This document shows, piece after piece, positions 1-64,000 of a DNA stretch of 64,000 bases. The notes under the pieces were generated by a model that saw only the letters and a program-made list of their open reading frames with translations, was not told the origin of the DNA and searched no databases. The DNA lies in assembly GCA_030432635.1 (NCBI GenBank), contig JAUIMB010000004.1, positions 186,001 to 250,000 of the forward strand. Reading direction: 5' to 3'. Position numbers and translations under genes: made by a program. The stretch comes from Bacteroidia bacterium. GTDB lineage: Bacteria; Bacteroidota; Bacteroidia; Flavobacteriales; Flavobacteriaceae. Positions within the stretch are counted from its first letter, which is position 1, and each line of letters starts with the position of its first letter.

Positions 1-505
1 GATTGATCTGTGATTTTAATAGTTGTAATTCGGCTGTTAGTTTGTCTTCGCGCAATTGCCTTTTTAACGCTTCTTCTTTTTGCCACCTCAATATCATGAT
101 ATGAACAAAGGACATACCTACAAAAAAGATGTATAGCCATAAAATAGTGATGAGGTTTTCGGCCAACAAGAATTCAAAGCCATAAATTAATTTGTTTTTG
201 AAAAGTTCCAGTACAATTGCTGAAATTGTCGCTAGTAGAAGATAAGATCCATATCGCCTAAACTGCCTCTTGTTGAAATATTTGGAGAGTACATATACAT
301 TAAAATAGTAAAGCGATAGTTTTAGGATAAAACCAATAATGGTTCCAAATACACTAATCCCATCATAGGATATCTCAACAATTTCCTGTCCGTTTATAAT
401 TTCGACTTCCCTGTTTTGCGGACTGATAATCGCAAAGATTAAATAAAAACAGATCAGCCAAAAAAGGAGATTGATTCCTATTTCTATAAATCGATTTGTG
501 GTCAT
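1..505 (-). CDS. Sensor histidine kinase, LytS/YehU type (N-terminal part, cut by window edge)
   Basis: Reading leftward from an ATG at 505, the frame stays open to the window edge (168 codons). The protein begins MTTNRFIEIGINLLFW and has about four hydrophobic segments (near residues 10-28, 50-68, 88-102 and 118-135). A charged helix follows and ends in ELQLLKSQIN, the stretch that directly precedes the PHFLFN phospho-acceptor motif in LytS-type (His_kinase family) kinases. The catalytic half therefore lies outside the window, and a LytTR regulator probably follows it there. The family position rests on the helix sequence and topology. It is seen directly that the frame is open; the kinase function is inferred. 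Confidence 0.8.
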   Translation of the reverse strand, partial: MTTNRFIEIGINLLFWLICFYLIFAIISPQNREVEIINGQEIVEISYDGISVFGTIIGFILKLSLYYFNVYVLSKYFNKRQFRRYGSYLLLATISAIVLELFKNKLIYGFEFLLAENLITILWLYIFFVGMSFVHIMILRWQKEEALKRQLREDKLTAELQLLKSQIN

Positions 506-661
506 AATAGTGTAAATGTAAACTGAAATTTTATAACCTTGTTAACATTCAGTCAATTTGTGACAAGAGCATCCTCATATGTGATGAAATGGTTATTTTT
601 TGTCTAGATAACTTTAAACTATGTCTTATCACTTTTACTTTATAACCCTTCGTAAAATGAA

Positions 662-669
662 TAAGTTTG
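662..669 (+). promoter_or_regulatory. Bacteroidota -7 box (TAAGTTTG)
   Basis: TAAGTTTG matches the TAnnTTTG consensus and lies 12 bases before ATG 682 and 21 before ATG 691. No clear TTG sits at the -33 position. It overlaps a possible TTG start at 667, which argues for one of the downstream ATGs as the real start of the serine hydrolase. Confidence 0.4.
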
Positions 670-690
670 ATAAAACGTAAAATGTATACC

Positions 691-2106
691 ATGAAATCAA
701 TCTTAAAATTTGCAGTGATGTTGCTATTGTGTATGGGCTGCCAAGCACAGCATAACAAAAAAGACTTTAAAACTGATGTGTCCAACTACCTCAAGGAATT
801 AGAACAGCGTGGTTTTTCTGGAAGTGTTTTGGTCGCTTATAAAGGAGATGTTATCAATGCTGAAGGTTATGGTTTTGCGGACAAAGAAGCCAAAATCATG
901 AATACCTCCAAAACAATTTTCGATATAGGGTCGATCACAAAGCAATTTACAGCGGCAGGAATCCTAAAGCTTGAAGAGCTAGGAAAGTTAAAATTGAGCG
1001 ACAAGGTCAATGTGTATTTTGATAATGTCCCAACAGATAAAAGTGAAATGACCTTACACCATCTGTTGACGCATTCCTCCGGATTGCCACCAGCTTTGGG
1101 ACATGATTATCACCTGATCTCCAAGCAAGATTATGTTGCCAAGGCTTTTTCTTCTAAATTGTTGTTTCCTGTTGGAGCCCAATACGAATACTCGAATACA
1201 GGTTACACATTATTAGCTATGGTTATTGAGGAGGTTTCTGGGCAAACGTATGAAGCGTTTCTTTATAATCAACTTTGGAAACCTGCCCAAATGGAGCATA
1301 CAGGTTATTTGAGACCTGATTTCAATAAAAATGACATTGCAGTAGGATATAAAAGCGATGAAAAATGGGGAAAGCCTACTGAAAAGTGGAACCATGAAGT
1401 CTCCTGGCATCTTAAAGGGAATGGTGGTGTGCTATCCACTATTGAGGATATGTACAAATGGCACCAAGCCTTGATTGGAACAAAAGTACTTTCCCAAACA
1501 TCAAAAGAAAAAATGTATACCAAGCATATTGAAGAAGGCGAAGGTGCCGGATCGTATTATGGTTATGGTTGGGCACTGTTTCCAACACCTCGAAATACCT
1601 ATTTAATTGCGCATAATGGAGGCAATGGGATTTTCTTTGCGGATTTTTGGAGATACCTTACTGAAGATATTACCATAATTATGATGACCAACCAATCTAA
1701 TAAAGGATACGATGCCCTAACATCACAATTGGCTGGGATCTTGCTAACACCTAACTTTAAGCCAAATTCCGATCTAAAAGTATCTCAAGCTGACGCTGAA
1801 GCAGAACGGCAAATGGAGCAAATTGTAGACAATTTTTTGAATGTTATTAAAATGGACGATTCACAACTTTGGGAAACATTTATTGCCGAAAACTTCTCAA
1901 GGGAAATGATTGACCTCATGCCAATGAAAGACCATATTGCAATGTTCAAGAAATTCCATGATGCACTTAATGGTCAGGCTGTTGAAGGAGTGTTGCTGAA
2001 TGCAGACGATGATATCGAAATGAAGTTTGCTAAAAATAAACTCATCATAAGTATTGATATCGATTCAAAATCCGAAGTAAAGATTGGTGGTTTGATGCTA
2101 GACTAA
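691..2106 (+). CDS. Serine hydrolase lipoprotein, beta-lactamase/penicillin-binding family
   Basis: This 471-residue protein belongs to the class C beta-lactamase-like serine hydrolase family (PF00144). The catalytic S-x-x-K is seen as SITK in DIGSITKQF, the Tyr motif as YSNTGY, and a third motif as HNGG. The N-terminus MKSILKFAVMLLLCMGC is a lipoprotein signal with the lipidated Cys at residue 17, so the product is probably membrane-anchored in the periplasm or at the outer membrane. About 100 C-terminal residues after the hydrolase core form an additional small domain often found in these proteins. ATG 682 and TTG 667 are alternative starts; the -7 box at 662-669 disfavours 667. The substrate (peptide, ester or peptidoglycan fragment) cannot be told from sequence. 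Confidence 0.85.
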   Translation: MKSILKFAVMLLLCMGCQAQHNKKDFKTDVSNYLKELEQRGFSGSVLVAYKGDVINAEGYGFADKEAKIMNTSKTIFDIGSITKQFTAAGILKLEELGKLKLSDKVNVYFDNVPTDKSEMTLHHLLTHSSGLPPALGHDYHLISKQDYVAKAFSSKLLFPVGAQYEYSNTGYTLLAMVIEEVSGQTYEAFLYNQLWKPAQMEHTGYLRPDFNKNDIAVGYKSDEKWGKPTEKWNHEVSWHLKGNGGVLSTIEDMYKWHQALIGTKVLSQTSKEKMYTKHIEEGEGAGSYYGYGWALFPTPRNTYLIAHNGGNGIFFADFWRYLTEDITIIMMTNQSNKGYDALTSQLAGILLTPNFKPNSDLKVSQADAEAERQMEQIVDNFLNVIKMDDSQLWETFIAENFSREMIDLMPMKDHIAMFKKFHDALNGQAVEGVLLNADDDIEMKFAKNKLIISIDIDSKSEVKIGGLMLD

Positions 2107-2180
2107 GTCGATAAGATGGGTTTTGTAAGGAGGTATTGAAAATTACCGTTTTGTCGTTCGCAAAACAGAAATCAATGTCG

Positions 2181-2188
2181 TATTTTTG
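2181..2188 (+). promoter_or_regulatory. -7 box of the lpd promoter (TATTTTTG)
   Basis: Perfect TAnnTTTG match. It ends where an in-frame GTG (2188) begins, so a transcript starting a few bases later could not carry that GTG. This decides for the ATG at 2224. No TTG is found at the expected -33 distance. Confidence 0.5.
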
Positions 2189-2223
2189 TGTTCGATTTTA
2201 AACAAACAACAAAAATCTTCTTT

Positions 2224-3624
2224 ATGAAATCATACGATGTTGCAATTATTGGTTCTGGTCCTGGTGGATATGTGGCAGCGATTCGCTGTGCGCAACTAGG
2301 CATGAAAACAGCAATTATTGAAAAATATTCAACCCTTGGAGGAACTTGCCTTAACGTTGGTTGTATTCCAAGTAAAGCACTGTTAAGTTCTTCCCATCAT
2401 TATGAAGAGGCTACCAAGCATTTTGAAGACCATGGTATTGAGATTCCAGGTGAAATCAAGATCAACCTCGAAAAGATGATAGCACGCAAGCAGGCTGTAG
2501 TAGATCAAACTACAGGTGGTATTGATTTCCTAATGAAGAAAAATAAAATCGATGTTTATGAAGGTTTAGGAAGCTTTAAGGATGCAACACATATTACGAT
2601 CGAAGGTAAGGATGCTGATGAAATTGAAGCTAAGAATACCATTATCGCGACAGGGTCAAAACCTTCGAACTTGCCTTTTATCAACTTGGATAAAGAACGT
2701 GTCATCACTTCTACGGAAGCACTAAAATTAAAGGAAGTTCCTAAACATCTCATGATTATTGGTGGAGGTGTTATCGGATTGGAGCTCGGACAAGTTTACC
2801 GACGATTGGGTGCTGAAGTGACCGTAATTGAATATATGGACAGAATTTTACCTACAATGGATGCAGGCCTTTCCAAAGAACTCAACAAGGTGTTCAAAAA
2901 AGCCAAATGCAGCATGATGGTATCCCATAAAGTACAATCTGTAGAACGCAAAGGAGACGAGGTCATTATCAAGGCCGAAAATAAAAAAGGTGAAGTGGTC
3001 GAATTTAAAGGTGATTATTGCTTGGTCTCTGTAGGTCGTAGACCGTATACAGATGGTTTAAACGCTGAAGCCGCAGGAGTGAAAATCAATGACAGAGGAC
3101 AAGTCGAAGTCAACGATCATCTCCAAACTTCGGCATCAAATATCTATGCGATAGGAGATGTCGTTCGTGGTGCAATGCTAGCACATAAAGCTGAAGAGGA
3201 AGGTGTGTTTGTTGCTGAAACATTAGCAGGACAAAAACCGCATATCGATTATAACCTTATTCCAGGTGTGGTATATACATGGCCAGAAGTGGCTGCAGTA
3301 GGGAAAACAGAAGAAGAATTAAAGGCATCTGGAACCGAATATAAAGTTGGGCAATTTCCGTTTAGAGCACTAGGTAGAGCAAGAGCCAGTGGAGATATCG
3401 ATGGTTTTGTAAAAATACTGGCCGATACATCTACTGATGAAGTTTTAGGTGTACATATGATAGGAGCTCGTTGTGCCGATTTGATTGCTGAAGCTGTAAC
3501 TGCCATGGAATTTAGAGCATCGGCAGAGGACATATCGAGATATTCCCATGCACATCCAACCTTTGCTGAAGCCATAAAAGAAGCAGCTTTAGCGGCAACT
3601 GATGACAGAGCGCTACACGCATAG
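2224..3624 (+). CDS. lpdA: Dihydrolipoyl dehydrogenase (E3)
   Basis: This FAD flavoprotein (466 residues) reoxidises the dihydrolipoyl groups of 2-oxoacid dehydrogenase and glycine-cleavage complexes with NAD+. Visible motifs are the FAD-binding GSGPGG near residue 10, the redox disulfide in GGTCLNVGCIPSK (near 40-52), the NAD-binding IGGGVIGLELG (near 177), the second FAD motif in IYAIGDV, and the catalytic His-Glu region HAHPTFAEAIKEA at the C-terminus. Length and order are normal for bacterial E3. It stands alone, with no E1 or E2 gene beside it, so it is probably the shared housekeeping E3. The ATG at 2224 is chosen over the GTG at 2188 because the protein then begins directly with the FAD domain and because of the -7 box. 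Confidence 0.97.
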   Translation: MKSYDVAIIGSGPGGYVAAIRCAQLGMKTAIIEKYSTLGGTCLNVGCIPSKALLSSSHHYEEATKHFEDHGIEIPGEIKINLEKMIARKQAVVDQTTGGIDFLMKKNKIDVYEGLGSFKDATHITIEGKDADEIEAKNTIIATGSKPSNLPFINLDKERVITSTEALKLKEVPKHLMIIGGGVIGLELGQVYRRLGAEVTVIEYMDRILPTMDAGLSKELNKVFKKAKCSMMVSHKVQSVERKGDEVIIKAENKKGEVVEFKGDYCLVSVGRRPYTDGLNAEAAGVKINDRGQVEVNDHLQTSASNIYAIGDVVRGAMLAHKAEEEGVFVAETLAGQKPHIDYNLIPGVVYTWPEVAAVGKTEEELKASGTEYKVGQFPFRALGRARASGDIDGFVKILADTSTDEVLGVHMIGARCADLIAEAVTAMEFRASAEDISRYSHAHPTFAEAIKEAALAATDDRALHA

Positions 3625-3663
3625 TTTCTATGTCCATCTCAAAAACATAATGTCTTACATCTT

Positions 3664-3692
3664 AAAAAGCGAACTTAAAGGTTCGCTTTTTT
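3664..3692. terminator. Bidirectional terminator shared by lpd and the TPR lipoprotein gene
   Basis: An 11-bp stem AAAAAGCGAAC (3664-3674) pairs with GTTCGCTTTTT (3681-3691) around the six-base loop TTAAAG, with T-rich flanks on both strands. The TAA stop of the leftward gene (3675-3677) lies in the loop, so its last codons form one arm. Confidence 0.9.
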
Positions 3693-5414
3693 GATTTTAG
3701 ATCCAGATAATTCTACATCTGCGGTTGCCCAACTGGTTTTGATCGCGTTTTCCATCCTAGTGACATTATCCAAATCGCCAAGTTTTTCATAAGCTAGTTT
3801 CAAACCATGTTGTGCCCAACCGTTTTTTGGTAACTTTTTAAGGTCTTCATTATAGATTGTAATGGCTTCCTCGTATTGTTTGTTTTTTATGAGCAAATCA
3901 CCAAGGTGATGCCTAATTGAAAAAAACCAATCAGGTGGTTCGTTGTAATTTAATTCGTCTTCAATGGCAACAGCTTCTTTCAGCAATTTGATACCTGAGT
4001 CCAAATGGCCTTGAGCACTTAAGAGTTCACTCTCTAAGACCTTATCAGCTAAGCCTATAAGTGTTCCCACAGAGTTGATGTCCCAAATGGTGAGATCATT
4101 CAAGCTGTCATCTGAAGCATATGCCTTAAGGGCTTCCAATTCTTGCTTTGCTTGGTCAAAATCCGTTTTAGCAACATAAGCCATGCCCTTTGCGTAATGT
4201 TGCATGGCCAAAGGATATTTTAAGAGACTTGATTCTTCCTTTTTCAGAATATCGTCCCACATGGCGAATTTGACCATGGTGTAGTATGGAATGACATAAT
4301 AATGTTGAAGTGTTCCCCATCCTGGTTCTGCCATAATATCTGGATGTACGTGCTGGGATACTTTATTGGCACCAATCATTGCCCAATGTTTATTACCTTC
4401 CAAAGCCGCTGTGGCAGCCATAAAATGATAATTATGCGGATAGTAGGCTAGAGGATATGCGCCTTGGGCATGACACAGCGTAACATAGGTACTGTCTGCT
4501 TGTACTGCGTTAATGTTGGCCACAGTACCTTTGTGATAGTCTCCAGTTCTTATGTAAATATGTGATGGCATATGAACCAAATGACCAGCACTTGGAAAAG
4601 TGCCATCATCAAACAGCTTTGCCGACGTATAAGCGCGTTCTGGCGTGCTTGAAGCTTCAACGGCATGAATATAAAAATGATTGGCTCCAGGATGCTCGGG
4701 ATTCCTCTTGATAATAGTTTCTAAAATGGAAACAATTTCTGGTGTCCAAGATTTTTCAGAGCCATCTTTTTCATTCAAATCCCACGGATGCAAATTCATA
4801 ATCGATTCTGCATACATGGTTGCTATTTCTGTGTCTTGAGGATATTGAGTATGGATAGTTTTTAACGCGTTAGAATAGTTAATATCAAGTTGGGAACGAT
4901 CTTCTGGAGGCGTCTCAGTATAACGCTCAGCCATCGCATTTATCAAGTCCTTTTCTTTTTTTGTGCAATTATCTGATAAAGATTTGGCTTTTTGGATTGC
5001 CTGGTAAGCTCTTTCATAATGGTTGTCTTCCATTCCAGCGTTATAATTTGGACCAAGCACATAGGCATAACCCCAAAATGCCATGGCGCAATTAGGATCT
5101 AATTTTGTAGCGTAATAAAAGGAACGAGCCGCTTCGGCATGATTGAATGCGTAAGCTAACGTCAATCCTTGATTGAAGTAGTTTTGTGCTAGTTCGTTGT
5201 TTGTGGAAATAGGATAATTAAGCGTGCCTAAGCCTTGAAATAAAGGAGCCTTGTTGTCTTTTTTGTACCATTCGGCATCTGTAATCCTTGGCACACAAGA
5301 GTATTTACTCAAAGGCGGTGTTTTTACAACAGTGTCATTTACTGATTTTCCATCTGCTTTACATGATAGAATTAGTGCACTGAGGCAAATCAGAAAGATA
5401 AGAACGTTTTTCAT
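3675..5414 (-). CDS. TPR-repeat lipoprotein
   Basis: A 579-residue protein with a lipoprotein signal (MKNVLIFLICLSALILSC, Cys 18), so it is exported and anchored. The body is helical with TPR-like units: one in NELAQNYFNQGLTLAYAFNH with AARSFYYATKLDPN, and a C-terminal pair around YEEAITIYNEDLKKLPKNGWAQHGLKLAYEKLG split by a loop. Conserved aromatic and His-rich central segments (HYYVIPYY, HMPSHIYIRTGDY) belong to a widespread but uncharacterised family of about 550-600 residues. It is a single leftward gene. No catalytic motif is recognised. A scaffold or binding role is inferred from the TPRs only. Confidence 0.75.
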   Translation of the reverse strand: MKNVLIFLICLSALILSCKADGKSVNDTVVKTPPLSKYSCVPRITDAEWYKKDNKAPLFQGLGTLNYPISTNNELAQNYFNQGLTLAYAFNHAEAARSFYYATKLDPNCAMAFWGYAYVLGPNYNAGMEDNHYERAYQAIQKAKSLSDNCTKKEKDLINAMAERYTETPPEDRSQLDINYSNALKTIHTQYPQDTEIATMYAESIMNLHPWDLNEKDGSEKSWTPEIVSILETIIKRNPEHPGANHFYIHAVEASSTPERAYTSAKLFDDGTFPSAGHLVHMPSHIYIRTGDYHKGTVANINAVQADSTYVTLCHAQGAYPLAYYPHNYHFMAATAALEGNKHWAMIGANKVSQHVHPDIMAEPGWGTLQHYYVIPYYTMVKFAMWDDILKKEESSLLKYPLAMQHYAKGMAYVAKTDFDQAKQELEALKAYASDDSLNDLTIWDINSVGTLIGLADKVLESELLSAQGHLDSGIKLLKEAVAIEDELNYNEPPDWFFSIRHHLGDLLIKNKQYEEAITIYNEDLKKLPKNGWAQHGLKLAYEKLGDLDNVTRMENAIKTSWATADVELSGSKIKKANL

Positions 5415-5572
5415 CTTGATTTACTATTTAATCGATTGGTGGTGTATTATAAAAATATTAAAAAGTCTTAAGTGGTCTTTATCTTACAGTAGAGTTAATA
5501 TCGTTTAAGAATGAATAATTTCACTGAACATTTTAGTTAAGAATATAGCTTCTTTTCTTATATTTAAGGGTG

Positions 5573-5580
5573 TAAATTTG
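5573..5580 (+). promoter_or_regulatory. -7 box (TAAATTTG) five bases before ATG 5586
   Basis: Perfect TAnnTTTG match. The ATG of the downstream gene follows after five bases, so transcription would start at or next to the start codon (a leaderless mRNA). No exact TTG lies at -33; TTC is seen at 5550-5552. Confidence 0.45.
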
Positions 5581-5585
5581 TGGTT

Positions 5586-5909
5586 ATGTGGGAAAAACAA
5601 CTTGAATTTTACGACAGTATTGTAGCTGAATGTCCTGATTTTGAACGTAAGGGAAAGAAGATGATATATACGTCTGCAAATGGCTACATGTTTACTTTAT
5701 TGAATAAGGATGCTGAAATTGGTATTCGATTGTCAAAAGAATCCCAAAAAGCGTTTAAAGAAACATACAACGCTACCGAATATCGATCCTATGGTGCGGT
5801 GATGCGCGACTATGTAAAAGTTCCTGAAGCCTTATATGCCAATAAGCAGTTATTGGTAGATTATTTTAATGAAAGCTATGGTTACGTCATGAGCTTAGAG
5901 CCAAAGTAA
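5586..5909 (+). CDS. TfoX/Sxy N-terminal-domain-like protein
   Basis: A small soluble protein of 107 residues. The central pattern (an aromatic GYMFTLL strand, then GIRLSKESQ, then YGAVMRDYVKVPEALYANKQ and a C-terminal helix) resembles the TfoX N-terminal domain fold, here as a stand-alone domain without the C-terminal helix-hairpin domain of enterobacterial Sxy. In proteobacteria Sxy regulates competence; that role cannot be transferred to this protein. ATG 5586 is preferred to GTG 5580, which is the last base triplet of the promoter box. It meets the convergent leftward gene with one base between them. Confidence 0.6.
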   Translation: MWEKQLEFYDSIVAECPDFERKGKKMIYTSANGYMFTLLNKDAEIGIRLSKESQKAFKETYNATEYRSYGAVMRDYVKVPEALYANKQLLVDYFNESYGYVMSLEPK

Positions 5910-5910
5910 A

Positions 5911-6501
5911 TCAAAGTTCCTTGATCAAATCATAAATACGCATGCGTTTGCTGTAATCGTATTCGTTGATATCCCGAACAAAGCAGTACATGCTTATTTC
6001 TTCGCGTTTTACTTTTTCAGATAGTGCTTCTACTGTAAATGGTCCAAATTCTTCCGATTTTTCGATGTAGTAGAACTCATGGTCATAAATGAGGTCGCTC
6101 ACTTTCTTTTGGTACTTTTTTCTTAAAAAGATTTTTATGTCTTCAACACTATCCAAGGTTTCCGTATAATTGGTAGAATTGATAAATAGCGCAAATTCGG
6201 TTTTGTTTTGATGGTTCAATACAAGAACATCATCATCCTTGAAATAAGCTTTAACCGTTATGAGTCCGTCTTCAGTTTCGATAGAAAACACATTTTGGAT
6301 ATCGACCGTCCAAGACGTTTCAATAATTGATTGTTTGCGCGCAATTTCGAGAATATGATCATCCTTAAAAGTATAAATGGATTTTTTTTCAGAGATGCCA
6401 TTGACCAAAACCCATTGTTGGTTAATGAGCAATGAATCATGATGCATCGAATAATCAAAGGGTTTTAAATTAGGAATTACATCGCGTAAGTTATCTCTCA
6501 T
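5911..6501 (-). CDS. Hypothetical protein with C-terminal GYF_2-like domain
   Basis: A 196-residue soluble protein without signal or membrane segment. Residues 1-140 are unrecognised and look like a beta-rich domain (alternating IYTFKDDHILEIAR, then WTVDIQNVFSIE). The last 50 residues, FYYIEKSEEFGPFTVEALSE then ISMYCFVRD, have the W/Y-Y-x(n)-G-P-F-x(3)-L pattern of GYF_2 (DUF4339) modules, which in other proteins bind Pro-rich peptides. The domain call is by eye and moderate. It lies 64 bases downstream (leftward) of nothing on its own strand except the regulator gene, which reads in the same direction and ends further left, so the genes are separate. Confidence 0.5.
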   Translation of the reverse strand: MRDNLRDVIPNLKPFDYSMHHDSLLINQQWVLVNGISEKKSIYTFKDDHILEIARKQSIIETSWTVDIQNVFSIETEDGLITVKAYFKDDDVLVLNHQNKTEFALFINSTNYTETLDSVEDIKIFLRKKYQKKVSDLIYDHEFYYIEKSEEFGPFTVEALSEKVKREEISMYCFVRDINEYDYSKRMRIYDLIKEL

Positions 6502-6565
6502 ACAGCAGGTTTTAAAAGGGTAACTATAAAGGCAACGTCTAAGATACGGAAATATTGGATAGCAA

Positions 6566-7279
6566 TTAATATTTTTCTAATTGCTGAAGCACCTCTTTTT
6601 TGTAGCTTCGACTTATTGGTAATGCGGTATTATCAATTGTGATATGTTCGTTTGTGAAACTTTGAATGGAGGTTATAGAAATGATAAACGAACGATGGAT
6701 TCTCATAAATAATGGTTTTGGAAGTTTGCCTTCAATAGCACTAATGGTTTCCCTTGTAACAACTGTCTTTTCGGTTAAGTGCAACTTCAAATAGTCGCCT
6801 AGACTTTCAATGTATATGATGTCGGCAAAATCGATTTTTATCATTTTACGTTCAGAACGTACGAACATAAAGTCCAAAACTTCCGCTTCTTCAGCTGTGG
6901 TTTCAATTTGAATGGCATTGTGATAGATATCGAAATAATTTTGAAGGCCTTTTTGAAGTCTTACAAACGAAATGGGCTTCAATAGATAATCTACAGCTTG
7001 AAGCTCAAATCCTTCCACGGCATAATCCCTGTAAGCAGTAGTGAAAATGATCCTAATGTCACGATTGATGGACTTTGCAAATGAAATTCCTGAGATCTCA
7101 GGCATATTGATATCCAAGAACACCAAATCGATATGATGGTTATTGATTTCATTGAAGGCCTCAACAGCATTACTACAACTTGCAACAATGTGAACGTTGT
7201 CTATTTTATTGAGATGGGATTCAATAATTTCCCTGGCAATGGCTTCATCATCAACGATTAAACAATGAATACGGTTCAT
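6566..7279 (-). CDS. LytTR-family response regulator
   Basis: A 237-residue regulator. The receiver domain (residues 1-120) has the acidic pair in LIVDDEAIA, the phospho-acceptor Asp in LVFLDINMPEISG, Thr in IIFTTAYRDYA and Lys in LLKPISF. The LytTR DNA-binding domain follows (about 140-237), with KMIKIDFADIIYIESLGDYL and FMRIHRSFI. It is the partner of the kinase gene immediately upstream, whose stop codon is one base before this ATG. A start three codons earlier (7288) would overlap the kinase gene by eight bases. Target genes are unknown. Confidence 0.93.
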   Translation of the reverse strand: MNRIHCLIVDDEAIAREIIESHLNKIDNVHIVASCSNAVEAFNEINNHHIDLVFLDINMPEISGISFAKSINRDIRIIFTTAYRDYAVEGFELQAVDYLLKPISFVRLQKGLQNYFDIYHNAIQIETTAEEAEVLDFMFVRSERKMIKIDFADIIYIESLGDYLKLHLTEKTVVTRETISAIEGKLPKPLFMRIHRSFIISITSIQSFTNEHITIDNTALPISRSYKKEVLQQLEKY

Positions 7280-7280
7280 C

Positions 7281-8351
7281 TTAAACATTTACTGTTGTTA
7301 GGGTTAATTCGAGTTCAATATTGAAACTGTCTGTATTATCTCGAATGATTAACTCATGCGAATTGGGATACAGCAGTTCCAGTCGTTTTTTTATGTTTTC
7401 CAAGCCAATACCATGCTTTGGTGAATGATGATCAGATTTCGAGTTAATCACTCCAAAGTGCACTTTTTTCGAATCGGCTTTGAGATCAATGTTTATGGAT
7501 AACACACCGTCTTTAATACTACCATGTTTAAAGCTGTTTTCAACAAAAGGGAGCAATAACATTGGTGCAATGGTAATGTTGCTCGATGTTGTTTGGATGT
7601 TCAAATTTACTGAAAGTGTATCGTGAAAACGCATTTTTTCAAGTTCTATATAATCTTTGAGGTGTTCAATTTCCTCAGATAATAACACCGATGGTTTTTC
7701 AGCCTGATACAATACATAGTCCAACAGGTTTGAAAGCTTTAAGATCATATCTGGAGTTTGGTCAGCTTTTTTCAATGCAAAACCGTAAAGTGTGTTCAAT
7801 GTATTGAACAAAAAATGAGGATGAATCTGCATTTTCAAATAATGCAGCTCTTGTTCCTTTAGTTTTAATTGCGTGTCCAATATTTTTGTTTCAAGTTGTT
7901 TTGATTTCGAAGCTTGTTCAAAATTGAGTTTGAGCAGCTTAAAAGCACTTACTACTACAACAACCAAATACACGGCCGTTGCAATAAAAATAATGTTCTT
8001 TGTAGCTGGATTCATTTCAGAATATTCAAAATCAGATAAGTAAATGAGGCTGAAGAATATGGAAACAAACAATAAATACACAGATATGATAAAAGTGTAA
8101 AGACAATAGAGCCCAAAGCGCCAATACCGTTTTGGAATAAGGTAATCAGGAATTAATTTATAGATGGAGACGTATGTGGTAGCAATGGTTATCGGCATTA
8201 AAAAGAGAGCGAATTTCAAGGTATCGGTAAAATTTACGCGATTACCACCAAAAAAGTACGTATAGAACAATAGTACACCAGTCCAAAAGAGCAGATGTAG
8301 TATGAATTGACCAATTTTTTTAAAGACAAATTCCCTCGAAAGCATAAGCAT
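7281..8351 (-). CDS. LytS-type sensor histidine kinase
   Basis: A 356-residue membrane kinase. Four hydrophobic segments lie in the first 150 residues, with no recognisable periplasmic sensor domain, then a coiled-coil linker, then the His_kinase motif YLKMQIHPHFLFNTLNTLYG and a compact HATPase with LLLPFVENSFKHG (N box) and HGIGLENIKKRL (G box). It forms an operon with the LytTR regulator (one-base spacing), so signal sensing through the membrane core and phosphotransfer to that regulator is the expected job. An upstream TTG (8360) and a downstream ATG (8345) are alternative starts. Confidence 0.92.
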   Translation of the reverse strand: MLMLSREFVFKKIGQFILHLLFWTGVLLFYTYFFGGNRVNFTDTLKFALFLMPITIATTYVSIYKLIPDYLIPKRYWRFGLYCLYTFIISVYLLFVSIFFSLIYLSDFEYSEMNPATKNIIFIATAVYLVVVVVSAFKLLKLNFEQASKSKQLETKILDTQLKLKEQELHYLKMQIHPHFLFNTLNTLYGFALKKADQTPDMILKLSNLLDYVLYQAEKPSVLLSEEIEHLKDYIELEKMRFHDTLSVNLNIQTTSSNITIAPMLLLPFVENSFKHGSIKDGVLSINIDLKADSKKVHFGVINSKSDHHSPKHGIGLENIKKRLELLYPNSHELIIRDNTDSFNIELELTLTTVNV

Positions 8352-8536
8352 AAATACCAATGCAATATTAGTTATATTTTTTTACTGCTTGTCTTATTTT
8401 GAGATGAACAACCAATTTAGCAAGGGTTTTAGCATTTCTGTTAAATCGATAAGTAAACTGGTCATTGGTCGCTTTTTTAATAACTGAGGCATCTTAATTT
8501 TTATGTTTGATTATGTTTAACTAAATTTAAAATACT

Positions 8537-8959
8537 ATGACTTTAATTTCGTTGTCCGTTCAGGGTGTTTTCTTTCAAGCGATTGCAACCAATTTATTTA
8601 TGGAAGGTGGCCCACTGTTTATGTCACTCATTCTAATCTGTTTACTTGTATCTTTGTTTTTTATCGTAAAGGGATTTGTAAGTTCACAGAAATCCGTTCA
8701 ATCAGCCCATAAGTATTTGAAACTTACAGTAGATTCTAGTTTGTTGGGCTTAGTGTTGGGTTTTTTGGGTTCGGTACTCGGACTTATTTCTGCGTTTGAT
8801 ACCGTTGAAGCAATGGGTAATCCACCACCTGAAATGTTTGCAGGCGGACTTAAAATTTCGTTATTGACAGCTACATTCGGATTATTTAGTTTTGTCATTG
8901 CTAGATTAGGTATTCTAGTTTTACGGCTTAAATTACCATCAATCCATAATGAAAATTAG
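8537..8959 (+). CDS. MotA/TolQ/ExbB proton-channel family protein (short, orphan)
   Basis: A 140-residue inner-membrane protein with three hydrophobic segments (about 20-45, 68-88, 105-130). The pattern GFLGSVLGLISAFDT, then FAGGLKISLLTATFGL is the conserved TM2-TM3 core of the MotA/TolQ/ExbB family. It is shorter than canonical ExbB (about 230 residues), lacking the large cytoplasmic loop, and no ExbD or TonB gene is adjacent. The gene is monocistronic, ended by the hairpin at 8979-9004. The family assignment is firm, but the role as an energising channel without a partner is uncertain. Confidence 0.8.
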   Translation: MTLISLSVQGVFFQAIATNLFMEGGPLFMSLILICLLVSLFFIVKGFVSSQKSVQSAHKYLKLTVDSSLLGLVLGFLGSVLGLISAFDTVEAMGNPPPEMFAGGLKISLLTATFGLFSFVIARLGILVLRLKLPSIHNEN

Positions 8960-8978
8960 ATCACTGCATGGCGTGTTT

Positions 8979-9004
8979 AGCGAGTTTAAGAACTCGCTTT
9001 TTTT
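8979..9004 (+). terminator. Rho-independent terminator
   Basis: AGCGAGTT and AACTCGCT form an 8-bp stem with loop TAAG, followed by a run of seven Ts, 20 bases after the ExbB-like gene. Confidence 0.9.
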
Positions 9005-9126
9005 ATGTCTTTTTCTTAAGTGATTTTACCGGTTTTTTCCATAATTTTAAGAAAAATGAAAAATTAAGTGACTTTAATAAGTAACCTGTGTCTTATTAGA
9101 AACCCTTAATACGAAATCCAAATTTT

Positions 9127-9702
9127 TTGGAACCTTCAGAGAAAATTGACAACTTAACAGACGAAGCGTTAGTGAGCGCTATTGTCAAAACGAACGACAC
9201 GCTGTTGTTTGCAGTGCTGTACGACCGTTTTGCGAGTATGGTGTACAACAAATGTTACGGTTTTGCGAAAGATGGAGATGAAGCTAAAGACCTAACACAG
9301 GATGTGTTTTTGAAACTATTCGTTAAACTCGGTAGTTTTAAAGGAAAGTCGAAGTTTTCAACGTGGTTATACGCCTTTACTTATAACCATTGTGTCAATT
9401 ATGTCACGAGAAATACGGCTAAGAAATTTGAAAAGAAATCGGTAGATTATACCGACATTGAAAATCTTGCTGAAGATTATGATGAATCTTCAGATTTTAG
9501 TGACATGAGAGTTGACAAGTTAAAGAAAGCTTTGGAACTTGTGTCACCAGATGAAAAAATGATCCTATTGCTGAAATATCAAGATAACCTTTCAATTAAA
9601 GAAATTGAAAGTGTCTTAGGAATAGGGGAAAGTGCAGTTAAAATGAGAATCAAACGCGCCAAGGATAAATTATTAACCGTTTATGATAACGAATTTAGCT
9701 AA
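9127..9702 (+). CDS. ECF sigma-70 family RNA polymerase sigma factor
   Basis: A 191-residue ECF sigma factor. Region 2 is seen in YDRFASMVYNKCYGFAK and DLTQDVFLKLF, with FSTWLYAFTYNHCVNY as region 2.4. Region 4 is LVSPDEKMILLLKYQDNLS and IKEIESVLGIGESAVKMRIK, with the helix-turn-helix at the end. The reading frame has a stop at 9097 and no ATG before residue 38, so the start is a TTG at 9127 (or an unusual codon). No anti-sigma gene with a membrane anchor follows; instead a 61-residue protein begins at the last base of the stop codon. Confidence 0.92.
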   Translation: MEPSEKIDNLTDEALVSAIVKTNDTLLFAVLYDRFASMVYNKCYGFAKDGDEAKDLTQDVFLKLFVKLGSFKGKSKFSTWLYAFTYNHCVNYVTRNTAKKFEKKSVDYTDIENLAEDYDESSDFSDMRVDKLKKALELVSPDEKMILLLKYQDNLSIKEIESVLGIGESAVKMRIKRAKDKLLTVYDNEFS

Positions 9703-9887
9703 TGGAAAATCCGTTTAAAGATATAGACAAGCCATTACAGGCAGTTCCAGAGGAACTAAAATCAAAGGTCATGAACGATATTGCAATTGCTAAATTGCTC
9801 ATGGAATTGGCCGAACTGTTCTCCTATAACCTTGGAGATGTTATTGAGACGGTTATGTCTAAGCGCGAAAAAAAGAAAACAAAATAG
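9702..9887 (+). CDS. Small hypothetical protein translationally coupled to the ECF sigma factor
   Basis: 61 residues, no membrane segment and no Cys or His cluster. A short amphipathic helical core (VMNDIAIAKLLMELAELFSY) is followed by a very basic tail ending KREKKKTK. The ATG overlaps the sigma stop codon by one base (TAATG), which indicates translational coupling at a set ratio. It is not a classical anti-sigma factor by composition. A regulatory partner of the sigma factor is inferred from position only. Confidence 0.7.
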   Translation: MENPFKDIDKPLQAVPEELKSKVMNDIAIAKLLMELAELFSYNLGDVIETVMSKREKKKTK

Positions 9888-9910
9888 CTATTAAATAATA
9901 ATCACTTATT

Positions 9911-10738
9911 ATGGACAAAATATCAGAATATCAGAACATTGTAGCAGGCTCGTTAACGACCATGTGGAATGAAATCGTGAAGGTGTTCCCAAGTATCGTT
10001 GGCGCACTAGTTGTATTGATTTTAGGTTGGTTGTTTACTAAAATCATTATACGATTGGTTAAAAAGGGTTTAAAACTGGCGAAGGCAGACACCTTAGACG
10101 ATAAGCTCAATCAAATTGAAATTGTAGAGGGAAAACAACTGAAATTTGATACCATTAAGATTGTATCCACCTTTGTGAAATGGGTCATATACATTATGCT
10201 GTTGATCGTTGTTTCAGATATTTTGAACTTAAGTATTATATCAGAACAAATCAGTAAATTTCTAGGGGTGTTGCCTCAGCTCTTTGTGGCTCTGGTAATC
10301 TTTACCTTAGGATTGCTATTTGCTAATTTTATTAAAAAGGCATTGCAGTCTTTCTTTGAATCTATGGACCTTTCTGGTGCTAAGATAATCAGTCAAATTG
10401 TATTTTTTTTATTGCTCATCTTTATTTCGATTACTGCTTTAAACCAAGCTGGCGTTAATACAGATATCATCACGCAAAACCTTACCTTGATTTTGGGAGG
10501 TTTTCTATTGGCTTTCAGTATTGCATTCGGTTTGGGAGCAAGAGTTGTGATTGCCGATTTACTGCGTACTTTTTATACACGAAAAACGTATGAGATCGGA
10601 CAAAAAATTGAATTTCAGGACAAGATTTACGAAGTCGAAAAAATCAGTAATATTTCAGTAGTCATCAAAAATGCCGACGGAAAGATTGTGGTCCCAATTA
10701 AAGACATAGTGGAAAGTCAAATTAAGGTTTTAGACTAG
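9911..10738 (+). CDS. Small-conductance mechanosensitive channel-like protein (MscS/conserved TM helix family)
   Basis: A 275-residue membrane protein. Four or more hydrophobic segments are seen (about 22-44, 85-108, 125-148, 160-182, 190-212). The region IITQNLTLILGGFLLAFSIAFGLGARVVIADLL resembles the MscS pore helix, split here for length, and is followed by a short beta domain (KIEFQDKIYEVEKISN, then IVVPIKDIVES) that matches the start of the MscS middle domain. The large C-terminal vestibule of true MscS is missing, as in the conserved-TM-helix group. It follows the sigma factor and its small partner by 23 bases and may be under the same envelope-stress promoter. Confidence 0.8.
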   Translation: MDKISEYQNIVAGSLTTMWNEIVKVFPSIVGALVVLILGWLFTKIIIRLVKKGLKLAKADTLDDKLNQIEIVEGKQLKFDTIKIVSTFVKWVIYIMLLIVVSDILNLSIISEQISKFLGVLPQLFVALVIFTLGLLFANFIKKALQSFFESMDLSGAKIISQIVFFLLLIFISITALNQAGVNTDIITQNLTLILGGFLLAFSIAFGLGARVVIADLLRTFYTRKTYEIGQKIEFQDKIYEVEKISNISVVIKNADGKIVVPIKDIVESQIKVLD

Positions 10739-10803
10739 ATATCTAGGGTTATAGATTAGATTATGTCAATTTTCAACTAGTCTACTTAAGACTTTCTAAC
10801 TGG

Positions 10804-10835
10804 TCCCTTTTCATTAATTTGAAAAGGGATTTTTT
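10804..10835 (+). terminator. Rho-independent terminator after the MscS-like gene
   Basis: TCCCTTTTCA (10804-10813) pairs with TGAAAAGGGA (10820-10829) around TTAATT, followed by six Ts on the plus strand. The minus strand lacks a T run, so it serves mainly the rightward operon. Confidence 0.85.
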
Positions 10836-10841
10836 GAGTGC

Positions 10842-12209
10842 CTATTTCCGTTTGTTACGTCTGTTGTAATTCTTGTCGCCTCTGGTTTTTGGTTTTTTGT
10901 ATTTGGCAGCCATCTTAAATTTATAGGAACCACCAAGGTTTTCTTTTTTGTTCTTTTCTTTTTTCTCGTGGAATGCTGGACCTGGAGCATCCTCGTCCTG
11001 TCTGCGTTTGGTCGGATTGTTCCGCTCCTTGATTTGCGGACGCTCTTCTTCAATCAATTCCTTTGATCGTTCAACTTCCGAAGGGAAATCCAAAAGCCTT
11101 ATGGTCTTGTCCATATAAGTCTCTATATTGGATAACGCCTCTTGTTCGTTTTCAGTGGAAAAGGTTAAGGCGTGGCCTTGTTGCTCTGCACGACCTGTTC
11201 GGCCAATCCTATGCATGTAGTTTTCTGGATAGTTTGGCGTATCGAAATTAATGACATGACTAATATTCTCAATGTCCAAACCACGAGCCATAACATCGGT
11301 AGCTATTAAGATACGATGTTCGCCATGTCGAAACTGGTCAATACTTCTCAATCTGTAGTTTTGGGTTTTATTGGAATGGATCACACAGGATGCTCCAGGA
11401 AAACGTTCTTCCAATTGGTCAAACAAGCGATCAGCCAGTTTCTTGAATGCCACAAACACCAATACTTTATTATATATTTCAGCATCGTGAAGCAAATGCT
11501 CTAGCAAATTTACTTTGGTATAAAAATTAGGGACATCGTAACGTTGTTGTTCGATATTGTGGAGTGGTGTTCCTGAGACGGCAATGGTAATTCGTTCTGG
11601 ATTGATGAAAAAATCCGTGATAAGCTCGTCAACATCTTCGGTCATGGTAGCAGAAAACATAATGTTTTGTCGACGCTCTGGAAGGATATCGAAAATGTTC
11701 AGTAATTGATGTCTAAAGCCCAAATCGAGCATCACATCAACTTCATCGATTACCAATTTTTGAATGGATTTGAGCTGCAAAACATGACTCATAGCCAAAT
11801 CGAACAAACGTCCTGGAGTAGCAACGATAATGTCCTGGCCTTGGGCTACGGCTTGTTTTTGTGTGTTGATGTTCGTTCCACCATAAACACCCAAAACCCT
11901 TACATTGATGTATGCTGCTAGTTTTTCTATTTCGTCAACCACCTGTACAACCAACTCTCGAGTGGGAACCAAAATCAATACTCTCGGATTGTCTTGTCGC
12001 GAATATTTGAGGTGCCGCAAAATAGGTAACATGTAGGCAAAGGTTTTTCCAGTACCAGTTTGCGCGATACCAACCACATCCTTTCCTGAGGCAACAATGT
12101 TGAAAGCTTGCGCTTGAATTGGAGTTGGGAATTCAAAACCTAAATCATCCAAAGCGTTGTATAAGGGTGTATTTAAGTTTAAATCGGTAAAACGAATCTG
12201 GTCTTTCAT
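10842..12209 (-). CDS. DEAD-box ATP-dependent RNA helicase (motif II reads DEVD)
   Basis: A 455-residue RNA helicase. Motifs in order: Q motif FPTPIQAQA (27-35), motif I AQTGTGKT (49-56), Ia PTRELVVQ (82-89), Ib TPGRL, motif II DEVD (155-158), motif III SAT, then domain 2 with ATDVMARGLDI and the arginine fingers in HRIGRTGRAEQQG. A disordered, very basic tail of about 80 residues (many K, R, N) follows, as in RhlE-type helicases that bind rRNA or structured RNA. Motif II has Val instead of Ala, which is tolerated in some family members. ATG 12209 is fixed by the promoter, whose -7 box ends four bases upstream. Confidence 0.95.
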   Translation of the reverse strand: MKDQIRFTDLNLNTPLYNALDDLGFEFPTPIQAQAFNIVASGKDVVGIAQTGTGKTFAYMLPILRHLKYSRQDNPRVLILVPTRELVVQVVDEIEKLAAYINVRVLGVYGGTNINTQKQAVAQGQDIIVATPGRLFDLAMSHVLQLKSIQKLVIDEVDVMLDLGFRHQLLNIFDILPERRQNIMFSATMTEDVDELITDFFINPERITIAVSGTPLHNIEQQRYDVPNFYTKVNLLEHLLHDAEIYNKVLVFVAFKKLADRLFDQLEERFPGASCVIHSNKTQNYRLRSIDQFRHGEHRILIATDVMARGLDIENISHVINFDTPNYPENYMHRIGRTGRAEQQGHALTFSTENEQEALSNIETYMDKTIRLLDFPSEVERSKELIEEERPQIKERNNPTKRRQDEDAPGPAFHEKKEKNKKENLGGSYKFKMAAKYKKPKTRGDKNYNRRNKRK

Positions 12210-12213
12210 ATTG

Positions 12214-12245
12214 CAAAGGTACTAACCTTAAATCGGTTCATGCAA
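12214..12245 (-). promoter_or_regulatory. Full promoter of the helicase gene, leaderless geometry
   Basis: On the minus strand, TTG (12245-12243), 21 bases, then TACCTTTG (12221-12214), then CAAT and the ATG at 12209. Both promoter elements match the Bacteroidota consensus. With only four bases between the -7 box and the ATG, the transcript would start at or beside the start codon. Confidence 0.7.
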
Positions 12246-12255
12246 CACACATTAA

Positions 12256-15200
12256 TTAATCCTCTTTTTCTTGATTCAGAATTGATGCTGCTTGTGCCTT
12301 CCAATCTTCTGATAATTTTGACCAATCAAGTAGAATACCATAAGGTTCGCACCTGTCTTTTTCAGCTAAATTATAAGTTGGTCCTACCAGAGCAAAATAG
12401 GATTCGTTGTTGTTATCGTCACTTTCATAATTGATCGACATGGCATAATAATCGTTGTCTTCTTTTTTATACGTTCCTAGAGTCGCAATCTCAAAACCAT
12501 AATCGTCACTATCTTCAAGATAATTGGCAAGTGATAATTTGGCCAAGGCTTCAGGATTTATGTATTCCTTAGGAATGGCGTCAAGTTTACCAACCTTATG
12601 ATATGCCTTTATCATTGCAAATCGCGATGTTGTGCTATCAATTAAGGCTTTTAAAATTTTGGATTCCGTTGGTAAGTCGTGATTGACCCTTGCTATTGCT
12701 GCATGCCTTTTGAACCAATCATTGTCCTTTCTATGGATTAGGGTTTTGGTAAAGGTATCAATGTTTTCAGGTTTGGCAGCTGTGTCCTGCATCAGTTTTA
12801 AATATCTGTAAATTCTAGAATTATAGGTGTAGCTGTAATTTGTGGTGTCTTCAACATCAGTTATGTATAATTTAAGATCGTCATTAGCATGTTTTAAAAG
12901 TGTATTTATTCGGTTCTTGACGATGCCAGTGCTATCAGGATTGTATTCTAAAATATCAGTTGCTAGACCCAAAACAGACGCTCGTAACCCATCGTTATCT
13001 ATCAATTTTACAAGATCATCAAAATGTGCTAGGGTCATTGGAACAGAATCACGAAAAGTATTAAACATTTGCCATTGATAATTCTCAACATGTTCAGGAG
13101 TTTTATTGAAAAGTAGGGTTTTATATGTTGAAAGTGCGCTGTCGTCCTTTAATTGTGGAACAATGCTAATAATTTTTGATTTTAGATCGTCATTTGTTTT
13201 GGGATCATCATAAACTTCTGTGAGCACTTTCAGCGTTTTGTCATTCTGTAATTGAACAAATTCATCAAGGATTTTGTGCTTTACTTTGGTGTCGAAGTCG
13301 GTTTTTCCAAAATCTGAACGAATAGCATCATGTAGTTGCCCAAGGTCTTCATCTTCAAATTCGTAATAGTCAAACGCACCTATAGCGCTCTTGCGAATGA
13401 TGGTATCATTGGATTTTAAATCCCTTATGATTTGAGATGTTTTCGATGCATAAATATCAAAGTTTTCCTCAGGAGATGTGTCCTTGAAATAGCCGAGAAT
13501 GGAGTCTGTCATTTTCTTATTGTATACTTCATTTGCAGTGTAGGCTGTCATCATAATCATGCGTTTGCCTTGAATCCAAATTTTGTGGTAAGTCGTGATA
13601 CTGTTTGCTTTGTTCTTGATATATGCTTCCACACCTTCTTTATGACCAATTTTTACCGGATTTTTATCGACAATGGAATCATTCCAGTCGCGCAGCATTT
13701 CTAAATTGAGATCATAGAATTCAGAGAGATCAGTGGTTTTAAAATAATCTTGGAAATCACCATAACTAAAGTGATACACATCGCCAGAATTTGGATTTGT
13801 CGTATAGTATTCAACAGAGTTTTTCAAATATGATGTGTCATAATCAACGGTGTCAATCTCTTTTCTATAATTGTCAAATTGCATGATTTCCATCTGTGTA
13901 TTATCAATTTTCTTGACTTGAAAAGGTGCTGGCTTATAATCCAAAAACTTAAAATCATTAAAGAAGGGATTGTCCACATTTACTTTGTCTTTGTCATTGA
14001 GTTTTTGTTGAAGTAGGAGGTAGGATCGATTCCCTCGAAAATAAATACGAACAAACGTATGGTATTTGTCTTGCAACAAAATTTCATATTCTCGACCTTC
14101 ATAACCGTTAAGTGAAATGGTTTTGGGCTCAGAAACCAAGGTGCCTTTCGAAGTGAAATTTTCAGCCATGGACGAGAACCCATCTTCTGGGTTTTGCAAA
14201 TAATAACCCGTTGGTAAATCGTTGTAACGAAACAGATAATTGTTCTTGTTGTCTAAATCCATAGCGTTGTATATCTTGAGCTTATATGGCTCTCCATCTG
14301 GATCTAAAGGATTGATGACTTCCCTTGAAAGATCTTTTATCTCACCAGGAACATGTACCGAAAAGGCAGCGTCTTCGTAGATCCTTACCTGCCAATCTGT
14401 GTTTTTTCTTTCAATGGGTTTTGGCTCAGAAAATGCCAGCGAATTCAAAAATCGATTGACAGAATTTAAGTTGACATTGTCCTTGTCATACTGAACCGAC
14501 ACATAATAAAATAATTGGTCTTTATAGACCATCTTGGACTTGATGTGTTGACCATCTCCAGCAATAATGTCGTTGAGCATGTATTGGCCATCTCTATTTT
14601 TGCCCTTGTCTTCACTAATCACTTCTCCATCATTGGCTTTTAAGATGTTTGTGAGATATCTTTCAGATAGGTCGTCAAAGGTTAGTTCTGTTGGTGCTTG
14701 CCTTAAGTCAAGGCCCAACATAAGGTATACAGTTGGGTCCAACATTGAACTGTAAGAGTGTATCTGGAACGTTTTGAAATCTTCAGTAAAATTAGGAGCG
14801 CCAGGAACTTCAACAGAGTAACCTGTATCCTTGTCATGAAATGTATGCCAATCCATTTTGGATTGGTCAATTTTATATGTTTTGGCAACTCCTGTGAAAA
14901 CCGCTTCAACAGGAGTAACCTTATAGCCTTTATCTTTCAATAACTGTATCACGCCATCTTGTCCTGGTAAATGCGCAGTTCCTACTGCAGAAAACAACGA
15001 ATGGTTTGTTTTTACAATGCTGTCAATGCTACGACACATCACCTTGTTTCTAGCGATCATTTCTTCATCATTGCCACCATAATCTTCAATAAGAACACGA
15101 TTGATCGCATTGAGATCACCTGTATAGTAGATTTCGGTAAGCTTGTTAAGGGTAGAATCTATTTCTTTTTTGGTGCCTTCGATATGGTCCAAAATATAAT

Positions 15201-15774
15201 TGCGCTGTGCGTCTTCGTTCAGATTCTCAAAATAGTTTAATTGTGATTCCACAGTCTCAAGACCAACAATTTGTTTTCTCATCGTCTTTGCCTGACCACA
15301 TAAATACATATCCACAAAAGTGGACATGTCATCATGTCGTTCCTCTCTTGGATACATCAAACTAAGGATGATATTAGGATCCTTTAATTCAGAATCTTCA
15401 AACGAATACGAATTGATTTCCTCAAATCGCTTCACGAGTTTTTTGTATTCCTGTTCATCGAGTAAGGATTTAAATATGCTTTTGGGATCTTCTGTGACGA
15501 CTTTGTTGTTCATCGCAACCATAAGGGAGTCTGGATTGATTTCCAAAGCAAAAATATCGCAGCTTTCTATAGCTGGCATCACGGCATCACTAAACTGAAA
15601 TGCCCTAACATCATCAACGTGCATTGTTCCGAAAAGATAGGATGGCTTAGCCGATTTCTGTCCTTCGATTTTCCACAATAAACTATAATTGTCTTGGGAT
15701 TGCGATTGGATTAAGAAACTGACAAAAAATAGGCAGTAACAAAGCACTGAGGTTTTGAAGTATAATGAAATCAT
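12256..15774 (-). CDS. TraB/PrgY/GumN-family protein with very large C-terminal extension
   Basis: A 1172-residue secreted or membrane-attached protein with a signal peptide (MISLYFKTSVLCYCLFFVSF). Residues about 30-300 form a TraB domain with the two hallmark GxxH motifs, FGTMHVDD near residue 50 and GTAHLPGQDG near 265. This fold is related to the EreA/Tiki metalloprotease-like superfamily and may be hydrolytic. The next about 500 residues contain three repeated beta-rich modules, each opening with a phrase like YSVEVPGAPNF or FSVHVPGE. The last about 350 residues are helical with HEAT-like units. The TraB domain usually stands alone at about 290 residues, so the fusion is notable. The gene is alone on its strand. 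Confidence 0.8.
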   Translation of the reverse strand: MISLYFKTSVLCYCLFFVSFLIQSQSQDNYSLLWKIEGQKSAKPSYLFGTMHVDDVRAFQFSDAVMPAIESCDIFALEINPDSLMVAMNNKVVTEDPKSIFKSLLDEQEYKKLVKRFEEINSYSFEDSELKDPNIILSLMYPREERHDDMSTFVDMYLCGQAKTMRKQIVGLETVESQLNYFENLNEDAQRNYILDHIEGTKKEIDSTLNKLTEIYYTGDLNAINRVLIEDYGGNDEEMIARNKVMCRSIDSIVKTNHSLFSAVGTAHLPGQDGVIQLLKDKGYKVTPVEAVFTGVAKTYKIDQSKMDWHTFHDKDTGYSVEVPGAPNFTEDFKTFQIHSYSSMLDPTVYLMLGLDLRQAPTELTFDDLSERYLTNILKANDGEVISEDKGKNRDGQYMLNDIIAGDGQHIKSKMVYKDQLFYYVSVQYDKDNVNLNSVNRFLNSLAFSEPKPIERKNTDWQVRIYEDAAFSVHVPGEIKDLSREVINPLDPDGEPYKLKIYNAMDLDNKNNYLFRYNDLPTGYYLQNPEDGFSSMAENFTSKGTLVSEPKTISLNGYEGREYEILLQDKYHTFVRIYFRGNRSYLLLQQKLNDKDKVNVDNPFFNDFKFLDYKPAPFQVKKIDNTQMEIMQFDNYRKEIDTVDYDTSYLKNSVEYYTTNPNSGDVYHFSYGDFQDYFKTTDLSEFYDLNLEMLRDWNDSIVDKNPVKIGHKEGVEAYIKNKANSITTYHKIWIQGKRMIMMTAYTANEVYNKKMTDSILGYFKDTSPEENFDIYASKTSQIIRDLKSNDTIIRKSAIGAFDYYEFEDEDLGQLHDAIRSDFGKTDFDTKVKHKILDEFVQLQNDKTLKVLTEVYDDPKTNDDLKSKIISIVPQLKDDSALSTYKTLLFNKTPEHVENYQWQMFNTFRDSVPMTLAHFDDLVKLIDNDGLRASVLGLATDILEYNPDSTGIVKNRINTLLKHANDDLKLYITDVEDTTNYSYTYNSRIYRYLKLMQDTAAKPENIDTFTKTLIHRKDNDWFKRHAAIARVNHDLPTESKILKALIDSTTSRFAMIKAYHKVGKLDAIPKEYINPEALAKLSLANYLEDSDDYGFEIATLGTYKKEDNDYYAMSINYESDDNNNESYFALVGPTYNLAEKDRCEPYGILLDWSKLSEDWKAQAASILNQEKED

Positions 15775-15860
15775 GAAGTTGGTCCTAAGATTACAATTAA
15801 AATATGATGTTAGTTATGAGTTTCTTAATATTTTTGAAAACATAAACCTGTACTTCAACT

Positions 15861-17162
15861 TTGAGAATAACAGTACGAACATCAATAGATAATAGTAAGC
15901 AATATAAACAAAAATTGTTGACATGGAGCCAACGATTCGATGAAGTGCTTTGGTTAGACAGTAATGGGTATGACAACCGATTTGCAACTTATGATGCCGT
16001 TCTCGCAGTCGAGGCATTCACAAGCTTTCAAACTGATTGTTTTGATGCATTTCATCAGCTAAAGGAATACCAATCGGTAACCAAGGATTGGATTTTCGGT
16101 TACTTGTCCTACGACCTGAAAAATGATATTGAGGATTTAACTTCCCAAAATTTTGATGGACTCAATTTTCCTGACTTGTTTTTCTTTCAACCCAAAAAGA
16201 TATTTCTCCTAAAAGGAAATGTGCTGGAAACGCATTATCTGGAGCTGGTGTCTGATGAGTTGGAAAACGATTTGAAAGCCATCGAAACCATAGATGACAA
16301 TCATATCCATAAAACTAAAAGCGTCTCGAACGCGATTAAGATTAGTTTGCGTATTCATAAGGACGAATACTTTGACAAAGTAAAAACCATGTTGGCACAC
16401 ATTCATAGAGGAGATATTTATGAAGCCAATTTTTGTCAGGAGTTTTATGCTGAAGATACCGTTATAGATCCATTGGAAACGTATACGAAGCTCAATGCGA
16501 TTTCAAAGCCACCATTTGCATCCTATTTGAAGCTATATGATAAGTTTTTATTGTCTGCTTCTCCTGAACGCTACATAAAAAAAGCTGGTTTGCAAATTAC
16601 ATCCCAACCGATAAAGGGAACGGCTAAGCGTTCAATAAATAAAGCAGAGGATCATCAATTAAAAACTAATCTTTCAAGGGATGTCAAGGAACGTAGTGAG
16701 AATATCATGATTGTGGATTTAGTACGAAATGACCTTTCAAGGACTGCTGTGAAAGGTAGTGTAAATGTAGAGGAGCTATGCAAGGTATATACCTTTGACC
16801 AAGTGCACCAAATGATTTCTACCGTTACTTCAAAAGTAGATGTCGAAACTCATCCTGTTGATATCATCAGGACAACATTTCCTATGGGAAGCATGACAGG
16901 TGCACCAAAGATTTCAGCCATGCAAATTATTGAAACACTGGAAGCTACTAAACGCGGACTCTATTCTGGAACTGTGGGTTACTTTACTCCAGACAATGAT
17001 TTTGATTTTAATGTTGTCATTCGAAGTATTTTATACAATCAGTCAAATCGATATGTGTCTTATTCGGTTGGAGGTGCCATAACTGCTAAAAGCGATCCGA
17101 TGAAAGAATACGAAGAATGCTTGATAAAGGCCAAGGCAATGCGAGAGGTGTTGGAAGGTTAA
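15861..17162 (+). CDS. pabB: Aminodeoxychorismate synthase component I
   Basis: This 433-residue chorismate-utilising enzyme converts chorismate and ammonia to 4-amino-4-deoxychorismate for folate synthesis. The C-terminal chorismate-binding domain shows ITSQPIKGTAKRS, where Lys in PIKGT is the PabB-type residue (TrpE has Ala), ENIMIVDLVRNDLSR, FPMGSMTGAPK and YSVGGAITAKSDP. An N-terminal regulatory-like domain of about 150 residues is divergent. A stop at 15843 and the lack of any ATG or GTG upstream make TTG 15861 the start. folE lies 41 kb away in the same window. No pabA or pabC is adjacent. Confidence 0.93.
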   Translation: MRITVRTSIDNSKQYKQKLLTWSQRFDEVLWLDSNGYDNRFATYDAVLAVEAFTSFQTDCFDAFHQLKEYQSVTKDWIFGYLSYDLKNDIEDLTSQNFDGLNFPDLFFFQPKKIFLLKGNVLETHYLELVSDELENDLKAIETIDDNHIHKTKSVSNAIKISLRIHKDEYFDKVKTMLAHIHRGDIYEANFCQEFYAEDTVIDPLETYTKLNAISKPPFASYLKLYDKFLLSASPERYIKKAGLQITSQPIKGTAKRSINKAEDHQLKTNLSRDVKERSENIMIVDLVRNDLSRTAVKGSVNVEELCKVYTFDQVHQMISTVTSKVDVETHPVDIIRTTFPMGSMTGAPKISAMQIIETLEATKRGLYSGTVGYFTPDNDFDFNVVIRSILYNQSNRYVSYSVGGAITAKSDPMKEYEECLIKAKAMREVLEG

Positions 17163-17180
17163 TCGAGAAGTAAGAAAATA

Positions 17181-17195
17181 AGGCATAAGAGATAA
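17181..17195 (+). repeat. Left imperfect inverted repeat flanking the four-helix-bundle gene
   Basis: AGGCATAAGAGATAA matches the reverse complement of 17603-17617 (AGGGATAAGGGATAA) at 13 of 15 positions. The purine-rich similarity extends loosely outward. It lies between pabB and the promoter of the inserted gene. Confidence 0.55.
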
Positions 17196-17203
17196 AGAAG
17201 TAT

Positions 17204-17232
17204 TTGCTAGTAAGACAAAAGCGTTACATTTG
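17204..17232 (+). promoter_or_regulatory. Full promoter of the four-helix-bundle gene, leaderless geometry
   Basis: TTG (17204-17206), 18 bases, then TACATTTG (17225-17232). The ATG begins three bases later at 17236. Both elements and the spacing match the Bacteroidota consensus. Confidence 0.7.
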
Positions 17233-17235
17233 ATT

Positions 17236-17589
17236 ATGAAAAGTTATAGGGATTTAATCGTCTGGCAAAAATCTGTTGATATGGTGACAATGATATATTC
17301 TATCTTGAGGTCTTTTCCAGAAGATGAAAAGTTTGGTCTTACATCCCAAATAAAGAGGAGTTCGGTTTCAATATCCTCAAATATAGCCGAAGGCTATGGA
17401 AGGCGTTCTACGAAAGAATATGCTAGATTTTTGCATATAGCCAGAGGATCGCATTTTGAAATGCAAACGCAATTGCAAATTGCTATAAATTTAAGACTTG
17501 TTAGAGAAGAGGATTTGAAAAACATACTGAGTTTATCAATTGAAATTGAAAAAATGCTTAATGTACTGATAAAAAAACTTGTTAAATAA
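17236..17589 (+). CDS. Four helix bundle protein (S23/IVP family)
   Basis: A 117-residue soluble protein. It carries the family signature: YRDLIVWQKSVDMV at the N-terminus, GLTSQIKRSSVSISSNIAEG in the middle and FLHIARGSHFEMQTQL in helix three. Relatives were first seen as open frames inside intervening sequences of 23S rRNA genes, but in Bacteroidota most are free-standing. The biochemical role is unknown. Here the gene has its own promoter and lies between two conserved housekeeping genes (pabB, tilS), bounded by imperfect inverted repeats, which suggests a self-contained inserted cassette. Confidence 0.93.
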   Translation: MKSYRDLIVWQKSVDMVTMIYSILRSFPEDEKFGLTSQIKRSSVSISSNIAEGYGRRSTKEYARFLHIARGSHFEMQTQLQIAINLRLVREEDLKNILSLSIEIEKMLNVLIKKLVK

Positions 17590-17602
17590 TGCGACGATCT
17601 AC

Positions 17603-17617
17603 TTATCCCTTATCCCT
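17603..17617 (-). repeat. Right imperfect inverted repeat flanking the four-helix-bundle gene
   Basis: TTATCCCTTATCCCT is the inverted partner of 17181-17195 (13/15). The pyrimidine-rich tract continues to the tilS start codon. Confidence 0.55.
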
Positions 17618-17637
17618 TTTCCCTTAATTCTTAATTC

Positions 17638-19011
17638 ATGCTAGACCACTTCAAAAATCATATCAATACAGTGTTACCTTTCCTTAAGGAAAGCAGGCTT
17701 CTTATTGCCATATCTGGAGGAATTGACAGTGTTGTGTTAGCGCATCTTTGTCACAATTTAAATCTTGATGTGTCTTTGGCTCATTGTAATTTTAAATTAC
17801 GTGGAACGGAAAGTGATGTTGATGAACAGTTTGTGATGGATTTGGGCAAGCAATGGCATCTTGAAGTTTTTGTGCAAAAATTCAACACCGAAGTTTATGC
17901 CAAATCCCATAAGTTGTCGATTCAAATGGCAGCGCGTGAGTTGCGCTATGATTGGTTTAGTGATTTGGCTGAAAGGCTAGGGTTTGATTACATTTTGACG
18001 GCACATCATGCCGATGATAACCTAGAAACATTTTTGATCAATTTTACACGAGGTACTGGGTTGAATGGTTTGACAGGAATTCCGTTAAGAAATGGCAAGT
18101 TTGTTAGGCCATTACTGCCCTTTTCTAGAAATGATATCGAATGTTTCGCAAAAGCGCAGTCTGTTAAATGGCGAGAGGATAGTAGTAATTCCTCTCGAAA
18201 ATATTTAAGGAACAAGTTGCGGCATGAGGTTGTTCCTGTGTTAAAGGATATCAATCCGCAACTCTTGGAAAGCTTTCAGAAAACAATCGATAACCTTACA
18301 GAGACTTCAGAGGTTGTTGCAGATAGCATTGAAGCTTTTAAAAAGCGAGCTGTAAAATCCTCAACGACAAATGAAACGAGGTATCGTATTTCCGAATTTC
18401 TAAATCTGAGTAACCCAAAAGCCTATCTGTTTGAAATCTTTAAGGACTATGGGTTTTCAGAATGGAACGATGTGTTAGACTTGTTAAATGCTCAATCTGG
18501 AAAACAAGTGTTCTCAAATACCCATAGATTGATTAAACATCGAGAGCTTCTAATTTTGACGCAACTAAAACCTGAAAACCAAGAGAATTCGCATGATCAT
18601 ATTAGCATATTTGAACGGGATGTAAAGCTTAAAACCAATTTTGGAATACTGTTTTTCGATGAAGCCGACGCTATTTTCAACGCTTCAAAGAACATAATGT
18701 ATATTGACAAAGAAAGGTTAAAGTATCCTCTGGAATTGAGGCGATGGAGGGCAGGAGACGTTTTCTATCCCATGGGTATGAAGGGAAAGAAGAAGGTGAG
18801 TAAGTATCTAAAAGATGAAAAATTATCAATTTTAGCAAAGGAAAATGTTTGGGTAATCACTTCAGATGACAGCATTGTTTGGGTTGTGGGAATGCGTGGC
18901 GATGAACGCTACAAGGTAACAGACTCGACCAAGGAAATTTTGAAAATTGAATTATTGAAAGATTCAAAAGAACCTTCGGAAAAGGATAAAAATAAAGGGA
19001 GAATTGAATAA
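17638..19011 (+). CDS. tilS: tRNA(Ile)-lysidine synthetase
   Basis: A 457-residue enzyme that attaches lysine to C34 of the CAU anticodon of tRNA-Ile, changing its codon and amino-acid identity. The ATP PP-loop is seen as ISGGIDS near residue 24, and further N-terminal-domain motifs are HCNFKLRG, ILTAHHADDNLETFL and GLTGI. The C-terminal TilS domain includes RRWRAGDVFYPMGMKGKKKVSKYL. The length is normal for the family. It begins the operon tilS - ade - yheT-like (15 and 3 bases between genes). Confidence 0.96.
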   Translation: MLDHFKNHINTVLPFLKESRLLIAISGGIDSVVLAHLCHNLNLDVSLAHCNFKLRGTESDVDEQFVMDLGKQWHLEVFVQKFNTEVYAKSHKLSIQMAARELRYDWFSDLAERLGFDYILTAHHADDNLETFLINFTRGTGLNGLTGIPLRNGKFVRPLLPFSRNDIECFAKAQSVKWREDSSNSSRKYLRNKLRHEVVPVLKDINPQLLESFQKTIDNLTETSEVVADSIEAFKKRAVKSSTTNETRYRISEFLNLSNPKAYLFEIFKDYGFSEWNDVLDLLNAQSGKQVFSNTHRLIKHRELLILTQLKPENQENSHDHISIFERDVKLKTNFGILFFDEADAIFNASKNIMYIDKERLKYPLELRRWRAGDVFYPMGMKGKKKVSKYLKDEKLSILAKENVWVITSDDSIVWVVGMRGDERYKVTDSTKEILKIELLKDSKEPSEKDKNKGRIE

Positions 19012-19026
19012 TCCCAAAATGAAATC

Positions 19027-20652
19027 ATGACAATACAAGGACAAATAGTTGATATTAAAGGAAAGCGCGTTTTTAAAGGTGAAATCACGGTTTCCGAAGG
19101 CAAAATAGTTGCTATCGAAGCCTGTAATCATGATAAAGAGCATTACATCCTGCCTGGATTTGTAGATGCTCATATCCACATAGAAAGTTCCATGTTGGTG
19201 CCAAGTGAATTTGCCAGGTTGGCTGTGAATCATGGAACAGTGGCAACCGTTTCCGATCCTCATGAGATTGCAAATGTGCTCGGAATCAAAGGTGTGGACT
19301 TTATGATTGACAACGGAAACAAGACACCTTTCAAATTCAATTTTGGAGCGCCTTCCTGTGTGCCTGCTACTATATTTGAGTCGGCTGGAGCTGTAATCGA
19401 TTCTGACGGAATCAAACAGTTGATGTCCAATCCAAATATCAAGTATCTGGCAGAAATGATGAATTATCCTGGTGTTCTATTTGATGATCCTGAAGTGCTC
19501 AAAAAAATAGAATGGGCAAAACACTTCAATAAACCCATTGATGGCCATGCGCCTGGAGTTCGTGGTGATGACATTTCAAAATATATTGCTGCAGGAATTT
19601 CAACCGACCATGAATGTTTTACCTATGAAGAAGGTCTGGAAAAACTTCAAAAGGGAATGAAGGTCTTGATACGTGAAGGAAGCGCGGCAAAGAACTTTGA
19701 GGGTTTAATAGATTTGCTTCCCGAGCATTACGAAAACTTAATGTTTTGTAGTGACGATAAGCATCCTGATGATTTAATTGTAGGCCATATAAATCAGTTG
19801 TGTGCGCGAGCAGTTGCCAAGGGAATGGACGTGTTTAAGGTGTTGGAGGTCGCTTGTATAAATCCTGTGAAACATTACAATCTTGACGTAGGTTTACTTA
19901 AGGTTGGTGATGCTGCAGATTTTATTGTTGTTAATGATTTAAAGGATTTTGTCGTTCTGTATAATTATATAGGTGGTGAATTGGTTTCTGGGCAAGGGCA
20001 TTCATTGGTTGAACCAGTTTCGTTTGAAGTGTTAAACAATTTCAATACTGAAAAAAAGAAGGTTACGGATTTTAAATTTGAAGCGTCTTCTAAGCAAATT
20101 CGAGTGATTGAAGCTTTGGAAGGTCAGCTGGTTACAAATGAAATTATTGCCGATAGTTCGATTAAGGATGGAAATTTAGTGTCCAATGTTCAGGAGGATA
20201 TTTTGAAGATGACTGTGGTGAACCGATATCAAAATCAAGAACCAGCCATTGCCTTCATTAAAAATTTCGGCTTGAAGGAAGGCGCCATTGCTTCCTCTGT
20301 TGGCCACGATTCCCACAATATTATAGCAGTAGGTGTTAGTGACGAGATGATTTGTAAGGCTGTGAATCTTGTTATTGAGCATAAAGGTGGTGTTTGTGCC
20401 GTAACTGATTCTAATGAAAGCATTGTCCCTTTACCAGTTGCTGGGATTATGAGCGATAAGGATGGAGCAACCGTTGGAAAACTGTATGCAGAATTGGATC
20501 ATATGGCGAAACAGATGGGAAGCACGTTAAACGCACCTTATATGACCTTGTCGTTTATGGCTTTGTTGGTGATCCCATCGTTGAAGTTGAGTGATAAAGG
20601 GCTATTTGATGGGAATGACTTTAGGTTCACCTCTGTAAATTATGAAGCTTAA
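19027..20652 (+). CDS. ade: Adenine deaminase
   Basis: A 541-residue amidohydrolase-fold enzyme converting adenine to hypoxanthine and ammonia for purine salvage. Metal-site motifs are [13 protein letters not shown] (near residue 45), DGHAPG, STDHECF and [10 protein letters not shown]. The C-terminal Ade domain shows [14 protein letters not shown] and [11 protein letters not shown]. The length and order match the Ade family, whose members are usually Mn or Fe enzymes. It sits tightly between tilS and an alpha/beta hydrolase, which looks like co-transcription rather than a shared pathway. Confidence 0.95.
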
Positions 20653-20655
20653 ATA

Positions 20656-21618
20656 ATGCCAATTTTAGAAGCTAATTATAAACCGCCATTTGTGTTTAAA
20701 AACGGGTTTATAGCTACTGTATTTTCTGGTTTGTTTCGGAAAGCATCAATCGATCAAACTCGAGAGCGTATAGATACTCGCGATGCTGATTTTTTGGATT
20801 TGGACTGGAGCTATACCGAAAATCCATCAAATGAAGTAATCATTTTATTACATGGTTTGGAAGGCCATGCCCAAAGACCTTATGTTACAGGAACGGCAAG
20901 ACTATTTAATCAGAATGAGATTGATGCTGTTTGTGTAAATTTTAGAGGTTGTAGTGGTGAACCTAATCGGTTTTATCATAGTTATCATTCTGGTGCGACC
21001 AACGATTTGGACGATGTCGTATTGCATTGTATTAAAAAAGGCTATACGAATATTTATATTAAAGGCATTAGCTTAGGTGGAAATATAGCGCTCAAATATT
21101 TGGGAGAGGAACGCAGCCTTCCGAAAGAAATAAAAGCAGCAATTGCCGTTTCTGTGCCTGTGTATTTAACTGGTTCTTCAAAGGAGTTACATAAAATAAG
21201 AAATAAGGCTTTCGCCATGCGATTTAAGAAGCATTTGTTGGACAAATTGAGATCTAAATTGAAAGACTTTCCAAATGATATAACTCCTGAAGAAGTGTCC
21301 TCAATTAAAACGTTGCGGGATTTCGATGAGGTGTATACTTCAAAAGCCCACGGATTTGAGAATGCTTTAGACTATTATGAAAAAAGTAGCAGCTTGCAAT
21401 TTCTTCCAAATATCGAAGTCCCAACCTTACTCATCAATGCACTCAATGATTCCTTTTTATCGCCAGAATGTTTTCCGGTGAAAGCAGCAAAACAAAATGA
21501 TAATTTATATTTGGAAATGCCCAAATATGGAGGTCATGTTGGGTTTATACAAAAAGGAGACTTTTACTATAATGAGTTGCGTGCTTTAGAGTTTGTCAAA
21601 GTCAAGAAAAAAGAATAG
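20656..21618 (+). CDS. Alpha/beta hydrolase, YheT/UPF0017 family
   Basis: A 320-residue predicted esterase. A nucleophile elbow GISLGGN supplies Ser, LINALNDSFLS supplies Asp, and GGHVGF supplies His, in the order of an alpha/beta hydrolase. LLHGLEGHAQRPYV and NFRGCSGEPN form the oxyanion region typical of YheT proteins. No signal peptide is seen. Members are thought to act on lipid or short-chain esters, but the substrate of this one is unknown. It begins three bases after the ade stop codon. Confidence 0.9.
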   Translation: MPILEANYKPPFVFKNGFIATVFSGLFRKASIDQTRERIDTRDADFLDLDWSYTENPSNEVIILLHGLEGHAQRPYVTGTARLFNQNEIDAVCVNFRGCSGEPNRFYHSYHSGATNDLDDVVLHCIKKGYTNIYIKGISLGGNIALKYLGEERSLPKEIKAAIAVSVPVYLTGSSKELHKIRNKAFAMRFKKHLLDKLRSKLKDFPNDITPEEVSSIKTLRDFDEVYTSKAHGFENALDYYEKSSSLQFLPNIEVPTLLINALNDSFLSPECFPVKAAKQNDNLYLEMPKYGGHVGFIQKGDFYYNELRALEFVKVKKKE

Positions 21619-21642
21619 ATTTAATCAAATAATGATTTTCTT

Positions 21643-24600
21643 ATGAAGCAGATTTATACTCTTATCACTGTAATAATGTTAGCACAGTTATCCTTTGGAC
21701 AAATCCAGTTTCAAAATCTAACAGCGTATGATAGGTTTGATCACCTTAATGGTGCATTGTATATTCAAACTGCTGATTTGGATTCTGATGGTGATTTTGA
21801 TATAGTTGTTTATGATTTTGGCTTACGATGGTATGAAAATCTTGATGGTTTAGGAAGTTTTGGTTTGGGTCAGGAGATTGGGGATAATTTTGAATCTTAC
21901 TACGGATTCAAGTTAGTGGATTTGGATCTTGATGGAGATATAGATATAGTTACACCTTCCGGATGGTTTGAAAATACAAACGGTGAAGGAACTTTCATGC
22001 AGCAAGATGTATTTACGGTAAATGCACCCGATCAAACTACTGTTAGTATTGCGGATATTGATGGCGATAATGATATGGATGTACTAATATCAAATGTGCT
22101 TTACATAAATGAGAATAACACCTTTGACAATTTCTATGAAGTCTTTGATAACCAATATAGAAGTGGATTTAGTGACCTTGATAACGATGGAGATGAAGAT
22201 ATCATTGTTTTATCTTCTGGGTCATTAAGTTGGTATGAAAATTTGGATGGTCTTGGAAATTTCAGTGCAAGTGTTCTTATAACCGGAGGTTTAAGTGGTG
22301 GAAGATTTTTTGAGATGGCTGATATGGATAATGATAATGATATTGATATTGTTTCTATTTCAATTGGCGACGGAGAAACAAGAGTACATAGGAATTTGGG
22401 TTCTGCAATCTCCTGGAGTGTACAGACAGTTCTTACTAGCTCTGCATATAACTACCGTTCATTGAATGTGACTGATATTGACAATGATGGCGATATTGAT
22501 ATTGGAATTCATAGGGATGCTATTAAATATCGTTGGTATGAGAATGATGGAAGTGGAAATTTTCAAGTAGATATTACAAATTTTGAAGGTAGTAATTATG
22601 CGCACACAGAAGATATTGATGGAGATGGAGATCTTGATTTAATAGCGGAGAATTGTGATTTTGATATCGATTGGTATGATTTTCCCTATGAAGATTCTGG
22701 TGGTTCCTTGGATTTTGAAACTACTCATTTAGTCAATAAGGAGTTGGATTCAAATGTATATGCCGTGTACTCAGATATTGATTCAGATGGTGATTTAGAT
22801 GTTATTTCTAACAACAACTCTGGATGTAACACCAAAGGATTATTTTTGCATAGAAATGTCAATGGCTATATTCTTCGTACAAATGTAGAATTCTTAATTG
22901 CAGAGTCTATCGATTCATTTCAAGCTTTAGATATCGATGACGATGGAGATGATGACCTGATCACTTACCAGCGTTCTTCAGGCTTAGTCAAAATTTTTAC
23001 GAATGAAGATAATGGAGAAACTTTTATAGAACAAAATTCGATAGATACAGCTAATGGTCAAAATAGCTTTTTACTTGAAGATTTGGATGGCGATGGTGAT
23101 AAAGACTTAATTGTTACTTTTGATGATGGTTCTAAATGGTTGGAGAATGAAAATGGAAATTTCATAGGAAATAATCCAATTTCGAATTTTAGCTATCCAG
23201 TAATGTATTCAACAGATATGGATTTCGATGGAGACTTTGATATCGTGTATTTTAAAGAAAATGAAATAGGATGGATAGAAAACACTAATGGTTTAGGTAC
23301 ATTTGGTTCAGAAAACCAAATCGCATTGATAAATGATCCTATAGGTTTAGCGAAAGCTGCTGATATTGACGGCGATTTAGATGTTGATATTGTTACATAT
23401 GCAGAGGATCTCGATGCATTAGTTCTTTTTGAAAATCAAGGAGGAATGGTATTTTCAGATTTACAAATAATTGCTGAGGACATACTGTCACAAAGTTCGG
23501 CAAATTTCACCTCATTAGGACTTAATGATTTTGATGGTGATGGATTGATTGATGTTGTTTGTTCTTCGACTTCAAATTGCGGTGTTTTTTGGTATAAAAA
23601 ATTAGAAGGTATGGCATCTACTTATGGTTCACAAACATGTATTAGTTTTGGCGATAGTAATCATGTCGATGTAGGAGATTTGAATCAAGACGGAGATTTG
23701 GATTTAGTTTCTGCCTCTAATTCCTATTTATATATATTAAAAAATGTCTTAGTTCTTGGAAATCAAATTAATGGTCAGATTCATATTGATTTGGATATGA
23801 ACGGATGCACTTCAGATGATACTGTTGCTGGTAACATTTTAATTTCAAGTTCCAATGGTTCAGATAGTTTTTCAACTTTTTCACAAGATAATGGATCATA
23901 TACTTTAAATGTGAATCAAGGTGACTTCGTGTCTGGTTTAATCCAAATTCCAGATTATTTTACATCAAACCCAAGTTCACAAAATGTCTCTTTTTCAAAT
24001 CTTGGAAATACAGACATTCAAAATTATTGTTTAGAACCTATTGGAACAATAAATGATTTGACTATTGCAATTTACCCATCTTTCAATGACCCAAGACCAG
24101 GATTTGATACAACATATCAATTAGTTTACAGAAATATAGGTACAACACAATTGAGCGGCTCAGTGAGTTTTGAATATGATGACACTAAACTTCAGTTTCT
24201 AAGTGCAACTGAAACAATAGCTTCTCAAACCAGTAACACGTTGGTTTTTGACTACACAGATTTAAATCCATTTGAAACAAGAACAATCGATATGGAGTTT
24301 AATGTCTTTGCACCACCAATAACTGAAATAGGAGATGAGCTAATTTCAACGGCAACCATCAACCCAGTATCTGGTGATGAAACCGAAGAAGATAATGTTT
24401 TCTCTTTAGAGCAAACCGTTATTGGCTCCTACGACCCTAATGATATAACCTGTTTGGAAGGTGAGCAAATATTATTTGAAGATGCCGATAAGTATCTGCA
24501 TTATTTAATCCGTTTTCAAAATACTGGAACGGCAAGTGCTATTAATATTAGGGTAGAAAACGTGCTTGATGACAAACTCGATTGGACCACCATGCAACTG

Positions 24601-25104
24601 GAAAGTTTAAGTCACGATGGTCGTGTTGAAATTATGAATGGTAGTGAGGTCAGTTTCATTTTTGATAACATTAATTTACCAGATAGCACTAATGACGAAC
24701 CAAATTCACACGGTTATATTGCCTATAAGATAAAACCTAGGAATGATGTCTCAATTGGTGATGTCTTTTATAATACTGCTAATATCTATTTTGATTTTAA
24801 TCCGCCTATTACGACGAATACGGCTTCAACTGAGATTGTTGATGCGTTGTCGATTAATGACATTGATAACAAGCCATTCGTGGTCTATCCTAATCCAACA
24901 AATGATGTTCTTTTCATACGTACTGACATAGCTATCAGTGAAATCAGGGTTGTAGATATAAATGGAAGGCAGTTAAAATTGTTACATGATATTCCAAATG
25001 CACAATCCTTCTCAGTTGATGTTTCCGACTTGAATGCTGGACTTTACTTTTTAATTATTCATGCCGAAGAAAGTGCCCAAACGATTAAGTTTATCAAACT
25101 TTAA
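21643..25104 (+). CDS. Secreted FG-GAP/VCBS-repeat protein with type IX secretion sorting domain
   Basis: A 1153-residue protein. The signal peptide is MKQIYTLITVIMLAQLSFG. Residues about 30-700 contain a dozen or more FG-GAP/VCBS units of the kind DLDSDGDFDIVVYD or DIDGDGDLDLIAEN, whose Asp ladders bind calcium and fold as beta-propellers. From about 800 a beta-sandwich region appears, then a DUF7619-like module (SYDPNDITC, YLIRFQNTGTASA, NIYFDFNPPI) found near the end of many T9SS cargos. The last about 75 residues (FVVYPNPTNDVLFI, then VDINGR, then LNAGLYFLII) form the type A sorting domain, so the protein should be exported to the cell surface or medium. It lies alone after the tilS operon. 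Confidence 0.93.
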   Translation: MKQIYTLITVIMLAQLSFGQIQFQNLTAYDRFDHLNGALYIQTADLDSDGDFDIVVYDFGLRWYENLDGLGSFGLGQEIGDNFESYYGFKLVDLDLDGDIDIVTPSGWFENTNGEGTFMQQDVFTVNAPDQTTVSIADIDGDNDMDVLISNVLYINENNTFDNFYEVFDNQYRSGFSDLDNDGDEDIIVLSSGSLSWYENLDGLGNFSASVLITGGLSGGRFFEMADMDNDNDIDIVSISIGDGETRVHRNLGSAISWSVQTVLTSSAYNYRSLNVTDIDNDGDIDIGIHRDAIKYRWYENDGSGNFQVDITNFEGSNYAHTEDIDGDGDLDLIAENCDFDIDWYDFPYEDSGGSLDFETTHLVNKELDSNVYAVYSDIDSDGDLDVISNNNSGCNTKGLFLHRNVNGYILRTNVEFLIAESIDSFQALDIDDDGDDDLITYQRSSGLVKIFTNEDNGETFIEQNSIDTANGQNSFLLEDLDGDGDKDLIVTFDDGSKWLENENGNFIGNNPISNFSYPVMYSTDMDFDGDFDIVYFKENEIGWIENTNGLGTFGSENQIALINDPIGLAKAADIDGDLDVDIVTYAEDLDALVLFENQGGMVFSDLQIIAEDILSQSSANFTSLGLNDFDGDGLIDVVCSSTSNCGVFWYKKLEGMASTYGSQTCISFGDSNHVDVGDLNQDGDLDLVSASNSYLYILKNVLVLGNQINGQIHIDLDMNGCTSDDTVAGNILISSSNGSDSFSTFSQDNGSYTLNVNQGDFVSGLIQIPDYFTSNPSSQNVSFSNLGNTDIQNYCLEPIGTINDLTIAIYPSFNDPRPGFDTTYQLVYRNIGTTQLSGSVSFEYDDTKLQFLSATETIASQTSNTLVFDYTDLNPFETRTIDMEFNVFAPPITEIGDELISTATINPVSGDETEEDNVFSLEQTVIGSYDPNDITCLEGEQILFEDADKYLHYLIRFQNTGTASAINIRVENVLDDKLDWTTMQLESLSHDGRVEIMNGSEVSFIFDNINLPDSTNDEPNSHGYIAYKIKPRNDVSIGDVFYNTANIYFDFNPPITTNTASTEIVDALSINDIDNKPFVVYPNPTNDVLFIRTDIAISEIRVVDINGRQLKLLHDIPNAQSFSVDVSDLNAGLYFLIIHAEESAQTIKFIKL

Positions 25105-25241
25105 AGGCATATAGTATCCTATGGGCATAGGAATCGAAACATCATTACAGAAGTACTTCGATTAAATACTATTCAGGAAATTAAAGTCTGATAGTAATGT
25201 TAATAATAGATTATTTTCTATTTTTAAAGAAAATAGTCTAT

Positions 25242-26780
25242 ATGTTTAAAAAGGTTTATGGAAGTGCGGTGTTTGGAGTTGAAGCCACTACAATCACAGT
25301 GGAAGTCAATGTTGATAATGGTATCGGTTATCATCTTGTTGGATTGCCCGACAATGCTATAAAGGAAAGTAACTTTCGAATCGCAGCTGCATTGCAGAAT
25401 AACGGCTATAAAATTCCTGGAAAGAAAATCATCATTAATATGTCACCTGCCGATTTGCGTAAGGAAGGTTCGGCATATGATCTCACTTTGGCCATTGGAA
25501 TTTTGTGTGCCACGAATCAAATTCAGGGAAATTATTTAGAGCAGTATCTCATTATGGGTGAATTGTCCTTAGACGGAAAGCTGCAACCCATAAAAGGTGC
25601 ATTGCCAATCGCAGTAAAAGCCAAGGAGGAAGGGTTTAAGCGATTTATTCTGCCAAAGCAAAATGCCAAGGAAGCTGCAATCGTCGATGGTCTGGAAGTT
25701 TTTGGAGTAGAAAATATCAAGCAGGTCATCGACTACTTTGATGGTAATGAACAACTTCAACAGACCCTTATCAATACAAAAGCCGAATTCAATAAGCATC
25801 TGAACTTTCCTGAATTTGATTTTGCCGACGTCAAAGGGCAGGAGAGTATAAAGCGTTGTATGGAAATTGCAGCAGCTGGAGGTCATAATATCATTTTGAT
25901 TGGACCACCAGGCGCAGGAAAAACGATGTTAGCAAAGCGATTACCTAGTATTTTACCACCAATGACACTGGATGAAGCTCTAGAAACCACCAAAATACAT
26001 TCAGTCGTTGGTCGTGTCAAAGCACATTCGGGAATCATGGCACAACGACCCTTTAGGAATCCGCATCATACCATATCAAATGTCGCCTTGGTTGGAGGTG
26101 GCAGTTATCCGCAACCTGGTGAGATTTCCCTGTCACACAATGGTGTTTTGTTTTTGGATGAGTTGCCAGAGTTTAAGCGGGAAGTTTTGGAAGTTATGCG
26201 ACAACCTTTAGAAGATCGCGAAGTGACCATTTCAAGAGCAAAATTTACAGTAACCTACCCATCGTCGTTTATGTTGGTGGCAAGCATGAACCCAAGTCCT
26301 GGTGGCTATTTCAATGATCCTAATGCTCCTGTAACTTCTTCGCCTGCTGAAATGCAACGTTATTTGAGCAAGGTTTCAGGACCTTTATTAGATCGTATCG
26401 ATATTCATATTGAGGTGACACCTGTACCTTTTGATAAACTATCCGATGATAGAAGAGGTGAGTCTTCCATTGAAATACGCAAGCGTGTTACAAAAGCTCG
26501 AATGATACAGACCTTGCGTTTCAAGGATTCACAAAAAGTCCATTACAATGCTCAAATGAATACCAAGCACATCCGAAGCTATTGCAGATTGGATGCTGCA
26601 TCTTTAAAGCTTCTTAAGACAGCTATGGAACAGCTTAACCTGTCGGCAAGGGCTTATGATCGTATTTTAAAGGTATCGAGAACCATAGCCGATTTGGAAG
26701 CTTCCGAACACATTCAAGGCCATCATATTTCCGAAGCCATTCAATATCGCAGTATGGATCGCGAGGGTTGGTTAGGGTGA
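25242..26780 (+). CDS. YifB/ComM-family magnesium-chelatase-like AAA+ ATPase
   Basis: A 512-residue AAA+ protein. The N-terminal ChlI-like (Lon S16-type fold) domain starts [11 protein letters not shown] and contains [10 protein letters not shown]. The ATPase core has Walker [11 protein letters not shown] (near residue 220), Walker [11 protein letters not shown] and the sensor [10 protein letters not shown]. The C-terminal Mg-chelatase domain ends RTIADLEAS. ComM relatives promote branch migration of recombination intermediates in natural transformation. ATG 25242 is chosen because the protein then begins at the conserved N-terminus; 25197 would add 15 unmatched hydrophobic residues. Confidence 0.93.
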
Positions 26781-26809
26781 AAAAATCAACGGCTTTTACA
26801 TAATTAATG

Positions 26810-29170
26810 TTAAGCGACGACACTCAACGTCGTAGGATTGCTTACGCAACCGTTAATTTTATCTAATAATAAGTCGCGTTTTATCGGTTTGGTCATATAA
26901 TCATTCATTCCAATCCTTAGGACACGATCTCTTGTTTCTTCCATGGCATCTGCTGTGACCGCAATTATTGGGATGTTTCCGATGGTGTCTCCCAACGCAC
27001 CATTTCGAATGAGTTTTGTAGCTTCGTAACCGTCCATAATTGGCATTTGTAAGTCCATTAAAACGAGATCGTATATTTCCTTCTTTAGTGCGTCAATAGC
27101 TTCTTGACCATTCTCTACAACCGAAAATGTGGTGTTTGGAAAACTTCCTAATAGCTTACGCATGACCAACTGATTTAGTTTGTTATCCTCAACAACCAAT
27201 ATGTGTAATGGTTTAATAAGGGTACTGCTTTCGGTTTCATGTATGTGTTTTTTGTCCTGTGCTTCAAGCAATGGGATTTCAATATATACATTTGTTCCTT
27301 CATTGGGCTCGCTTTCAAGCGTTATGTTACCATTGAAAAGTGTTATGAGATGCTTCGCGATATTGAGACCTAATCCAATGCCTCCAAACTGACGTTTGTG
27401 ATTTAATCGCATTTGATTGAAGCTGTCAAAAACGGTATTTTTACTTTCTTCATCCATGCCAACACCTGTATCTGAAACCTGAAAGGAAAACAGGCATATG
27501 TTATTGGGTTGTGAAAGGCATTTTAGCTTTAAGACAACAGCTCCAGAATTTGTGAACTTTACAGCGTTGCTAAGTACGTTGTTAAGGATTTGAACTAGTC
27601 TGTCCTGATCACCTTTGATATGGGCTGGGATTTCAGAATCCATATCAAAACGGTAATTCAAGCCTTTCTTTAGAGCTTCGCGCTTCCAATTTTCACTGAT
27701 TTGATTTAAAACAATGGAAGGATTGAAAGTTTCATCCTTAAGTTTGATTTGGTTCTTTTCGATTTTTTCAAAATCCAAAACGTCATTTACGTTACTTAAT
27801 AGACTAATAGTTGCATTTCTTATGATTTGATATGTCTTTCGATTTTCAATGGAATTATTTTGATTGGCCAATTCAGTTTCAACGACACCCATAATGGCAT
27901 TTATTGGAGTCCTCAATTCATGGCTCATGTTAGACATAAAGAAGGTTTTAAGTTCACTGATTTCTTCAGACTTCTTTAATGCCATGCGTTGTGAATTTTC
28001 TTTTTCCTCTCTCAATCTTCGTAAGAGATTTGTCATGGAAAGCGAAAGGAAAATCACCTCGAAACCTGTCCCGAACTTTGAACTGTTGAGCGTATAGAAA
28101 TTTGAAGGCAGCATACCTAGATTGTTCATAACAAATCCTAAGAGCCCTAAGACCAAGAAAAATATTCCAAATGAGAAGTAAGGGTCTATAGACACTTTTT
28201 TGAAACGCATACTAAAAACAGTTGCAAGAATTAGAATGAGACTAAGCAATCCATTCAGATTACTCACAGGATATGCCAACTCAAGTATTTTTGGATTTAT
28301 AAAAAGCATTCCAAATAGCACAACCAATGTAGCATATATGGCAAGGTATAGTTTTTTAAAATGTGGTAAGTAACGCTTTACGTTCAAAAAGTATTCGCAA
28401 TATTTGAGAAGAAAAAAGTTTGAAAACAAAGCTGAGATCAAAACCATTCTACTGTTGATGTAGCCACCATTTGGTATGAAGTATTGGTGTACAAATCCGT
28501 CTAATGCAGCTTGCATTAATGCAATGGAAAATACATATAATCCATAATACAAAAATGTCTTGCTTTTTAAGCTTGTATAGAAGAACAGATAGATTAAACC
28601 AGCCAATAATAATACACCATAAAACAAACCAAGGAATAGTTGCTGGGTATAGTTGTTGTTAATGAATGCTGATTCAGAATATAAATTTAGCGGCAAATTA
28701 ATGGTTTCACCATCACTCATCACTTTCATGTAAAATTCTTGATTGGCTTGCGCTGGCAAAGAAATTTTAAAAACAATCTGTCGATGCTCTGTTGAGCGTT
28801 CATTAAAAGCTATTTGGTCTCCATTTTTCTGTTCAGTTATGACATTGTCTATTTGATACAGATGAACAATGTCTGTTATGGGTCTAGCAGTTTCAAGATA
28901 ATAGACTTTAGGTGTTGTACTACTGTTTTTTAAGGCAAATCGAATCCAATAGGTGTCTGATGTAAAACCGAAATCATGATTTTCAGAAGAGAGATCATGA
29001 TAATTCAATTGCTTATTGTTCAGAATGTCATCAATGGCATAGTTTGAATGGCCCACATTTGTGAACTCAGCATATTCGTATAAATTACCTTGAGATGTTT
29101 CTGGATCGAAAATTGGCTTTTGAGCATACGATAGGCATGCTACCAAGTAGGTTGTTAGTAGTAGTTTCAT
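26810..29170 (-). CDS. Hybrid sensor histidine kinase with 7TMR-DISM sensor and receiver domain
   Basis: A 786-residue membrane kinase. After a signal peptide (MKLLLTTYLVACLSYAQ) the order is a 7TMR-DISMED2 extracytoplasmic domain (about 25-160), seven hydrophobic segments (about 170-385), a short coiled coil, HisKA with MSNMSHELRTPINAIMG, HATPase with the N box ILNNVLSNAVKFT and G boxes DTGVGM and GGIGLGLN, and a C-terminal receiver with VVEDNKLNQ, LVLMDLQMPIMDGYEA and MTKPI. The extracytoplasmic module belongs to a fold that often binds carbohydrate-like ligands. No cognate regulator gene is adjacent, so the fused receiver may signal through a phosphorelay or a distant partner. Confidence 0.93.
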   Translation of the reverse strand: MKLLLTTYLVACLSYAQKPIFDPETSQGNLYEYAEFTNVGHSNYAIDDILNNKQLNYHDLSSENHDFGFTSDTYWIRFALKNSSTTPKVYYLETARPITDIVHLYQIDNVITEQKNGDQIAFNERSTEHRQIVFKISLPAQANQEFYMKVMSDGETINLPLNLYSESAFINNNYTQQLFLGLFYGVLLLAGLIYLFFYTSLKSKTFLYYGLYVFSIALMQAALDGFVHQYFIPNGGYINSRMVLISALFSNFFLLKYCEYFLNVKRYLPHFKKLYLAIYATLVVLFGMLFINPKILELAYPVSNLNGLLSLILILATVFSMRFKKVSIDPYFSFGIFFLVLGLLGFVMNNLGMLPSNFYTLNSSKFGTGFEVIFLSLSMTNLLRRLREEKENSQRMALKKSEEISELKTFFMSNMSHELRTPINAIMGVVETELANQNNSIENRKTYQIIRNATISLLSNVNDVLDFEKIEKNQIKLKDETFNPSIVLNQISENWKREALKKGLNYRFDMDSEIPAHIKGDQDRLVQILNNVLSNAVKFTNSGAVVLKLKCLSQPNNICLFSFQVSDTGVGMDEESKNTVFDSFNQMRLNHKRQFGGIGLGLNIAKHLITLFNGNITLESEPNEGTNVYIEIPLLEAQDKKHIHETESSTLIKPLHILVVEDNKLNQLVMRKLLGSFPNTTFSVVENGQEAIDALKKEIYDLVLMDLQMPIMDGYEATKLIRNGALGDTIGNIPIIAVTADAMEETRDRVLRIGMNDYMTKPIKRDLLLDKINGCVSNPTTLSVVA

Positions 29171-29404
29171 GTTAGGGGCATTTAGGGGCAGTCAATGTAC
29201 GAAAAATAATTTAATAGGGTTTTACACAGTGTTTTGGTAATTAAAAGAGGGCATGTTTAGGGTTCGGATTTCACAGCAGATACTTTGGTGCTGAATAACA
29301 TCTTTGTGATTACGATTCCTGCTTTGAGTTAGATTATGAGAATAAAAATTATTGGCATACATTTATGAAGAATGAAATACATGGTCTTAAACATATTTAT
29401 TGTA

Positions 29405-30523
29405 ATGCAAAAACTAGTTGCTATTCTATCTATCATTTGTCTATTTGGTTGTGATTCAACTGAAAGCAAGCAAAATATTATTAATAAAAAAACGCTTGAG
29501 ATTAATGAATCTAAGTCACCAATAATCAACTTAAAAGAAGCAGATAAACTAGTTCAGCTTCCAATTGATTGTATCCAAGTTGAATATCCTAATAAGTTAA
29601 ATCAGGTTATAGGAGGTGCTGATGATTTGCGCTCACCCAAAGACTTGCATCCTGCCTTTTATGGTTGTTTCGATTGGCACTCGGCTGTCCATGGCCATTG
29701 GAGTTTGGTCACTTTGCTGAAACAGTTTCCGCAGATTGAAAACGCTGAGAATGTAAAGTCCATGCTTCTTGAAAATGTGTCTGCTGAGAACATAAAAAAG
29801 GAGGTGGCCTATTTCCATGGAAAACATAACACATCTTATGAACGCACTTACGGATGGGCTTGGCTGCTGAAGTTAGCCGAGGAACTCCACACTTGGGACG
29901 ATCCAACAGCAAAAACTCTAGAGCGCAATTTGAAACCACTCACCGATTTGATTGTTGATAGATATCTTGAATTTCTACCAAAACTAAACTACCCAATTCG
30001 TGTTGGTGAACATCCAAATACGGCATTCGGACTCTCATTTGCATACGATTATGCAATAACGGTGAACAATCAAGAGCTCAAGAGTTTGATTGAGCAACGT
30101 GCACAGGATTTCTTTATGGAAGATGCTAATTGTCCTTTGGCATGGGAGCCTAGCGGATATGATTTTTTGTCACCTTGTTTTGAAGAAGCGGCTTTGATGA
30201 AACGTGTCTTGGATAGTGAAACATTTAAAACATGGATTGAAGATTTTTTACCTCAACTTAAAAATCCGGATTTCAAATTGGCAACAGGTAAAGTAAGTGA
30301 TAGAAATGATGGAAAGCTTGTGCATCTCGATGGTGTCAACTTTTCTAGAGCATGGAGCTTGAATAAAATTGCTGAAGGAATACCAGAATACCAACACTTA
30401 AAAAAAGTTGCCAACGCACATATCAATTATTCGTTACCCAACATCATAGGCGACAGTTATGAAGGTGGCCATTGGCTTGGGAGTTTTGCTATTTATGCCC
30501 TTAATTCTGTAGAGCGTGATTAA
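29405..30523 (+). CDS. DUF2891 family lipoprotein
   Basis: A 372-residue exported protein. MQKLVAILSIICLFGC is a lipoprotein signal (Cys 16). The mature protein carries the DUF2891 signature: DLHPAFYGCFDWHSAVHGHW, EHPNTAFGLSFAYDYA, and a C-terminal GGHWLGSFAIYAL. Much of it looks helical and could form an alpha/alpha barrel like glycosidase- or epimerase-type proteins; that fold is a guess. No function is established. The stop codon overlaps the start of the Nramp-like gene by eight bases, so the two are translationally coupled and probably work together: a periplasmic-facing protein with a transporter. ATG 29372 is an alternative start. Confidence 0.8.
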   Translation: MQKLVAILSIICLFGCDSTESKQNIINKKTLEINESKSPIINLKEADKLVQLPIDCIQVEYPNKLNQVIGGADDLRSPKDLHPAFYGCFDWHSAVHGHWSLVTLLKQFPQIENAENVKSMLLENVSAENIKKEVAYFHGKHNTSYERTYGWAWLLKLAEELHTWDDPTAKTLERNLKPLTDLIVDRYLEFLPKLNYPIRVGEHPNTAFGLSFAYDYAITVNNQELKSLIEQRAQDFFMEDANCPLAWEPSGYDFLSPCFEEAALMKRVLDSETFKTWIEDFLPQLKNPDFKLATGKVSDRNDGKLVHLDGVNFSRAWSLNKIAEGIPEYQHLKKVANAHINYSLPNIIGDSYEGGHWLGSFAIYALNSVERD

Positions 30524-31736
30524 AAAATGGCTCAAAAATATCGGTCCAGGACCTTTGGTTGCAGCTGCATTTATTGGACCAGGAACGGTCACCGTTTGCA
30601 CGCTTGCAGGTGTTAATTTTGGCTTTACACTACTATGGGCAATGTTTTTGTCAGTACTTGCTACCGTAGTCCTTCAGGAAATGTCGGCACGTTTGGGCAT
30701 TGTTTCTCAAAAGGGGTTGTCTGAGGTCATTCGTACACAAATCCGAAATCCTTTTGTCAAGTTTATCGCAATTACATTGATTTTGTCTGCTATCCTTGTT
30801 GGAAATGCAGCTTATGAAGCTGGAAATATTAGTGGAAGCGTACTGGGTTTGGAAACTATTTGGACAAACCCAAAGCTATCTTTTGGTGTATTGGACTTGA
30901 ATGCCTTTAGTATTTTAATTGGTGGTATTGCATTCGCTTTGTTATATGTTGGCAATTATAAAATCCTCGAAAAGGTTCTGATATCATTGGTAGTGTTAAT
31001 GAGCCTAGCATTTTTGATCACCGCAATACTGACCAAACCCAATTTGTCCCAATTGATCAGCGGACTGTTTTTGCCTAAGGTTACAAGTGGGAATATTCTA
31101 ACAATTATCGCTTTGGTAGGGACAACAGTTGTGCCTTACAATATATTCTTACACGCATCATTGGTCAAGGAAAAATGGTCATCACATTCAGATATAGTGA
31201 TTGCTAGAAGGGATACTGTTGTTGCAGTTGTATTGGGTGGAGTGGTATCTATGTGTATAATTGTTTCAGCCGCAGCTATCAAGGTATCAGAAGTTAGTAG
31301 TGCTGCAGATTTGGCTAAAGGATTAGAGCCTCTATTTGGAGCATATGCAAGGTACCTTCTGGCGATTGGATTGTTTGCTGCCGGAATTACAAGCGCTGTG
31401 ACTGCACCTCTTGCTGCTGCTTATGTAACCACAAATTGTTTAGGATGGTCTTCCAATATGAAATCCAAATCATTTAAGGCCATATGGATGTCTGTTTTGA
31501 TTTTAGGGGTTGTGTTTTCATCATTTGGTTTTAAATCTGTCGAGATCATAAAATTCGCTCAAGTGGCAAATGGGTTGCTATTACCAGTAATTGCTGGGTT
31601 TTTGCTTTGGGTGATGAATAAACATTCGGTCTTAGGACGGTTTAAAAACAACCTAGTCCAAAATATCCTTGGATTTGTAGTCCTTGCAATCGCAATCTTC
31701 TTAGGGATTAAAAGTATACTGAAAGTGTTTGTTTAA
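30516..31736 (+). CDS. Nramp-family transporter lacking the canonical metal-site residues
   Basis: A 406-residue integral membrane protein with about eleven hydrophobic segments. It is Nramp-like: MIKKWLKNIGPGPLVAAAFI at the N-terminus, a TM1 GPGT (21-24) and a TM6 VPYNIFLHAS. True Nramp metal transporters have DPGN in TM1 and MPH in TM6. Here Asp is Gly21, Asn is Thr24, Met is Val206 and His is Tyr208, so all four usual metal ligands are missing. The GTG start overlaps the DUF2891 gene by eight bases. B. subtilis YcsG, an Nramp-family protein, sits beside ycsF in the 5-oxoprolinase region, and pxpABC genes are present 29 kb downstream here. A substrate other than metal, possibly 5-oxoproline, is an inference. 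Confidence 0.85.
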   Translation: MIKKWLKNIGPGPLVAAAFIGPGTVTVCTLAGVNFGFTLLWAMFLSVLATVVLQEMSARLGIVSQKGLSEVIRTQIRNPFVKFIAITLILSAILVGNAAYEAGNISGSVLGLETIWTNPKLSFGVLDLNAFSILIGGIAFALLYVGNYKILEKVLISLVVLMSLAFLITAILTKPNLSQLISGLFLPKVTSGNILTIIALVGTTVVPYNIFLHASLVKEKWSSHSDIVIARRDTVVAVVLGGVVSMCIIVSAAAIKVSEVSSAADLAKGLEPLFGAYARYLLAIGLFAAGITSAVTAPLAAAYVTTNCLGWSSNMKSKSFKAIWMSVLILGVVFSSFGFKSVEIIKFAQVANGLLLPVIAGFLLWVMNKHSVLGRFKNNLVQNILGFVVLAIAIFLGIKSILKVFV

Positions 31737-31780
31737 CTTAAATTTATAGGCCGATTTCCTGAATCGCATAAAATGAGAAA

Positions 31781-31818
31781 GTCCCGTAAGGTGCTTTGAG
31801 GCATACTGCTTACGGGAC
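31781..31818. terminator. Hairpin between convergent genes
   Basis: GTCCCGTAAG (31781-31790) pairs with CTTACGGGAC (31809-31818) over an 18-base loop, with a possible inner TGC/GCA pair. No long T run is seen on either strand, so factor-independent termination is only likely. Confidence 0.5.
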
Positions 31819-31852
31819 AATCTACTAACCAACCAAACTTATCATCTCATTT

Positions 31853-32989
31853 TTAACGAGATCTTGATCTTGATGTTCTAGCACTTTTACCTTTAGAGGA
31901 AGTTCTAGAACGTGATGTTTTTACTGAAGCCTGATTTCTACTTCTAGATTGTTTTACTGAAGTTGCAGGTCTTCTACTTTGCGTTCTACTAGATATACGA
32001 TTATTTGGACTGTTTGGTTTTCTTACTGAACTACTTTTTCCTATCGTTCTAGTGGTTGTTCTATTCTTAGACACAGTTCTTGGTGATTTGGTCACATGCT
32101 TTGTGCTTGGCTTAGATGTTCTAGGTGTTGACACTCTAGGTGTCGTCGTTCTAGGTGAAGACATTTTTGGTGTCTTTTTAGAACTTCTTGTTTTTACATC
32201 TGTATTCCTTATCGATCTTGGTGATGAGGTTCTAGGTGTATTGGCAGCCAGACTTCTTGTGTCATTGCGTCTTGGTGTCGCTTCCTGTCTGTATCGATCA
32301 CTAATAGAACTTCGGTTACGACCAGTGGTTGCAACGCTTCCTCGTCTGCTGTTTATTCTAACAGGCTGTCTGAGGTTATTTCTGTAAGGTCTGTAATATG
32401 TATGTCTAACAGGTGTGTAAAATTGTCTGTAAGGTCTGTTGTATACGATACAGTAGTTCACAGGTGGAATAATGTACAAGGCATGCCATGGTCTGTAAAC
32501 ATAAGCACGATTGTAGACATTGATAAAACCTGTACAGTGGGAAAATGTATTGAATCTATTATAGTGAACAAAAAGACCTCCTACTCGTGACACACGATTA
32601 AATCCATTATAGTTGATATTGATATTTCCTATTTGGGTAACGCGACCAAAATAGTCATAATAAATTGGCGTGTTCTCAATCTGAATGATTGCACCAAAGT
32701 CATCATACTGCACATACGGATTGTAGTCAAAACCACTATTGAAGCTAATGGATACATTCGGAGTGTTGAGGCCTACATTCACATTAGGACCATAATTTGG
32801 CATGTAAAAATCGAACTGTCCATCTGGAAATACCGAAAATTCAATACCATCAGTTACAAATATGAAAGAATTGCCATAACCTCTCACGTTGTGATGTGCT
32901 GAACTTGTTTCTATGGTGTTGGTGGTTGTGGCGTTTACAGCAACTCCTGTCAGAAGCAAAACTGTAAATAAAGACATTAATTTTTTCAT
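31853..32989 (-). CDS. Secreted 16-residue-repeat protein with very basic Arg/Ser/Thr tail
   Basis: A 378-residue protein with signal peptide MKKLMSLFTVLLLTGVAVNA. After an FPDG signature (DGIEFSVFPDGQFDF, residues 47-61), residues 95-158 hold four tandem 16-residue units, each beginning Y-[DN]-x-F and containing the pattern x-x-I/V-G-x-I, for example YDYFGRVTQIGNININ. A Tyr/Arg/Pro-rich linker (160-210) follows. Residues 215-378 are low complexity, almost only R, S, T, K, P, N, with an RSRSR ending, and likely disordered and strongly cationic. I do not know a name for the family. It is a paralogue of the gene at 36433-37113, which lacks the tail. ATG 32989 puts the signal peptide at the N-terminus. 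Confidence 0.7.
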   Translation of the reverse strand: MKKLMSLFTVLLLTGVAVNATTTNTIETSSAHHNVRGYGNSFIFVTDGIEFSVFPDGQFDFYMPNYGPNVNVGLNTPNVSISFNSGFDYNPYVQYDDFGAIIQIENTPIYYDYFGRVTQIGNININYNGFNRVSRVGGLFVHYNRFNTFSHCTGFINVYNRAYVYRPWHALYIIPPVNYCIVYNRPYRQFYTPVRHTYYRPYRNNLRQPVRINSRRGSVATTGRNRSSISDRYRQEATPRRNDTRSLAANTPRTSSPRSIRNTDVKTRSSKKTPKMSSPRTTTPRVSTPRTSKPSTKHVTKSPRTVSKNRTTTRTIGKSSSVRKPNSPNNRISSRTQSRRPATSVKQSRSRNQASVKTSRSRTSSKGKSARTSRSRSR

Positions 32990-33023
32990 AATTGTAAAGG
33001 TTTTTTGATTACAATATCTTAGA

Positions 33024-33040
33024 ATCAATTAGCGTGCCAA
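33024..33040 (-). promoter_or_regulatory. Sigma-54-like element upstream of the basic-tail repeat protein
   Basis: On the minus strand TTGGCACGCTAATTGAT resembles the -24/-12 consensus TTGGCACG-N4-TTGCA. The -24 part is perfect; the -12 part has A in place of C. It sits 35 bases before the ATG. A near copy precedes the paralogue at 37113. Confidence 0.4.
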
Positions 33041-33145
33041 AATATTGAACAATGCGGTAAGGCTTGTAAAATCAAGGGTTTTAACGATTGGTGTAAAGTA
33101 ACTCTGTTGTCGGCTTTTGAATTCTAAGGCTAAAACACTAATTTA

Positions 33146-34075
33146 GTGAGCACAACCAACCATGTATCAGCCAATCAAAATCTAATGAGCCATAATGTAT
33201 CAGAAATTTTAGAATACGATCAAATATTTTCCTTAAAATCTTTATTGCTCAAAACCCTTGGTGTTGTTTGTGCTACGATTGCCATAAAAGGGTTTATGAT
33301 TCCCAATCACTTTCTAGATGGAGGATTACTGGGTATTTCGATATTGATACATGAATTTTATCATATTGATATATGGATTCCGTTACTGTTGCTTAATGTG
33401 CCTTTTGTCGGTATTGGTTATAGAAAAATAGGAAAAAACTTTGCCGCTCATGCTTTCTTAGCCTTATTGTTTTTAGGAATAGCACTTAATGTATTAGATG
33501 TTCCAACGGTCACTAAGGATCATTTTCTGGTCGCTATTTTTGGAGGCGTTTTTGTTGGATTGGGTATCGGATTGGTCATAAGAAGTGGAGGCGTAATTGA
33601 CGGACTTGAAGTTATTGCAGAATTTACAAATAAACAATTTGGACTATCAACTTCAGAAATCATTGTGGCAATTAATACCTCAATATTTTTGGTTATTGCT
33701 TTTTTTCTCGGACTGGAAAAGGCAATGTATTCTATTTTAACTTTTTTTACCGCAGTAAAGGTATCTGATTATGTCGTTGATGGCTTCGAAAAACTGATTT
33801 CGCTTACCATTATATCACCTAACCATGACATGATAAAAGACCTGGTCGTCAATCAATTCAATAAACCAATAACCATATATAAAGGTGAACGTGGTAACCT
33901 TCCTTCTAGTTTTAACATCAAGCATGATTGCGATGTCATTGTAACCGTTGTAACCCGTTTAGAGGTTCATAAAATAAAGAAGGCAATCGCTGAAGCCGAT
34001 CCTAAAGCCTTTATGTTTATCCAAAATATAAAAGAGGTTAAAGGAGGTATTGTAAGTCGAAAATCTGGACATTGA
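33146..34075 (+). CDS. YitT family membrane protein (YitT + DUF2179 domain)
   Basis: A 309-residue membrane protein. Five to six hydrophobic segments occupy residues about 35-215, with the YitT-like motifs IKGFMIPNHFLDGGLLGISI and GVIDGLEVIAEF. The C-terminal about 80 residues (KGERGNLPSSFN, DVIVTVVTRLEVHKIKKAI, DPKAFMFI) form the cytoplasmic DUF2179 domain. The family is a putative transporter of unknown substrate. A GTG at 33146 is the longest start and ATG 33185 is an alternative. The gene stands alone in a rightward position. Confidence 0.88.
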   Translation: MSTTNHVSANQNLMSHNVSEILEYDQIFSLKSLLLKTLGVVCATIAIKGFMIPNHFLDGGLLGISILIHEFYHIDIWIPLLLLNVPFVGIGYRKIGKNFAAHAFLALLFLGIALNVLDVPTVTKDHFLVAIFGGVFVGLGIGLVIRSGGVIDGLEVIAEFTNKQFGLSTSEIIVAINTSIFLVIAFFLGLEKAMYSILTFFTAVKVSDYVVDGFEKLISLTIISPNHDMIKDLVVNQFNKPITIYKGERGNLPSSFNIKHDCDVIVTVVTRLEVHKIKKAIAEADPKAFMFIQNIKEVKGGIVSRKSGH

Positions 34076-34258
34076 TCATTAGACAATTGAAGCTAATTCT
34101 ATTAAAAAACAATCCTAAATGACTTCATATGGTTTTCTCTAGAGATTTGTTCTGTAATGAGAAGCTCAACATAATGGCTGTTCCGCAATGTTGACCAAGA
34201 AATACTCTCATCAATTATTACTTTTTGTAACTTTAAGGAAGCTATTAACCAATCCATC

Positions 34259-36364
34259 ATGAAACAAACATTAGTTGGCATTCTGTTTTTTAGTCTAACC
34301 TTTGCTTGCTTTTCACAAAAAAGACCACCAGAATTACAAAATAAACTGGACTCCCTATGGCAAGTATGGGAAGATACGAGTAAAGCAGATACCTTACGTT
34401 TACAAGCCATTAAAAGTTTTGCTTGGGATGGCTATATATTTAGCCAACCAGACTCTGCGTACTATTTTGCCCAATTGGAATATGACTTTGCAAGTAAAAC
34501 AAACAATAAGATATTTATAGCTAATGCTTTAAATATCCAAGGTGCGTCTTTTTATATCCAAGGTAACTTTACTGATGCTATTGACTATTATACACAAAGC
34601 TTAAAAATTGAAGAAGAAATAGGGAATAAAAAGGGTATTGCATCCGCATTAAATAACATTGGCAATATTTACAATCAGCAAAGTGACTTCCCTAAAGCCA
34701 TAGACTATTACACCCAAAGCTTAAATACTTATAAAGACATTGGAGACAAGAAAGGTATGGCCACATCTTTTAATAACATTGGAATTATCAATATAGATGA
34801 AGGGGATTACGTCAAAGCCATAAACAATCACACCCAAAGTTTAAAAATACGTGAAGAGATAGGTGACAAGCAAGGTATAGCTACTTCATTAAATAATATT
34901 GGGCTTATTTATGAGCTACAAGGCTATTACACCGAAGCGATTAACTACAACCTAAAAAGCCTGAAGGTTCAAGAGGAAATTGGAGACAAACAAGGCATGG
35001 CCAGATCATTAAATGGTATTGGAGTTGCCTACGGGTTTCAAGGTGATCATGCACTTAGAAACGGAAACAAAACCCTGTGGGCAGACAAGCATGCCAAAGC
35101 TATTGATTACTACACCCGAAGTTTTAAAATACTTGAGGAATTAGGAGACAAATATGGTATTGCACTTTCATTGTTCAATATTGGATCGCATTATGAAGAC
35201 CTTAATGAGATAGACAAAGCAATAAATTACTATACGCAAAGCTTGGAAATTCGTGAAGCTATAGGTGACCAACAAGGTGTGGCTTCATCCCTAAATAGTA
35301 TTGGCAATGTTTATATATATCAAGGCGATTATACAAAAGCATTGGAATATAATCAGGATGCCTTGGCCAAAGCATTGGAAATAGGCTCTGCTATTGTAAC
35401 ACAGGAAGCATCAAAATCCCTTTGGGAAATCAACAAGAAATTAGGTAAATCCAAAGCGTCATTGGAAATGCATGAGCTATATGTCACCACAAGAGATTCG
35501 CTGCTTAGTGAAGAAAACCAACGTGAAGTATTACGCCAGGAATACAAATACGAATATGAAAAGAAAGAAGCAGTGGCACAAGCTGAACAGGAAAAGAAAG
35601 ATGCGATTGCAGCCCAGAAACTCAAACAGCAAAAGATACTGCGCAATGGTTTTATAGGAGGTTTTGCTGTTGTTTTGTGTTTTGCAGGTGTGTTTTTTAC
35701 CCAACGCAATCGTATTGGTAAGGAAAAACAACGTAGTGAAAGCTTATTGCTTAACATTCTTCCTGCCGAAGTTGCCGAAGAGCTCAAGGAGAAAGGAGAG
35801 GCCGAAGCTCGTGACTATGATATGGTGTCTATTATTTTTACCGATTTTAAAGGGTTTACCGAAAAATCAGAGAAGCTATCCGCTTCAGCTTTGGTCAAGG
35901 AAATCAACAATTGCTTCAAGGCCTTTGACCATATTTGTGAAAAGTACGATATCGAGAAAATAAAAACCATTGGAGATGCTTACATGGCTGCTGGTGGATT
36001 ACCAGTACCAGAGGATGTTTCAGTGAAGCATACGGTTTTGGCAGCTTTGGAAATGCAAGATTTTATCGTGAAGCAACATCAAGAAAAAGAGGCTAAAGGT
36101 GAACATGCTTTTGAAATGCGAGTGGGAATTCATACAGGTCCAGTGGTTGCTGGTATTGTTGGTGTGAAGAAATTCCAGTACGACATTTGGGGAGATACTG
36201 TAAATACGGCTTCACGTATGGAGAGCAGTGGAGCAGTGGGAAAGGTCAATATTTCTGCAACAACTTATAATTTTATTAAAGACGATCCGGAGTTTTCGTT
36301 TGAATTTCGCGGAAAAGTTAATGCTAAGGGAAAAGGTGAAATAGACATGTATTTTGTAAGTTAA
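34259..36364 (+). CDS. TPR-repeat membrane adenylate cyclase (class III)
   Basis: A 701-residue protein. After a signal-like N-terminus (MKQTLVGILFFSLTFACFSQ), residues about 60-400 carry seven or more TPR units of 40 residues (AIDYYTQSLKIEEEIGNKKG type) on the extracytoplasmic side. A coiled coil rich in E, K and A precedes one membrane segment near 460-480. The class III cyclase domain starts about 520: metal Asp 529 in FTDFKGFT and Asp 573 in IKTIGDAYM. The base-selecting pair is Lys 569 and Asp 642 (in FQYDIWGD), the adenylate-cyclase combination; guanylate cyclases have Glu and Cys. Asn 649 and Arg 653 of the catalytic site are also present. It should make cAMP in response to TPR-sensed signals. 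Confidence 0.93.
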   Translation: MKQTLVGILFFSLTFACFSQKRPPELQNKLDSLWQVWEDTSKADTLRLQAIKSFAWDGYIFSQPDSAYYFAQLEYDFASKTNNKIFIANALNIQGASFYIQGNFTDAIDYYTQSLKIEEEIGNKKGIASALNNIGNIYNQQSDFPKAIDYYTQSLNTYKDIGDKKGMATSFNNIGIINIDEGDYVKAINNHTQSLKIREEIGDKQGIATSLNNIGLIYELQGYYTEAINYNLKSLKVQEEIGDKQGMARSLNGIGVAYGFQGDHALRNGNKTLWADKHAKAIDYYTRSFKILEELGDKYGIALSLFNIGSHYEDLNEIDKAINYYTQSLEIREAIGDQQGVASSLNSIGNVYIYQGDYTKALEYNQDALAKALEIGSAIVTQEASKSLWEINKKLGKSKASLEMHELYVTTRDSLLSEENQREVLRQEYKYEYEKKEAVAQAEQEKKDAIAAQKLKQQKILRNGFIGGFAVVLCFAGVFFTQRNRIGKEKQRSESLLLNILPAEVAEELKEKGEAEARDYDMVSIIFTDFKGFTEKSEKLSASALVKEINNCFKAFDHICEKYDIEKIKTIGDAYMAAGGLPVPEDVSVKHTVLAALEMQDFIVKQHQEKEAKGEHAFEMRVGIHTGPVVAGIVGVKKFQYDIWGDTVNTASRMESSGAVGKVNISATTYNFIKDDPEFSFEFRGKVNAKGKGEIDMYFVS

Positions 36365-36366
36365 AA

Positions 36367-36401
36367 ACATCCCAAAGGCTTGGGGAAGCACTTTGGGATG
36401 T
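36367..36401. terminator. Hairpin between convergent cyclase and repeat-protein genes
   Basis: ACATCCCAAAG (36367-36377) pairs with CTTTGGGATGT (36391-36401). On the minus strand it is followed by five Ts, so it is a good terminator for the leftward repeat-protein gene and a weaker one for the cyclase gene. Confidence 0.65.
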
Positions 36402-36432
36402 TGTAAGCTTATGTTAGTGATTTGGGCTGCTT

Positions 36433-37113
36433 TTATTGACGGATTCTTTTTTTACTCTTTTTAATTTCTCCATTCTTTCTGTAGTAATAATAATCTTCAT
36501 CATAATTATCAATAGAGGTGAATCCAGTGTTGTTATGACCTCCATATCCTGAGCCAACACCACAAGTCAATCCTGTGTTACTTTGATTTACCATACCGCT
36601 TACATGAACGATTTCTCCCCATCGATTGTAACTAACGCGCAATCCTCCTACTTGGCGAAGTAGTCCATTACCTCGTTGATAGCTCATATAAACAGAACCA
36701 GCTCTCTTGATCCGACCTTGGCGATCGTAGTTGATGAATACATTTCCGATACGTCTCACTTGTCCCAAACTATTGTGCGTAATGATAACACCTGGAGTTC
36801 GTGGAGACGAAAATTGAACATTTCTCACTGTGCCTGGAGCGCCATAGGTCGTATTAATTGATCCGCGACGAGGTCTTGGTGTTCTATAGTAAACTTCTGT
36901 ATGGTTGCTACCAAAATCGGTATTGAAATCAAAACTTCCATCTGGAAAAATTAAAAATTCCACACCACGCTCAATGAACACAATTGGTTCGGCAAAACGA
37001 TAGCGCGTCGTATTTAAATCTTCCCTATTCAAAACAGCATCTCCTGCTGTTGTCGCTGTAGCTGATGTTAAACCTAGTAACATCATTGCCAAAAATAATA
37101 CATGTTTTTTCAT
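36433..37113 (-). CDS. Secreted 16-residue-repeat protein (shorter paralogue)
   Basis: A 226-residue protein with signal peptide MKKHVLFLAMMLLGLTSATA. It shares with the protein at 31853-32989 the FPDG signature (VEFLIFPDGSFDF, residues 51-63) and about four 16-residue units between residues 113 and 176, e.g. HNSLGQVRRIGNVFIN, YDRQGRIKRAGSVYMS, one 17-residue unit, then YNRWGEIVHVSGM. The repeat consensus is Y-[DN]-x-x-G-x-[VI]-x-x-[IVA]-G-x-[VI]. The cationic tail is replaced by a short Gly-rich, then acidic and basic end (DYDEDYYYY, KSKKRIRQ). No known function. The repeats suggest a beta-hairpin or solenoid scaffold at the cell surface. Confidence 0.72.
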   Translation of the reverse strand: MKKHVLFLAMMLLGLTSATATTAGDAVLNREDLNTTRYRFAEPIVFIERGVEFLIFPDGSFDFNTDFGSNHTEVYYRTPRPRRGSINTTYGAPGTVRNVQFSSPRTPGVIITHNSLGQVRRIGNVFINYDRQGRIKRAGSVYMSYQRGNGLLRQVGGLRVSYNRWGEIVHVSGMVNQSNTGLTCGVGSGYGGHNNTGFTSIDNYDEDYYYYRKNGEIKKSKKRIRQ

Positions 37114-37191
37114 AATATTTAGGTTTTTAGATTTGCCTTCGTTTCCGACTCGTTCAGAAACTTTTCGGCTTACGCTATTTACAACCGTACA

Positions 37192-37208
37192 TTCAATAGC
37201 TGTGCCAA
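37192..37208 (-). promoter_or_regulatory. Sigma-54-like element upstream of the shorter repeat-protein paralogue
   Basis: On the minus strand TTGGCACAGCTATTGAA has a perfect -24 part and TTGAA where TTGCA is expected. It sits about 80 bases before ATG 37113. The same spacing and the same deviation occur in the element at 33024-33040. Confidence 0.4.
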
Positions 37209-37330
37209 AAATGTAAACAGTTGTTTTTGAATATGTTATATGTTTTCTGGTTGGATGTATAATCGGCTAATGTTTGAATGCCTGGAAATTCATTTTTTAT
37301 TACTTTTATAATACCAACCAAAATGCCAAC

Positions 37331-38413
37331 ATGGAAGATCAAAAAATGCAATGTCAAAATTGTGAGTCTGACTTAACAGAACGATTTGAGTTCTGTCCTC
37401 ATTGCGGACAAAAAACAGACGAAGAACTAACCATGGGAGTGTTGTTTTATAATACCATAAGCAACTACTTTTCATTTGATGCGCGTTTTTTGAAGGGTTT
37501 TCTCCCGTTGATGTTTAAGCCAGGATTTCTTCCCAATAAGTTTGTTGAAGGTAAACGGTTGCTTTATTTGCATCCTGGACAGATGTACTTATTCGTTGCC
37601 TTTATTTTCTTTTTTATCTTTTCCTTTACAGTCACTGAAAATTTGGAGCTGTTAAACAAGCAGTTAAAGGAGCATGATGTTGCTACGTTTACTGAAGGAT
37701 CAATGGATAGCATTCCAAATTTACCTCTTGATTCAATGCAGGTTGAAAAAATAGCTCAACCCATAAAGGATAATCAAAATGCCCTAGGATTAAAGAATGA
37801 GGAAGTCAAGGTTCTTGATTCTGTGATTAAGGCAGAATCTAAAGCAAAGGATAATAAAAGAACAGAAATGAACTTTGATTTTGATCGTAAGAAGGTCGAT
37901 TCTTTACTCAAGATTGAAGCTGAAGAGCCTGAGATTTTGAAAGCGATGGGAATGCCTGATGATGCAGGGTTTTTAAAACGAAAATTTTATGTTCAGATGC
38001 TGAAGCTATATCAGGATAAAGGTGTCGGTTCTATATTATTGACATTGTACAACAGTTTGCCCATTGCCTTATTTTTCCTATTGCCCATTTTCGCATTAAT
38101 TCTCAAAATTCTGTTTTATAAACGTGGGCCTTATGCCTATCACTTAGTGTTTAGCCTGTACTTCTTTTCCTTTCTATTCATGGCCTTTTGTTTATTGTAT
38201 TTGATCAATTTGGTGATCGATATACCAGACTGGATTGACGGATTATTATTCTTTTCAACCTTTTTGTATTTAATGATTGCTGTCAAACGGTTTTATAAGC
38301 AAGGTTGGTTTTTGAGTTGGCTTAAGAGTAGCATCACGACGTTTTTATTTCTACTATTTGTAGCTCCTCTAGTAATTTTTATAGCTTTAGGCTTTTCATT
38401 TATGTTTTATTAA
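37331..38413 (+). CDS. DUF3667 domain membrane protein with N-terminal zinc ribbon
   Basis: A 360-residue protein. Residues 6-28 contain two Cys pairs, CQNC and CPHCG, forming a zinc ribbon. DUF3667 follows with NTISNYFSFDARFLKG, MFKPGFLPNKFVEGKR, and YLHPGQMYLFVAFIFF. A long charged central region (about 105-220) lies between the first membrane segment and a C-terminal block of four to five hydrophobic segments. The family is common in Bacteroidota and uncharacterised. The ATG at 37331 is chosen because it begins right before the ribbon; an upstream ATG (37274) adds unrelated residues. Confidence 0.85.
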   Translation: MEDQKMQCQNCESDLTERFEFCPHCGQKTDEELTMGVLFYNTISNYFSFDARFLKGFLPLMFKPGFLPNKFVEGKRLLYLHPGQMYLFVAFIFFFIFSFTVTENLELLNKQLKEHDVATFTEGSMDSIPNLPLDSMQVEKIAQPIKDNQNALGLKNEEVKVLDSVIKAESKAKDNKRTEMNFDFDRKKVDSLLKIEAEEPEILKAMGMPDDAGFLKRKFYVQMLKLYQDKGVGSILLTLYNSLPIALFFLLPIFALILKILFYKRGPYAYHLVFSLYFFSFLFMAFCLLYLINLVIDIPDWIDGLLFFSTFLYLMIAVKRFYKQGWFLSWLKSSITTFLFLLFVAPLVIFIALGFSFMFY

Positions 38414-38431
38414 GCACGGAAGTTTTAATGA

Positions 38432-41215
38432 CTACAGCTTGTCTTTTAAGAATTGTCCAGTAATAGAGTCCTTTTGTTTCACAATCTCCTCAGGAGTGCC
38501 AGTGGCTATAAGTTGTCCGCCACGATTACCACCTTCTGGACCTAGATCTATTATGTGGTCAGCACATTTGATGAGTTCAACATTGTGTTCTATGACTATA
38601 ATCGAATGGCCTTTGGCAATTAATGCCTGAAATGATTTCAGAAGTTTCTTGATATCATGGAAATGCAAACCTGTTGTCGGTTCATCAAAAATAAAAAGCG
38701 CATTGTTGCTTTTACTTCCCTTACCTAAAAAGGATGCTAATTTGATTCGCTGTGCTTCACCTCCAGAAAGGGTCGATGAACTCTGGCCTAAAGTGACATA
38801 ACCTAATCCGACATCTTGTAAAGGCTGTAGCTTGTTCTTGATTTTGGAGATGCCATGGGTGTCAAAAAATGTAATGGCTTCATCTATAGTCATGGAGAGA
38901 ATATCATCAATGTTTTTATGCTCAAACGAGACTTCCAAAATATCCTTTTTAAAGCGCTTACCATTACAGGTTTCGCATGTAAGATGCACATCTGCCATGA
39001 ACTGCATTTCGATAGTGACTTCACCATCACCTTTACAGGTTTCACAGCGTCCACCATCTACGTTAAAACTAAAGTGCTTTGCTTGATAATTTCGAATTTT
39101 GCTTAATTTTTGATTGGAAAACAACGCACGAATATCATCATAAGCCTTAATATAAGTCACAGGATTGGATCGTGAAGAACGACCAATCGGATTTTGATCA
39201 ACAAATTCAACGTGTTTGATGTTTTTGAAATTTCCACTGAGCTTGGTATACTGGCCAGGTTTATCGCCAAAACCAGTTAGTTGCTTTTGTATAGCAGGAA
39301 ACAGAATTTTTTTAACCAATGTGCTTTTTCCACTACCGGAAACACCCGTAACAACAGTAAGCATTTCAAGTGGAAATGTAACATCGATATTTTGAAGATT
39401 GTGTTCACGTGCACCTTCAATGTCGATACTGTATTTTGAAGTTCTTCGCTTTTTTGGAAGTTCAATTACCAACGATTCATTTAAATATTGTGCAGTGAGC
39501 GACTTAGATTTTAGGATATCCGAATAGCTTCCTTTAGCTACAACTTCGCCACCAAAGGTTCCTGCTTCAGGACCAATATCAATGATTTCATCGGCAGCTT
39601 TCATGATGTCCTCGTCATGTTCAACTACGATGACGGTATTTCCTAAGTCACGCAGAGCCTTCAAAACGTTGATGAGTTTTTCAGTGTCTTTGGGATGTAG
39701 GCCAATGCTTGGCTCATCTAAAATATACATCGAACCCACAAGACTACTTCCTAATGATGTCGCCAAGTTAATACGTTGACTTTCTCCTCCTGATAGGGTA
39801 TTGGATTTTCGATTAAGAGTGAGGTAATCCAAACCAACGTTGCTCAAAAAGAAAAGTCTGTTGTTGATTTCAGTGAGTAGCCGCTTGGCAATTTGTGTGT
39901 CGTAATCATCAAGCTCCAATTGTTTGAAAAATGGGATGAGCTGATTAATAGGCATTTCAACCAAATCTGTGATGGTTACGTTGTTGATTTTTACATAATT
40001 GGCTTCTTCACGTAACCGTTTTCCTTTACAAACATTGCACCTGGTCTTTCCTCGATAGCGAGACAGCATAACTCGATTTTGTATCTTGTAAGCCTTGGAC
40101 TCCAATTCGTTAAAGAATGAATTTAAGCCTTCAAAGTATTGGTTGCCTTCCCAAATAAGTTGTTTATGTGTTTCAGAAAGTTCAAAATAAGGTTTGTGAA
40201 TAGGAAAATCAAACTTGTGCGAATTGTTAACGAGTTGATCACGGTACCAGCTCATACTTTCTCCTCTCCACGGAAAAATAGCATTATCATATACTGAAAG
40301 TCCTGTGTTAGGTATCACCAAGTCTTCATCGATTCCAATGACATCGCCATAACCTTCGCATTTAGGACAGGCACCATATGGATTGTTAAAACTGAACAAA
40401 TGAGGATTAGGTTCTAAAAAGGTCATTCCGTCCAACTCAAAGCGATTGTTGAATTCCGTTCGTTTTTCATCAGAAAGGGATTGGATGATACAGGTTCCTT
40501 TTCCTTCGAAAAAAGCGGTTTCGATAGCATCTGCAAGACGATTGTAAAAGTCATCTTCATGTTTCACTACAATACGGTCAATGACTAAAAAGATGTTCTT
40601 CTTTACGTTTTTCTCAAGAGCTTCCTCAATCCTGAATACAGTTTCCTCGTGCTGCACTCTAGCATAACCTTGCTGGTTGAGCACCTTGAGTTTATCTTCC
40701 ATCGTTCGTCCTTCCTCCAAAATAATTGGTGAAAGCAAAAGTAATTTGTCTTTTTCTTGAAAGGATTTGACCAAATCCAATACGTCCTTGGTGCGATGTT
40801 TTCTTACAAGTCCTCCAGAAATAGGAGAATAGGTCTTACCAATTCTTGCAAACAATAACTTGAGGTAATCGTATATTTCAGTAGTTGTACCAACTGTAGA
40901 ACGCGGATTGGTGCTATTTACTTTCTGTTCGATGGCAATGGCAGGAGCGATGCCTTTTATCACATCAACTTTAGGTTTGTTTAATCGTCCTAGAAATTGC
41001 CTAGCATAACTCGATAAACTTTCAACATAACGTCGTTGGCCCTCAGCATACAAGGTGTCGAATGCCAAACTCGATTTTCCAGAGCCAGATAACCCAGTGA
41101 TTACCACTAACTTATTTCTTGGGATAACAACATCAATATTTTTAAGGTTATGCAGTTTAGCACCTTTTATGATGATGTTTTCCTTAGGATTTAAGTCAAG
41201 AATGTTACTGTTCAT
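38432..41215 (-). CDS. uvrA: Excinuclease ABC subunit A
   Basis: A 927-residue ABC-type DNA damage sensor that works with UvrB in nucleotide excision repair. Both ATPase halves are seen: Walker A GLSGSGKSSLAF and GVSGSGKSTLV, signatures LSGGESQRI and LSGGEAQRI, and Walker B YILDEPSIGLHP and FIFDEPTTGLHF. Two zinc modules have CPKCEGYG, CNVCKGKR and CETCKGDG with CETCNGKR. The length is normal. ATG 41215 is preferred to TTG 41230. A -7 box (41242-41249) lies 26 bases upstream. It converges with the DUF3667 gene across 18 bases with no terminator. Confidence 0.98.
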   Translation of the reverse strand: MNSNILDLNPKENIIIKGAKLHNLKNIDVVIPRNKLVVITGLSGSGKSSLAFDTLYAEGQRRYVESLSSYARQFLGRLNKPKVDVIKGIAPAIAIEQKVNSTNPRSTVGTTTEIYDYLKLLFARIGKTYSPISGGLVRKHRTKDVLDLVKSFQEKDKLLLLSPIILEEGRTMEDKLKVLNQQGYARVQHEETVFRIEEALEKNVKKNIFLVIDRIVVKHEDDFYNRLADAIETAFFEGKGTCIIQSLSDEKRTEFNNRFELDGMTFLEPNPHLFSFNNPYGACPKCEGYGDVIGIDEDLVIPNTGLSVYDNAIFPWRGESMSWYRDQLVNNSHKFDFPIHKPYFELSETHKQLIWEGNQYFEGLNSFFNELESKAYKIQNRVMLSRYRGKTRCNVCKGKRLREEANYVKINNVTITDLVEMPINQLIPFFKQLELDDYDTQIAKRLLTEINNRLFFLSNVGLDYLTLNRKSNTLSGGESQRINLATSLGSSLVGSMYILDEPSIGLHPKDTEKLINVLKALRDLGNTVIVVEHDEDIMKAADEIIDIGPEAGTFGGEVVAKGSYSDILKSKSLTAQYLNESLVIELPKKRRTSKYSIDIEGAREHNLQNIDVTFPLEMLTVVTGVSGSGKSTLVKKILFPAIQKQLTGFGDKPGQYTKLSGNFKNIKHVEFVDQNPIGRSSRSNPVTYIKAYDDIRALFSNQKLSKIRNYQAKHFSFNVDGGRCETCKGDGEVTIEMQFMADVHLTCETCNGKRFKKDILEVSFEHKNIDDILSMTIDEAITFFDTHGISKIKNKLQPLQDVGLGYVTLGQSSSTLSGGEAQRIKLASFLGKGSKSNNALFIFDEPTTGLHFHDIKKLLKSFQALIAKGHSIIVIEHNVELIKCADHIIDLGPEGGNRGGQLIATGTPEEIVKQKDSITGQFLKDKL

Positions 41216-41241
41216 AGGAGTTTGAGCCAATTACGAAAGTG

Positions 41242-41249
41242 CAAAGATA
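41242..41249 (-). promoter_or_regulatory. -7 box of uvrA (TATCTTTG)
   Basis: On the minus strand TATCTTTG matches TAnnTTTG. The expected start lies some 20 bases before ATG 41215. No TTG lies at the normal -33 distance. Confidence 0.4.
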
Positions 41250-41447
41250 GGTGTTTTGGGCAAGCTTAGAAAATGAATTATTGTCTATAAAAATGTTAAA
41301 GTTTGGTGGATTTTTTTGGAATTTCGGAATGATTGTTGTTATATTTGAGACTATAAACAGTTAAAACCGAATTGCCTATATCATAAGATTACTTTAAGAA
41401 ATTAACCCCAAGCATAGATTCATTCTTTGCGAACTAAAGTAATTGTT

Positions 41448-42032
41448 ATGAGACACGAACTTATCACGGACGCTGTTTTAGTAAGAAACTACATTGATGG
41501 AGACGAAAGCGCACTTTCGGTATTGATCCACAGGCACAAACAGAAAATTTACAGTTTTATTTATTCAAAGGTCTTTGATAGGGACATTACTGAAGATATT
41601 TTTCAGGATGCCTTTATCAAGGTCATTAAGAACTTAAAACTTGGAAAGTATAATGAAGAAGGCAAATTCTTGCCTTGGGTCATGCGTATTTCACATAATT
41701 TGGTCATCGATCATTTCAGAAAGAACAGTCGTATGCCTAAGTTTGATAATTCTGGAGATTTCAATATTTTTTCAGTTTTAGGAGATGCGTCACTCAATGC
41801 CGAAAAACAATTGATAAAGGACCAAGTGGATTGTGATTTGCGTCGCTTAATTGAAGAGCTCCCAGAAGACCAAAAAGATGTGCTTGTCATGCGTATGTAC
41901 AAGGATATGAGTTTCAAGGAAATTTCCGAAAGAACAGGTGTGAGCATTAATACTGCATTAGGTAGAATGCGCTATGCGTTGATTAACTTGCGGAAGGTTA
42001 TAGACAAGAATAATATTATTTTAACAAATTAA
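41448..42032 (+). CDS. ECF-type sigma-70 factor
   Basis: A 194-residue sigma factor. Region 2 is IHRHKQKIYSFIYSKVFDRD with DIFQDAFIKVIKNL and LPWVMRISHNLVIDHFRK. Region 4 is ELPEDQKDVLVMRMYKDMS and FKEISERTGVSINTALGRM. It belongs to a group very conserved in flavobacteria. No membrane anti-sigma follows. A 47-residue protein comes 56 bases downstream and both end in one terminator (42241-42272). An ATG at 41448 is preferred to 41427 because it begins at the conserved MRHELITDAVLV sequence. Confidence 0.94.
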   Translation: MRHELITDAVLVRNYIDGDESALSVLIHRHKQKIYSFIYSKVFDRDITEDIFQDAFIKVIKNLKLGKYNEEGKFLPWVMRISHNLVIDHFRKNSRMPKFDNSGDFNIFSVLGDASLNAEKQLIKDQVDCDLRRLIEELPEDQKDVLVMRMYKDMSFKEISERTGVSINTALGRMRYALINLRKVIDKNNIILTN

Positions 42033-42088
42033 TACAATAAGTAAAGTTTTGCTGCGTTAATGAATTAATTAACCAATAAAAACTGGAA

Positions 42089-42232
42089 ATGGCAAAACTT
42101 TACTCAGAATGTCCCAAAAAACAAAATGACCTAAAACCAAAAGAAGAGACTATTGATTTTCTTTTGAATTATTCTAAGGCTTTAAGTGTTATACATTGCA
42201 ATAATTTGAAGTTTGAAGCACTTCAAAACTAG
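42089..42232 (+). CDS. 47-residue protein downstream of the ECF sigma factor
   Basis: A small open frame reading MAKLYSECPKKQNDLKPKEE and ending LKFEALQN. It is soluble, mostly helical, with two Cys. I recall similar short proteins after this sigma factor in other flavobacteria, starting MAKLY and containing ETI-FLLNYSKAL, which supports that it is real. Function is unknown. It is co-transcribed with the sigma gene by position and by the terminator just after it. Confidence 0.7.
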   Translation: MAKLYSECPKKQNDLKPKEETIDFLLNYSKALSVIHCNNLKFEALQN

Positions 42233-42240
42233 ATTGAAAA

Positions 42241-42272
42241 ATCCCGAATCGTTAGTCTTCGGGATTTTTTTT
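42241..42272 (+). terminator. Rho-independent terminator
   Basis: ATCCCGAA (42241-42248) pairs with TTCGGGAT (42258-42265), followed by eight Ts. It ends the sigma factor operon. The stop codon of nth on the other strand overlaps its end. Confidence 0.9.
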
Positions 42273-42927
42273 ATTTCTTTTTTGAATGGTACTCTTTTAG
42301 TACTGAAGCGCGACCAATTGTTTTAGTGATAACATCCTTTTCCAAATCCCAACCTCTCGCTGGAGAATATTCCCTGCCATACCATATAATCTGCAAGTGA
42401 AGGTCATTCCACAACTCTTTTGGAAACAACCGTTTGGCATCTTTTTCTGTCTGAACCACGTTTTTTCCGTTGGATAAATTCCATCGATACATCAAGCGAT
42501 GGATATGTGTGTCGACTGGGAATGCTGGAATCCCAAACGCCTGGGACAGTACAACAGCAGCAGTTTTGTGGCCAACAGCAGGCAACGCTTCAAGTGCGTC
42601 ATAGGTTTTTGGGACCTGTCCGTTATGTTTTTCAATAAGGATATGGGATAAACCATGAATCCCTTTACTTTTCATAGGTGATAAACCTACGGGTTTTATG
42701 ATTTCCCTTATTTCTTCTACAGAAAGCTTTATCATGTCATAAGGATTGTCAGCACGCTCAAATAATAATGGTGTAATTTGATTAACACGAACATCGGTAC
42801 TTTGTGCCGACATCAAGACTGCAATTAATAAAGTGTAAGGATCTTTGTGGTCTAAAGGAATGGGAATCTCAGGGTAGAGTTCCTTTAACGTATTGATAAC
42901 AAAATCTACTTTCTCTTGTTTGGTCAT
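42271..42927 (-). CDS. nth: Endonuclease III-type DNA glycosylase without the iron-sulfur cluster
   Basis: A 218-residue base-excision repair glycosylase/AP lyase. The helix-hairpin-helix and active site are intact: LPAVGHKTAAVV with catalytic Lys 121, and FPVDTHIHRL with Asp 139. In place of the C-terminal 4Fe-4S motif (C-x6-C-x2-C-x5-C) it has WYGREYSPARGWDLEKDVI, and the whole protein contains no cysteine. The protein should therefore be folded without a cluster. It is divergent from bcp with 34 bases between start codons. Confidence 0.93.
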   Translation of the reverse strand: MTKQEKVDFVINTLKELYPEIPIPLDHKDPYTLLIAVLMSAQSTDVRVNQITPLLFERADNPYDMIKLSVEEIREIIKPVGLSPMKSKGIHGLSHILIEKHNGQVPKTYDALEALPAVGHKTAAVVLSQAFGIPAFPVDTHIHRLMYRWNLSNGKNVVQTEKDAKRLFPKELWNDLHLQIIWYGREYSPARGWDLEKDVITKTIGRASVLKEYHSKKK

Positions 42928-42932
42928 TGTAG

Positions 42933-42955
42933 TATCTTTGGTAACGACAAAAATA
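42933..42955. promoter_or_regulatory. Face-to-face -7 boxes of the nth and bcp promoters
   Basis: On the plus strand TATCTTTG (42933-42940) precedes bcp ATG 42962 by 21 bases. On the minus strand TATTTTTG (42955-42948) precedes nth ATG 42927 by 20 bases. The boxes point toward each other with seven bases between them, so the two RNA starts overlap and the promoters probably exclude one another. Confidence 0.5.
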
Positions 42956-42961
42956 CATAAT

Positions 42962-43417
42962 ATGAATACATTAAAAGCAGGCGATAAAGTTCCAAATTTT
43001 ACAGTAAACGATCAAGATGGTAATCCTATAGCGCTTTCCGACTATAAAGGAAAAAAATTAGTGGTGTTTTTCTATCCAAAAGCAAATACACCAACATGTA
43101 CGGTTGAAGCATGTAATTTAGGAGAAAATTACAAGGCGCTGCAAGATGCTGGTTATGAAATTTTAGGCGTGAGTGCAGATTCTGAAAAGCGACAATCCAA
43201 TTTTAAAAAGAAATTTGATTTTCCATATCCCTTATTGGCAGATACAGAAAAAGAAGTGATAAATGCCTTCGGTGTTTGGGGTCCAAAGAAGTTTATGGGT
43301 CGTGAGTTTGATGGTATCCATCGCATCACCTTCATTGTCAATGAAGATGGTGTTGTAGAGCGTGTAATCGATAAAGTAAAGGCAAAGATCCATACAGAAC
43401 AAATTCTATCGGAATGA
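42962..43417 (+). CDS. bcp: Thioredoxin-dependent thiol peroxidase (peroxiredoxin Q/BCP)
   Basis: A 151-residue peroxiredoxin reducing hydrogen and organic peroxides. The peroxidatic Cys is in NTPTCTVEACNLGENY, and the second Cys five residues later fits the atypical two-cysteine BCP type. FFYPKANTPTC and the later RITFIVNEDG region are conserved. Length is normal. ATG 42962 starts the family N-terminus (MNTLKAGDKVPNF); an upstream frame start at 42893 overlaps nth and is rejected. Confidence 0.96.
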   Translation: MNTLKAGDKVPNFTVNDQDGNPIALSDYKGKKLVVFFYPKANTPTCTVEACNLGENYKALQDAGYEILGVSADSEKRQSNFKKKFDFPYPLLADTEKEVINAFGVWGPKKFMGREFDGIHRITFIVNEDGVVERVIDKVKAKIHTEQILSE

Positions 43418-43444
43418 TTGTTTGTGCATGGCAGCTCAATCAAG

Positions 43445-43478
43445 AAAAAAACCGCATGAAAATCATGCGGTTTTTTTT
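43445..43478. terminator. Bidirectional terminator between bcp and the orphan-family gene
   Basis: A near-perfect palindrome: AAAAAAACCGCATGA, loop AAA, TCATGCGGTTTTTTT, giving T runs in both directions. It serves bcp (+) and the convergent gene ending at 43494 (-). Confidence 0.92.
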
Positions 43479-43493
43479 AGTTTGTTCAATTAT

Positions 43494-44945
43494 CTATTCT
43501 TCAAGATGGATTTGCTCAGTTTCACAACCAAAGAGGCTCTTTTCCTTAATCAATTTGGAAACACCTTCTGGCAGCATTGTCTCCCAGCTGTCATCGCCTT
43601 GGGCAATCATCTTTAATACTGTTCTTGAGAAGACGGTTAATATACTCTCGTCATAATCTGTGATATCCACAACTTTTCCGTTGTACTTAAAGAACTTGTA
43701 AAGTTCCTTCATTCTTGGATGCACCTTTAGGTTTTCGCTAGTGGTCAATGTACCATCATCATTTTGCATTGGATATAGATACACACGAAGATCCTTAAAA
43801 AATAGCTTTCCGAAGGCTTCCAATATGCCACCACTTAAATGGCGATAATATTTTTCATCAAAAATATCAACCAAATTATTGACTCCCATCGAAAGTCCCA
43901 TTCTAGCTTTGGTGTACTGAGAGAAGTATTCAACAAGTTTGTAATATTCCTGGAAGTTTGAGATTAAAACCGTTTGCCCCAAAGAACATAATAATCGTGC
44001 GCGATCCATGAAATCCTGTTCATCGATTTCACCTTCCGCTCGAAGATTGGACAAGGTGATTTCGAAAATCACTTGTGTGTTTTTCTCATCAACTTTATTT
44101 TCCTTGATGTACATGTCAAATGATTTTTGGTACATGTCCATGTTTACCTTGGTGACAGGTCTAAAGCTTCCACGAAGAGCCAAAATATTCTTTTTGTAAA
44201 GTACCCTTGCAGGTAATACGTTGTTCCCGTCAGGTGCAAACATAACGGCATCGGTCATGCCATTTTTTACCAATTGCAAACTCATCAAACGGTTGTCTAC
44301 ATCTTCAAAAACAGGTCCTGAGAAGTTGATCGTATCGATTTCCACTTGATCTTTATGAAGATGATCATAAAGGTAGCGCAGTAATTTTTTGGGTTCATTG
44401 TACTTATAGAACGCACCATATATCAAGTTGGTTCCCAAAACACCCAAGGTTTCCTGTTGTAACCTGGCGTCATTTTCCTTAAAGCGAATATGAAGAACAA
44501 TTTCATTATAGCCTTGTTTTGGATCTACTTGGTATTTTATACCAACCCAACCATGGCCTTTGTATTTTTTTGCAAAATCAATGGTTGCCACAGTATTGGC
44601 ATAGGCGAAAAACATCTTGTTCGGATGCACGTCTCTGTCAATACGTTCTTCTACAAGGTTGATTTCGTGGTCCAACATCTTGCGTAAACGTGCTTCAGTC
44701 ACATAACGCTTGTCATCTTCAATACCATAGATAGCATCACTAAAGGCTTTGTCATAGGCAGACATTGCTTTTGCGATGGTTCCCGAAGCACCTCCAGCTC
44801 TAAAGAACTGGCGTACGGTTTCCTGACCAGCTCCAATCTCTGCAAAGGTTCCGTAGATGTTTTCGTTAAGGTTAATACGTAGACACTTGGTTTTCAGCGA
44901 AGGAATATCTTCAAACTCTTTGTCTCCTTTTAAGGTTATTTCCAT
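43494..44945 (-). CDS. Conserved protein of unknown function, highly conserved in flavobacteria
   Basis: A 483-residue soluble protein. Conserved-looking blocks are LRINLNENIYGTFAEIGAGQ, FFRAGGASGTIAKAMSAYDK, FFAYANTVATIDFAKKYKGH, LGVLGTNLIYGAFY, NGMTDAVMFAPDGNNVLPA and RMGLSMGVNNLVDIFDEKYY. From memory, relatives are often auto-labelled as TonB-dependent receptor or nicotinate-nucleotide adenylyltransferase; neither fits, as there is no signal, no barrel and no nucleotidyltransferase HxGH motif. The Gly-rich opening might bind a nucleotide or sugar phosphate, which is a guess. It is monocistronic with its own -7 box. Confidence 0.8.
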   Translation of the reverse strand: MEITLKGDKEFEDIPSLKTKCLRINLNENIYGTFAEIGAGQETVRQFFRAGGASGTIAKAMSAYDKAFSDAIYGIEDDKRYVTEARLRKMLDHEINLVEERIDRDVHPNKMFFAYANTVATIDFAKKYKGHGWVGIKYQVDPKQGYNEIVLHIRFKENDARLQQETLGVLGTNLIYGAFYKYNEPKKLLRYLYDHLHKDQVEIDTINFSGPVFEDVDNRLMSLQLVKNGMTDAVMFAPDGNNVLPARVLYKKNILALRGSFRPVTKVNMDMYQKSFDMYIKENKVDEKNTQVIFEITLSNLRAEGEIDEQDFMDRARLLCSLGQTVLISNFQEYYKLVEYFSQYTKARMGLSMGVNNLVDIFDEKYYRHLSGGILEAFGKLFFKDLRVYLYPMQNDDGTLTTSENLKVHPRMKELYKFFKYNGKVVDITDYDESILTVFSRTVLKMIAQGDDSWETMLPEGVSKLIKEKSLFGCETEQIHLEE

Positions 44946-44970
44946 TTGTATTTTGGGTTTGTCAAGTATA

Positions 44971-44978
44971 CAAAGGTA
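44971..44978 (-). promoter_or_regulatory. -7 box of the orphan-family gene (TACCTTTG)
   Basis: On the minus strand TACCTTTG lies 25 bases before ATG 44945. No clear TTG at -33. Confidence 0.45.
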
Positions 44979-45012
44979 TTAAAATAGGCCCTTAAACTAA
45001 AAAAATTAGTTT

Positions 45013-45020
45013 TATTTTTG
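45013..45020 (+). promoter_or_regulatory. -7 box of the MBL phosphodiesterase gene (TATTTTTG)
   Basis: Perfect match 17 bases before the TTG start at 45038. It is divergent from the promoter at 44971-44978. Confidence 0.45.
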
Positions 45021-45037
45021 CTTTAAACGAACTATCA

Positions 45038-45799
45038 TTGAAGATCACATTTTTGGGTACAGGTACATCTCAAGGTATTCCAGTCATTGGAAGCGACCAT
45101 CCTGTGTGTTTGAGTTCTAACCCAAAAGATAAACGGTTGAGAGTCTCGGTTTTGATTGAATGGGACGATTTTGCCTATGTGGTTGACTGTGGCCCAGACT
45201 TCAGGCAACAGATGCTTCGCGCAAAGTGCAATCGTATAGATGGTATTCTCTTTACTCATGAGCATGCTGATCACACGGCTGGATTGGATGATATTCGACC
45301 GTTTTATTTTCGCCAAGGAGACATTCCCTTCTATGCACATAAGCGTGTTTTAGGAGAATTGGCAAGGCGTTTTGATTATATTTTCACTTCAGAAGATAAG
45401 TATCCAGGTGTTCCCAGTGTGATTGCACACGAGATTAAGAATGAACCGTTTGCACTCGGAAACATAGAGGTTGTGCCAATAAATGGATATCATCATAAAC
45501 TACAGGTTTTTGGGTTTCGTTTTGGGCAATTTGCCTATCTTACTGATATGAAGACGATTGCTGAAGAAGAGATTGAAAAATTAAAGGGTGTGAAAATTTT
45601 AGTAGTCAATGCGTTGCGCGAACGAGAGCATTTGTCGCATTTTAACCTGGAAGAGGCTTTAAGCTTTATTGAAAAAGTAATACCTGAAAGGGCATATTTA
45701 ACTCATATTAGTCATTATATGGGATTTCATGATGACGTACAACAAAACCTACCGAAAGACGTTTATTTAGCTTACGATAACTTACAAATTTTGATATAG
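45038..45799 (+). CDS. MBL-fold metallo-hydrolase, PhnP/phosphodiesterase type
   Basis: A 253-residue cytoplasmic metallo-beta-lactamase-fold enzyme. The start MKITFLGTGTSQGIPVIG, the metal motif THEHADHTAGLDDIRPF, a second NGYHHKLQVFGFRFGQFAYLTD and the final His in LTHISHYMG fit the PhnP subgroup, which cleaves cyclic phosphodiesters. The actual substrate is unknown. A stop at 44993 and absence of any upstream ATG fix the start on TTG 45038. The next gene begins three bases after its stop. Confidence 0.9.
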   Translation: MKITFLGTGTSQGIPVIGSDHPVCLSSNPKDKRLRVSVLIEWDDFAYVVDCGPDFRQQMLRAKCNRIDGILFTHEHADHTAGLDDIRPFYFRQGDIPFYAHKRVLGELARRFDYIFTSEDKYPGVPSVIAHEIKNEPFALGNIEVVPINGYHHKLQVFGFRFGQFAYLTDMKTIAEEEIEKLKGVKILVVNALREREHLSHFNLEEALSFIEKVIPERAYLTHISHYMGFHDDVQQNLPKDVYLAYDNLQILI

Positions 45800-45802
45800 A
45801 TT

Positions 45803-46306
45803 ATGAAGAACAGATTATTTATGTACCTGTTTATTTTTACGTTGCTATTGGTGATTTTTCAATATGTTAATTCAAAGAGCATCATTGAGGGTTATGATAA
45901 AAAGCTGACCAATTACAAGGAAACCAATACGCAATTGAAAGACTCTATTCGCCTTCTGCAAGATAATGCAATAGCCAATCTGTATACCTTTAAGTTTGAT
46001 ACCAACGATGATGCGATGACTTATTGGGAAGATCAAGGGTATCGTATTTCAGAGTTTATTCCGTTTATTAAGGATGAATTGATGAATCTTAATGTTTATG
46101 ACACTGAAGATCATCCGCTTGTGCCATATGCGTCAATGAGTGGAAAAAAAATGGTTATAGATCAAATTCGTATGCTCAATCATAAATGGATTATTGCAAG
46201 TTTTACCGATGGCACATATTGGGGAGAAATGCTATTGGAATATACAATAAAAGACCGAAAAGACTTAAAGTTTAGAGTTGTGGAATCAATTCTGTATCGT
46301 CCTTGA
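45803..46306 (+). CDS. Membrane-anchored coiled-coil protein of unknown function
   Basis: 167 residues: one N-terminal membrane segment (LFMYLFIFTLLLVIFQYV), a short coiled coil (YDKKLTNYKETNTQLKDSIR), and a C-terminal alpha/beta domain with MTYWEDQGYRISEFIPFIKD and HKWIIASFTDGTYWGEMLLEY. It probably faces the periplasm. No motif for activity is seen. It is coupled to the MBL gene (three bases apart) and ends exactly where the convergent GNAT gene ends. Confidence 0.7.
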   Translation: MKNRLFMYLFIFTLLLVIFQYVNSKSIIEGYDKKLTNYKETNTQLKDSIRLLQDNAIANLYTFKFDTNDDAMTYWEDQGYRISEFIPFIKDELMNLNVYDTEDHPLVPYASMSGKKMVIDQIRMLNHKWIIASFTDGTYWGEMLLEYTIKDRKDLKFRVVESILYRP

Positions 46307-46843
46307 TTAGACTTGTCTTTGCGCTAGCCATTCGGTTTTTGTGATAGAAAACACCTTAAATTCATCTACCAATTTTTCAAAGGTCATGCCGTTATTTGTG
46401 GCTACGATTTCAGAACCGATATTGTCTATGTGCATCATCGATATCAAATTGGTGGCTAAATCATTCCCAAAGCAAAAATCCTTGCATGTTATAGCCGCTT
46501 CCTTTGCGTAGCCTTGTTTCCAAAACTTCGGAAGAATAGAGTAGCCAATCTCCAATCGTTCTTCACCTTCTATATCCTGAACTAGCAAGCCAGCTTGGCC
46601 AATGAAATCTCCTGTGGACTTATTGATTAGCGCATTCATTCCGCCAAGATTATTGCTGTAGCGATGGAAAACTTTTTTGAACCAATAGTCACATTGTTCG
46701 GTAGGTGACAATCCTTTAGGCATACCTAAAAATTTAGCAACATTGGCTTCCTTAAACAAAGGTAGCCAACTATCATAATCTTCTTTGGTGACCTTTCTAA
46801 AAGTCAGTCTTTCACTTTCTTGATTGGTGAGTAAATAATTCAT
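46307..46843 (-). CDS. GNAT-family N-acetyltransferase
   Basis: A 178-residue acetyltransferase of the RimJ/RimL-like group. It opens with LTNQESERLTFRKVTKEDYD, has the strand pattern GEERLEIGYSILPKFWKQGY followed by the acetyl-CoA loop AKEAAITCKDFCF, and ends with NIGSEIVATNNGMTF. The acceptor is unknown. It is the last gene of a leftward operon and starts directly at the esterase stop codon. Confidence 0.88.
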   Translation of the reverse strand: MNYLLTNQESERLTFRKVTKEDYDSWLPLFKEANVAKFLGMPKGLSPTEQCDYWFKKVFHRYSNNLGGMNALINKSTGDFIGQAGLLVQDIEGEERLEIGYSILPKFWKQGYAKEAAITCKDFCFGNDLATNLISMMHIDNIGSEIVATNNGMTFEKLVDEFKVFSITKTEWLAQRQV

Positions 46844-47491
46844 TTAGATGCGCTTTTCCAACCAACTGCGTAACTCATAGAAATTTTGCGGAGCAACACC
46901 ATGGCCTACAGGAAACTCCGAATAGCTGTGTTTAATGTTCAGTTGATCTAGAAATTGAGGTGCTTTTCTTGCCCAATCCACAGGAATGACTTGGTCAACA
47001 CTTCCATGGGAACAGTAAAAATCCAAATTTGAATAGTCTTTACTTTCTAAGTGCTTATCAAGCATATCCTCACTAATATAACCACTCAAGGCAATAATAT
47101 TCTTGACTTTTTCGGGATAGGTGAGTGCCACAGCATAACTGAGGATTGTACCTTGGCTAAAACCCAATAAAGTCACATTATGCTGATCAATTGGATAGGT
47201 AGCACAGGCGTAATCTATAAAACTGGCAATTTTGTCTCGGGATTCGGTGGCTTGTTCGATGTCGTTCCATTTGTTTTGTTGTGCATCAAAGTTTATGGCA
47301 TACCAAGCATTTCCAAAAGGTTGCATTGGATATGGAGCTCTCAAGGAAATGATAAATAATTCTTCTGGGAGTTCCTGGGCAAATGAAAACAAGTCATTTT
47401 CATCACTTCCGTAGCCATGAGACATGATAAGTAATGGTGCATTTTCTGATAATGACGATGGTCTTGTGATGTAATGTAGAGAATGACTCAT
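46844..47491 (-). CDS. Carboxylesterase/phospholipase-type alpha/beta hydrolase
   Basis: A 215-residue serine hydrolase of the phospholipase/carboxylesterase (acyl-protein thioesterase-like) family. Motifs: LIMSHGYGSDENDLFSFA, LRAPYPMQPFGNAWYAI, the nucleophile Ser in LLGFSQGTILSYA, Asp in GSVDQVIP and His in FPVGHGVAPQ. No signal peptide. The ATG overlaps the stop of the upstream gene by four bases, indicating coupling. The substrate is unknown. Confidence 0.9.
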   Translation of the reverse strand: MSHSLHYITRPSSLSENAPLLIMSHGYGSDENDLFSFAQELPEELFIISLRAPYPMQPFGNAWYAINFDAQQNKWNDIEQATESRDKIASFIDYACATYPIDQHNVTLLGFSQGTILSYAVALTYPEKVKNIIALSGYISEDMLDKHLESKDYSNLDFYCSHGSVDQVIPVDWARKAPQFLDQLNIKHSYSEFPVGHGVAPQNFYELRSWLEKRI

Positions 47492-47823
47492 GATTGTCCG
47501 ATTGAAGCAAATATATTTTGATAAAAAGGTCCTAATAACGGTACTTCATTGTATTTGCCTCCAATGGCACCAAAAATCCCATAGCCAATTAGTACCATGA
47601 TAAACACCCAGAATGAAATGCTGATCATCCAACTGTCAAAGGCACTAATAAAATAGCCTAAAAGTATTTGGGTTAGCCATAAACCCAAGGCTTGTCTCAC
47701 ATGGAATGACACAAAATCATTACGTTCATCGCGATTCACAAAAAATGCGATCAGTGTTCCGATTAATGTAATGTAGCTTACTATAGCCAAGCCTTTGCCT
47801 TTTTCTACTGTGTTGTTTTCCAT
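47488..47823 (-). CDS. DUF4870-type small membrane protein
   Basis: A 111-residue membrane protein with three hydrophobic segments (about 13-28, 45-65, 70-92). RNDFVSFHVRQALGLWL and GYGIFGAIGGKYNEVPLLGPF match the DUF4870/Tic20-like small membrane proteins often named import component in databases. Function is unproven. It follows the dihydroorotase-like gene by eight bases and overlaps the esterase gene by four. Confidence 0.85.
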   Translation of the reverse strand: MENNTVEKGKGLAIVSYITLIGTLIAFFVNRDERNDFVSFHVRQALGLWLTQILLGYFISAFDSWMISISFWVFIMVLIGYGIFGAIGGKYNEVPLLGPFYQNIFASIGQS

Positions 47824-47831
47824 GATTCCGT

Positions 47832-49085
47832 TTAATTTAAAATCAATTGATTGTTTGCAATGATACCATATGCTTGTCCTTTGAGTTCATGATCTTCAAA
47901 AATCGCATTCCTAGAAGTAGAATGTATATGTGTCTTCGAAAATTTGAACGTACTTTTTGGATTGAATAAACTGAGATCTGCTTTGTTTCCGATAGCTATT
48001 GTATGGTTTTCTATTCCGAAACGCATTTTTCCTTTTGTAAGTAATTCCACAGATTTCTTAAGGGTAAATACCTTTTGTAATGCTCCAAAAGCACTCTCCA
48101 GACCAATTGTTCCGTAGGAAGCATAATCGAACTCCACTTTTTTGTGTTCGATATCAATTGGGTTATGGTCGCTTGTCACCATGTCTATCGTGCCATCTTT
48201 GAGTCCGTCAATTAATGCGTCAATGTCATGTTGTGTCCTTAAAGGCGGAAGCACCTTAAATTTTGTTTCAAAATTCTCGAGTTGTTCATCTGTCAGCAAA
48301 AGGTTATGAATGGCTACACTGCAACTGACATTCAATTTCTTCTGTTTGGCTGCTCTAATTAGCGCAACGGATTTTGCCGTGGAAATGGTTGGAATATGAA
48401 GCTTTCCTTCAGTGTATTCCAATAAAAACAAATCGCGTGCTACTTGTAATTCCTCGGCAAGTGCTGGGTTTCCTTTTAATCCTAACGAAGTGCTAGTTAG
48501 GTTTTCATTCATAACACCCAAACCTGTGATTTTCGATTCTTGGGGAAATGAGCAAACCAATCCGCCAAAATTACCTGCATACTGTAAGGCCAATTTCATG
48601 AGGTTAGGATTAGCTATAGGTTTTTGGTAGTCGTAAAAGGCTACAGCTCCAGCTGATTTCATGTCATAAAGCTCTGCCAGGTTGTTGCCATCGCTCTGCA
48701 TTGTCAATGCACCAATAGGATATAGCGATACAGCATGATTGTTGGCTTTGGACTTAAGGAATGAAATATCAGCATGCGAATCAACAATAGGGTTAGTATT
48801 TGGATTAACAGCAACTGAGGTAAAACCAGAAAATGCAGCGGTTCTCAATCCATTGGAAATGGTTTCGCGCTCCTCATAACCAGGTTCGCCAAAACTCACA
48901 CTACTATCGAACCATCCTTGTGAAACATGAAGATGATCTAATCTAATCTCATTGTAGTTTTTCGGATTTGTGATACGTTTAGAAATGTTGGAAATGACGC
49001 CTTTTTCAATTAAGATATCGACGGTTTGGTTGTGAAAATCGCTTTTAGGGTCAACTATAGTCGCAGATTTTACAAGTACGTTCAT
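47832..49085 (-). CDS. Dihydroorotase-like protein lacking the zinc-binding HxH (probably non-catalytic)
   Basis: A 417-residue amidohydrolase-fold protein of the PyrC family. The usual metal motif D-x-H-x-H-x-R-E-P-G is DSSVSFGEPG here (residues 60-69), so both His and the substrate Arg are replaced (Ser62, Ser64, Gly66). The rest of the fold is kept: GLRTAAFSGFTSVAVNPNTNP, ALAEELQVARDLFLLEYT, IHNLLLTDEQL and MVTSDHNPIDIEHK. Non-catalytic PyrC' subunits exist that support aspartate carbamoyltransferase, but no pyrB is adjacent. The start ATG 49085 overlaps the BatA-like stop codon as ATGA, showing coupling; the longer upstream frame inside that gene is rejected. Confidence 0.88.
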   Translation of the reverse strand: MNVLVKSATIVDPKSDFHNQTVDILIEKGVISNISKRITNPKNYNEIRLDHLHVSQGWFDSSVSFGEPGYEERETISNGLRTAAFSGFTSVAVNPNTNPIVDSHADISFLKSKANNHAVSLYPIGALTMQSDGNNLAELYDMKSAGAVAFYDYQKPIANPNLMKLALQYAGNFGGLVCSFPQESKITGLGVMNENLTSTSLGLKGNPALAEELQVARDLFLLEYTEGKLHIPTISTAKSVALIRAAKQKKLNVSCSVAIHNLLLTDEQLENFETKFKVLPPLRTQHDIDALIDGLKDGTIDMVTSDHNPIDIEHKKVEFDYASYGTIGLESAFGALQKVFTLKKSVELLTKGKMRFGIENHTIAIGNKADLSLFNPKSTFKFSKTHIHSTSRNAIFEDHELKGQAYGIIANNQLILN

Positions 49086-51007
49086 TTCAGGAATTTTAGG
49101 ATGAGCATTTCTAAGATTAAAAAAACCACTGCAAAAATAACAAACCATTTCCATAGTTCGTTAACATCTGTAGCACTTTTGATATCACTTATTGCTGAAG
49201 CTACTGAATTATTAATAGAAACATTAGGAATGCTTTGTACGTCGAGGTAATTGAGATTGCTTTCATTTCTGTCAAAATTGAAGCTCAAATTTTTCAGAAA
49301 CGTATCTTTGTTCTGTACAGAGATTATGCCTGCCATATCAGGATAGTCATTGGTAATAAGTTCGACTTTATTGTCAAACGTTTGCTGAAGTGGAATGACT
49401 GCATTGTCACCGTTTACTAAGGTTAAAATATCGTCTTGTTGCAATTTTGTGGCAATATCAATCGCGTGTTCTTCTCCAACAGTGTAATACAAATCTCCAG
49501 TTTTTAAGCTTTGCTTTCCAATATTGTATAGTACAGGTACGATAAGAGGCGAATTCTTGAAATTTGAATTTTCTGTATTCAGTGCTGCTGAAAATCGATA
49601 AGCATTTCCAGATTGTGACAAAAAAGAAGTGCCATCCTCATAACTCAAAATAGAAGTCACCGAATTGGTCACATTACTGTAAAATGAATTGACTTTTGGA
49701 TACTGAAAATTTTTTACTTTTTTGTCAAAAACGTTAGCTAACAATGGATGGGAAAAGTTAATGTTCGTAATTCTCTTTTCAGAAGAATTTACAGCGTTGA
49801 AAGATGAAAAACCGTATAATGTAAATATTTGATTGTAAGAACTTAATCTTGATTCATTTGAAGGTGTAATTAATAATTTTCCTCCGTTATCGGAAAATGC
49901 CTTTAAGGTTGTTGATAAGGCCGTAGGTATGTCATCTAGTTCATTCAACACGATAAGATTTTGGCGATCAATGCTATTATAATTTAGGTTGTTGAAATCG
50001 GTCGACTGATATTCAAATTCATCGCTTGTGAAAATCTTTTTTAAGAAGGAATCATCGGTTTCATTAATAGCAAGGACATTGATTTTTTCTCGTTTGTCTA
50101 TATTAAAATACAAGGTGTTGTCATATTGGAGATTACGATCTTCGACGATAATTTTTCCATTAAAGACCGAATTAGCAGGAATCGTAAAATTGGTCGTTGC
50201 CTCATCGTTAATGTTAACGGCTGTTTTGGCAATAAGCTTGTCATCGTTGTATAAGGAAACAGGCAAAGTTTCAATTGGGTTGCCTTGATTTTTGATACGA
50301 ACTGTGAGTTCAAGATTTTCTACGGTAGTTTTTGATATATAAATGCTGTCAACAGCAATATTGTTTTGATCTGATGGTGTTAATTTTACAAACTTAAATT
50401 CAACTAGACTATCGTTTGTTGCAGAAATGGCCTCGTTTTTCTGTTGAAAATCAGAAACCAAAACCAAGTTTTTAATAGCGCTCTTATCATTTGAGAACAA
50501 TTGTTTGCCTTTCAAAATTGCTGCGTCATAGGCCAATTGTTTGGGCGAATACTTTAATTGAATGAGGTCGTTTTTGATGGCTTTTATCGTAGTGTTGTTA
50601 AAGTTTGCATCATTGGTAAAAATCGAAACGGTCTCATTTTCACTGGTGTTTTCTATGATGTCTTGAATGGCTGAGTTAAGCAAGCTTCCATTAGTGCTAG
50701 GCGATTGCATGCTGAAGGAATTGTCTAAATATATAACAGTCTCGCTCTTGGTGTTGAAGTGTTCTGAGTTGGAAATATAAGGTTGCGCAAAAGCAATAAT
50801 TACACAGGCCAGCAAGAGTAGTCGTGTTAGTAAGGTCAGCCATTTTTTTAGCTGTGAACTCTTTCTGGTTTGAATGGTCAACTCCTTTAAAAACTGAACG
50901 TTGGTGAAGGCTTCACTCTTGAACTTCCGTAGTTGAAATAGGTGAACGATTATAGGAATGATAAGCAGAATTAAGGCGTATAGAAGTTCTGGGTGTTTAA
51001 ACTGCAT
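49082..51007 (-). CDS. BatA-domain (aerotolerance regulator N-terminal) membrane protein
   Basis: A 641-residue protein. The BatA N-terminal domain opens MQFKHPELLYALILLIIPII and continues with FTNVQFLKELTIQTRKSSQLKK split before a second membrane helix (LLTRLLLLACVIIAFAQP). A von Willebrand A-like domain follows with the MIDAS-type YLDNSFSMQ near 90-100. The middle is beta-rich with Asn-rich loops. A last helix (WKWFVIFAVVFLILEMLIL) anchors the C-terminus, so the bulk faces the periplasm. Such proteins are widely conserved in Bacteroidota and are thought to be part of MoxR-type envelope assemblies; no moxR gene is nearby. It leads a five-gene leftward operon. Confidence 0.88.
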   Translation of the reverse strand: MQFKHPELLYALILLIIPIIVHLFQLRKFKSEAFTNVQFLKELTIQTRKSSQLKKWLTLLTRLLLLACVIIAFAQPYISNSEHFNTKSETVIYLDNSFSMQSPSTNGSLLNSAIQDIIENTSENETVSIFTNDANFNNTTIKAIKNDLIQLKYSPKQLAYDAAILKGKQLFSNDKSAIKNLVLVSDFQQKNEAISATNDSLVEFKFVKLTPSDQNNIAVDSIYISKTTVENLELTVRIKNQGNPIETLPVSLYNDDKLIAKTAVNINDEATTNFTIPANSVFNGKIIVEDRNLQYDNTLYFNIDKREKINVLAINETDDSFLKKIFTSDEFEYQSTDFNNLNYNSIDRQNLIVLNELDDIPTALSTTLKAFSDNGGKLLITPSNESRLSSYNQIFTLYGFSSFNAVNSSEKRITNINFSHPLLANVFDKKVKNFQYPKVNSFYSNVTNSVTSILSYEDGTSFLSQSGNAYRFSAALNTENSNFKNSPLIVPVLYNIGKQSLKTGDLYYTVGEEHAIDIATKLQQDDILTLVNGDNAVIPLQQTFDNKVELITNDYPDMAGIISVQNKDTFLKNLSFNFDRNESNLNYLDVQSIPNVSINNSVASAISDIKSATDVNELWKWFVIFAVVFLILEMLILKFLK

Positions 51008-51039
51008 TCCTATATTTAAGATTGTTTTCTGTTAAAAAT

Positions 51040-51047
51040 CAAATATA
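51040..51047 (-). promoter_or_regulatory. -7 box of the BatA-led operon (TATATTTG)
   Basis: On the minus strand TATATTTG lies 32 bases before ATG 51007. No clear TTG at -33. The 122 bases between this operon and the glycosyltransferase gene hold nothing else recognisable. Confidence 0.4.
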
Positions 51048-51129
51048 GAAAATGAATTGGGATTAGTGGCTTTTGCTTTTGAGAAATTTAACGTTTATAA
51101 GGTTGGATCGTGTTTTGATCGTTGCCTTG

Positions 51130-52137
51130 TTAACAAAAGAAAAAATAGTCAACCATGGGTTCCATGTGTTGTGATTTGAAATAGGCCCTTATTTCGGCTT
51201 GCGCTTGCGTATTGGCAACGGTCACAATGCTTTGTGGTCGCTCTAATTGCTTTAGGTACTCAAAACTCCGAAGCAATTCACCATAAATGTGTTTCCCTAT
51301 TTTTTGGGGATTATCGCAAATCCAATAAAAAGGAACCTTATGATTCTGTAAGAGTTTAGCCGTTGTCTTTCCTTTTTGTCCTGCGCCCCAAACAGTTAAT
51401 GGTCGTTGACTATCGTATTCCAAATCAAGAAAATAGTCTACTTTTAAATGTAAAAAGTGATTTTGTGCATAATGTTCATGGGTTCGTGAAGTGCGTGTGC
51501 TGTAATCGCGCCAATAATGCAGTAAATTTTGACTTGGGATGCATTTGAGATTGTGTTTGTAAAATCTAAATGTAAGGTCGTAGTCTTCAGGATAACGATT
51601 GGGAGTGAAGCCTCCACATGTCTCTAAATCATCACGATGTACCATCCAGCAAGGTGATGGGATGACGCATTCCTTGAAAATTTCAGAATAGTTACGACCT
51701 GTTTGTGTTAATTGATTAAGCCAAGCTTCATACTTGGAATAACCATCACCAATGTCGTGGGTTCCAAAATATTTTACCAAGCCAAGTGCGACATGCTTTT
51801 TGCCATGGAATTTTAAGTCTTCTAGCATAAACCGAAGCTTTTCAGGTGGCATGATATCGTCACTATCCATTCTAGTAATGTATTGCCCTGAGCTTTCTGA
51901 AAAAGCCAATCTCAAGGCATCAATAATTCCATTGCCTTCGTTCTTAAATAATTTAATGCGCTTGTCTTTTTCCGCATAAGCATTAACAATGGCATGACTT
52001 TTATCTGTAGAGTTGTCATCGACTATAAGTAATTCCCAGTTCTCAAATGTTTGATTGATTATAGATTGCAGACAGTCATCAAGATACCGTTCTGTGTTCT
52101 TAAAAGGTGTGAGTATGCTAACAGTGGGTTGACTCAT
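51130..52137 (-). CDS. Family 2 glycosyltransferase with C-terminal Rossmann-like domain
   Basis: A 335-residue cytoplasmic or membrane-associated enzyme. The GT-A domain opens VSILTPFKNTERYLDDCLQS, has LLIVDDNSTDKS and the metal motif RMDSDDIMPP, and the PSPCWMVHRDDLETCGGF acceptor region. After about residue 240 a second domain appears (LTVWGAGQKGKTTAKLLQNH, then FYWICDNPQKIGKHIYG), resembling a nucleotide- or sugar-binding Rossmann fold of about 90 residues. This extra domain is not part of the minimal GT2. The donor and acceptor sugars are unknown and no other sugar gene is adjacent. Confidence 0.88.
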   Translation of the reverse strand: MSQPTVSILTPFKNTERYLDDCLQSIINQTFENWELLIVDDNSTDKSHAIVNAYAEKDKRIKLFKNEGNGIIDALRLAFSESSGQYITRMDSDDIMPPEKLRFMLEDLKFHGKKHVALGLVKYFGTHDIGDGYSKYEAWLNQLTQTGRNYSEIFKECVIPSPCWMVHRDDLETCGGFTPNRYPEDYDLTFRFYKHNLKCIPSQNLLHYWRDYSTRTSRTHEHYAQNHFLHLKVDYFLDLEYDSQRPLTVWGAGQKGKTTAKLLQNHKVPFYWICDNPQKIGKHIYGELLRSFEYLKQLERPQSIVTVANTQAQAEIRAYFKSQHMEPMVDYFFFC

Positions 52138-52154
52138 ATTGAAAGCGTAAGTTA

Positions 52155-52162
52155 CAAAAGTA
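52155..52162 (-). promoter_or_regulatory. -7 box of the glycosyltransferase gene (TACTTTTG)
   Basis: On the minus strand TACTTTTG lies 17 bases before ATG 52137. No TTG at the normal -33 spacing. Confidence 0.4.
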
Positions 52163-52178
52163 CCATTTTAACAAAACC

Positions 52179-52212
52179 TTGGCTAAATTGATGGTAACGG
52201 ATTGTAGTTTTG
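52179..52212 (+). promoter_or_regulatory. Full promoter of the M61 peptidase gene
   Basis: TTG (52179-52181), 23 bases, TAGTTTTG (52205-52212). The RNA start would be about 52217, so the in-frame TTG at 52179 is upstream of the transcript and ATG 52251 is the real start. Confidence 0.6.
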
Positions 52213-52250
52213 TGCGTCTGACACAAAAATTTAAACCATTACATAAACCA

Positions 52251-54143
52251 ATGATACGTAATTTTTCTCTTGTAGCTGCTTGTGTTCTGCTGGTGGCTTG
52301 TGGTACTCCAAAGTCGAATGTAAATGATTTGGCAACTGCCAATCCGATTGCTACAGCAATTAACTTATCAGCTGTTGCTAACGATAAAGTTCCGGTAACT
52401 ATTAATCCAGGGCGTTTTACACAGGAAACAGTGACCTATCGCTTGCCAAAGGTTGTGCAAGGTACTTATGCTGTTAGTGATTTTGGGAAATATGTCGATG
52501 ATTTTAAGGCGTTGGATTATAATGGGAATGAACTATCTACAACAAAGGTGGATGATAATACATGGACGATAGCTAATGCAACGACTTTAGATAAAATTGA
52601 ATATTGGGTCAACGATACCTTCGATCAAGAAGGAGGTGCTGGAGGCATGGGAAAGGAAGTGCCGTTTTCACCTTCTGGCACAAATATCGAACCTAAAAAC
52701 TACGTATTGAATTTACATGGTTTTATCGGTTATTTTGATTCCTTGAAAAATGCTCAATATACTTTGGATGTCACGGCACCTGTCGATTTCAAACGTACAT
52801 CAGCACTCCAAAACACAAAAGAAGTGACCAGTTCAGATGGTGGACGAATAACAACAACCTATTTTGCGCCACGTTATTTTGATATTACCGACAATCCAAT
52901 GATGTACGGACATTTGGATGTCGAGGAATTTATGGTTGGTGATATAAAGATTGTACTTAGTATCTATTCTCCTAATGGATTGCATACTGCTGCCGGAATG
53001 AAGGAAACGATTTATACCATGATGGAAGCCCAAAAAGCTTACCTAGGAGACATTAACAGTACGCCTCGTTACGATATTTATATTTATTTATCTGACGGAA
53101 GTGCAGATGCGCCATCAGGTTTTGGAGCTTTGGAGCATCATACCTCAACCGTAGCTGTGTTTAGTGAAAATGCGTCTAAGGAACAAATGGCAGCTTCTCT
53201 TGTAGATGTTGTTTCGCACGAATTTTTCCATATTGTGACTCCCCTCTCCGTGCATTCTGAGGATGTACATTATTTTGATTACAACAATCCTACTTTTTCA
53301 AAACATTTGTGGATGTATGAAGGTGTTACTGAATATTTTGCACAGCATTTTCAGGTGTATGAAGGGTTGGTAGATCCTGAGGTATTCTATCGCACTATGG
53401 AGCAAAAGATTCAGGTGTCGATGAATTTGGATGACAGTATGAGCTTTACGGAAATGAGTGAAAATGTGCTTGATCAGCCTTATGCTTCAAATTATTATAA
53501 CGTTTATATGAAAGGAGCGCTAATTGGGATGTGTGTCGATATATTGATGCGTGAGGAAAGTGATGGCAACCGAAGTATGTTGTCGTTGATGAAAGAACTG
53601 TCAGCGAAGTATGGAAAGGAGAAGCCTTTTGATGATGATAATATTATTTCAGAGATTACCCAAATGACCTATCCTTCGATTGGTGATTTTTTTCAAACAC
53701 ATGTCATTGGCGGAACACCTATTGATTATGATGTGTTTTTTAACAAAGTTGGTTTGGCGTTTGAGGGCACACAGATAAAAACGTCTTACATTCAAGCAGG
53801 AGGCGGATTTATTTTTGATGCCGACCAAGATAAGGGAGCCATTTTCTTTTCTGAAGCTGTAAAGAACAATAGCTTTTGGAATGAACAAGGAGCAATGCCT
53901 GGAGATATCATCAAAGTAGTGAATGGTGTGCCGCTAACTGTTCAAAATGCGCAAACGGTTTTAGGAGGTATGTATGCATGGCAACTTGGAAATGAGATTG
54001 AAGTGAAGCTGGAAAGGAATGGAAAGGAAGTTGTCATCAAGACGGAATTAACGCCAACATTTACCACAGTAAAAAAATTAGTAGAAAATAAAGAAGCCAC
54101 TGAGGCTCAGTTGAAGTTACGCCAAGCTTGGCTCAAAGGCTAA
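52251..54143 (+). CDS. M61-family (glycyl aminopeptidase) metallopeptidase lipoprotein
   Basis: A 630-residue protein. MIRNFSLVAACVLLVACG is a lipoprotein signal (Cys 17). An N-terminal beta-sandwich domain (about 40-280) precedes the catalytic domain: HEFFH in VVSHEFFHIVTPLSVH binds zinc, and the downstream Glu is in LWMYEGVTEYFAQHF. A C-terminal PDZ domain (about 510-610) opens GGGFIFDADQDKG and contains MPGDIIKVVNGVPL. This order is typical of M61 peptidases. It should act in the periplasm or on the cell surface. Monocistronic, ended by the hairpin at 54170-54207. Confidence 0.93.
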   Translation: MIRNFSLVAACVLLVACGTPKSNVNDLATANPIATAINLSAVANDKVPVTINPGRFTQETVTYRLPKVVQGTYAVSDFGKYVDDFKALDYNGNELSTTKVDDNTWTIANATTLDKIEYWVNDTFDQEGGAGGMGKEVPFSPSGTNIEPKNYVLNLHGFIGYFDSLKNAQYTLDVTAPVDFKRTSALQNTKEVTSSDGGRITTTYFAPRYFDITDNPMMYGHLDVEEFMVGDIKIVLSIYSPNGLHTAAGMKETIYTMMEAQKAYLGDINSTPRYDIYIYLSDGSADAPSGFGALEHHTSTVAVFSENASKEQMAASLVDVVSHEFFHIVTPLSVHSEDVHYFDYNNPTFSKHLWMYEGVTEYFAQHFQVYEGLVDPEVFYRTMEQKIQVSMNLDDSMSFTEMSENVLDQPYASNYYNVYMKGALIGMCVDILMREESDGNRSMLSLMKELSAKYGKEKPFDDDNIISEITQMTYPSIGDFFQTHVIGGTPIDYDVFFNKVGLAFEGTQIKTSYIQAGGGFIFDADQDKGAIFFSEAVKNNSFWNEQGAMPGDIIKVVNGVPLTVQNAQTVLGGMYAWQLGNEIEVKLERNGKEVVIKTELTPTFTTVKKLVENKEATEAQLKLRQAWLKG

Positions 54144-54169
54144 CAGCCTCTTCTTGGTTGAACATATAG

Positions 54170-54207
54170 ACCTGTCGGTAATTTAATAATTCTGACAGGT
54201 TTTTTTT
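54170..54207 (+). terminator. Rho-independent terminator
   Basis: ACCTGTC (54170-54176) pairs with GACAGGT (54194-54200), followed by eight Ts. The 17-base loop is large, but may fold further with AATT/AATT. Confidence 0.75.
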
Positions 54208-54211
54208 GTGG

Positions 54212-54976
54212 TTAAAAGCCTTCAAAAACGCCTAACCCAAACAGTGCAAAATCGTATTTTACCGGATCATTGGGATCTAATCTACGTAAAGAAGTATCGA
54301 GTTCTGTTAAAGCCTTGCCGTCGTTCTGTTTCCGTTTTAACAAGCCTAACTGTCGAGCGACATTTCCTGAATGCACATCAAGAGGACATGATAATAGAGC
54401 AGGAGATATGTGTTTCCATAGTCCAAAGTCAACTCCATTATTATCTCGACGTACCATCCAACGCAAAAACATATTGATACGTTTGGCTGCAGAATTTTTC
54501 AAAGGGTCACTAATGTGCTTTGTGGTGCGGTCTAAATGGTCAATTTCGAAAAAATATGTTTTTAACTGATGTATGGCGAATTGTAGATTGTCGTTTTGTG
54601 TGTGTTTAACAAATATATGCTCTAGGCCACCATGGTTGGTGTAGATGTGTTTTAGGCTTTTAATAAATTGAATACAATCGTTGCCATTGAATGTGCGATG
54701 AACAAAGGGTTTGAGTTTTTCTAAGTCTGTTTCCTTGTGGTGTAACACAAAGTCATAAGGTGTATGATCCATCAAACTCATAAGTTTATGGGCATTGTTG
54801 ATGATACTTTTTCTGTTTCCCCAAGCTATGGTTGAAGTTAAGAACCCAGCAATTTCAATCGCTTCTTTTTTCGAAAATTGATGAGGTACCTGAATGGGAT
54901 CACTTTCAATAAAACTGGGGTGATTGTATTGCTCTACCTTGATGTCGAGGAAATCTTTGAGTTCGGTATGGGTCAA
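54212..54976 (-). CDS. TIGR02757 family protein (DUF2400)
   Basis: A 254-residue soluble protein matching the TIGR02757 family by its KEAIEIAGFLTSTIAWGNRK, FVHRTFNGNDCIQFIKSL, KRINMFLRWMVRRDNNGVDF and LDVHSGNVARQLGLL blocks. Family length is normal. The helical pattern with a conserved Asp-Val-His-Ser-Gly near the C-terminus may be related to HhH-type DNA glycosylase folds; function is unproven. No ATG is in frame nearby, and the N-terminus MTHTELKDFL fits the family when TTG 54976 is the start. Confidence 0.9.
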   Translation of the reverse strand: MTHTELKDFLDIKVEQYNHPSFIESDPIQVPHQFSKKEAIEIAGFLTSTIAWGNRKSIINNAHKLMSLMDHTPYDFVLHHKETDLEKLKPFVHRTFNGNDCIQFIKSLKHIYTNHGGLEHIFVKHTQNDNLQFAIHQLKTYFFEIDHLDRTTKHISDPLKNSAAKRINMFLRWMVRRDNNGVDFGLWKHISPALLSCPLDVHSGNVARQLGLLKRKQNDGKALTELDTSLRRLDPNDPVKYDFALFGLGVFEGF

Positions 54977-54999
54977 AATGAATGTTTTTGCAGAATGTA

Positions 55000-55007
55000 C
55001 AAACTTA
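55000..55007 (-). promoter_or_regulatory. -7 box of the TIGR02757 gene (TAAGTTTG)
   Basis: On the minus strand TAAGTTTG lies 23 bases before the TTG start at 54976. No clear TTG at -33. Confidence 0.4.
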
Positions 55008-55133
55008 CCATTCTAGAATCAGATTATAGCAGAACCATGATGAAATTTGAGGTTTAGAGTTAGGGTTGTAATTAAGGGAATCCCTTATTATCAGTAAAAG
55101 GACTGCTGAAGGAAATATTAGGACTAATAATTG

Positions 55134-55799
55134 TTAGGCAACAATCTTGCCATCAACCATAGTCAGTTTACGGTCAGCCATATTAGCTAAATCCTCATTA
55201 TGGGTTACAATCACGAAGGTCTGTCCAAATTCGTCTCGCAACCTAAAAAAAAGTTTGTGAAGATTTTCTGCAGATTCGCTGTCCAAATTCCCTGAGGGCT
55301 CATCGGCAAAAATCAAACTCGGATTATTTATCAAAGCCCTAGCAATAGCAACACGTTGTTGCTCACCTCCTGAGAGTTCATTGGGTTTGTGGACATAACG
55401 GTCTTTCAGGCCTAAAAAGTCCAATAACTCCTTGGCTCTGTTCTCTGCTTCTGATTGCGTTTTTCCAGAAATATATGCTGGAATACAAACATTTTCCAAA
55501 GCAGTAAACTCAGGCAACAATTGATGGAACTGGAAAATAAATCCAATATGTTGGTTTCTGAACTTAGCCAATGCCTTGTCGCCTAATTTTGGAATGGAAA
55601 TTTCGTTAATCGTGAGTTCGCTGGATGTGCCATCAATATCGATTTGATCCAGTGTTCCCAAAATTTGTAGTAACGTGGTTTTGCCAGCGCCTGAAGCACC
55701 TACAATCGACACGATCTCTCCTTTTTCAATGTTAAGATCGACACCTTTTAGAACGTGAAGATCGCCATAGTATTTGTGGATGTTTTTAGCGCAAACCAT
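55134..55799 (-). CDS. lolD: Lipoprotein-releasing ABC transporter ATP-binding protein
   Basis: A 221-residue ABC ATPase of the LolD/MacB group. Walker [14 protein letters not shown], the Q-loop region [19 protein letters not shown], the signature [15 protein letters not shown], Walker [13 protein letters not shown] and the switch His in [11 protein letters not shown] are all present. LolD powers release of lipoproteins from the inner membrane with the LolCE permease, but no permease gene is adjacent, as is common in flavobacteria. It follows the DUF5916 gene leftward by 49 bases. Confidence 0.9.
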
Positions 55800-55848
55800 A
55801 ATCTTGGATAGATGTCGAAAATACTATTTTAAAACGAATTATGGTAAT

Positions 55849-58344
55849 TTATAATAATGGATTGTTAGGATTCATATGGCGAGCCAAGCTACTCAGCTTA
55901 TCTGTGTTCTTGGGTTTCTTTTTGAATATACTTCGAAGACCACTATAGTCAATGAAATATTGCAATCGTACTGAAACAATGTGCTGCATGTCCTGCTCTA
56001 AAAGTGTATTGAGACTGTCGCCAAAATTATCACTTGATCGCGTGTCTGAATTAAATAGCTGGTTTCGGTAAAGCGCAGTTAAAAAACTTCCTGGCGCAAA
56101 TTGCCAAGAGTAGCTTAAATCGATATTCCAAGTGCTAAAGTTGACATTTGAATCATCAAGACCAAGTTGCTCAAACGTATTTACTGATCTTAATAATCTT
56201 CCATCATCTTGAAGGAAAAATGGCTGATCGTCATAATGCACAGTAGTCCAGTAGTTTCTAAAAGTTAGATTGATCGAGTTAAACGGATTGAAATTGTAGC
56301 TTCCTGTCATGCGATTTACTATGGTTTTTTGGTCGCGCTCTCCAAATACGATTTGATCTGGGAAATCGTTGGAATTATTGGCATACCCTCTGTCGTTAAG
56401 CTCGTTCTCAAAGCTAAAGGAATAGGAAACTAAAAATTTATCCGAAATTTGGATTCTTGGTCCAATGCCAAACCAAATCACGTTGTAATCGCGACCGTCC
56501 TCAAACAAGGTTGCGCCACCAATATTAGCATCTATGGCTAAAGGTTTGTTGTAGTTGGATGATATCCAAACATTTCCGTTTAAACGGTTTTCGTAGATAA
56601 AGAACCGCTTGTTTTCAAAATCGCGAGGTTCGAAAAAGTCATATTGTTTGCCCATTTCGTAGTTGATGTCACCACCAAAATCCATTAAGGATTTTCGGGT
56701 TTTGCCATAGACGTTAACACCAGCATTCTGACCTCTAAAAGTGCTTGGTCTGTAGAGGCGACGGTAATTGTACCATGCATTGATACTGAATTGATTGAGT
56801 TTTTCGGTGGCCTCAAAAATTCGGTATGACACATCTACGCCAAAGTCGTTATAGTTGTTGGTGAAGTTTAGCCCTAGATCATTGATGTCGAAAGTTTCGT
56901 TCGAAAAACTATGGTCAAAACTATATCTTAACTTGCCATGTGATTTTCTAACCAATATGAAAGAACTCAAACCTGTTTCAATGCCAGTGTCTAAGTTTCT
57001 GTTGCTCATTCTAATATCGCCTCTAATGTTATAAGTATTACGTTTGTTAAAGATGTTTGCCACTAAGGCTGTAGCATTGGCATCCCTAAAATGACCTTCC
57101 CTCAATACATTAGTGTTGACCAATGCTATTGAAGAGTTGCCATTAAACTGCTGGTCTAGAACCATAATGTTGTAGTTGGTAAATGGTTCAACAGTTTGTG
57201 TTCGAGTGTCACCAGTTACCGAATTGACAATTTGGGCATCAGTCTTTTCAGTAATGGCATTGAAGAATCCAATTCCCAAACCTTTTTTGGTTCTTCCTGA
57301 AACTTTAAGGGCATTTAAAACCTTCACTTCATCTGGATAATCACTAACATCTTCATTGTCTTCCAATTCGACACTTCCTATTGGAGCACTTCCAACTCGC
57401 CTTGAAAAGAACAGGTTGCCTTTGTTGAACAGGTCAACACCTTCGGTGAAAAACTGTCGCTGTTCGTTAAACGTTTGTTCGAAAGGGCCTAAATTGAGAA
57501 ACAGGTTGTCGAATCCAGCCTGACTGAAATCGGGAATTAAGGTCGCATCAAGTGTGATGTTCTCAGTGATTCCGTATTTAACGTCCATTCCCAAATTAAA
57601 ATCTGGTTTGGATTTATTGTCAAAGACGGTTGAAGCAAATGGATATAAATTCAATCGCACAGGAGGTTCAATGTCCTTAATGCCTTTAAGCTCTCCATGG
57701 TAAAGCCCAATGTTGCCTTTGGTGATATCCAAAGGGTTCCATGTGTATTGCTCGTTGTTTCGTCTAAAGCGTCTGTGGAATTGTAAACCCCATGTTTCAA
57801 CATCGGTGGAAAAACGCAATGTTCTGTAAGGGATCTTCATTTCGACAGCCCAACCATCATCATTGATTTTGACAGCGCTGTCCCAAACCGCATTCCAACT
57901 GAAGTCTTCACCTATATTAGGATTCGCAATGGCATCAGCTTGGGTTCCTGAGGTAAATACAAAAAATTCTGTATCGTTTTGTGCATCATTATTTGGGTTG
58001 AGCACAACTAGAAAAAAATCAGACTGACCAAAATTGTCACGACTGGTAAATTGTTTTGAAATCAATTCTGGATCGTCGTGCATATATGCTGCAACATAAA
58101 TTCCAGTATCATCATACGCCATTTTAACAATCGTCTTGATGTCTTCAGTGGCTGCCTTTCCCAAATCGGGTCTAAACTGTATAAAGTCTGTCGCAATATC
58201 TGCGTCTTGCCATACGCTGTCATCCAAGATGCCATCTATTTTGGGCGCATTGTAAGTGCGCTTAATATGGAGTTCTTTTTTGTCTTGACCAATAGAAGAG
58301 AAAAAGCATAAAAAAAAACATATTAGTAAAACACGAAGCGTCAT
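55849..58344 (-). CDS. DUF5916 outer-membrane-type protein with N-terminal CBM9-like domain
   Basis: An 831-residue secreted protein. Signal peptide MTLRVLLICFFLCFFSSIG. Residues about 20-215 form a family-9 carbohydrate-binding-like domain (DGILDDSVWQDADIATDFIQ, AVEMKIPYRTLRFS). DUF5916 follows with NLNLYPF-like GITENITLDATLIPDFSQA, FFTEGVDLFNKGNLFFSRRV, and many beta strands with alternating aromatic residues up to a C-terminal strand YFIDYSGLRSIF. The pattern fits an outer-membrane barrel. Function is unknown. No TonB plug domain is present. Confidence 0.87.
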   Translation of the reverse strand: MTLRVLLICFFLCFFSSIGQDKKELHIKRTYNAPKIDGILDDSVWQDADIATDFIQFRPDLGKAATEDIKTIVKMAYDDTGIYVAAYMHDDPELISKQFTSRDNFGQSDFFLVVLNPNNDAQNDTEFFVFTSGTQADAIANPNIGEDFSWNAVWDSAVKINDDGWAVEMKIPYRTLRFSTDVETWGLQFHRRFRRNNEQYTWNPLDITKGNIGLYHGELKGIKDIEPPVRLNLYPFASTVFDNKSKPDFNLGMDVKYGITENITLDATLIPDFSQAGFDNLFLNLGPFEQTFNEQRQFFTEGVDLFNKGNLFFSRRVGSAPIGSVELEDNEDVSDYPDEVKVLNALKVSGRTKKGLGIGFFNAITEKTDAQIVNSVTGDTRTQTVEPFTNYNIMVLDQQFNGNSSIALVNTNVLREGHFRDANATALVANIFNKRNTYNIRGDIRMSNRNLDTGIETGLSSFILVRKSHGKLRYSFDHSFSNETFDINDLGLNFTNNYNDFGVDVSYRIFEATEKLNQFSINAWYNYRRLYRPSTFRGQNAGVNVYGKTRKSLMDFGGDINYEMGKQYDFFEPRDFENKRFFIYENRLNGNVWISSNYNKPLAIDANIGGATLFEDGRDYNVIWFGIGPRIQISDKFLVSYSFSFENELNDRGYANNSNDFPDQIVFGERDQKTIVNRMTGSYNFNPFNSINLTFRNYWTTVHYDDQPFFLQDDGRLLRSVNTFEQLGLDDSNVNFSTWNIDLSYSWQFAPGSFLTALYRNQLFNSDTRSSDNFGDSLNTLLEQDMQHIVSVRLQYFIDYSGLRSIFKKKPKNTDKLSSLARHMNPNNPLL

Positions 58345-58547
58345 AAGGTTTAAATGATGGTTAGGTTCTTGTGTAAAGACCCTGAAAAGTTTAGTTTGTT
58401 ACAGTTAGGTAAGACAAAGCTACTTAGTGCATGAGCCAAATTTTCATAATCAAACGTTAAAAGCAGATGTTCAATTGTTAATCTTTTGAAAATATTTGTG
58501 GGTGTTTGCCCATTTTTTTGTCTATTTTTAGTCAAATTCATGAACCT

Positions 58548-59144
58548 ATGCCATACCATAAATTTGAAGAATATAATATTCAAGTTACCGATGATGTCAA
58601 GCAACGTTATGAACAGATCATTAAGGATCTAGGAGAGGATACGCAGCGTGACGGACTTTTAAAAACACCTGAACGTGCGTCTAAGGCCATGCAGTTTTTG
58701 ACGCAAGGCTATCATCAAGATGCTTCGGAAATATTGAAAAGCGCTATGTTCAAGGAGTCCTATAATGAAATGGTTATCGTTAAGGATATTGAGCTCTATT
58801 CATTGTGTGAGCATCATATCTTACCGTTTTTCGGGAAAGCACATGTTGCTTATATTCCTAATGGTCATATCGTAGGATTGAGTAAGATCCCTAGAATAGT
58901 TGATGTGTTTGCGAGGCGATTGCAAGTTCAAGAACGCTTGACTGAACAGATACTAAACTGTATCAATGACACTTTGAAACCTGAAGGCGTTGCGGTGGTT
59001 ATTGAGGCTTCCCATATGTGCATGATGATGCGTGGTGTTCAAAAACAGAATTCTACAACTACAACTTCAGGATTTAGAGGTGCTTTTCAAAATATGGAAA
59101 CGCGAACGGAATTTTTAAAACTGATTAGTGAAAAACTGTCATAA
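58548..59144 (+). CDS. folE: GTP cyclohydrolase I
   Basis: A 198-residue enzyme that converts GTP to 7,8-dihydroneopterin triphosphate, first step of folate and biopterin synthesis. Zinc ligands are in [19 protein letters not shown] and [15 protein letters not shown]. Further motifs are [37 protein letters not shown] split before ERLTEQI, and SGFRGAF. Length is normal. ATG 58548 begins the family sequence MPYHKFEEY; the frame extends upstream to 58506 through unmatched residues. pabB of the same pathway is at 15861. Confidence 0.97.
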
Positions 59145-59197
59145 TGTATTGTTTGGAACGCTATTTGCTTTATTCTAAGTAAATTATAAATACAATT

Positions 59198-59485
59198 ATG
59201 AATTTGGAAAATCTCTCAAAAAACAAAAAACTAGTCCTAAGTATCATCTGCGACGCTGTCGGAATGATTCCTTTTATTGATTTGGTATGGGCTCCTCTGT
59301 CGGGTTATGTCATGACTAAATTGTACAAAGGAAAAGTCGGAAAGCTTGCTGGTATTGTCACCTTTTTGGAGGAAATTTTACCTGGAACGGATTTTATTCC
59401 ATCCTTCACCATCATGTGGTTTTACACATATGTGTTCGCTTCAAAAAAACAAGATACAAACGCCGTTGTAGACCTCAATTCTTAA
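59198..59485 (+). CDS. Small hypothetical membrane protein
   Basis: 95 residues with two or three hydrophobic segments (about 12-32, 48-60, 66-85). The phrase AGIVTFLEEILPGTDFIPSF places an acidic Leu-Pro-Gly-Thr-Asp motif before the last helix, typical of a small family in Bacteroidota that I recognise by pattern only. No function known. It sits 54 bases after folE and 58 bases before pxpA, same strand. Confidence 0.65.
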   Translation: MNLENLSKNKKLVLSIICDAVGMIPFIDLVWAPLSGYVMTKLYKGKVGKLAGIVTFLEEILPGTDFIPSFTIMWFYTYVFASKKQDTNAVVDLNS

Positions 59486-59543
59486 GCCTTCAAATATTTC
59501 AATAGATTTTTATAATTTGCCATAGGTATCTACACATTAGAAT

Positions 59544-60281
59544 ATGGCAAAAATCATTGATTTCAATTGTGATTTGGGTGAAGGTTTCGGAATCGAGTCT
59601 GAAATCATGCCTTTTATTTCCTCTTGCAATATTGCCTGTGGAGGTCATGCAGGTAATGAAGAAACCATGTCCTATACTGCTCAACTAGCCTGTGAGCATC
59701 AAGTTAAAATTGGAGCTCACCCTTCGTTTCCGGATAAAAAAAACTTCGGAAGAAAGGTTCAAAACCTTTCCTCTGAGCAATTGTTTGAAACCATTCATGC
59801 ACAAATAGAGCGCTTGAATAGCATCCTCAACCAGAAGAAATTGGCTTTGAATCACGTAAAGCCACATGGCGCATTGTATAATTGTGCTGCTGTGGATGAG
59901 CGTATAGCACATGTTGTTGTTGAGGTGGTGAAGTCCTTTGGGAATCATATAGAACTTTATGCTCCATTTCAATCTGTCGTCTCAAATATGGCTGTTCGTC
60001 GTGGTATATCGGTTAAATATGAGGCTTTTGCAGACAGAAACTACAATCCTGATCTCACTTTAGTGTCAAGAAACGAACCTAACGCGTTGATTAAAGATGT
60101 AGATGATATGTTCAATCATGTATATGGAATGATTATGTTAGGAAAAGTTGCTGCCATCAATGGAGTAGGAAAGACCATAAAAGTAGATACGATTTGCGTC
60201 CATGGTGATGGAGTAAATGTTGTTCGTAATTTGAAAATATTAGTCGAAAGGTTAGGTCAACATAATATCATAATTCGCTAA
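59544..60281 (+). CDS. pxpA: 5-oxoprolinase subunit A (LamB/YcsF family)
   Basis: A 245-residue protein. FNCDLGEGFGIESEIMPF, SCNIACGGHAGNEETM, GAHPSFPDKKNFGRK and HVKPHGALYN are hallmark motifs of the LamB/YcsF family. With PxpB and PxpC it hydrolyses 5-oxo-L-proline (pyroglutamate) to glutamate using ATP, which removes a damage product of glutamine and glutamate and lets the cell use it as a carbon and nitrogen source. The genes pxpA-pxpB-pxpC are packed (10 bases, then 8-base overlap). No transporter gene is within the operon. Confidence 0.95.
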   Translation: MAKIIDFNCDLGEGFGIESEIMPFISSCNIACGGHAGNEETMSYTAQLACEHQVKIGAHPSFPDKKNFGRKVQNLSSEQLFETIHAQIERLNSILNQKKLALNHVKPHGALYNCAAVDERIAHVVVEVVKSFGNHIELYAPFQSVVSNMAVRRGISVKYEAFADRNYNPDLTLVSRNEPNALIKDVDDMFNHVYGMIMLGKVAAINGVGKTIKVDTICVHGDGVNVVRNLKILVERLGQHNIIIR

Positions 60282-60291
60282 CGTTTTTAAG

Positions 60292-61023
60292 GTGAATTTT
60301 AAACTTTCATATAAGCAGTTTTCAGAACGTTCGATTTTAGTTGAATGGCCTCCTGTAATTGATGAAAATGTGCTCCATGATGTTACGTGTTTTAAAAATC
60401 ACTTGCTCAATTGTGATATTGAATCAATTGTTTATATAAATATTGCATATAACTCGATATTAATTATTTATAAATTAACTATAGATAAAATCAATGACGA
60501 GATTTTAAGACTTAAAAGTGCATATTTGAGTAGATTGGGTACTCCTAAACCACTTGCTCGGCTTTGGAAAATCCCTGTATGCTATGATGCTGAGTTTGCT
60601 CTTGATTTGAAGTTGATTTCAGAGGAAAAAAGGCTATCAAAGCTTGAAGTGATTGCGTTACATTCTGAAGCAATTTATACAGTTTATTTCGTCGGTTTTT
60701 TGCCAGGATTTTTATACTTGGGAGGCTTGGACAAACGTTTAAATTTTCCAAGAAAATCAAGGCCAAGACCACAGGTTAAAAAAGGAGCTGTTGGTATTGG
60801 TGGTTTTCAAACTGGAATTTATCCGAATGCAAGTCCTGGAGGATGGAATATCATTGGAAATTCACCTTTGGATTTTTTTAATCCGACAATCCATGAGCCT
60901 TGTTTTGCGAGACCTGGAGACAAAGTCAAGTTTGTTCCCATTGACCGATATTTATATGATGACCTTATAATACAGGTTAAGACTGGTGTATTTCAAATAG
61001 AAAGTAAGATTATTGATGGTTGA
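60292..61023 (+). CDS. pxpB: 5-oxoprolinase subunit B (KipI/AHS1 family)
   Basis: A 243-residue protein. The C-terminal cyclophilin-like half has VGFLPGFLYLGGLDKRLNFP, GAVGIGGFQTGIYPNASPGG and IGNSPLDFF, the hallmarks of the AHS1/KipI family. It starts with a GTG at 60292 following the pxpA stop by ten bases. In B. subtilis the homologue KipI also binds the kinase KinA, but no kinA-like partner is expected here. The subunit works with PxpC in the 5-oxoprolinase complex. Confidence 0.93.
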   Translation: MNFKLSYKQFSERSILVEWPPVIDENVLHDVTCFKNHLLNCDIESIVYINIAYNSILIIYKLTIDKINDEILRLKSAYLSRLGTPKPLARLWKIPVCYDAEFALDLKLISEEKRLSKLEVIALHSEAIYTVYFVGFLPGFLYLGGLDKRLNFPRKSRPRPQVKKGAVGIGGFQTGIYPNASPGGWNIIGNSPLDFFNPTIHEPCFARPGDKVKFVPIDRYLYDDLIIQVKTGVFQIESKIIDG

Positions 61024-61864
61024 AGTTTTAAAATCGGGATTGTTGGATACTGTTCAGGATATAGGACGCAATGGCTTTCAGCAATTTGGCGTGCCAATTT
61101 CTGGAGTCATGGACCATGTTTCAGCAGAAAGAGCCAATAGAATACTGGGAAATCATCGTGATGCTGCTGTTATCGAGTGCACAGCTTCAGGTCCAAAACT
61201 TTTGTTTCATCAAGATACCGTTATTTGTATTTCGGGAGCATTTATGTCGCCCAAGCTTAATGGCTACGACCTTGAGAATGACAAAGCGATTTCGATAGCA
61301 AATGGTGACGTGCTGAGTTTTGGAGCTTTGATTTATGGGTTTAGGGCATACGTTGCTGTCTATGGTGGTTTTCAAACCGAAATTGTCATGAAAAGCAGAA
61401 GTATGTATGCCAATATCACGTCTCAATCGAGGCTTTTGAAAGGTGACTGCATTCCAATTTTGGATAAGGAAGAAACAGCTTTTAGTTCTTTTTCTTCATT
61501 GAAACTTAAAAATGACCATTTCGATTCTATACCTTTAAGTGTCTACAAGGGTCCAGAGTTTAATGGTTTATCGGTTGAGCATCAGCGTTTACTGTGCCAT
61601 CAGGAATTTACGGTTTCAAGGGATAGCAACAGAATGGCGTATCAATTAAATGAGAGGGTTGAAAATGCGTTGGAATCAATTATAACATCTTTGGTGTTGC
61701 CAGGAACTGTCCAATTGACACCTGCAGGAAAGCTATTGATATTGATGCGCGACGCTCAAACCACAGGAGGTTACCCAAGGGTTTTTCAACTTTCGGAATC
61801 GTCAATAAATTGTTTGTCTCAAAAGGCAATTGGAGCAAAGGTTAAGTTTGTGTGTAGAAAATAG
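61016..61864 (+). CDS. pxpC: 5-oxoprolinase subunit C (KipA/AHS2 family, biotin-dependent carboxyltransferase-like)
   Basis: A 282-residue protein. The AHS2 family pattern is seen in GLLDTVQDIGRNGFQQFGVP, GVMDHVSAERAN, AVIECTASGPKLLF and RDSNRMAYQL, with QLTPAGKLLILMRDAQTTGG toward the end. The name carboxyltransferase is a database label; in this setting it is the oxoprolinase subunit. ATG 61016 is used; a TTG at 61013 is adjacent. The start overlaps pxpB by eight bases. Confidence 0.93.
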   Translation: MVEVLKSGLLDTVQDIGRNGFQQFGVPISGVMDHVSAERANRILGNHRDAAVIECTASGPKLLFHQDTVICISGAFMSPKLNGYDLENDKAISIANGDVLSFGALIYGFRAYVAVYGGFQTEIVMKSRSMYANITSQSRLLKGDCIPILDKEETAFSSFSSLKLKNDHFDSIPLSVYKGPEFNGLSVEHQRLLCHQEFTVSRDSNRMAYQLNERVENALESIITSLVLPGTVQLTPAGKLLILMRDAQTTGGYPRVFQLSESSINCLSQKAIGAKVKFVCRK

Positions 61865-61944
61865 TAAGAAAAAACTTATTATTTTGTTACTTTATATCGA
61901 GATTTTCAATATTTTAGATAAAATTTAACTTTAACCAATCAATT

Positions 61945-62460
61945 ATGAAAAAATTAGGGATTTTAATTTTAGGGATTATCATTGGAGCTTTGGCCATGTA
62001 CTTTTATTTTCATAATGACCAAAACAATAGTGACATGGGACAAATACCACAGCCAGAAGGATTGATTAATCCTACAGAAATTCAAACGTTAACGCAAGCT
62101 TACAACGATAGGTATAATACAGTTACCGATACTTATTTTAAAGGTGTAGTTGGAGGTGATAACCGATCTTCTTGGTATGCGCTTGAGGATTTGGAAAATT
62201 TCCTCGCACTTGCCAAAAAGGAAGCTACGGATCTAGGATATACAATGGATGGTGTGCGTCTATATTTAGGAGCACATCCGTTGGTTGATGGTATTCCTGG
62301 TTATACAACCATCCTTTTTGTGCCAACTGGTTATGAAAATACATCGGAAGGCAATCTTGTCAAGACTGGTCTTAAAAAAGGCGGTAATGATATTGGAGGA
62401 GCCAATGGTCTTGATAAAGGTTCGGATGGAGTGCCTCCTAGTGCAAATTATCCACAATAA
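61945..62460 (+). CDS. Hypothetical membrane-anchored protein
   Basis: 171 residues. One N-terminal membrane helix (LGILILGIIIGALAMYFYF) and then a periplasmic domain with a helix SWYALEDLENFLALAKKEAT, the strand GVRLYLGAHP and TTILFVPTGY, followed by a Gly/Asp/Asn-rich end with NDIGGANGLDKGSDG. I do not recognise the family. It precedes a membrane protein and a kinase on the same strand and may belong to one operon. Confidence 0.6.
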   Translation: MKKLGILILGIIIGALAMYFYFHNDQNNSDMGQIPQPEGLINPTEIQTLTQAYNDRYNTVTDTYFKGVVGGDNRSSWYALEDLENFLALAKKEATDLGYTMDGVRLYLGAHPLVDGIPGYTTILFVPTGYENTSEGNLVKTGLKKGGNDIGGANGLDKGSDGVPPSANYPQ

Positions 62461-62469
62461 TCTTAACTA

Positions 62470-63180
62470 TTGAGAGATTTTTTTTTAAATAATTATTCAG
62501 TAATAACTAAATCGGTTGAGCTTATTGCTGCTATTGCTGGTTCTTATTATTTAAAAGGGAACAAAAATTCTGTCTTAAAAATTTTTGTATACTTTCTGTG
62601 GCTGACATTCTTTGTTGAACTCATAGCTGAATATGCTGGTTATATGCGTGACAATTACGACCATGAATGGTTCATTGCCATAAAGAATAGCGTTTTTTGT
62701 ACTAATACATGGTTGTATAATATTTACTCGTTTTTTACAATTGGTTTGCTGGGCGTGTTTTATTCAGGTTTATTAAGAAAACAGTCCTTCAAACTATTGA
62801 TAAGAGCTATCGTAATTTTTTATAGCGTTTTTTCAATATGTTATTACACTTTTACGGATGCCTTTTTCGTATTTGGATTGCCTTATGATGATATTTTGGC
62901 TTCAATTATCGTCTCAATTTATGTGATTTGTTATTTTATTGAATTGATAAATAGCGAGTACATTCTATATTATTATAAACTGCCATCATTTTATATAAGC
63001 GTCGCTTTGTTATTATGGTATCTTTGTGTGACTCCATTATTCATATTTAATGGATATTTCTTAGAAGTAAACACTGATTTTGTGATTTTCAGATATTTAC
63101 TTTTACTATTTATTAATGTATGTACATATTTATTCATTTCATTTGGGTTTTGGTATTCACTCAAGAAAACCAAGCCATAA
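62470..63180 (+). CDS. Multi-pass membrane protein of unknown function
   Basis: 236 residues with six or seven hydrophobic segments covering most of the length (for example VLKIFVYFLWLTFFVELIA, LLIRAIVIFYSVFSICYYT, ILASIIVSIYVICYFIELI). No metal or catalytic motif is seen. The reading frame has a stop at 62464 and no ATG before residue 57, so the start is TTG 62470. It overlaps the downstream kinase gene by 61 bases, a long overlap that suggests tight coupling, so it may act as the kinase sensor partner. This role is inferred. Confidence 0.6.
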   Translation: MRDFFLNNYSVITKSVELIAAIAGSYYLKGNKNSVLKIFVYFLWLTFFVELIAEYAGYMRDNYDHEWFIAIKNSVFCTNTWLYNIYSFFTIGLLGVFYSGLLRKQSFKLLIRAIVIFYSVFSICYYTFTDAFFVFGLPYDDILASIIVSIYVICYFIELINSEYILYYYKLPSFYISVALLLWYLCVTPLFIFNGYFLEVNTDFVIFRYLLLLFINVCTYLFISFGFWYSLKKTKP

Positions 63181-63950
63181 ACAAAGAGCAAATTGCTTTA
63201 ATTGCTTATGTCATTTTCGCCGTATTATTGTTATCAGTTATGGTGATTCTATTTTTTGTGACCTTTCAAAAACGTAAGAATAAACTCTTGCTTGATAAAA
63301 TTGAGCAGCAGAAACGGTATGACGAGGAAATTTCTCGAACACAAACTGAAATACAAGAGCAGACTCTAAAGCATTTAGGTTGGGAATTACACGACAATAT
63401 TGGTCAATTGTTAGTCTTTGCGAACATGCAGCTCAATGCCATTGTGCCAAAACTACCAGACCCTATCAAAAATAGGGCTGAAGAAGCTACCGATAGTGTC
63501 AAAAAGAGTCTAGCTGAAGTGCGTTCGCTTTCTAAGTCCCTTAACAATGATGTTTTGTTGAACATAGGTTTTGAAGAATCCATTACCAATGAATTGAATC
63601 GATTGAAACGTATGTCCTTTGAATCAGCAACGTTGTCGGTAAATGGAGATAGGCATGAATTGAATGACCCTAAACACGGGATTATCCTTTTTAGGATTTT
63701 GCAGGAATTCTTTTCAAACTCTGTCAAATATTCAGAAGCTACAACAATTGATGTCACATTAGAGTATACACCTGAAGCATTGATAATCACGGCAACAGAT
63801 AATGGTATTGGTTTTGAGGTCTCTTCTGCAGAAAAGGGTTCCGGACTGATCAATATGAAAAGTAGGGCAGAGTTGATCAATGGGACATTCAATATCAACT
63901 CACAACCAAATCAAGGCGTGACTTTGAAGATAAAGTACCCATTTGATTAA
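63120..63950 (+). CDS. NarL-type sensor histidine kinase (HisKA_3 + HATPase)
   Basis: A 276-residue kinase with a short N-terminus, one clear membrane helix (ALIAYVIFAVLLLSVMVILFF, written without its last residues) and a coiled coil with KRYDEEISRTQTEIQEQTLK. The HisKA_3 phospho-acceptor is His in LGWELHDNIGQLLVFA, and HATPase has FRILQEFFSNSVKYSE, the G1 DNGIGF and the G2 GSGLINMKSRAELI. There is no sensor domain. A NarL/LuxR-type regulator is expected but lies outside the window if present. The ATG is within the upstream gene; no later ATG is credible. Confidence 0.87.
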   Translation: MYIFIHFIWVLVFTQENQAINKEQIALIAYVIFAVLLLSVMVILFFVTFQKRKNKLLLDKIEQQKRYDEEISRTQTEIQEQTLKHLGWELHDNIGQLLVFANMQLNAIVPKLPDPIKNRAEEATDSVKKSLAEVRSLSKSLNNDVLLNIGFEESITNELNRLKRMSFESATLSVNGDRHELNDPKHGIILFRILQEFFSNSVKYSEATTIDVTLEYTPEALIITATDNGIGFEVSSAEKGSGLINMKSRAELINGTFNINSQPNQGVTLKIKYPFD

Positions 63951-64000
63951 AAATTAAGAATAGATTCCATAGGTTGAAAATAATGTGCATATGCTTTCTC

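Follow-up and report, generated by a model that had tools for sequence, protein, structure and literature searches.

A candidate 5-oxoproline uptake and cleavage system encoded in two separated gene groups in a member of the Flavobacteriaceae

5-Oxoproline (pyroglutamate) is the cyclised form of glutamate. The window, by which we mean the whole 64,000-nucleotide stretch of Flavobacteriaceae DNA analysed here, encodes a predicted 5-oxoprolinase, PxpABC, and raises the question of which protein would bring the substrate to this enzyme. No transporter gene adjoins pxpABC in the window on either of the flanks, both of which we inspected; folE and a 95-aa open reading frame (ORF) lie on the 5' side. 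The original prediction had described pxpA, pxpB and pxpC in order with no transporter alongside, and had proposed that a pair of DUF2891 and Nramp-like genes at 29.4 to 31.7 kb supplies the enzyme. Coordinates and families of the pxp genes agree with that description, and both genes of the pair are real (Table 1). We consider it probable that the five genes constitute one functional unit for uptake and cleavage of 5-oxoproline, and that in this genome a chromosomal rearrangement has divided their operon. In the mechanism we propose, 5-oxoproline would cross the inner membrane through the NRAMP-fold carrier, and cytoplasmic PxpABC would then open it to glutamate at the expense of ATP. The DUF2891 protein would assist from outside the cytoplasm, where a lipid anchor holds it, most likely as an enzyme that releases the substrate or prepares it.

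Table 1. Features of the window that bear on the proposed system
Feature	Position	Strand	Basis
DUF2891 protein, exported lipoprotein	29372..30523	+	PF11199, 459 bits; lipobox cysteine C27
NRAMP-fold carrier, T class (GPGT and VVPYN motifs), GTG start	30516..31736	+	PF01566, 286 bits; linkage to pxpA; motifs
27.7-kb chromosomal block separating carrier from pxpA	31769..59457		blastn of the window and following contig against congener G045
pxpA, predicted 5-oxoprolinase subunit	59544..60281	+	PF03746, 263 bits; NF003814 above cut-off
pxpB, predicted 5-oxoprolinase subunit, GTG start	60292..61023	+	PF02682, 203 bits; TIGR00370 above cut-off
pxpC, predicted 5-oxoprolinase subunit	61013..61864	+	PF02626, 226 bits; NF045499, 166 bits vs cut-off 500
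Possible regulatory module: 171-aa ORF, hydrophobic 236-aa ORF, HisKA_3 histidine kinase	61945..63950	+	Pfam match of the kinase

Gene content and linkage across genomes

The three pxp genes have intact frames and lie on a single strand in A-B-C order, and pxpA is the only PF03746 match in the genome. Their joint presence supplies all three subunits of the ATP-dependent 5-oxoprolinase, and the sequences thus predict an enzyme that opens 5-oxoproline to glutamate. PxpA (243 bits, cut-off 226) and PxpB (168 bits, cut-off 145.55) pass at NCBIfam; PxpC is above its Pfam cut-off, although its NCBIfam score is far under the equivalog threshold. The listed pxpC start is a TTG, and the ATG directly after it, at 61016, is the likelier true start. 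The DUF2891 and carrier genes overlap by 8 bases, and translation of DUF2891 likely begins at the ATG at 29405 (MQKLVAILSIICLFGC...).

Neither of the two ORFs that follow pxpC has a Pfam match; the kinase gene spans 63120-63950. Congener G045 has the identical gene order 3' of pxpC, and a histidine kinase match was found in 23 of 68 pxpC-holding loci, in 22 of them no more than 3.5 kb downstream of pxpC. The two ORFs and the kinase are possibly a regulatory module that the pxp half retained after the split. A search of the 20 kb following the window for a response regulator resembling that of locus L222 found none.

Across genomes, the carrier tracks pxpA, as the original prediction would have it. 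Among 120 genomes of the family, 76 have both genes, 1 has the carrier alone, 9 have pxpA alone, and 34 have neither. The carrier is therefore present in 76 of 85 genomes with pxpA, compared to 1 of 35 without it; conversely, pxpA occurs in 76/77 carrier genomes and 9/43 carrier-less ones (Fisher p = 1.9e-20, uncorrected for shared ancestry). The carrier gene lies directly upstream of pxpA in 72 of the 77 carrier genomes of the family and abuts it in 20 of 22 in the genus, where the exceptions are the window genome and one in which the gene ends at a contig edge. Adjacency to pxpABC, as known for the PxpT/YcsG carriers, is thus the rule in these relatives and absent from the window. In a Bacteroidota sample of 247 genomes, which overlaps the family sample by a few genomes, all 33 carriers of at least 45% identity fall among the 51 genomes with pxpA, and 28 are adjacent to it. 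Contiguous five-gene loci also exist: among 80 DUF2891 loci in a separate collection of named contigs, 52 show the complete gene order. Our search counts include matches with internal stops or broken frames (genomes G013, G472 and G482).

The 19 more distant carriers of the phylum sample show no association with pxpA (4/19 with the gene). Only two of the seven plasmid pxpA regions that we opened hold an NRAMP gene, another holding a TRAP transporter, so we reject NRAMP carriers as universal partners of pxp genes.

The DUF2891 protein

The original prediction treated DUF2891 as one half of a carrier pair. The tie between the carrier and pxpABC is supported; the role given to DUF2891 is less so, given that the protein is exported and that its distribution is more weakly associated and partly independent (p = 0.004 to 0.016). 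Its signal peptide and helical, toroid-like fold led us to discard the idea that it forms a membrane component of the carrier. The lipobox cysteine is invariant in 12 of 12 sequences and conserved in at least 90% of 39 aligned rows. The protein scores above the PF11199 cut-off and has the fold of Campylobacter jejuni CJ0554, with a match to structure 8ieu (E 1.1e-67) and a predicted model that superposes on CJ0554 with TM scores of 0.77/0.88. The next fold neighbours are GH9, GH76, GH127, unsaturated glucuronyl hydrolase and LanC-like proteins, all at E values of 0.025 or more, from which no activity can be assigned.

DUF2891 could instead act outside the cytoplasm independently of the system, having been added to the operon in Flavobacteriaceae with no role in 5-oxoproline use, a reading to which we give a substantial minority chance. 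Of the genomes with DUF2891, 11 of 22 in the phylum sample and 10 of 58 in the family lack both pxpA and the carrier, which excludes DUF2891 as an obligate partner, and the gene stands alone in 15 of 80 loci. Against independence, DUF2891 lies directly beside the carrier in 38 of 58 family genomes and in 20 of 22 in the genus, adjoins pxpA in three family genomes where the carrier is missing, and is grouped at locus L273 with HyuAB (hydantoinase/oxoprolinase) and a carrier. Moreover, where DUF2891 stands alone at its locus, seven of nine genomes still encode a T-class carrier at another site. Finally, one report describes C. jejuni cj0552-cj0554 as DUF969-DUF979-DUF2891, so that DUF2891 is likewise encoded with a suggested 5-oxoproline transporter, although one of a different type from the NRAMP-fold carrier (PMC12795558). 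The alignment to the 340-aa CJ0554 chain (8ieu/8iev) begins at its residue 15, so that a signal peptide would hardly fit in front; the Bacteroidota members, by contrast, are exported. Our literature search found no paper on the CJ0554 structure. On balance, we favor an extracytoplasmic helper of 5-oxoproline uptake.

The separation of carrier and pxpABC

In the window, 27.8 kb lie between the carrier and pxpA. The original prediction of a split system holds for this genome, while most close relatives have the genes contiguous. The intervening block is colinear in congener G045 and lies there about 94 kb beyond pxpA; the block order is therefore changed relative to G045. The split state looks derived, the operon having apparently been cut in two here by chromosomal rearrangement, and the separated halves may continue to act together.

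An assembly error in a genome that is really contiguous would place a break exactly between carrier and pxpA, as is seen, and 20 other resolved congeners are contiguous. We nevertheless regard such an error as unlikely, since the intervening DNA is a colinear chromosomal segment within a 296-kb contig, the reading frames on either side of it are intact, and carrier and pxpA are similarly separated in G018 (by 525 kb) and, at the phylum level, in G478, G501, G535 and G616.

Carrier class, substrate and a possible recycling route

The aspartate, asparagine and methionine of the DPGN (TM1) and MPH (TM6) motifs are the metal ligands in NRAMP structures. The window carrier belongs to the NRAMP/SLC11 family, PF01566 being common to it and the metal transporters MntH and NRMT; its best solved relative by sequence is NRMT (PDB 7qia; E 1.4e-37), followed by MntH structures. 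However, it lacks both motifs. GPGT replaces DPGN in every one of the 72 carriers of our first alignment and also in all 40 T-class rows of the tree set, and TTVVPYN stands in place of MPH in 69 of the 72, whereas L136 and L137 in the tree set retain DPGN and MPH. Replacement of the metal-holding residues makes an organic substrate probable, perhaps moved with a coupled ion.

In Corynebacterium glutamicum, the NRAMP-type protein PxpT and the 5-oxoprolinase genes are both reported to be needed for growth on 5-oxoproline (PMC13274462). Gene clusters in this species (PxpTABC) and in Bacillus subtilis (pxpA-ycsG-pxpBC) encode an NRAMP-family protein with the enzyme (PMC13274462, PMC10448178), as do the window's relatives; the window differs in its DUF2891 gene and its split operon. 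A 5-oxoproline carrier of NRAMP type (PxpT/YcsG) has thus been published before, and the window carrier appears to be a divergent variant. PxpT and the window carrier apparently belong to different clades. As a stand-in for YcsG and PxpT themselves, chosen by gene context, we used one PxpT/YcsG-like Citrobacter plasmid protein, to which the T class is about 25% identical and which has GPGF/VGGY in TM1/TM6 where the T class has GPGT/VVPY. The stand-in lies far from the T class in a tree that we chose to root on it.

Related carriers point to 5-oxoproline or a close analogue, because they neighbor HyuAB: in six of seven haloarchaeal plasmid regions and in 7 of 17 distant Bacteroidota loci, from three genera. 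The haloarchaeal carriers are 46-48% identical, also have GPGT, and lie directly upstream of hydrolase genes from the hydantoinase/oxoprolinase family, which is unrelated to PxpABC. No DUF2891 or pxpABC was found in the haloarchaeal regions opened. Because none of these HyuAB neighbors passes an equivalog cut-off, we do not claim them as proven 5-oxoprolinases. T-class carriers also occur without neighboring oxoprolinase genes in Bowmanella, Natrononativus and Pseudoalteromonas. They are not common in Bowmanella's class, where 3 of 274 genomes (one being Bowmanella) have one at 45-49% identity and another has one at 32%.

By linkage, and by analogy to the PxpT work (PMC13274462), the substrate would be 5-oxoproline. 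That the carrier's main substrate is instead a related cyclic amide or some different amino-acid derivative, with 5-oxoproline a side substrate or mere intracellular product, is improbable. The HyuAB family also includes caprolactamase and acetophenone carboxylase, so the neighbors could be hydantoinase, caprolactamase or carboxylase, and a distant GPGTVL subgroup adjoins a 2-oxoacid:ferredoxin oxidoreductase gene (L262); the confinement of the close class to pxpA genomes in the Bacteroidota sample argues against such a substrate. Also improbable is a divalent-metal importer that covers the metal demand of nitrogen metabolism, as claimed for B. subtilis YcsG/MntG, with a regulatory link to pxpABC: the family membership, the NCBI names and the report on YcsG as a Mn(II) importer, in which cell Mn(II) rose when YcsG was overproduced and the operon promoter was bound by MntR (PMC10448178), keep it as a rival, and the motif loss and the link to two unrelated hydrolase types, HyuAB included, keep it from being our main reading.

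A 5-oxoproline carrier therefore remains our preferred reading, and it touches an ongoing dispute over the cargo, metal or 5-oxoproline, of NRAMP-fold proteins encoded next to 5-oxoprolinase genes. Given the clade-wide loss of the metal motifs and the link to two hydrolase families that are unrelated to each other and both take their name from 5-oxoproline, "divalent metal transporter" is probably a misnomer for these proteins. In Bacteroidota, as in Campylobacter, the linkage likewise connects DUF2891 with 5-oxoproline genes; a structure of this family is already solved, and its role becomes open to experiment.

Most Sec-exported proteins of Bacteroidota begin with pyroglutamate (the Q-rule). 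Pyroglutamyl peptidase I (C15, PF01470) has no match in the window genome and is found in 1 of 120 family genomes (30.6 bits); the same search was positive in 4 of 14 control genomes. One speculative and rather doubtful extension is that DUF2891 is the missing outer enzyme and, with neighboring secreted peptidases, frees 5-oxoproline from pyroglutamate-blocked protein ends, to be imported by the metal-free NRAMP carrier and converted to glutamate by PxpABC or HyuAB. If true, DUF2891 would take part in a phylum-wide loop that recycles material from exported proteins.

Linkage of the carrier to pxpA in the family and genus

The original prediction was that pxpABC, which has no transporter of its own, is fed by the DUF2891/NRAMP-like pair 28 kb upstream. 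All the genes are as described, and the link between the NRAMP-fold protein (hereafter, the carrier) and pxpA stands, with pxpA in 76 of 77 carrier genomes; the role given to DUF2891 is putative. We sampled 120 genomes (119 genera) of the family, of which 85 contain pxpA (PF03746) and 77 contain the carrier's class (identity ≥41%, E ≤7.3e-54); the first match outside the class is 30% identical to the window carrier. The expected association is present: 76 genomes have both genes, 1 has the carrier only, 9 have pxpA only, and 34 have neither (Fisher p = 1.9e-20, a nominal value that ignores shared ancestry). The two genes lie on the same strand and ≤2.5 kb apart in 72 of the 77 carrier genomes, within 161 bp in 69 of those 72, and match coordinates place the carrier upstream of pxpA in all 72. 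The other five are the window genome (separation 27.8 kb), G018 (525 kb, opposite strand), G079 and G115 (pxpA on another contig), and G065, which has no pxpA and whose carrier gene is truncated by the contig end. Within the genus, 22 of 23 genomes have the carrier, which abuts pxpA in 20 of 22 (the window genome and, at a contig end, G120 depart from this) and DUF2891 in 20 of 22.

This linkage supports well that the carrier and PxpABC are one unit, and we strongly infer that 5-oxoproline is the carrier's substrate. A bolder hypothesis attached to the unit, that it serves recycling, we regard as unlikely. DUF2891, above its cut-off in 58 of the 120 family genomes, is more weakly associated with pxpA (p = 0.0085) and the carrier (p = 0.004); all three are contiguous in 36 of 120, and 10 of the 58 DUF2891 genomes lack both of the others. 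A profile search found one PF03746 match in the window genome, which also encodes a second, distant NRAMP-like protein (24% identical to the carrier). Another NRAMP-like group of the genus (L121-L123, L125, L126; TM1 = IGTGS) is ~27-30% identical to the carrier.

Features of the window and their matches in the congener G045
Feature	Window position	Strand	Remark
527-aa ATPase gene	25197-26780		Upstream of DUF2891; presumably Mg-chelatase/ComM-like
DUF2891	29372-30523	+	
Carrier	30516-31736	+	
pxpABC	59544-61864	+	
171-aa ORF, hydrophobic 236-aa ORF, HisKA_3 kinase	61945-63950		After pxpC; same in G045
DUF2891 and carrier block	29.56-31.73 kb		Matches G045 447.4-445.2 kb
Intervening 27.7-kb block	31.77-59.46 kb		Matches G045 350.3-323.0 kb
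pxpABC and following	59.85 kb onwards		Matches G045 444.9 kb downwards

The three G045 matches share one orientation, and their positions indicate that block order changed exactly at the carrier/pxpA boundary. Because the genes are contiguous in 20 of 22 congeners, the split in the window genome is most simply a derived state; we think it unlikely that it is an error of assembly. In the window, 58 bases separate pxpA from the preceding 95-aa ORF, itself downstream of folE. Outside the window, 71.3-105.2 kb from its start (G000:C22), ~34 kb flanked by colinear stretches has no match to the part of G045 compared (305-485 kb of C9), reflecting either a further insertion or a rearrangement. The ATPase gene also stands left of the cassette in L086, L088, L091, and other loci, judged from sequence start, and appears to be a conserved left neighbor.

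A kinase match occurs in 23 of 68 pxpC loci, 22 of them within 3.5 kb downstream of pxpC, making the ORF-ORF-HisKA_3 kinase module a candidate regulator of 5-oxoproline use. At L095, the corresponding three genes precede the carrier and are accompanied by a LuxR-type response regulator.

Linkage beyond the family and a second enzyme type

We scanned named genome contigs with DUF2891. Among the best 80 of 586 confirmed loci, several of which stop at contig edges, 52 have the full series DUF2891-carrier-pxpA-pxpB-pxpC, 2 more run only as far as pxpB, 7 have DUF2891 and the carrier only, 4 have DUF2891 and pxpABC without the carrier, and 15 have DUF2891 alone. We traced nine of these lone loci to their genomes, and seven of the genomes have a T-class carrier (with GPGT/VVPYN motifs) elsewhere (42-58% identity); searches of G144 and G147 found none. 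Four of these seven carriers precede pxpABC (L222, L223, L224, L226), one precedes a 1252-aa fused HyuA-HyuB (L225), one has HyuB upstream (L228), and one has no oxoprolinase gene nearby (L227, Bowmanella).

In 247 Bacteroidota genomes, a few of them also in the family sample, pxpA is above cut-off in 51. All 33 carriers of ≥45% identity are in pxpA genomes (p = 2.5e-28), 28 of them adjacent to pxpA, and the 19 distant carriers (34-43% identity) show no association (pxpA in 4). DUF2891 occurs in 22 genomes: 7 with a carrier of ≥45% (p = 0.016), 10 with pxpA (p = 0.005), and 11 with neither pxpA nor any T-like carrier. Plasmids speak against generality of the NRAMP-pxp pairing, as an NRAMP gene is present in two of seven pxpA regions opened (Moraxella, Citrobacter) and absent in five. 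In a MAG labeled as belonging to another phylum (Opitutaceae, L161), DUF2891 and the carrier occur as a pair and share 66-67% identity with their window counterparts, reflecting either a misbinned contig or a gene transfer.

Some T-class carriers stand beside HyuAB, an unrelated hydantoinase/oxoprolinase family. On haloarchaeal plasmids, carriers of 46-48% identity have HyuA then HyuB (PF05378/PF01968/PF02538) directly behind, an order seen in six of seven haloarchaeal carrier regions opened (L098, L099, L282-L285); it is absent from the Natrononativus region and from a Pseudoalteromonas plasmid region. HyuA and HyuB are adjacent in 7 of 17 distant Bacteroidota carrier loci (3 genera), the 17 being those examined of 19 (G543 and G625 left out). 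Carriers beside HyuA/HyuB, not pxpABC, are at L225, L228, L270-L274, L276, and L277, with DUF2891, fused HyuAB, and carrier in one stretch at L273. Because HyuAB and PxpABC have no Pfam family in common here, the simplest reading is a common cargo, either 5-oxoproline or a cyclic amide like it. This reading requires caution: caprolactamase and acetophenone carboxylase belong to the HyuAB family as well, and no NCBIfam equivalog cut-off is passed by any of the five HyuA/HyuB proteins tested. A GPGTVL subgroup of distant carriers (L262-L264) lies beside 2-oxoacid:ferredoxin oxidoreductase-like genes (by Pfam for L262 only) and therefore likely carries another substrate.

A possible role for DUF2891

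DUF2891 is exported: its lipobox cysteine, C27, is invariant in 12 of 12 proteins and present in ≥90% of 39 rows. By eye, several members from other Bacteroidota have a standard signal peptide and a Gln close to the cleavage site. The AlphaFold model (pLDDT 82.6, pTM 0.80, 39 sequences) matches CJ0554 best (TM 0.77/0.88), then, weakly, glycosidase-like and LanC-like toroids. We counted peptidase homologues at 131 DUF2891 loci, some of which share a genome. In raw counts, 10 loci have an M16 homologue (one of these being the genome of the query itself) and 8 have one of the tricorn type (two below 30% identity, two from the query genome). Tricorn-type genes stand beside DUF2891 at L155, L165, L169, L170, and L300, and M16 genes at L164, L174, L179, L187, L202, and L090. 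These recurring peptidases are secreted, pyroglutamyl peptidase I (PF01470) occurs in 1 of 120 family genomes, and, most Sec-exported Bacteroidetes proteins reportedly have N-terminal pyroglutamate (PMC10653852). Together with export, this suggests that DUF2891 may help release 5-oxoproline outside the cytoplasm. Several points speak against such a role: many DUF2891 genes have no partner beside them, export of the C. jejuni member is doubtful, and the release of 5-oxoproline could be the work of other peptidases.

Published systems and carrier motifs

In published work, C. glutamicum requires PxpT and PxpABC for growth on 5-oxoproline, with metal transport by PxpT not excluded by the authors (PMC13274462); Mn(II) import has been claimed for B. 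subtilis YcsG (PMC10448178); and in C. jejuni the products of cj0552-4 are DUF969, DUF979, and DUF2891, of which DUF969 and DUF979 have been put forward as a 5-oxoproline transporter (PMC12795558). Given the PxpT work, an NRAMP-type 5-oxoproline carrier is not new; the accessible parts of the literature surveyed yielded no description of a DUF2891-NRAMP-PxpABC cassette.

By sequence, the best solved relative of the window carrier is 7qia, an NRMT-type transporter, followed by MntH structures. In NRAMP structures, the D, N, and M of DPGN and MPH hold the metal. In a first set of 72 T-class proteins, TM1 is IGPGT[VI] in all 72 and TM6 is TTVVPYN in 69, with a variant in 3; in a second, partly overlapping set, GPGT is present in 40 of 40 T-class rows, L136 and L137 retain DPGN and MPH, and L097 and L127, labeled MntH in that set, have neither, so the label is wrong for them. 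The Citrobacter and Moraxella plasmid NRAMP proteins beside pxp genes, assigned as YcsG/PxpT-like from gene context alone, have GPGF/VGGY instead; the Citrobacter protein shares 25% identity with the window carrier, and their group was chosen as the root of the carrier tree. Two NRAMP groups that lack the metal motifs, the T class and the GPGF/VGGY group, thus seem to work with 5-oxoprolinase genes.
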